Made by a program: the position numbers and the translations under genes | Shown here: piece by piece, positions 1 through 17,080 of the stretch | How the letters are laid out: every line of letters begins with the position of its first letter | Position numbering within the stretch: position 1 is the stretch's first letter | The notes under the pieces: model-generated | Told to the model about the DNA's origin: nothing | The model's database searches: none | What the model saw: only the letters and a program-made list of their open reading frames with translations | Assembly (NCBI GenBank): GCA_031275255.1 | Contig: JAISPA010000020.1 | Location: 1-17,080 of the forward strand | Length of the DNA stretch: 17,080 bases | From: Acidaminococcales bacterium | GTDB taxonomy: Bacteria; Bacillota; Negativicutes; Acidaminococcales; JAISLQ01 | Direction of reading: 5' to 3'

Positions 1-742
1 CCATAAGCCTGTCATCGTAGCGGTCAAGATTTTCGCGGCGGCAAATTGCGTCGGTCATATAGTTCGGCGTACAGGCGCGTATAAGTTCCTCGCATCCAAA
101 CAGCAAAACTGCGGCAAGGTTATATCCGGCCTTGCCGAATTCGGGGTCGTTTTGATAAATTCCCGCGCTTTTAAGGATTTAGCCGTCGCTCATCTTTCCC
201 CACTGATGGTCTTTTTGATGGTTAACGGCAAGCTGACGCACACACGGCATTAGTCGGCCGAACTCGAAATCGCTTTCTTTGGCATAGGGGAATATCTTTC
301 GCTCGGTGTACTCGGCGGTTTTGCGTTGGTGAATCTGCGCGACCATAGACGAATTGCGCGTGATATCCATATCGCCGTCAGCGTTGCGGTCGTATATACG
401 CCCACCGAACATAACGACCTGCGAATCCGGAGGCACATAGCACCACAGCACGATTTTACCCTTTATCTCTGCTTCTTCAAGTGCAATAAACAGCGTTGGC
501 GCGAACCTTTGCGGATTGTTAAGCGAATTTGCAAAGTCTTGCTTAATCTGCTTGACAACATCCAGCGTGACCCCGGTAACTTCTCCGTTGTCCTCCACGC
601 CGAGCAGGATATATCCGCCGTAACGGTTCGAGAATGAGCAGACCGTTTCATAGACGGCATTCGTGAGTTTGTCCGTGCAACGCTTGAACTCTACCGTTAA
701 GCCTTCGCCGCCGCGGATTAGTTGTAATAATTTTGTGTTCAT
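1..742 (-). pseudogene. AlbA_2 (Schlafen-type) domain protein, broken by an in-frame TAA and cut by the left edge
   Basis: The frame opens with ATG at 742-740 (MNTKLLQLIRGGEG) and carries a typical AlbA_2 domain over about residues 12-120: EFK near residue 19, FSNRYGGYILLGVEDNGEV, and a GGRIYDR segment. This family is usually annotated as an ATP-binding or putative transcriptional regulator, and it is often found beside restriction systems; its biochemical role is unclear. The frame stops at TAA (181-179) after ...GKMSDG. The same frame then stays open to the window edge and reads ILKSAGIYQNDPEFGKAGYN, which is what I would expect to follow MSD in this family. The stop therefore looks like a nonsense change inside a longer gene (family members are commonly over 450 residues) rather than a natural end. 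Only 2 bases separate it from res, so it is the fourth gene of the restriction operon. A truncated but functional 187-residue protein cannot be excluded. Confidence 0.72.
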
Positions 743-744
743 AA

Positions 745-3324
745 TTACAACCCCTTTACGATTTCCAGAAGGTTATCAAACCGCACCGCGCTATCCCATT
801 TCAGGTCTTTATCGCGGAACACCATATAATAACGGTAGTTGGGCCCGGCAAGGTTCGCCCATTCGCGCCCGATACGGCATTTGCGTTCCGATTCGGAGTT
901 TTCCAAGTGGTCGCCTTTCGTTTCTATGAGCAGCAACCGTCCGCTTCCGGTCATAACGATAATGTCAGGATACGCGTGTTCAAAACCGTTGATGCAAAAG
1001 CCTGTCTTTGACGGGTTTCTGTGCCACCAACGTATATTTTGCAAGTTGGCAACCGCCCAGGCTACGTCCTTTTCAAGTCCGTTCATATCTTCCTCCGCCG
1101 TGTACAGCGAGTTCGGAATGGCCTGCGTGAAACGAAGCGGCGAGATTGTTTTGGGAAACGCATATCGCGGCTCTGCGGTAATTCTGCCTTGTTCGCGCCA
1201 CAGCTTAAACTTGCTCTCTCGGTGGGCAAGAAGCAACTCAGTTATCTTACGGCGGATTTTCTCCGCATACTTGTATGGCGACTGCTGTAAATCGTTCAGG
1301 TGCCCCGCCGCAAGCGTTTCGGCCACGCTGTCAACGTAGCCGGAAATACCAGTAAGCGAGTTGTTCTTGTCAAGGTATCGGCGGATTATTGCCTTGCACT
1401 CGGCGATGCGTTTCTCTGTCGGCAGAGAGTTGAACCAGCCGCGGAAGAAATCGTTATCCGTGCCGGACAGCTTCCACGCCTTGGGCGCGGCTCCGCTAAC
1501 GTCCACACGGGCAATCTCCGCGTCAACCGAAAGAAAGTCAATTGCTGCGTCCTTGTTTTTCAGCGTGAAGCCCGCCGATAAATCTTCTTCCGTCAGGAGT
1601 TTCGTTGTGTCGTCCGTGAGTATGGGAATGTCAAGCGGTATGACAAAATGCGGCAGACGCAGGTTGTCAGCGTCTCCCGCAAACTCAGCGGCAATATGGA
1701 ACTCATTCATTTTCTCTCGAACCTCTGCGGCGACTGCGCTGACGCTTTCCTGCGCCGCTGCAAAATCGTCATACGCCTTGGCGGTTTGCTCGGCTTGCGA
1801 CAGTAAATCCGGCTGTGCGGACGGCGTAACCTCTTCGGTGTTTGCGCGTTCGGCAATATGGGCGACGATTGCCGCAATGTCCGTAGGTTCGTCCTGTCCG
1901 GGCAATTCTTCTGTGCCCTGTGCCGTCTGCTGAACAGGCGGCGGTGTTTGCGCGTTCGGAATGGTCGGTTGCGCTTGCGCAACGCGATAATCTTTGCCTG
2001 AAAACCCCGCGCTTTGCAGACCCGCAACGACGCGTTCAAGCGTTTCGTGGAAACTCGCGCTTGAAGTCAGGCAATAGCTGATGTTCAGCGTATCGCTTCT
2101 GCTCTTGGTCGTATTCGGCAAGCGGAGGACGCGCCCCAATATCTGCTCCACGTCCACAACCGACGAACGGTTGGCGACCGTCGCCAAAATATACGCAAAC
2201 GGACAGTCCCAGCCCTCTTTGAGCGCGTTAACCGTAATAATATAGCGTACAGGGCAATCCTCCGACAGCAAGTCCACGCCGCGCAGTTCATTCACATCGG
2301 CAGTCTTTATGGCGATGTGTGATTTCGGAATACCCGCATCCGTTAAGTCCTTTTTCAGTTTTTCAAAAGTCGTGTTGTCATCCTTCCCCTTTGGTTCTGC
2401 CTGGAACAGCGCAATCGGGCGGATATACCTGCCTGTGCGCTCTTTCTCGGCGGCGGCTTCCGCTTCGAGTTTACGGCGAACGTAAATCGCCTCGCCGATA
2501 ACCTCCGCTTTCGTCCGCATATTGTAGACGATGACAGGCAATTTTACCATGTTTTCGCGCTTCAACTGCATGGCGTCCACATACGAGATGATATTCGCGT
2601 CCTTTTTCGGCGTGGCGGTCAGTTCAAGCACGAACGATGGATTGAAGTTTTGCAGCATTTCTTTCGACAGTACGCTTACGGCGTGATGGCTTTCGTCCAC
2701 GATAACCACGGGGTTCAGCTTGCGGATTACGTTAATCAGCGCGGTTTCGTCCGTGTCCGCAAGGAGCAGTGATTTGTCGCCGAAATACTCCGCGAACGCC
2801 GCGAGACTGCCGTTCTCCTGATACGCCTTGCGCCCCTCTTTTTTACTTGTGCGGAAGCTGTCGTAGGACAGCACGAACACCGACAACTGCTGCGTTACGC
2901 TTGACGGCGAGAAGTTCTGGCCATTCAGCAGTTCCGATTTTGAGTAAACTGTGGTGTGGTAGCCGCGCCGCAGTTCTTCGCAATACGGATGTTCAGGATT
3001 TCTTAGGTTATTCAACGTCTGCTCCAAAATAGAATCGGACGGCACGAGCCATACAACCGCCTTAGTTTTTGTGTGCGGCAGACTGTCAAAAATCGGCGCG
3101 ACGGACGCGCAGGCGATAAACGTCTTGCCGCCGCCTGTCGGCGCTTTTACGCACACGTTCGGAACACCGCCGAGCGTGTCACGGTAATGTTCGCCGATAC
3201 CAAGAGGCACGTTTTTTGCCGCCCAAAACTCGCCGAACGCCTCATCCGCGCTCATAGCCGGCAAAAGCGCGAGATATTCGGTTAAGTCGGCGATTACCGT
3301 CTTTTGAAATTTCTTTAGCTCCAT
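745..3324 (-). CDS. res: Type III restriction enzyme, Res subunit (SF2 helicase plus PD-ExK nuclease)
   Basis: This is the ATP-dependent motor and nuclease of a type III system. It acts in a complex with Mod, moves on DNA and cuts near unmethylated sites. Numbered from the upstream TTG at 3330, Walker A is APTGGGKT (63-70), the DEAH-like box is DESHH (212-216), motif III is TAT (238-240) and motif VI is QILGRVLR (396-403). A proline- and glutamine-rich, probably flexible linker spans about 452-545. The C-terminal nuclease shows YPD (787-789) and ETK (803-805), the PD-ExK core. I place the start at ATG 3324-3322 because a GGGGG ribosome site (3336-3332) lies 7 bases before it. The TTG at 3330, which overlaps the mod stop by 4 bases, is only 1 base from that site. 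Length is about 859 residues, slightly short of typical Res. All key motifs are intact, so I expect an active protein. Confidence 0.93.
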   Translation of the reverse strand: MELKKFQKTVIADLTEYLALLPAMSADEAFGEFWAAKNVPLGIGEHYRDTLGGVPNVCVKAPTGGGKTFIACASVAPIFDSLPHTKTKAVVWLVPSDSILEQTLNNLRNPEHPYCEELRRGYHTTVYSKSELLNGQNFSPSSVTQQLSVFVLSYDSFRTSKKEGRKAYQENGSLAAFAEYFGDKSLLLADTDETALINVIRKLNPVVIVDESHHAVSVLSKEMLQNFNPSFVLELTATPKKDANIISYVDAMQLKRENMVKLPVIVYNMRTKAEVIGEAIYVRRKLEAEAAAEKERTGRYIRPIALFQAEPKGKDDNTTFEKLKKDLTDAGIPKSHIAIKTADVNELRGVDLLSEDCPVRYIITVNALKEGWDCPFAYILATVANRSSVVDVEQILGRVLRLPNTTKSRSDTLNISYCLTSSASFHETLERVVAGLQSAGFSGKDYRVAQAQPTIPNAQTPPPVQQTAQGTEELPGQDEPTDIAAIVAHIAERANTEEVTPSAQPDLLSQAEQTAKAYDDFAAAQESVSAVAAEVREKMNEFHIAAEFAGDADNLRLPHFVIPLDIPILTDDTTKLLTEEDLSAGFTLKNKDAAIDFLSVDAEIARVDVSGAAPKAWKLSGTDNDFFRGWFNSLPTEKRIAECKAIIRRYLDKNNSLTGISGYVDSVAETLAAGHLNDLQQSPYKYAEKIRRKITELLLAHRESKFKLWREQGRITAEPRYAFPKTISPLRFTQAIPNSLYTAEEDMNGLEKDVAWAVANLQNIRWWHRNPSKTGFCINGFEHAYPDIIVMTGSGRLLLIETKGDHLENSESERKCRIGREWANLAGPNYRYYMVFRDKDLKWDSAVRFDNLLEIVKGL

Positions 3325-3326
3325 TG

Positions 3327-4886
3327 TCAATCCCCCAATAGTTTCCGAATGTCACGCGGGATTTTCTTAAACTTGATACCCCACCGCTCCAAGTCCGCCG
3401 CCGCGAGCGCGCACATATCCGCATAAATCACATACCGCTCTGCCTTTTTGAGCCGCCGCAGGAAGTCCACGTCAAGCGTTGTGGTATCAAAGCGCTCGTA
3501 GTAGAACCAATACGCCGTGTGGAACGCTTCACCCAAATAATACGGTATGCCGCCTGGCGAGTACGCCGTTTTCGTTTCGGTGTACCAAATGTACTCGCGT
3601 ATTTTTTCCGCATCCAGGTTTTCGTTGAGGTTGCCGTCCTCCAACAGAAGCCGATCGCCGAGTTCGCAGAACGCAAACCCGCCGCCCGTACCGGGCGTAT
3701 CGCCGTAACCGTCAATGACGCGCCTGACCCGCTCGGCGGTGATGCTTTCGGCGTAACCTTCCATTTCGATAAGGATAAAGCGCCGGTTGCCGCCGTCGCG
3801 CTTATTCATGTTCAGCACGGCATGGGCAGTCGTACCGCTGCCGGCAAAGCTGTCAAGAACGATGTCGCCAACTTGTACGTTGGCAATAGTTAAAATTCTT
3901 TGCAACAGTCGAGCAGGTTTAGGTCCATTGAAAGACCCGTTATCAAGCATTTCTTTTACTTCTTTTGCCCCCTCTTGGCTGTGCCCAACATCTTTGTAGA
4001 AGAATATTGACTGCACCGCCATGCCGTCAAATTTCAGTTCTGATAAGAACCTCTTAATTTGCGGAACACTGTTGCCGTCAGATCCGAAATATATACGATT
4101 GTCAGCGAGTCTCTCGAAAAACGCGTTTTTCGAGAGCCTCCAACATCTTGATGTTGGAGGCTCAATTACACGCCCCGACGGGGCGGTAATTGGATAGTCG
4201 CACTCCGCATTATAAGTTTTTACTGACATATCGCTTGGTTTCCAAACACCTCTTGGGTCGTTATCGGGGTTTGAGTATCTCGCGTTTGCTTCTTCTGTGC
4301 GAGGCAATCTGCCAATCGTAAAGCAGTCTTTATTTTTGACATACATCACCACATAGTCGTGACTTGCCGAAACAAACTTTGCGTCATTCTTCGGCGAGTA
4401 TGCTCGTTCCCAGACAAATTGAGATACAAAATTTCTCGCGCCAAATATCTCGTCACAGACAAACCGCAGACTCGCTTGTTCGTTATCATCAATGCTGATA
4501 AAAATCGCCCCGTCGTCGGCCAGCAGCCGCGAGAGCAGCCGCAGGCGCGGGTACATCATACACAGCCACTTGTCGTGCCGCGACAAGTCCTCGCCCTCTT
4601 TGCCCACAACGTCACCGAGCCATTTGCGGATTTTCGGATCGTTCACATTGTCGTTGTACACCCAACCCTCGTTGCCTGTGTTGTACGGCGGGTCGATGTA
4701 TATGCACTTGACGCGCCCCTCGTACTGCGGCAACAACGATTTCAGCGCGTCGAGGTTGTCGCCGTGAATAATCACATTGCCCGTGTCTGGCTCGCCGTAG
4801 GCGTACTGCGGCTCCAACACGCGGTACGGCACAGCCTGGTGGTGGTTTATAACTTTGTCCTTGCCGAGCCAGTTGAGTACGGGCAT
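3327..4886 (-). CDS. mod: Type III DNA adenine methyltransferase, Mod subunit
   Basis: Mod recognises the target site for the whole type III system and methylates adenine N6 using S-adenosylmethionine. The order is that of a beta-class enzyme: catalytic DPPY at 65-68 (context CIYIDPPYNTGNEGWVYND), then the target recognition region, then the cofactor motif DSFAGSGTT at 345-353. The recognition region keeps family-conserved stretches: PSGRVIEPP (237-244), CWRLS (248-252), DNRIYFG (262-268) and KRFLSE (278-283). Length is 519 residues, on the short side for Mod. An upstream GGAG lies 9 bases before the ATG. The stop lies next to the res start. Base composition is mosaic: sampled blocks between about 3,900 and 4,440 are 37-50% GC, whereas blocks just outside are 63-67%. 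Three large palindromes lie in 4107-4192. Both suggest that the recognition region has a separate history from the catalytic parts. Confidence 0.94.
   Translation of the reverse strand: MPVLNWLGKDKVINHHQAVPYRVLEPQYAYGEPDTGNVIIHGDNLDALKSLLPQYEGRVKCIYIDPPYNTGNEGWVYNDNVNDPKIRKWLGDVVGKEGEDLSRHDKWLCMMYPRLRLLSRLLADDGAIFISIDDNEQASLRFVCDEIFGARNFVSQFVWERAYSPKNDAKFVSASHDYVVMYVKNKDCFTIGRLPRTEEANARYSNPDNDPRGVWKPSDMSVKTYNAECDYPITAPSGRVIEPPTSRCWRLSKNAFFERLADNRIYFGSDGNSVPQIKRFLSELKFDGMAVQSIFFYKDVGHSQEGAKEVKEMLDNGSFNGPKPARLLQRILTIANVQVGDIVLDSFAGSGTTAHAVLNMNKRDGGNRRFILIEMEGYAESITAERVRRVIDGYGDTPGTGGGFAFCELGDRLLLEDGNLNENLDAEKIREYIWYTETKTAYSPGGIPYYLGEAFHTAYWFYYERFDTTTLDVDFLRRLKKAERYVIYADMCALAAADLERWGIKFKKIPRDIRKLLGD
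4107..4140. repeat. Palindrome A inside mod
   Basis: Positions 4111-4136 form a perfect 26-base palindrome with no loop; the half arm is CTCTCGAAAAACG. With one mismatch (4110/4137) it extends to 34 bases, 4107-4140. It lies wholly inside the mod coding sequence and encodes roughly residues 250-260 (RLSKNAFFERL). It shares its right end with the next palindrome. Confidence 0.9.
4134..4163. repeat. Palindrome B inside mod
   Basis: Two perfect 14-base arms (4134-4147 and 4150-4163; left arm GAGCCTCCAACATC) flank a 2-base TT centre. On the coding strand it covers exactly ten codons, residues 242-251 (EPPTSRCWRL), running from a GAG codon to its complement CTC. It overlaps palindrome A by 7 bases and palindrome C by 1 base. 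Confidence 0.9.
4163..4192. repeat. Palindrome C inside mod
   Basis: Arms CAATTAC (4163-4169) and GTAATTG (4186-4192) enclose CGCCCCG-A-CGGGGCG (4171-4185). The result is a 14-pair stem with a single bulged base (4170) and a 1-base centre. It encodes about residues 232-242 (PITAPSGRVIE), a conserved stretch of Mod proteins. Confidence 0.88.
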
Positions 4887-4889
4887 AAG

Positions 4890-5087
4890 CTATTGCTCCT
4901 TGTCGGTTTTTACTTGTTTCGCGGCTTTTGTCCGTCCGTCGAGAGGTTTGGGCGTTCCCTTCGGGATAATCCAATCTCTGCCCAATCGTGTTGCGCCATT
5001 GATTTTCCCGCTGCCACAGAGAGCTTGCACTTGACGGATTTTTATACCCCATAATTCTCCGATTTCTTTTGTTGTCATCCAATCCAT
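4890..5087 (-). CDS. Small helix-turn-helix protein, first gene of the type III restriction operon
   Basis: A 65-residue protein with a MerR/excisionase-like DNA-binding fold: TTKEIGELWGIKIRQVQALC (residues 5-24) forms the helix-turn-helix, and INGATRLGRDWIIPKG forms the wing. A charged tail follows (KPLDGRTKAAKQVKTDKEQ). I choose ATG 5087-5085 because GAGG (5098-5095) lies 7 bases before it; the upstream ATG at 5093 is only 1 base from that GAGG. The stop is 3 bases before mod, so the two are co-transcribed and probably translationally coupled. Proteins of this type are common as the leading gene of type III restriction loci. A role as a controller of the operon promoter is plausible by position but is inference. 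Recombination directionality factor is an alternative, although no integrase is in view. Confidence 0.82.
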   Translation of the reverse strand: MDWMTTKEIGELWGIKIRQVQALCGSGKINGATRLGRDWIIPKGTPKPLDGRTKAAKQVKTDKEQ

Positions 5088-5138
5088 ACGCATACCTCGC
5101 CCGCAGCAAATATCACTTTAGAACATGCCAATAATTTC

Positions 5139-5167
5139 ACTATACTACGTTATGACGCATTATGCAA
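5139..5167 (-). promoter_or_regulatory. Promoter of the restriction-modification operon
   Basis: Read on the minus strand: TTGCAT (5167-5162), a 17-base spacer, then TATAGT (5144-5139). The start site would fall about 45 bases before the helix-turn-helix gene. A direct repeat TTATG (5150-5154 and 5160-5164 on the plus strand, 10-base period) lies in the spacer and -35 area and could be an operator. Confidence 0.65.
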
Positions 5168-5242
5168 GGGAAACTTGTTCATTCACAAAAAGTTGAAAAT
5201 TGCAAGTTAAATTGCCCGGCGAGGCAAGATAGGCGCGGACGA

Positions 5243-5271
5243 TTGTAAAATCGCCGCCGGTATGATATTAT
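5243..5271 (+). promoter_or_regulatory. Promoter of pyrR-udp-deoB
   Basis: TTGTAA (5243-5248), a 17-base spacer and TATTAT (5266-5271), with an extended -10 TGA (5263-5265). The start site would be near 5278, leaving a leader of about 70 bases before pyrR. The leader begins with a weak AGGG/CCCT hairpin (5284-5298). I see no PyrR-type antiterminator or terminator in it. Confidence 0.65.
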
Positions 5272-5300
5272 GCACATAGATAAAGGGGATAACGCCCTGA

Positions 5301-5909
<609 letters not shown>

Positions 5910-5926
5910 CCGGAGGGAAATCGCCC

Positions 5927-6712
5927 ATGCCCAATTATGCGCAGGAAGACGAGGTTTTATATCATACCGGTTTGAGCAGGCGGATGCTGGAAAACGCGCG
6001 CTGCGTCCTTTTACCCGGTGACCCGGGGCGGGTGGAGAGCATTGCCGGCGTCTTTGTCCGGCCGCGCTTTTTGACTGCGCGGCGCGAATACACCAGCTGG
6101 CTGGCCTATTGCCGGAACAAGCCGCTGCTGGTCTGTTCAACCGGCATGGGCGGCCCTTCGGTCACCATCTGCGTGGAAGAGCTGGCGCGGCTTGGCGTTA
6201 AAAATTTTATCCGGGTAGGCACTTCCGGTTCCATACAACAAAGAGTAAAATTGGGCGACGTAGTCATAAACAACGCCGCGGTCAGGCTTGACGGCGCGTC
6301 AGGGCATTACGCGCCTTATGAATTTCCCGCCGCCGCGGATTTTGAGCTTACCGGCGCTCTTGTGAAAAGCGCGCGCCGCGCGGCGGTTCCCTGTCACGTC
6401 GGCATAGCGGTTTCATCGGATACTTTTTGGCCGGGACAGGAACGTTATGACAGCTTTACCGGCTATGTTCTGCCAAGTCTGAGGGGCTCGCTGGCCGTAT
6501 GGAGGCAGTTGGGCGCGCTCAACTGCGAAATGGAAACGGCCGCGCTTTTTGTTTCGGTTCAGGCTTTGGGTCTTTCCGCGGCCTGCATCTGCGGCATTGT
6601 CGCCGCGCGGGCGGATTCGGAGGCCGTCGCCGGCCGGGATGTTTATGAATTGGCCCTGCGGCGTGTATACGCCGTCCTCCGGGAGTTTTTCGCGGATACG
6701 GAGGCGCTGTGA
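5927..6712 (+). CDS. udp: Uridine phosphorylase
   Basis: Catalyses uridine + phosphate to uracil + ribose-1-phosphate in the cytoplasm. The 261-residue protein shows the nucleoside phosphorylase family marks in order: LPGDPGRVE (phosphate site), STGMGGPSVTI, RVGTSGSIQ, then SSDTFWPGQERYD, whose GQER carries the Gln and Arg that bind the uracil ring in uridine phosphorylases, and EMETAALF (ribose-binding Glu and Met). The GQER pocket argues for uridine rather than purine nucleosides. From memory it resembles the enterobacterial Udp closely through the VRLDGAS...PGQERYD stretch. A GGAGG site precedes the ATG. Its stop TGA overlaps the deoB GTG start, which implies translational coupling. Uracil released here can be taken by PyrR, and ribose-1-phosphate by DeoB. 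Confidence 0.92.
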   Translation: MPNYAQEDEVLYHTGLSRRMLENARCVLLPGDPGRVESIAGVFVRPRFLTARREYTSWLAYCRNKPLLVCSTGMGGPSVTICVEELARLGVKNFIRVGTSGSIQQRVKLGDVVINNAAVRLDGASGHYAPYEFPAAADFELTGALVKSARRAAVPCHVGIAVSSDTFWPGQERYDSFTGYVLPSLRGSLAVWRQLGALNCEMETAALFVSVQALGLSAACICGIVAARADSEAVAGRDVYELALRRVYAVLREFFADTEAL

Positions 6713-7902
6713 AAAGGGCGGCCGTTCTTTTGCTTGATTCTTTCGGCATAGGCGGCGCGCCGGACGCCGGGGCTTTCGGCGACGCCGGCGCCGATACTTT
6801 CGGGCATATTTATGAATACAGGCAAAAAATGAACAAACCGCTTGCGCTGCCTAATCTCTACCGGCTGGGCCTTTTGCGGGCGGCCGGACTGAGCCGGGGG
6901 CAGCCGTTTGCTTGTGCGGACTCTTTCCCCGTACAAGCGGCATACGGGTATGCCAGTCCGGTCAGCCGGGGCAAGGATTCCCTGAGCGGCCATTGGGAAA
7001 TCGCCGGCGTGCCGGTAACCTTTGAATGGGGCTATTTTTCGGCGGAGGGCAACTGTTTCCCGCCGGAACTTCTGGAATCGCTCATAAAAACGTGTGCCCT
7101 GCCCGGGATACTGAACGGCCGGCGCGCCTCCGGCACGGAAATATTGGAAAAACTGGGGGAAGAACATATAAGGGGCGGCCGACCGATTGTCTATACCTCG
7201 GCGGACAGTGTTTTGCAAATCGCCGCGCACGAGGAAACCTTCGGGTTGGAGCGGCTCTATTCCGTTTGCGCGGCCGCTTTTTGCCTGACGCGAAAATATA
7301 ACGTCGCGCGGGTCATCGCGCGGCCTTTTGCCGGGAATAAAGCCGGCGCTTTTGTCCGCACCGGCAACCGCCGCGATTACGCTGCGGCCGCTCCGGGAGA
7401 AACATTGCTTGATCGCGCCCTGGCAAGGCAAAGGGAGGTAACGGCCGTCGGCAAAACCTATGATATCTTCGCGCAAAGGGGAATAAGCCGCTATGAAAAA
7501 GGCGGCTGCTTAACCGAACTTTTTGACAAAACGCTTAAAGCCTTGCCGGATTTGCCTGACGGCGGCCTGCTTTTTGCCAATTTCGTTGATTTCGACTCGC
7601 GCTACGGGCATCGGCGGGACGCGGACGGCTACGCGCGGGCGCTCGAATATTTTGACCGCCGCCTGCCGGAAATTTTCACTCTCCTCGCCGCCGAAGACCT
7701 TCTGGTGATAACCGCCGACCACGGCTGTGATCCTGCCTGGGGCGGCAGCGACCATACCCGTGAGAACATACCGGCCTTGTTTTTCGGGCGGCTGCTGCCG
7801 CCGGGCTGTATCGGACACCGGCGGAGCTTTGCCGATATCGGGCAGACAATAGCCGGCCATTTGTCGCTCGGACCTTTGCAAAACGGGATAAAATGTTTCT
7901 GA
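6709..7902 (+). CDS. deoB: Phosphopentomutase
   Basis: Interconverts ribose-1-phosphate and ribose-5-phosphate (and the deoxy forms), linking nucleoside breakdown to PRPP and the pentose pathway. It belongs to the alkaline-phosphatase-like metalloenzymes. Visible marks: LLLDSFGIGGAPDAG (8-21), GKDSLSGHWEIAGVPV (88-103), FVDFDSRYGHRRD, TADHGCDPAW and GSDHTRENIPAL, which supply the two-metal ligands. Length is 397 residues, normal for the family. From memory, the long GHWEIAGVPV...EWGYFS and VDFDS..GHRRD segments are closer to the proteobacterial form than to the Bacillus form. The usual GKDT is GKDS here, so the residue expected to carry the phosphate would be Ser91 rather than Thr. The GTG start overlaps the udp stop, with GGAGG at 6700-6704. 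Confidence 0.94.
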   Translation: MKRAAVLLLDSFGIGGAPDAGAFGDAGADTFGHIYEYRQKMNKPLALPNLYRLGLLRAAGLSRGQPFACADSFPVQAAYGYASPVSRGKDSLSGHWEIAGVPVTFEWGYFSAEGNCFPPELLESLIKTCALPGILNGRRASGTEILEKLGEEHIRGGRPIVYTSADSVLQIAAHEETFGLERLYSVCAAAFCLTRKYNVARVIARPFAGNKAGAFVRTGNRRDYAAAAPGETLLDRALARQREVTAVGKTYDIFAQRGISRYEKGGCLTELFDKTLKALPDLPDGGLLFANFVDFDSRYGHRRDADGYARALEYFDRRLPEIFTLLAAEDLLVITADHGCDPAWGGSDHTRENIPALFFGRLLPPGCIGHRRSFADIGQTIAGHLSLGPLQNGIKCF

Positions 7903-7955
7903 CAAATATTTCACTATTTTCCCCGCCGGGAACATTTTATTTCAGGTGTTAACTA

Positions 7956-7964
7956 TGATATAAT
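7956..7964 (+). promoter_or_regulatory. Extended -10 promoter of cstA
   Basis: TGATATAAT: a perfect TATAAT (7959-7964) with TGN directly upstream. The -35 position (about 7936-7941, TTTATT) is poor, as is common for extended -10 promoters. It sits 39 bases before the cstA ATG. I see no clear terminator between the deoB stop (7902) and this site, so read-through from deoB is possible. Confidence 0.55.
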
Positions 7965-8002
7965 GACCGTAAGACAATATACTTTTTGAAGGGGCATACA
8001 AA

Positions 8003-9724
8003 ATGAATATTCTTACGGTGGTAATGGGCGCGGCGGTTTTCTTAGCGGCCGCGTACGCCGTTTACGGCCGGTTTCTGGGCGAGCGCGTTTTCCGGCTTGA
8101 CGAGTCCGCGGCTACGCCGGCGGTTGCAGTGAATGACGGCCTTGATTTTGTCCCTGCCGCTAAATACGCGTTGCTGGGGCAGCATTTTTCGACTATTACT
8201 GCGGCCGGGCCGATCAACGGGCCTATTTTAGCCGCAGTGCTTTTCGGTTGGGCGCCGGCGCTGCTTTGGGTATTGCTCGGCAGCGTCTTTATCGGCGGCG
8301 TCCAGGATATGGGCAGCCTGATTGCCTCCGTCCGTTACAAAGCCAAATCCATAAGCGAAATAGTCAGGGTAAATGTTTCGCAAAAGGCCTGGCTGATTTT
8401 TATGATTTTCATCTGGATAACCATCGTCTATCTGATCGTGGTTTTCACCGATGTTACCGCCAGTTCTTTTGTCAGCAACATTGTATTGGGCTCGGGCGAG
8501 ACGGTGAGAGGATCGCACATTGCCAGCTCATCGCTTATGTATCTTGTTTTTCCGGCCGTTATAGGGCTTATGACCCGTTATTACAGAATAAACGCGTATA
8601 TTGTCAATATAACAATCCTTTCCCTTACCGTGCTATGTATCTGGGCCGGGCAGGTTTTCCCGGTTGTTTTGCCTTTTCCCGATATAGTTTTGCAGCAGAA
8701 AGTTTGGGGCGCCGTCATACTGCTTTACTGCTTCGCCGCGTCCATGCTGCCGGTATGGCTGCTTATGCAGCCGCGCGGCGTATTGGGAGGGTATCTTTTG
8801 TACCTGGCTTTATTTGTCTCAGCCGTCGGCGTTCTTTTCGGCGATTATTCGATAGAATATCCGGCTTTTACCACGCTCGGCGACAGTGGTTTTTTCGACG
8901 GCGGCTTTTTGCTGCCGATGTTCCCTCTGCTTTTCATTACTGTTGCCTGCGGCGCCTGTTCCGGCTTTCACTCGCTCGTCTCCTCGGGAACCACCAGCAA
9001 GCAGCTGGAATATGAGACGGACGCCAGGGCGGTGGGCTACGGCGGCATGCTGCTCGAAGGCATGGTCGCGGTCATCTCCATTGCCTGCGTAATGATAATG
9101 ACGCAAGATTCGCCTGTCCTGAACAAAGCGCCCAATTTCGTCTACGCGACCGGCATCGGCAATTTTATGGAATTTATCGGCGTACCGATCGTCTTTGGCA
9201 TAACCTTTGGCCTTTTGGCCTTCACCACCTTTGTTTACGATACACTTGACGTATGCGCGCGCCTCGGCCGGTACGTCGTGGAAGAGATAACCGGCTGGAG
9301 CGGGACGAGGGGCAGTATTTTAAGCGCGGGCCTGACCGTGTGCGCGCCGCTGTTTTTGATTTTCCAGACCATCAGGGACAGCAGCGGCCAGATCGTGCCG
9401 ATATGGCGGGTGTTTTGGAATACCTTCGGCGCTTCCAATCAATTGCTGGCGGCGCTTGTACTCGCCAGCGTATCATTCTGGCTGCTGAAAAGCCGCCCGC
9501 AGTCAAAAGTATGGCTGGCTTCTTTTATACCGTCCGTCATTATGCTGATCATGGCCAACTGGGCCCTGTTCAATGCTATTTATGACGGTTGGGTTGCCGG
9601 CAAAGGACATTCGGTCATTCCTGTTGTCTCTGCTGTCCTGATGCTTTTGTCTTTTATTGTCAGCGGAGAGATTTTCCGTTCCATGCTGCGGGTGACCGAT
9701 AATATAACCAAACCGCGACCGTAA
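8003..9724 (+). CDS. cstA: CstA-family membrane transporter (carbon starvation protein A)
   Basis: A 573-residue, highly hydrophobic protein with many membrane segments across its length. It matches the CstA family by the stretches LDFVPAAKYALLGQHFSTITAAGPINGPILAAVLFGWAPALLWVLLG and GGVQDMGSLIASVRYKAKSISEIV near the N terminus, and SGFHSLVSSGTTSKQLEYETDAR in the middle. CstA proteins have been linked to peptide uptake and, in enterobacteria, to pyruvate uptake; the substrate here cannot be read from sequence. The length matches the short CstA form rather than the roughly 700-residue enterobacterial one. GAAGGGG (7988-7994) lies 8 bases before the ATG. It stands alone between the salvage operon and the iron operon, on the same strand as both. 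Confidence 0.92.
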   Translation: MNILTVVMGAAVFLAAAYAVYGRFLGERVFRLDESAATPAVAVNDGLDFVPAAKYALLGQHFSTITAAGPINGPILAAVLFGWAPALLWVLLGSVFIGGVQDMGSLIASVRYKAKSISEIVRVNVSQKAWLIFMIFIWITIVYLIVVFTDVTASSFVSNIVLGSGETVRGSHIASSSLMYLVFPAVIGLMTRYYRINAYIVNITILSLTVLCIWAGQVFPVVLPFPDIVLQQKVWGAVILLYCFAASMLPVWLLMQPRGVLGGYLLYLALFVSAVGVLFGDYSIEYPAFTTLGDSGFFDGGFLLPMFPLLFITVACGACSGFHSLVSSGTTSKQLEYETDARAVGYGGMLLEGMVAVISIACVMIMTQDSPVLNKAPNFVYATGIGNFMEFIGVPIVFGITFGLLAFTTFVYDTLDVCARLGRYVVEEITGWSGTRGSILSAGLTVCAPLFLIFQTIRDSSGQIVPIWRVFWNTFGASNQLLAALVLASVSFWLLKSRPQSKVWLASFIPSVIMLIMANWALFNAIYDGWVAGKGHSVIPVVSAVLMLLSFIVSGEIFRSMLRVTDNITKPRP

Positions 9725-9818
9725 CCGCCCGGATGGTATCTGCGGCGCCTCATCGCGCGGTAAAAACCGGCTTTTGCTTAACGTCAGGCGATTCCGAGGA
9801 TAAAATTCGAAAATATTG

Positions 9819-9847
9819 TTGACAATAAAGTTAGCGTATGCTAACAT
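9819..9847 (+). promoter_or_regulatory. Promoter of the iron uptake operon
   Basis: A consensus TTGACA (9819-9824), a 17-base spacer and TAACAT (9842-9847). The start site would be near 9854. Operator 1 (9830-9845) covers the spacer and most of the -10, so a bound repressor would block polymerase. The leader is then about 140 bases long. Confidence 0.8.
9830..9845. promoter_or_regulatory. Operator 1 (GTTAGC-N4-GCTAAC), probable DtxR-family site
   Basis: GTTAGCGTATGCTAAC: perfect 6-base arms around a 4-base centre, embedded in the promoter. The GTTAG half-site resembles the core of DtxR/IdeR boxes, although the spacing between halves is wider than in the classic DtxR site. The regulator encoded at 16738 onward is the obvious candidate; that link is inference. 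Confidence 0.72.
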
Positions 9848-9863
9848 TACTTTGGGTGATTAA

Positions 9864-9879
9864 GTTAGCCGATACTAAC
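9864..9879. promoter_or_regulatory. Operator 2 (GTTAG-N6-CTAAC)
   Basis: GTTAGCCGATACTAAC: 5-base arms, same 16-base length as operator 1, starting 34 bases after it (about three helical turns). It lies just downstream of the predicted start site. Confidence 0.68.
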
Positions 9880-9896
9880 ACAAACGCCGGAGGAAA

Positions 9897-9912
9897 GTTA
9901 GCCTGTTATAAC
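9897..9912. promoter_or_regulatory. Operator 3 (degenerate, GTTA-N8-TAAC)
   Basis: GTTAGCCTGTTATAAC: the left half is identical to the first seven bases of operator 2, while the right half is weaker (TAAC). It begins 33 bases after operator 2, keeping the phase. The regular spacing is the main reason to accept it. Confidence 0.5.
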
Positions 9913-9916
9913 ATCG

Positions 9917-9956
9917 GCCGGCGCCACCCGCAGCGGCCGCGCCGGCAGCAGCGGGT
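9917..9956 (+). other. Leader RNA with two mutually exclusive stems before the FTR1 gene
   Basis: GCCGGCGC (9917-9924) can pair with GCGCCGGC (9939-9946) as an 8-base-pair stem. ACCCGC (9926-9931) can instead pair with GCGGGT (9951-9956). The two stems cannot form together. No known riboswitch class is recognised, and the GC-rich context makes chance pairing possible. Confidence 0.3.
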
Positions 9957-9996
9957 TGCTTCAACGGTAAGTTATTGTCGGAAAGGAGGCAGCAAA

Positions 9997-11199
9997 TTGC
10001 GGAAATTTTTATCCGTATTAGCCGTACTGGCCTTGTTGTCCGCCGTTTTTGCGACGGACTCGCTGGCGGCCAGCAAATATAAAACCTGGAACGCGATGGT
10101 TGACGATATGGATAAAGTGCTCAACAAATCTTATTCCCTTTATACGGCCGGCAATGTGAATGCCGCCAAAGGGCAGGTCAACGCCGCGTATTTTCAGTTT
10201 TATGAGAAGCTTGGCTTCGAGAAGACCGTGATGTCCTATATTTCCGGCAGCCGGGCGACCAAGGTGGAGTACCAATTCACTATCATAAAAAAGGCCATGA
10301 CCAACAAGCGACCGGCGGCGGAAGTCAAGGCGGCGCTTGACGATCTTTCCAAGTGGCTCAGAGAGGACGCCAATCAGCTCGATGGCACGAAAGAAAGCGA
10401 GTGGGGAGTGTTTTTCAGTTCGCTTTTGATCATTACCAGGGAAGGGTTTGAGGCGATCATTGTGGTTGGCGCCATTGTCGCTTACTTGGTGAAAAGCGGC
10501 AACGCCAAAAAGACGCGCGCGGTTTACCACGGCGCTTTTATCGCGCTGGTGGCCAGCGTTTTGCTGGCTTTTGCCTTAAATAACATTTCCAGCCTGGGCG
10601 GCGCCAATCAGGAGATAATTGAAGGGGCGACCATGCTGGTCGCCGTGGCGGTGCTGTTTTACGTCAGCAACTGGATGGTGGGCAAAGCCGGGGCGGAGGC
10701 CTGGTCGGCCTACATAAAAGACAAGGTGGAAAGCTCGCTCGGCGGCGGCAGCCTGTTTTCGCTCGCTTTCGCGGCCTTTCTCGCCGTCTTTCGCGAGGGG
10801 GCCGAAACCATCCTTTTTTACCAGGCGCTCATGGGCACCACCAGGACTTACACTAACATGCTCTGGGCGGGGCTGGGGGTCGGTTGTGTGCTTTTGGCGG
10901 TTATTTACGCCGCTATCCGTTTTTTGAGCATAAAACTACCGCTGAAACAATTCTTTATCGGCACAAGTTCCTTGTTGGCGATCATGGCGTTTTCTTTTTT
11001 GGGCAAGGGCATCAAGGAACTGCAGGAAGGCAATGTCGTCGGCGTAACGCCGGTGGGCAGTTTTGAGTCGGTTGAGCTTCTGGGCATTTACCCGACGCTG
11101 GAGACCCTTTTGCCGCAGGCCGTGCTGCTATTCGTCACCCTGGCCACTTTTGCCTTGCAAATGCGCAAAAGCGGCCTGTTCAGGAAAAGGGCGGCTTAG
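9997..11199 (+). CDS. FTR1-family high-affinity iron permease
   Basis: Moves iron across the cytoplasmic membrane. I start it at TTG 9997 because AAAGGAGG (9982-9989) lies 7 bases before, and because this gives a clean signal peptide (MRKFLSVLAVLALLSAVFATDSLA, cut near residue 24). The in-frame ATG at 9838 falls inside the promoter. A periplasmic helical region follows to about residue 135, then a membrane domain with the two family-defining REXXE motifs, REGFE (148-152) and REGAE (266-270), which bind iron in the pore. Length is 400 residues. It heads an operon with a P19-like protein, a DUF2318 protein and an ABC exporter-like module, the arrangement seen in P19/FTR1 (FetM/FetP) systems. 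The N-terminal exported domain is typical of bacterial FTR1 proteins and distinguishes it from the bare yeast-type permease. Ferric versus ferrous preference cannot be read directly. Confidence 0.94.
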   Translation: MRKFLSVLAVLALLSAVFATDSLAASKYKTWNAMVDDMDKVLNKSYSLYTAGNVNAAKGQVNAAYFQFYEKLGFEKTVMSYISGSRATKVEYQFTIIKKAMTNKRPAAEVKAALDDLSKWLREDANQLDGTKESEWGVFFSSLLIITREGFEAIIVVGAIVAYLVKSGNAKKTRAVYHGAFIALVASVLLAFALNNISSLGGANQEIIEGATMLVAVAVLFYVSNWMVGKAGAEAWSAYIKDKVESSLGGGSLFSLAFAAFLAVFREGAETILFYQALMGTTRTYTNMLWAGLGVGCVLLAVIYAAIRFLSIKLPLKQFFIGTSSLLAIMAFSFLGKGIKELQEGNVVGVTPVGSFESVELLGIYPTLETLLPQAVLLFVTLATFALQMRKSGLFRKRAA

Positions 11200-11213
11200 A
11201 TTTTGGGGTAGTA

Positions 11214-11228
11214 CAGGGCATAGCCCTG
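11214..11228 (+). other. Small hairpin between the FTR1 and P19 genes
   Basis: CAGGGC-ATA-GCCCTG, a 6-base-pair stem with a 3-base loop, 14 bases after the FTR1 stop. The downstream bases are A-rich (CTAAAATAAAAAA), not T-rich, so it is not an intrinsic terminator on this strand. It may protect or process the mRNA. Confidence 0.4.
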
Positions 11229-11255
11229 CTAAAATAAAAAATTGGAGGAGAAAAA

Positions 11256-11825
11256 ATGAAAAAAGAAAAAATGTTCGCAGTATTTTTGGCACTGATCCTA
11301 TTGGTCGGCACGGCCGGCTACGGCACCGCTTTAGGGGCGATTTCCCCCAGCAGCGCCGCCGGGTTCGAGGAGTTTCCGATTGGCGATGATATCGAAGTCG
11401 GCCCGCTCAATGTGGCAGGCGTGTATTTCCAGCCCGTTGATATGGAGCCGGCCGGCAGCAGCTTGCGCGCCGCCGATTCCGACATGCACATAGAAGCCGA
11501 CATAAGCGCGCTGGAAGGCAACGAACTCGGCTACGGCGCGGGCGATTTCGTACCCTACCTGACCGTCCGCTATGAATTGATAAAAGAAGGCGGCAGGACT
11601 ATTTCCGGCACTTTCATGCCCATGAGCGCAAGCGACGGCCCGCATTACGGCGCGAACGTCAAATTGGACGGCGCGGGGAAATATAAAGTCCGCTTTATTA
11701 TTGAAAACCCGGAAGGGCAAGGGTATCTCCTGCATACCGACAAGGAGACCGGCGTTACCGGCAGATTCTGGAAAACGCCGCTGGTGGCCGAATGGGATTT
11801 TAACTTTGTTCCCAGAGCCTGGTAA
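11256..11825 (+). CDS. P19/Tp34-family periplasmic iron-transport-associated protein
   Basis: A 189-residue exported protein (signal peptide about 1-27, MKKEKMFAVFLALILLVGTAG...ALG). Family members are dimeric periplasmic proteins that bind copper and iron and feed the FTR1 permease. The match is strong: FPIGDDIEVGPLNVAGVYFQPVDMEP (40-65), DMHIEADISAL (76-86), MPMSASDGPHYGAN (121-134) and HTDKETGVTGRFW near the C terminus. The methionine after FQPVD, the His of MHIEAD, the MPM pair and the His of GPHYG are the expected metal ligands, and all are present. A GGAGG site precedes the ATG. It lies between FTR1 and the DUF2318 gene, as in Campylobacter p19 and enterobacterial fetP loci. Hairpins on both sides could set its mRNA level apart from its neighbours. 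Confidence 0.93.
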   Translation: MKKEKMFAVFLALILLVGTAGYGTALGAISPSSAAGFEEFPIGDDIEVGPLNVAGVYFQPVDMEPAGSSLRAADSDMHIEADISALEGNELGYGAGDFVPYLTVRYELIKEGGRTISGTFMPMSASDGPHYGANVKLDGAGKYKVRFIIENPEGQGYLLHTDKETGVTGRFWKTPLVAEWDFNFVPRAW

Positions 11826-11852
11826 CAAAGGCCGCGATTGATGGATTTTAAT

Positions 11853-11894
11853 GCATTTTGCCGCGGCGGGCCAGGATCCGCCGCGGCAAAATGC
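11853..11894 (+). other. Strong stem-loop between the P19 and DUF2318 genes
   Basis: Two perfect 17-base arms (11853-11869, beginning GCATTTTGCCGCGG, and 11878-11894) around an 8-base loop. A short TTTT follows 5 bases after the stem (11900-11903), so it could act as a leaky terminator. With the next ribosome site starting at 11905, an mRNA stability or processing element is equally likely. Confidence 0.75.
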
Positions 11895-11916
11895 GAAATT
11901 TTAGAAAGGAGGCGCC

Positions 11917-13158
11917 GTGCTTAAATATCTGATTCAGGTAACGCAAAATTTGCTGGCGCCCGTGATCATACTGGCGCTTTTCGCGGCTTTGGCGGCAAAA
12001 GGGCGACATAACCGGCTGCTTTACCGGGGGCTCGCGGCCGGCGCTGCGGCCGCCCTGCTGTTGGCCGCCTTCAAAACCTTTACGGTGCTGGTCAACCGCG
12101 AGTATGTCAATATTGTGCTCCTGACGCTGGGCATAGTGACGGAACTTTTTCTTTTGGCGTTGTTATGGGGGAGTGCCAAAGGAAGAAGCGCCGGAGCGCA
12201 CGGATGGGCGCTGGACGCCATAGGCGCGGTTTTTGCCGCCGCGCTGGCTTTTTATTATCTTCCTGACATATTTTTATATCCGACGGAATTTTTGCTGGCC
12301 GGCGAAAGCGCTTTCAGCACAGACTTTCTGTTTAAGACAACAGGCTATTTGTGCGGCCTTTTGCTTACGGCGCTGATTGGCGCGGTGCTTTTTAGGACCG
12401 CCGCTTGTTTGCCTGCCGGCTTTTCGCTTGGGGTTTTCGGTTTGTGCCTGACGGTGGGGCTGATTTCCCAGGCGTCCCTGCTGGTCCAATTTTTGCTGGC
12501 GCGGCGGATCATACCCATGAAAGACTGGCTGTTTGCCCTTTTAATGCCGGCGATCAATTACCGGGATTTTTTTCTGTACATTATGATGGCGGTAACGCTG
12601 ATACTGCCTTTGCTGTTATACAAGCGCAGTTTGCGGGTGCGGGAGCCTTACGCCAACCCCGCCGAGCTGCGCAAGCTAAAGTCCGGCCTGCGCCTGCGCC
12701 GCCGTTTTAGCGCCTTGACCGTCGCCGGGTATATCGGCGTGCTTTTTTGCCTGACCGCCGTCAAGGCTTACGCCGAGCGCGAAGTAGTGCTTTCGCCCAT
12801 CGAGCCGATGAAAATAAGCGACGGCGTGGTTGTGTTGCCGCTGGAGACGATAAACGACTGGCGGCTGCACCGTTACGCCTATGAAGCCGGCGGCGGCGTA
12901 CAGGTACGTTTCATAGTTATCAGGAAGAACAATGCAGCTTACGGCGTGGGCCTGGACGCCTGCGATATATGCGGCCCCACCGGCTACTATGAGCGCGACG
13001 ACCAGGTCATCTGCAAACTTTGCGACGTTGTTATGAACAAGTCGACCATCGGGTTCAAGGGCGGCTGCAATCCCGTGCCGCTGGCCTATGCCCTGAGAGG
13101 CGGCGCCATGTTGATCGACACAAAAGAGCTTGAAAAAGAGAAAACAAGATTCAGGTAA
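11917..13158 (+). CDS. DUF2318 (Fe-S-membrane type) membrane protein
   Basis: A 413-residue protein with about seven to eight membrane segments in residues 1-235, a basic loop (KLKSGLRLRRR, 253-263), one more membrane segment (about 264-284) and a C-terminal DUF2318 domain. The domain carries CDIC (349-352), CKLC (366-369) and C384, a five-cysteine set expected to bind a metal or Fe-S centre, probably on the outer face. Genes of this type follow p19 in Campylobacter and enterobacterial iron systems, where a redox or iron-handling role is assumed but not proven. The start is GTG at 11917 with AAAGGAGG (11905-11912) 4 bases before. It ends 12 bases before the first permease. With the flavolipoprotein at 16278 it could form an electron path for iron reduction; that is inference. 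Confidence 0.85.
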   Translation: MLKYLIQVTQNLLAPVIILALFAALAAKGRHNRLLYRGLAAGAAAALLLAAFKTFTVLVNREYVNIVLLTLGIVTELFLLALLWGSAKGRSAGAHGWALDAIGAVFAAALAFYYLPDIFLYPTEFLLAGESAFSTDFLFKTTGYLCGLLLTALIGAVLFRTAACLPAGFSLGVFGLCLTVGLISQASLLVQFLLARRIIPMKDWLFALLMPAINYRDFFLYIMMAVTLILPLLLYKRSLRVREPYANPAELRKLKSGLRLRRRFSALTVAGYIGVLFCLTAVKAYAEREVVLSPIEPMKISDGVVVLPLETINDWRLHRYAYEAGGGVQVRFIVIRKNNAAYGVGLDACDICGPTGYYERDDQVICKLCDVVMNKSTIGFKGGCNPVPLAYALRGGAMLIDTKELEKEKTRFR

Positions 13159-13170
13159 GGGGGAACCCGT

Positions 13171-14448
13171 ATGTTCTGGCGAATGGTCAAAGGGGCGCTT
13201 TTGCGGCAAAAAGGCAAGATGCTGCTGATCGCCTTTACTATAGCACTGGGGGCGTCGCTGTCCACCGCCATGCTCAATGTCATGCTGGACGTCGGCGACA
13301 AGGTGAACAAGGAATTAAAAACTTACGGCGCGAACATTAACGTCCTGCCCAAGGGCGCTTCGCTCATCGGGGATCTCTATGGGGTCAGCGGCGGGTCGGG
13401 CGTTGCGGACAAATATTTGCTGGAAAACGAGATCGGCCGGATAAAGACCATATTTTGGGCTTTCAACATAGTCGATTTTACGCCCTATCTGGAAACGGCG
13501 GCGAAAATCGGCGGCAACGACGCGCGTCTTGCCGGCGTGTGGTTTAACCATCACCTGGCCCTGCCCACAGGCGAGGAACTGGATACCGGCATGCAGAACA
13601 TGAAAAACTGGTGGCGCCTGTCCGGCGGCTGGCTGTCCGACGCCGACGACGACGGCGCCATGCTCGGCAGCCTGGCCGCGGAGCGGCACGGGGTAAAGCC
13701 TGGCGACAAATTAACGGTCGAGGCGCGGGGGCGGAAAAAACAATTGCAGGTCAGGAGCGTGTTTAACGCGGGCGGCAAAGAAGACGAGGATATTTACGTT
13801 ACGCTGAAGACCGCGCAGGAGCTTTCCGGGCGGCCGGGCCTGGTCAGCCGCATAGAAGTGAGCGCCCTGACGACGCCGGACAACGAATTGTCGCGCCGGG
13901 CGGCGCAGGACCCCAAAAGCCTTTCCACCAAAGAGTGGGAAACATGGTATTGCACAGCCTATGTAAGCGCGATTTGCTATCAAATCAGCGAAGTTATTAC
14001 CGACTCGGCGGTAAAACCCATCCGGCAGGTAGCGGAAGCGGAGGGGGCGATACTGGCGAAAACGAAACTTTTAATGCTGCTGATCACGGTATTCAGCCTG
14101 GCGGGTTCGGCGCTGGGCATATCCAATCTGGTTACCGCCAGCGTGCTGGAACGCGGCAGCGAAATAGGGCTTTTAAAAGCGGTGGGGGCGCGTAATTTCC
14201 CAGTATCCCTGTTGGTGCTTGCCCAAATCATGATCGCCGGCCTGGCCGGAGGGACGGCCGGCTATTTCGCCGGCCTGGGTTTTGCCCGGGTTATCGGGCA
14301 TTCGGTTTTCGGCGCGGCGATAACGGTAAAGCCGATAGTGATACCGCTGGTGGCTGTCCTTACCCTGCTGGTCATTTTGGCGGGCAGCGTCCCGGCCGTA
14401 AGGATGCTGCTCGCATTGAGGCCGGCGCAGGTCTTGCACGGCAGGTGA
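13171..14448 (+). CDS. FtsX-like (MacB-type) ABC transporter permease, first of a pair
   Basis: A 425-residue permease with an N-terminal membrane helix (about 18-37), a large extracytoplasmic domain (about 40-300) containing YGANINVLPKG, and three C-terminal membrane helices. The coupling segment VLERGSEIGLLKAVGA (about 328-343) is the cytoplasmic contact typical of the FtsX/MacB class. Such transporters are usually mechanotransmitters or lipoprotein and peptide movers rather than pores for small ions, so its role in an iron locus is not obvious. The equivalent genes sit at the same place in P19/FTR1 operons of Campylobacter (next to the DUF2318 gene). AAGGGGGAA lies before the ATG. It overlaps the second permease at TGATG. 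Confidence 0.9.
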   Translation: MFWRMVKGALLRQKGKMLLIAFTIALGASLSTAMLNVMLDVGDKVNKELKTYGANINVLPKGASLIGDLYGVSGGSGVADKYLLENEIGRIKTIFWAFNIVDFTPYLETAAKIGGNDARLAGVWFNHHLALPTGEELDTGMQNMKNWWRLSGGWLSDADDDGAMLGSLAAERHGVKPGDKLTVEARGRKKQLQVRSVFNAGGKEDEDIYVTLKTAQELSGRPGLVSRIEVSALTTPDNELSRRAAQDPKSLSTKEWETWYCTAYVSAICYQISEVITDSAVKPIRQVAEAEGAILAKTKLLMLLITVFSLAGSALGISNLVTASVLERGSEIGLLKAVGARNFPVSLLVLAQIMIAGLAGGTAGYFAGLGFARVIGHSVFGAAITVKPIVIPLVAVLTLLVILAGSVPAVRMLLALRPAQVLHGR

Positions 14449-15587
14449 TGACGATGAAGAGAGAAACTTTTTTCCTGAAAATAGTCGCCTGTTCCCTCCT
14501 GCGCCGTCATTCCAAGCTGCTGACGGCGATTTTGGCCGTGGCGGCCGGCGCGGCCATAGTTTCTGGGCTTACCACCATATATTATGATATACCGCGGCAA
14601 ATGGGGCGGGAATTTCGCTCTTACGGCGCCAATTTGCTTTTCGCGCCGGCCGGGGACAGGGCGGCGCTGACTGCGGACGAGGCGGGAAAAGCCGCGCTTT
14701 TTCTGCCGGCGGACGCGGTTGTGGGCGTGGCCGCTTACCGCTACAATACGATCAGGATAAACGAGCAGCCTTTTATGGCCGCCGGCGCCGCCTTGGCCGA
14801 GGTGCAAAAGACCAGCCCGTATTGGCTGGTGCGGGGCGGCTGGCCGCGCGCCGGCCAGGAGGCGCTCATCGGCCAGGAAGTGGCCGACATTACCCGTCTC
14901 GTGCCTGGCAGCGCTTTTACCGCCGTCTTTACCGACCGGCAGGGAAAAAGCTCCGAGCACGCTTTTACCGTCTCCGGCGTTTTGCAGACCGGCGGGACGG
15001 AAGAAGCGTTTGTGTTCATGTCTTTGCCTGATTTTGAAAATATGGCCGGCGCGGGCGGCTTTGACATTGTAGAGTGCAGCGTTTCCTTGCCCGGAGCGGA
15101 TATAGAAAAGCTGGCCGCCCGGATAAACGAAGAAATACCGGGGCTTGCGGCCCGGCCGGTCAGGAGGGTTACCGAATCGGAAACCGTTGTGCTGACAAGG
15201 CTGCAGGCGTTGGTTTATCTTGTTACGGTCGTCGTGCTTTTGCTGACCATGATTTCCGTCGCCACCACCATGCTGGCGGCGGTGGCGGAGCGGCGGCGGG
15301 AGATCGGGTTGAAAAAGGCGCTGGGCGCGCCCAGCGCCAGCATAGTCGCGGAATTTCTAAGCGAAAGCCTGCTGCTCGGCGGCTTGGGCGGCTTGCTGGG
15401 CGGTATTTTCGGTTTTTTGTTCGCGCAGATGATCAGCGCCAACGTTTTTGGCCGCCCCCTGTCTTTCCCGCTTTTGCTGCTGCCGTTTACGGTGGCGGCG
15501 TCCGTCCTGGTCACCGGGGCGGCTTCGGCGCTGCCGGCGAAAAGCGCGGCCAGGGTGGAACCGGCGATTGTCCTGCGCGGAGAATAG
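14448..15587 (+). CDS. FtsX-like (MacB-type) ABC transporter permease, second of a pair
   Basis: A 379-residue partner of the preceding permease with the same plan: an N-terminal helix (about 20-45), an extracytoplasmic domain carrying FRSYGANLLFAPAG, and three C-terminal helices preceded by VAERRREIGLKKALGA, the coupling segment. The shared YGAN motif at the start of both outer domains suggests an old gene duplication and a heterodimer. The ATG at 14448 overlaps the upstream stop; the ATG at 14454 is also possible, since AGGTGA lies 5 bases before it, and a GTG at 14445 is less likely. The stop is 10 bases before the ATPase gene. The transported or sensed substrate is unknown. Confidence 0.9.
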   Translation: MTMKRETFFLKIVACSLLRRHSKLLTAILAVAAGAAIVSGLTTIYYDIPRQMGREFRSYGANLLFAPAGDRAALTADEAGKAALFLPADAVVGVAAYRYNTIRINEQPFMAAGAALAEVQKTSPYWLVRGGWPRAGQEALIGQEVADITRLVPGSAFTAVFTDRQGKSSEHAFTVSGVLQTGGTEEAFVFMSLPDFENMAGAGGFDIVECSVSLPGADIEKLAARINEEIPGLAARPVRRVTESETVVLTRLQALVYLVTVVVLLLTMISVATTMLAAVAERRREIGLKKALGAPSASIVAEFLSESLLLGGLGGLLGGIFGFLFAQMISANVFGRPLSFPLLLLPFTVAASVLVTGAASALPAKSAARVEPAIVLRGE

Positions 15588-15596
15588 GAGCGTGTC

Positions 15597-16262
15597 ATGC
15601 ATATATTGGAAATTGAGGGTGTCTCTAAAATATACGGCAGCGTAAAAGCCCTGCAAAATGTGAACCTGTCCGTGCGCAAGGGCGAATGGCTGGCGATCAT
15701 GGGGCCTTCCGGCTCCGGCAAAACCACCATGATGAATATAATCGGCTGCATGGACAAACCGTCAAGCGGCGCGGTACTGCTGGACGGCGTGGATATAGCC
15801 AAAGAAAGCGGCGGGGCGCTTACCGCGATCAGGCGCGACAAGATCGGCCTGATCTTTCAGCAGTTTCATCTCATAAACTATCTGACCGCGCTGGAAAACG
15901 TAATGGTTGCCCAATATTACCATAGTATGCCGGACGAGGAAGAAGCCTTAAAAGCGCTTGCGCGCGTCGGGCTGGCGGAAAGGGCGCGCCACCTGCCCGG
16001 CCAGCTTTCCGGCGGCGAGCAGCAGAGGGTTTGCATAGCGCGCGCGCTCATCAATTACCCGGCGCTTATTTTGGCGGACGAGCCGACCGGCAACCTTGAC
16101 GAAGTCAATGAAGGCGTGGTTCTGGATATTTTCCGTAAACTGCACCGGGAAGGCAGTACGATTATTGTGGTAACGCACGACCCGGAAGTCGCGCGGGAGG
16201 CGGAAAGAGTGATTGTCCTGGAACACGGGCGGGTAGCAAAAGAAGTTTTGAACAAAAAATAA
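15597..16262 (+). CDS. ABC transporter ATPase, LolD/MacB class
   Basis: A 221-residue cytoplasmic ATPase that drives the two FtsX-like permeases. Motifs in order: Walker A GPSGSGKT (36-43), Q-loop Gln88 (IFQQFHLI), signature LSGGEQQR (137-144), Walker B LILADEP (157-163), D-loop GNLD and switch His194 (VTHD). The short length with no extra domain and the GNLD context fit the LolD/MacB/FtsE group. An AGGAG ribosome site precedes the ATG; the gene starts 10 bases after the second permease and ends 16 bases before the flavolipoprotein gene. All catalytic residues are intact. Confidence 0.94.
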   Translation: MHILEIEGVSKIYGSVKALQNVNLSVRKGEWLAIMGPSGSGKTTMMNIIGCMDKPSSGAVLLDGVDIAKESGGALTAIRRDKIGLIFQQFHLINYLTALENVMVAQYYHSMPDEEEALKALARVGLAERARHLPGQLSGGEQQRVCIARALINYPALILADEPTGNLDEVNEGVVLDIFRKLHREGSTIIVVTHDPEVAREAERVIVLEHGRVAKEVLNKK

Positions 16263-16277
16263 CGGGAGGCGCGCCGA

Positions 16278-16712
16278 ATGAAGAATTTAACCGGAATGGC
16301 TGCTGCGGCTTGCCTTGCGGCGGCGTTGGCTTCAGCCGCAGGCTGCGGCGGCGGCGCCGCTTACAAAGACGGGGTTTATCGGGCGGTCAGTTCCAAAGAC
16401 CAGCGCGGCGCTTACGGCGAAATAACCATAACCGTCAAAGGCGGCGAAATAGCCGACAGCAAATACGTAACCTACCTGAAAGAAGGCGAAAGCAAGATCA
16501 AGGATCAGGACTACGGAAAAGTGAACGGCGTGATCTCCAACCGGGATTTCTACAACAAGGCGCAGTTCGCCGTAGAGGCCATGCAGGTTTACAACGGCAA
16601 ACTAAAAGAAGCCAAAAGCCTGAAAGGCATAGACGCCTTAAGCGGCGCCACGGAGAGTTACCGGCAGTTCATGGAAGCGGCGGACAAGGCGTTGAAAGCG
16701 GCGCAAAAATAA
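16278..16712 (+). CDS. Exported FMN-binding lipoprotein with covalent-flavin motif
   Basis: A 144-residue protein with a signal peptide ending in ASAAGC (Cys23, a slightly atypical lipobox with Ala at -3), so probably membrane-anchored on the outer face. The rest is one FMN-binding domain: YKDGVYRAVSSKDQRGAYGEITITVKGGEI at the start, and DALSGATES (119-127) near the end. DALSGAT fits the D-x-x-S/T-G-A-T motif to which ApbE-type enzymes attach FMN at the threonine (Thr125). It would therefore carry electrons outside the cytoplasm. It replaces the thioredoxin-like genes that end related iron operons, which points to reduction of iron or of the cysteine centres of the DUF2318 protein. GGGAGG precedes the ATG. 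No apbE gene is in view. Confidence 0.9.
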   Translation: MKNLTGMAAAACLAAALASAAGCGGGAAYKDGVYRAVSSKDQRGAYGEITITVKGGEIADSKYVTYLKEGESKIKDQDYGKVNGVISNRDFYNKAQFAVEAMQVYNGKLKEAKSLKGIDALSGATESYRQFMEAADKALKAAQK

Positions 16713-16737
16713 CAGGCGACAGGGTGGGGATTAGAAC

Positions 16738-17080
16738 ATGGAAAAACTTTCTCCCGCGATGGAAGATTATTTAAAAGCCATCTACAGCATAAGCGAGTTT
16801 GATTCCGGAAACCCCATACGCATAAGCGATATAGCGGCGCGCATGGGCAAAAGTAAGGCCAGCGCCTGTTACGCCACCAAAACGCTGTCAGGCAGGGGCC
16901 TGCTGACCAAGAGCAAATACGCCGCCATCCGTCTTACCGACGCCGGCGCGCGGCAAGCGGAATTTATCCTGAAAAGAAACGGCGTGGTCAGGCGCTTCCT
17001 GAAAGAAGTACTCAAAGTCGGGGAACGGACGGCGGAAGCGGACGCCTGCGGCATAGAACACGTTATAAGTTTTGAGTGTT
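16738..17080 (+). CDS. DtxR/MntR-family metal-dependent repressor, cut by the right edge
   Basis: Starts at ATG 16738 (AGGGTGGGGA upstream) and is open to the window edge, giving 114 complete codons. The N-terminal winged helix-turn-helix is clear: SPAMEDYLKAIYSI (5-18), RISDIAARMGKSKASACYATKTLSGRGLL, then LTDAG. The dimer and metal domain begins with EADACGIEHVIS. Putative metal ligands are Asp10 (the position that is Met in DtxR and Asp in MntR) and the C-x-x-E-H set, which matches the DtxR Cys/Glu/His set rather than the Glu/Glu/His of MntR. The mix leaves Fe(II) or Mn(II) preference open; the iron operon context favours Fe(II). As the last visible gene of the operon it could give feedback control through the operators at 9830-9912. 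Confidence 0.9.
   Translation, partial: MEKLSPAMEDYLKAIYSISEFDSGNPIRISDIAARMGKSKASACYATKTLSGRGLLTKSKYAAIRLTDAGARQAEFILKRNGVVRRFLKEVLKVGERTAEADACGIEHVISFEC

Follow-up and report, generated by a model that had tools for sequence, protein, structure and literature searches.

Overlapping palindromes with coupled amino acid changes in the target-recognition domain of a Type III mod gene

The mod gene of a Type III restriction-modification system from an Acidaminococcales bacterium contains, in the part coding for its target-recognition domain (TRD), overlapping palindromes that share one arm segment, and amino acids encoded on opposite arms change together among related proteins. The gene was studied within a 17,080-nucleotide stretch of DNA, called the window throughout. 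The explanation to which we give an even chance is that these overlapping quasipalindromes are kept complementary mainly by replication template switching, as suggested by the co-variation of their arms. The palindromes had been noticed in a first-pass annotation of the window, but the shared arm and the coupled amino acid changes, which are the main result, were overlooked there.

The mod gene (3327..4886, reverse strand) encodes a Type III DNA methyltransferase subunit of 519 amino acids with the motifs DPPYNTG and FAGSG. The order of DPPY, TRD and FxGxG is that of a beta-class N6 methyltransferase, and mod is adjoined downstream by its partner res (745..3330, reverse strand), coding for a Type III restriction subunit (ResIII, DEAD). 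The TRD segment, residues 150-335 (3882..4439, reverse strand), served as the search query and is common to Mods with other backbones. Residue 250 of Mod lines up with residue 350 of EcoP15I, so the palindromes encode the distal, DNA-reading lobe of Mod, in which residue 250, next to a conserved Trp, may touch DNA. Simple repeats that could make mod phase-variable were sought in 700-5300, and no array scoring at least 30 was found. Beside the Type III system lies an AlbA_2 (Schlafen-type) gene (179-742), and an ORF that looks similar by eye is present at 6480-7928 of the related contig L211. Two further repeats were observed in the window. A perfect inverted repeat at 11853-11894, with 17-base arms and an 8-base loop, lies between an ORF end (11825) and an ORF start (11917) and is probably a terminator or attenuator, and a 22-base perfect palindrome at 15317-15338 codes for part of KALGAPSA in a permease-like ORF (14445-15587).

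Palindrome A (4107..4140, reverse strand) has 17-base arms with one mismatch, is perfect over 26 bases at 4111-4136, and codes for W249-L260 (W R L S K N A F F E R L). Palindrome B (4134..4163, reverse strand) has 14-base arms around a 2-base centre and codes for E242-L251 (E P P T S R C W R L). These dimensions agree with those first given for A (34 bases with the mismatch included) and B. Three palindromes do succeed one another as had been described, but they are not simply tiled without a gap, because A and B overlap: they have the arm bases 4134-4140 (reverse strand) in common. This 7-base segment pairs either with 4157-4163 in B or with 4107-4113 in A, so the full stems A and B are mutually exclusive. 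The codon of residue 250 (4137..4139, reverse strand), referred to below as the toggle codon, is AGG (Arg) in the window and complements B. Palindrome C (4164..4191 plus one flanking pair, reverse strand) is weaker; its single bulged base had been reported correctly, but the 14 pairs once attributed to it come to 13 in the folded RNA and 12 in the alignment register. The centres of the palindromes measure 0-10 bases, and A, B and C together encode Mod residues 232-260.

Codon shuffles were used as a control: codons were drawn anew from the usage of the gene in question while the protein stayed unchanged (20,000 draws, or 2,000 for the longest perfect arm). In the window the observed pairing was reached by 6 draws for A, none for B and 5 for C. 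The corresponding values for A in the five related DNAs introduced below were 0 (L150), 7 (L146), 0 (L112), 0 (L113) and 3 (L211), those for B ranged from 0 to 6 over the six DNAs, and the longest perfect arm was equalled in 0 of 2,000 draws in each, the window included; L150 carries a 40-base perfect palindrome. Palindrome C exceeds the shuffles in just three of the DNAs (5 of 20,000 draws in the window, 3 in L150 and 86 in L112), as its pairing is reached by 903, 2,120 and 13,891 draws in the other three. Since such controls rarely or never match A, B and C in the window, the palindromes are real and not accidental, as the first-pass annotation had held. The motif PPxGRxW favours complementarity, giving CCNCC..GG..TGG, a seed for B; even so, chance and codon usage around it are an extremely improbable explanation, and as the sole cause they are refuted by the codon shuffles together with the DNA covariation and the coupling of residues described below.

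The location of the palindromes inside a coding sequence also recalls the palindromic elements of Rickettsia, and a small element of this kind might have been inserted in frame. The Mod protein has no added residues relative to its homologues, and in nine genomes the A-arm pattern was found at this site alone in five and was absent from four. With neither extra residues nor many copies, the two defining features, a palindromic element or dispersed repeat was rejected, and we regard an in-frame insertion as hardly credible; the initial opinion that this is no inserted repeat therefore stands.

The search for relatives of the TRD, designated family I, covered 380 genomes of the class, samples of two orders (394 and 295 genomes) and 299 genomes from a family; viral contigs were scanned by sequence pattern. 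A 223-genome sample from a third order gave no TRD match at E 1e-75, which is a weak negative. Six DNAs with at least 73% TRD identity were obtained: the window, L112 (genome G144), L113 (the same place as L002, G007), L146 (G1064), L150 (G1354) and L211. Palindromes A and B are kept in all six, and L144, at 69% TRD identity, is without A. L211 is a contig from a viral collection, prophage-like by eye, and was recovered by the pattern scan only; its stretch 1-14881 carries a clade Type III mod plus two further ORFs that, again by eye, resemble methyltransferases. No family I relative was found in plasmids and phages at 60% identity or more, and a protein query of viral contigs likewise gave none. 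Another hit of the A-arm pattern, in the phage contig L161, was set aside, as it sits between two ORFs and is probably a terminator by chance.

Within the two TRD halves the five relatives match the window at an identity of 0.70-0.80, and beyond them at 0.31-0.60, indicating that they have other Mod backbones. Identity at fourfold sites was 14/39, 11/43 and 18/49 outside the palindromes in three member pairs and 9/13, 7/12 and 11/15 inside them in the same pairs, three of the six members having been left out of this count because their alignments split. Silent sites in these three pairs are thus near saturation outside the palindromes and kept inside.

At the protein level, 183 clade members were collected from two TRD-region searches, each limited to its 120 best hits out of some 8,000 scored, which leaves room for a larger clade. 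The analysis used 180 of them, three having been dropped for misfitting a strict motif (residues 253/257 being K-L, K-L and K-F); the evidence at the DNA level comes from six family I sequences and four of a second family. Proteins with this TRD type range from 333 to 693 residues and differ outside the TRD, and their few named sources include Treponema, Petrimonas, Massilibacteroides and Clostridia. Such a spread could be expected if the palindromes were a recombination hot spot, where broken or extruded DNA drives the exchange of TRDs between Mod backbones. We consider this very unlikely, since protein distances left and right of the palindromes correlate better (0.45) than those of other neighbouring TRD quarters (0.20 and 0.26), the outer TRD quarters go with the backbone, and L067 bears another TRD on a backbone that, judged by eye, resembles those of P0003 and P0004. 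The same correlation gives no support to the proposal that domain-exchange breakpoints lie at 4107-4192.

Covariation was examined in an alignment of the six family I DNAs. In stem A, 96.1% of cells are paired, none of 500 shuffles reached either this pairing or the covariation score, and every slid register pairs far less. The column pair 78/93, which joins the third base of Ser252 to the third base of residue 257, occurs as C-G, U-A, A-U and G-C, all four Watson-Crick types. In stem B, 89.3% of cells are paired (5 of 500 in the shuffle test) and two pairs have changed on both sides. Two of the five covariation measures did not beat shuffles in either stem, namely both-side-changed pairs (241/500 for A, 49/500 for B) and further pair types (133/500 and 330/500), as few pairs vary. 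Thirteen of the 17 pairs of A are invariant in the six sequences though some could change silently on both sides, suggesting an extra constraint. C showed no covariation in a fixed register, its value being reached by 390 of 500 shuffles. The family I stems A and B contain a single G-U cell, at the very centre of A, and C contains two more. The compensatory changes are kept in unrelated hosts. The suggestions that codons keep the structure, and that paired positions might co-vary in homologues, were borne out for A and B by these changes and, for the first, by the codon shuffles as well: the site is a near-perfect inverted repeat whose arms change together.

The pairing of A extends to changes that alter the protein. 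Residues 253 and 257 in the 180 proteins were K-L in 126, K-F in 27, L-N in seven, Q-W and Q-L in five each, and K-S and R-L in two each, with E-L, A-A, Q-M, E-S, K-E and E-K once each. Complementary codons (AAR/TTN, giving K with F or L; TTR/AAY, L with N; CAR/TGG, Q with W; AGR/CTN, R with L; GCN/GCN, A with A; GAR/TCN, E with S) allow the combination found in 169 of the 180, leaving 11 that do not fit (Q-L five times, K-S twice, E-L, Q-M, K-E and E-K). Likewise, Phe251 is accompanied by Lys259 in six of seven Phe rows among 123 distinct rows, TTY being complementary to AAR. For 38 distinct arm peptides, 555 pairs could be formed, against 528.3 +/- 3.3 after the arms were re-paired, and none of 3,000 re-pairing trials came up to the 555. 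With 54 distinct peptides and 17 registers, the true register gave z = 10.6, 15 of the 16 others gave -1.8 to 2.0, and one, displaced by one base, gave 4.3. Common descent is not removed by either of these tests, but it affects the other registers just as much. In a tree-based test of 253/257, on a poorly resolved tree with three supported pairs, a mean of 1.1 changed the same way, 0.0 the opposite way and 1.9 showed no difference; the control pair 253/250 was about alike (1.3, 0.1 and 1.6).

Residue 250 is Arg or Ser in 176 of the 180 proteins (R 102, S 74, T 3, A 1), and Thr and Ala were seen only with Phe at 251. Its codon is AGG in two of the six DNAs (the window and L112) and AGT in four, and neither AGA nor AGC occurs, even though each is one silent transition away whereas the step between AGG and AGT is a transversion. 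The base concerned is either G72, which pairs with C49 of B, or T72, which pairs with A99 of A. When the surrounding block was excluded from the TRD tree, residue 250 required 42 changes compared with 39.6 for shuffled labels (41 and 39.8 with another model and column set). This change ratio was the highest of 38 two-state columns, the others lying at 0.20-0.91, each on a tree without its own block. Residue 250 has two main states and no memory of descent on this poorly supported tree, and at the protein level it has undergone recurrent parallel changes toward the complement of one arm or the other, with AGG or AGT in six of six DNAs.

A second TRD family was found by counting hairpins with arms of at least 12 bases and loops of at most 6 in 785 kb of related loci, the window and L211 being left out. 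There were six hairpins in mod TRDs (77 kb), one in the rest of mod (184 kb), four in other ORFs taken stop-to-stop (456 kb) and ten between ORFs (68 kb). Four of the six in mod TRDs belong to clade members and two to L067 and L006, which have a divergent TRD type; no further mod TRD in the 785 kb has a hairpin with 12-base arms. The hairpins of this second type, family II, occupy the same protein site (PPSGR[HC]W). Four family II DNAs, L067, L006, L251 (an Enterococcus plasmid) and L254 (G336), have A- and B-like stems there, the A-like stem having 18 perfect pairs in L067, 15 in L251, 16 in L254 and 11 in L006 (more with G-U). Compensatory changes in these stems (L254 left out) are C-G/A-T, T-A/C-G and A-T/G-C, and G-U pairs in the mRNA sense occur in L006 and L251. 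The middle segment is GGCAC (His, matching A) in L067, L251 and L254 and GGTGC (Cys, matching B) in L006, the two states differing in two adjacent bases. The two-state residue is thus Arg/Ser at W+1 in family I and His/Cys at W-1 in the divergent family. Of the other family II candidates, L252 and L253 were without such stems or without the motif and L255 was without the motif, and no viral contig was found. By eye, the backbones of L067, P0003 and P0004 are identical over the first 150 residues and their TRDs differ.

A scan of this site in 130 Mods gave no clear signal in the remainder (mean z 0.19 +/- 0.11); only two of 111 non-clade Mods stood out, both of family II, so that the palindrome was not found to be a feature that Mod TRDs generally have there. 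Elsewhere in mod genes, L091 bears an inverted repeat at 4451-4483 (perfect 16-base arms, 1-base centre) close to the 3' terminus of a different mod (residue 484), and in L107 the mod residues aligned to window residues 27-56 gave an inverted-repeat score of 20, absent from a scan with arms of 10 and loops of at most 8.

Under template switching, a stalled nascent strand would fold back, copy the opposite arm and return, so that a mutation in one arm would be either erased or copied into the other. The codons of the PPxGRxW family motif would be the probable seed. The middle segment could be copied from its left partner (B) or its right partner (A), and these two templates would flip residue 250 between Arg (AGG) and Ser (AGT), a toggle that may affect DNA recognition. 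From such a mechanism one would expect near-perfect arms, paired substitutions that change amino acids, recurrence, and two states with a shared arm, all of which are seen.

Most of this would equally follow from selection for a hairpin. Here the mod mRNA would form mutually exclusive hairpins controlling translation, decay or folding, or the DNA a protein-bound cruciform, and the paired changes would be ordinary compensation. The predicted RNA folds are strong, with z scores against dinucleotide shuffles of -7.7 in the window, -5.6 in L150, -3.8 in L113, -5.9 in L067 and -4.9 in L251, and the compensatory changes in unrelated hosts, the single A/B layout in two TRD families and the mRNA-sense G-U pairs of L006 and L251 point the same way. 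However, the rest of the Mod family lacks a clear signal, the structure tracks particular TRD types rather than the operon and dictates residues of the DNA-reading lobe, Rfam covariance models gave no match up to E 1 in 3300-5200, and G-U is nearly absent from stems A and B of family I. Structure selection also fits less easily with the switch that is always AGG/AGT in the six DNAs and with the limitation to two of the TRD types examined. We regard it as a serious rival, though less likely than template switching, and the two may both be at work.

It is also conceivable, but unlikely in our judgement, that the overlapping palindromes are a self-templated switch that flips the residue next to the conserved Trp often enough to be a contingency locus changing Type III specificity or activity. 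DNA self-complementarity, and not protein chemistry, appears to set the amino acids allowed at two positions of a domain that determines, through its residues, which DNA a defence enzyme reads. Co-varying residues in protein alignments need not, then, be contacts, and it becomes a testable question whether template switching steers protein evolution over the long term or acts as a switch.

No title or abstract on palindromes in mod TRDs stood among the open-licence papers listed, which is not proof of absence. The TRDs of Type III mod genes are known to vary by swaps of the whole domain or by switching through repeat tracts; the DNA-reading domain likewise varies here, but no repeat array was found in 700-5300. 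In E. coli, template switching makes quasipalindromes more perfect (PMC7202029): imperfect inverted repeats are perfected by the copying of one arm, as proposed for mod, where the palindromes instead overlap and are common to different hosts. The inverted-repeat arms of yeast coding genes are recurrently homogenised by template switching (PMC8604942); the resemblance lies in arm homogenisation, multi-base codon changes and recurrent parallel events, and the difference in that here a single gene site has been kept across large divergence and its middle arm has two templates. RNA hairpins, too, are created and maintained by template switching, with compensatory changes made by copying (PMC8794818), whereas the present case is protein-coding and concerns a DNA methyltransferase. 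Finally, the long inverted repeats in coding sequences of Nematomorpha mitochondria, which lie in conserved regions (PMC6649704), are comparable in their coding location, but the palindromes of mod are bacterial, short and confined to one domain, and they co-vary across hosts.
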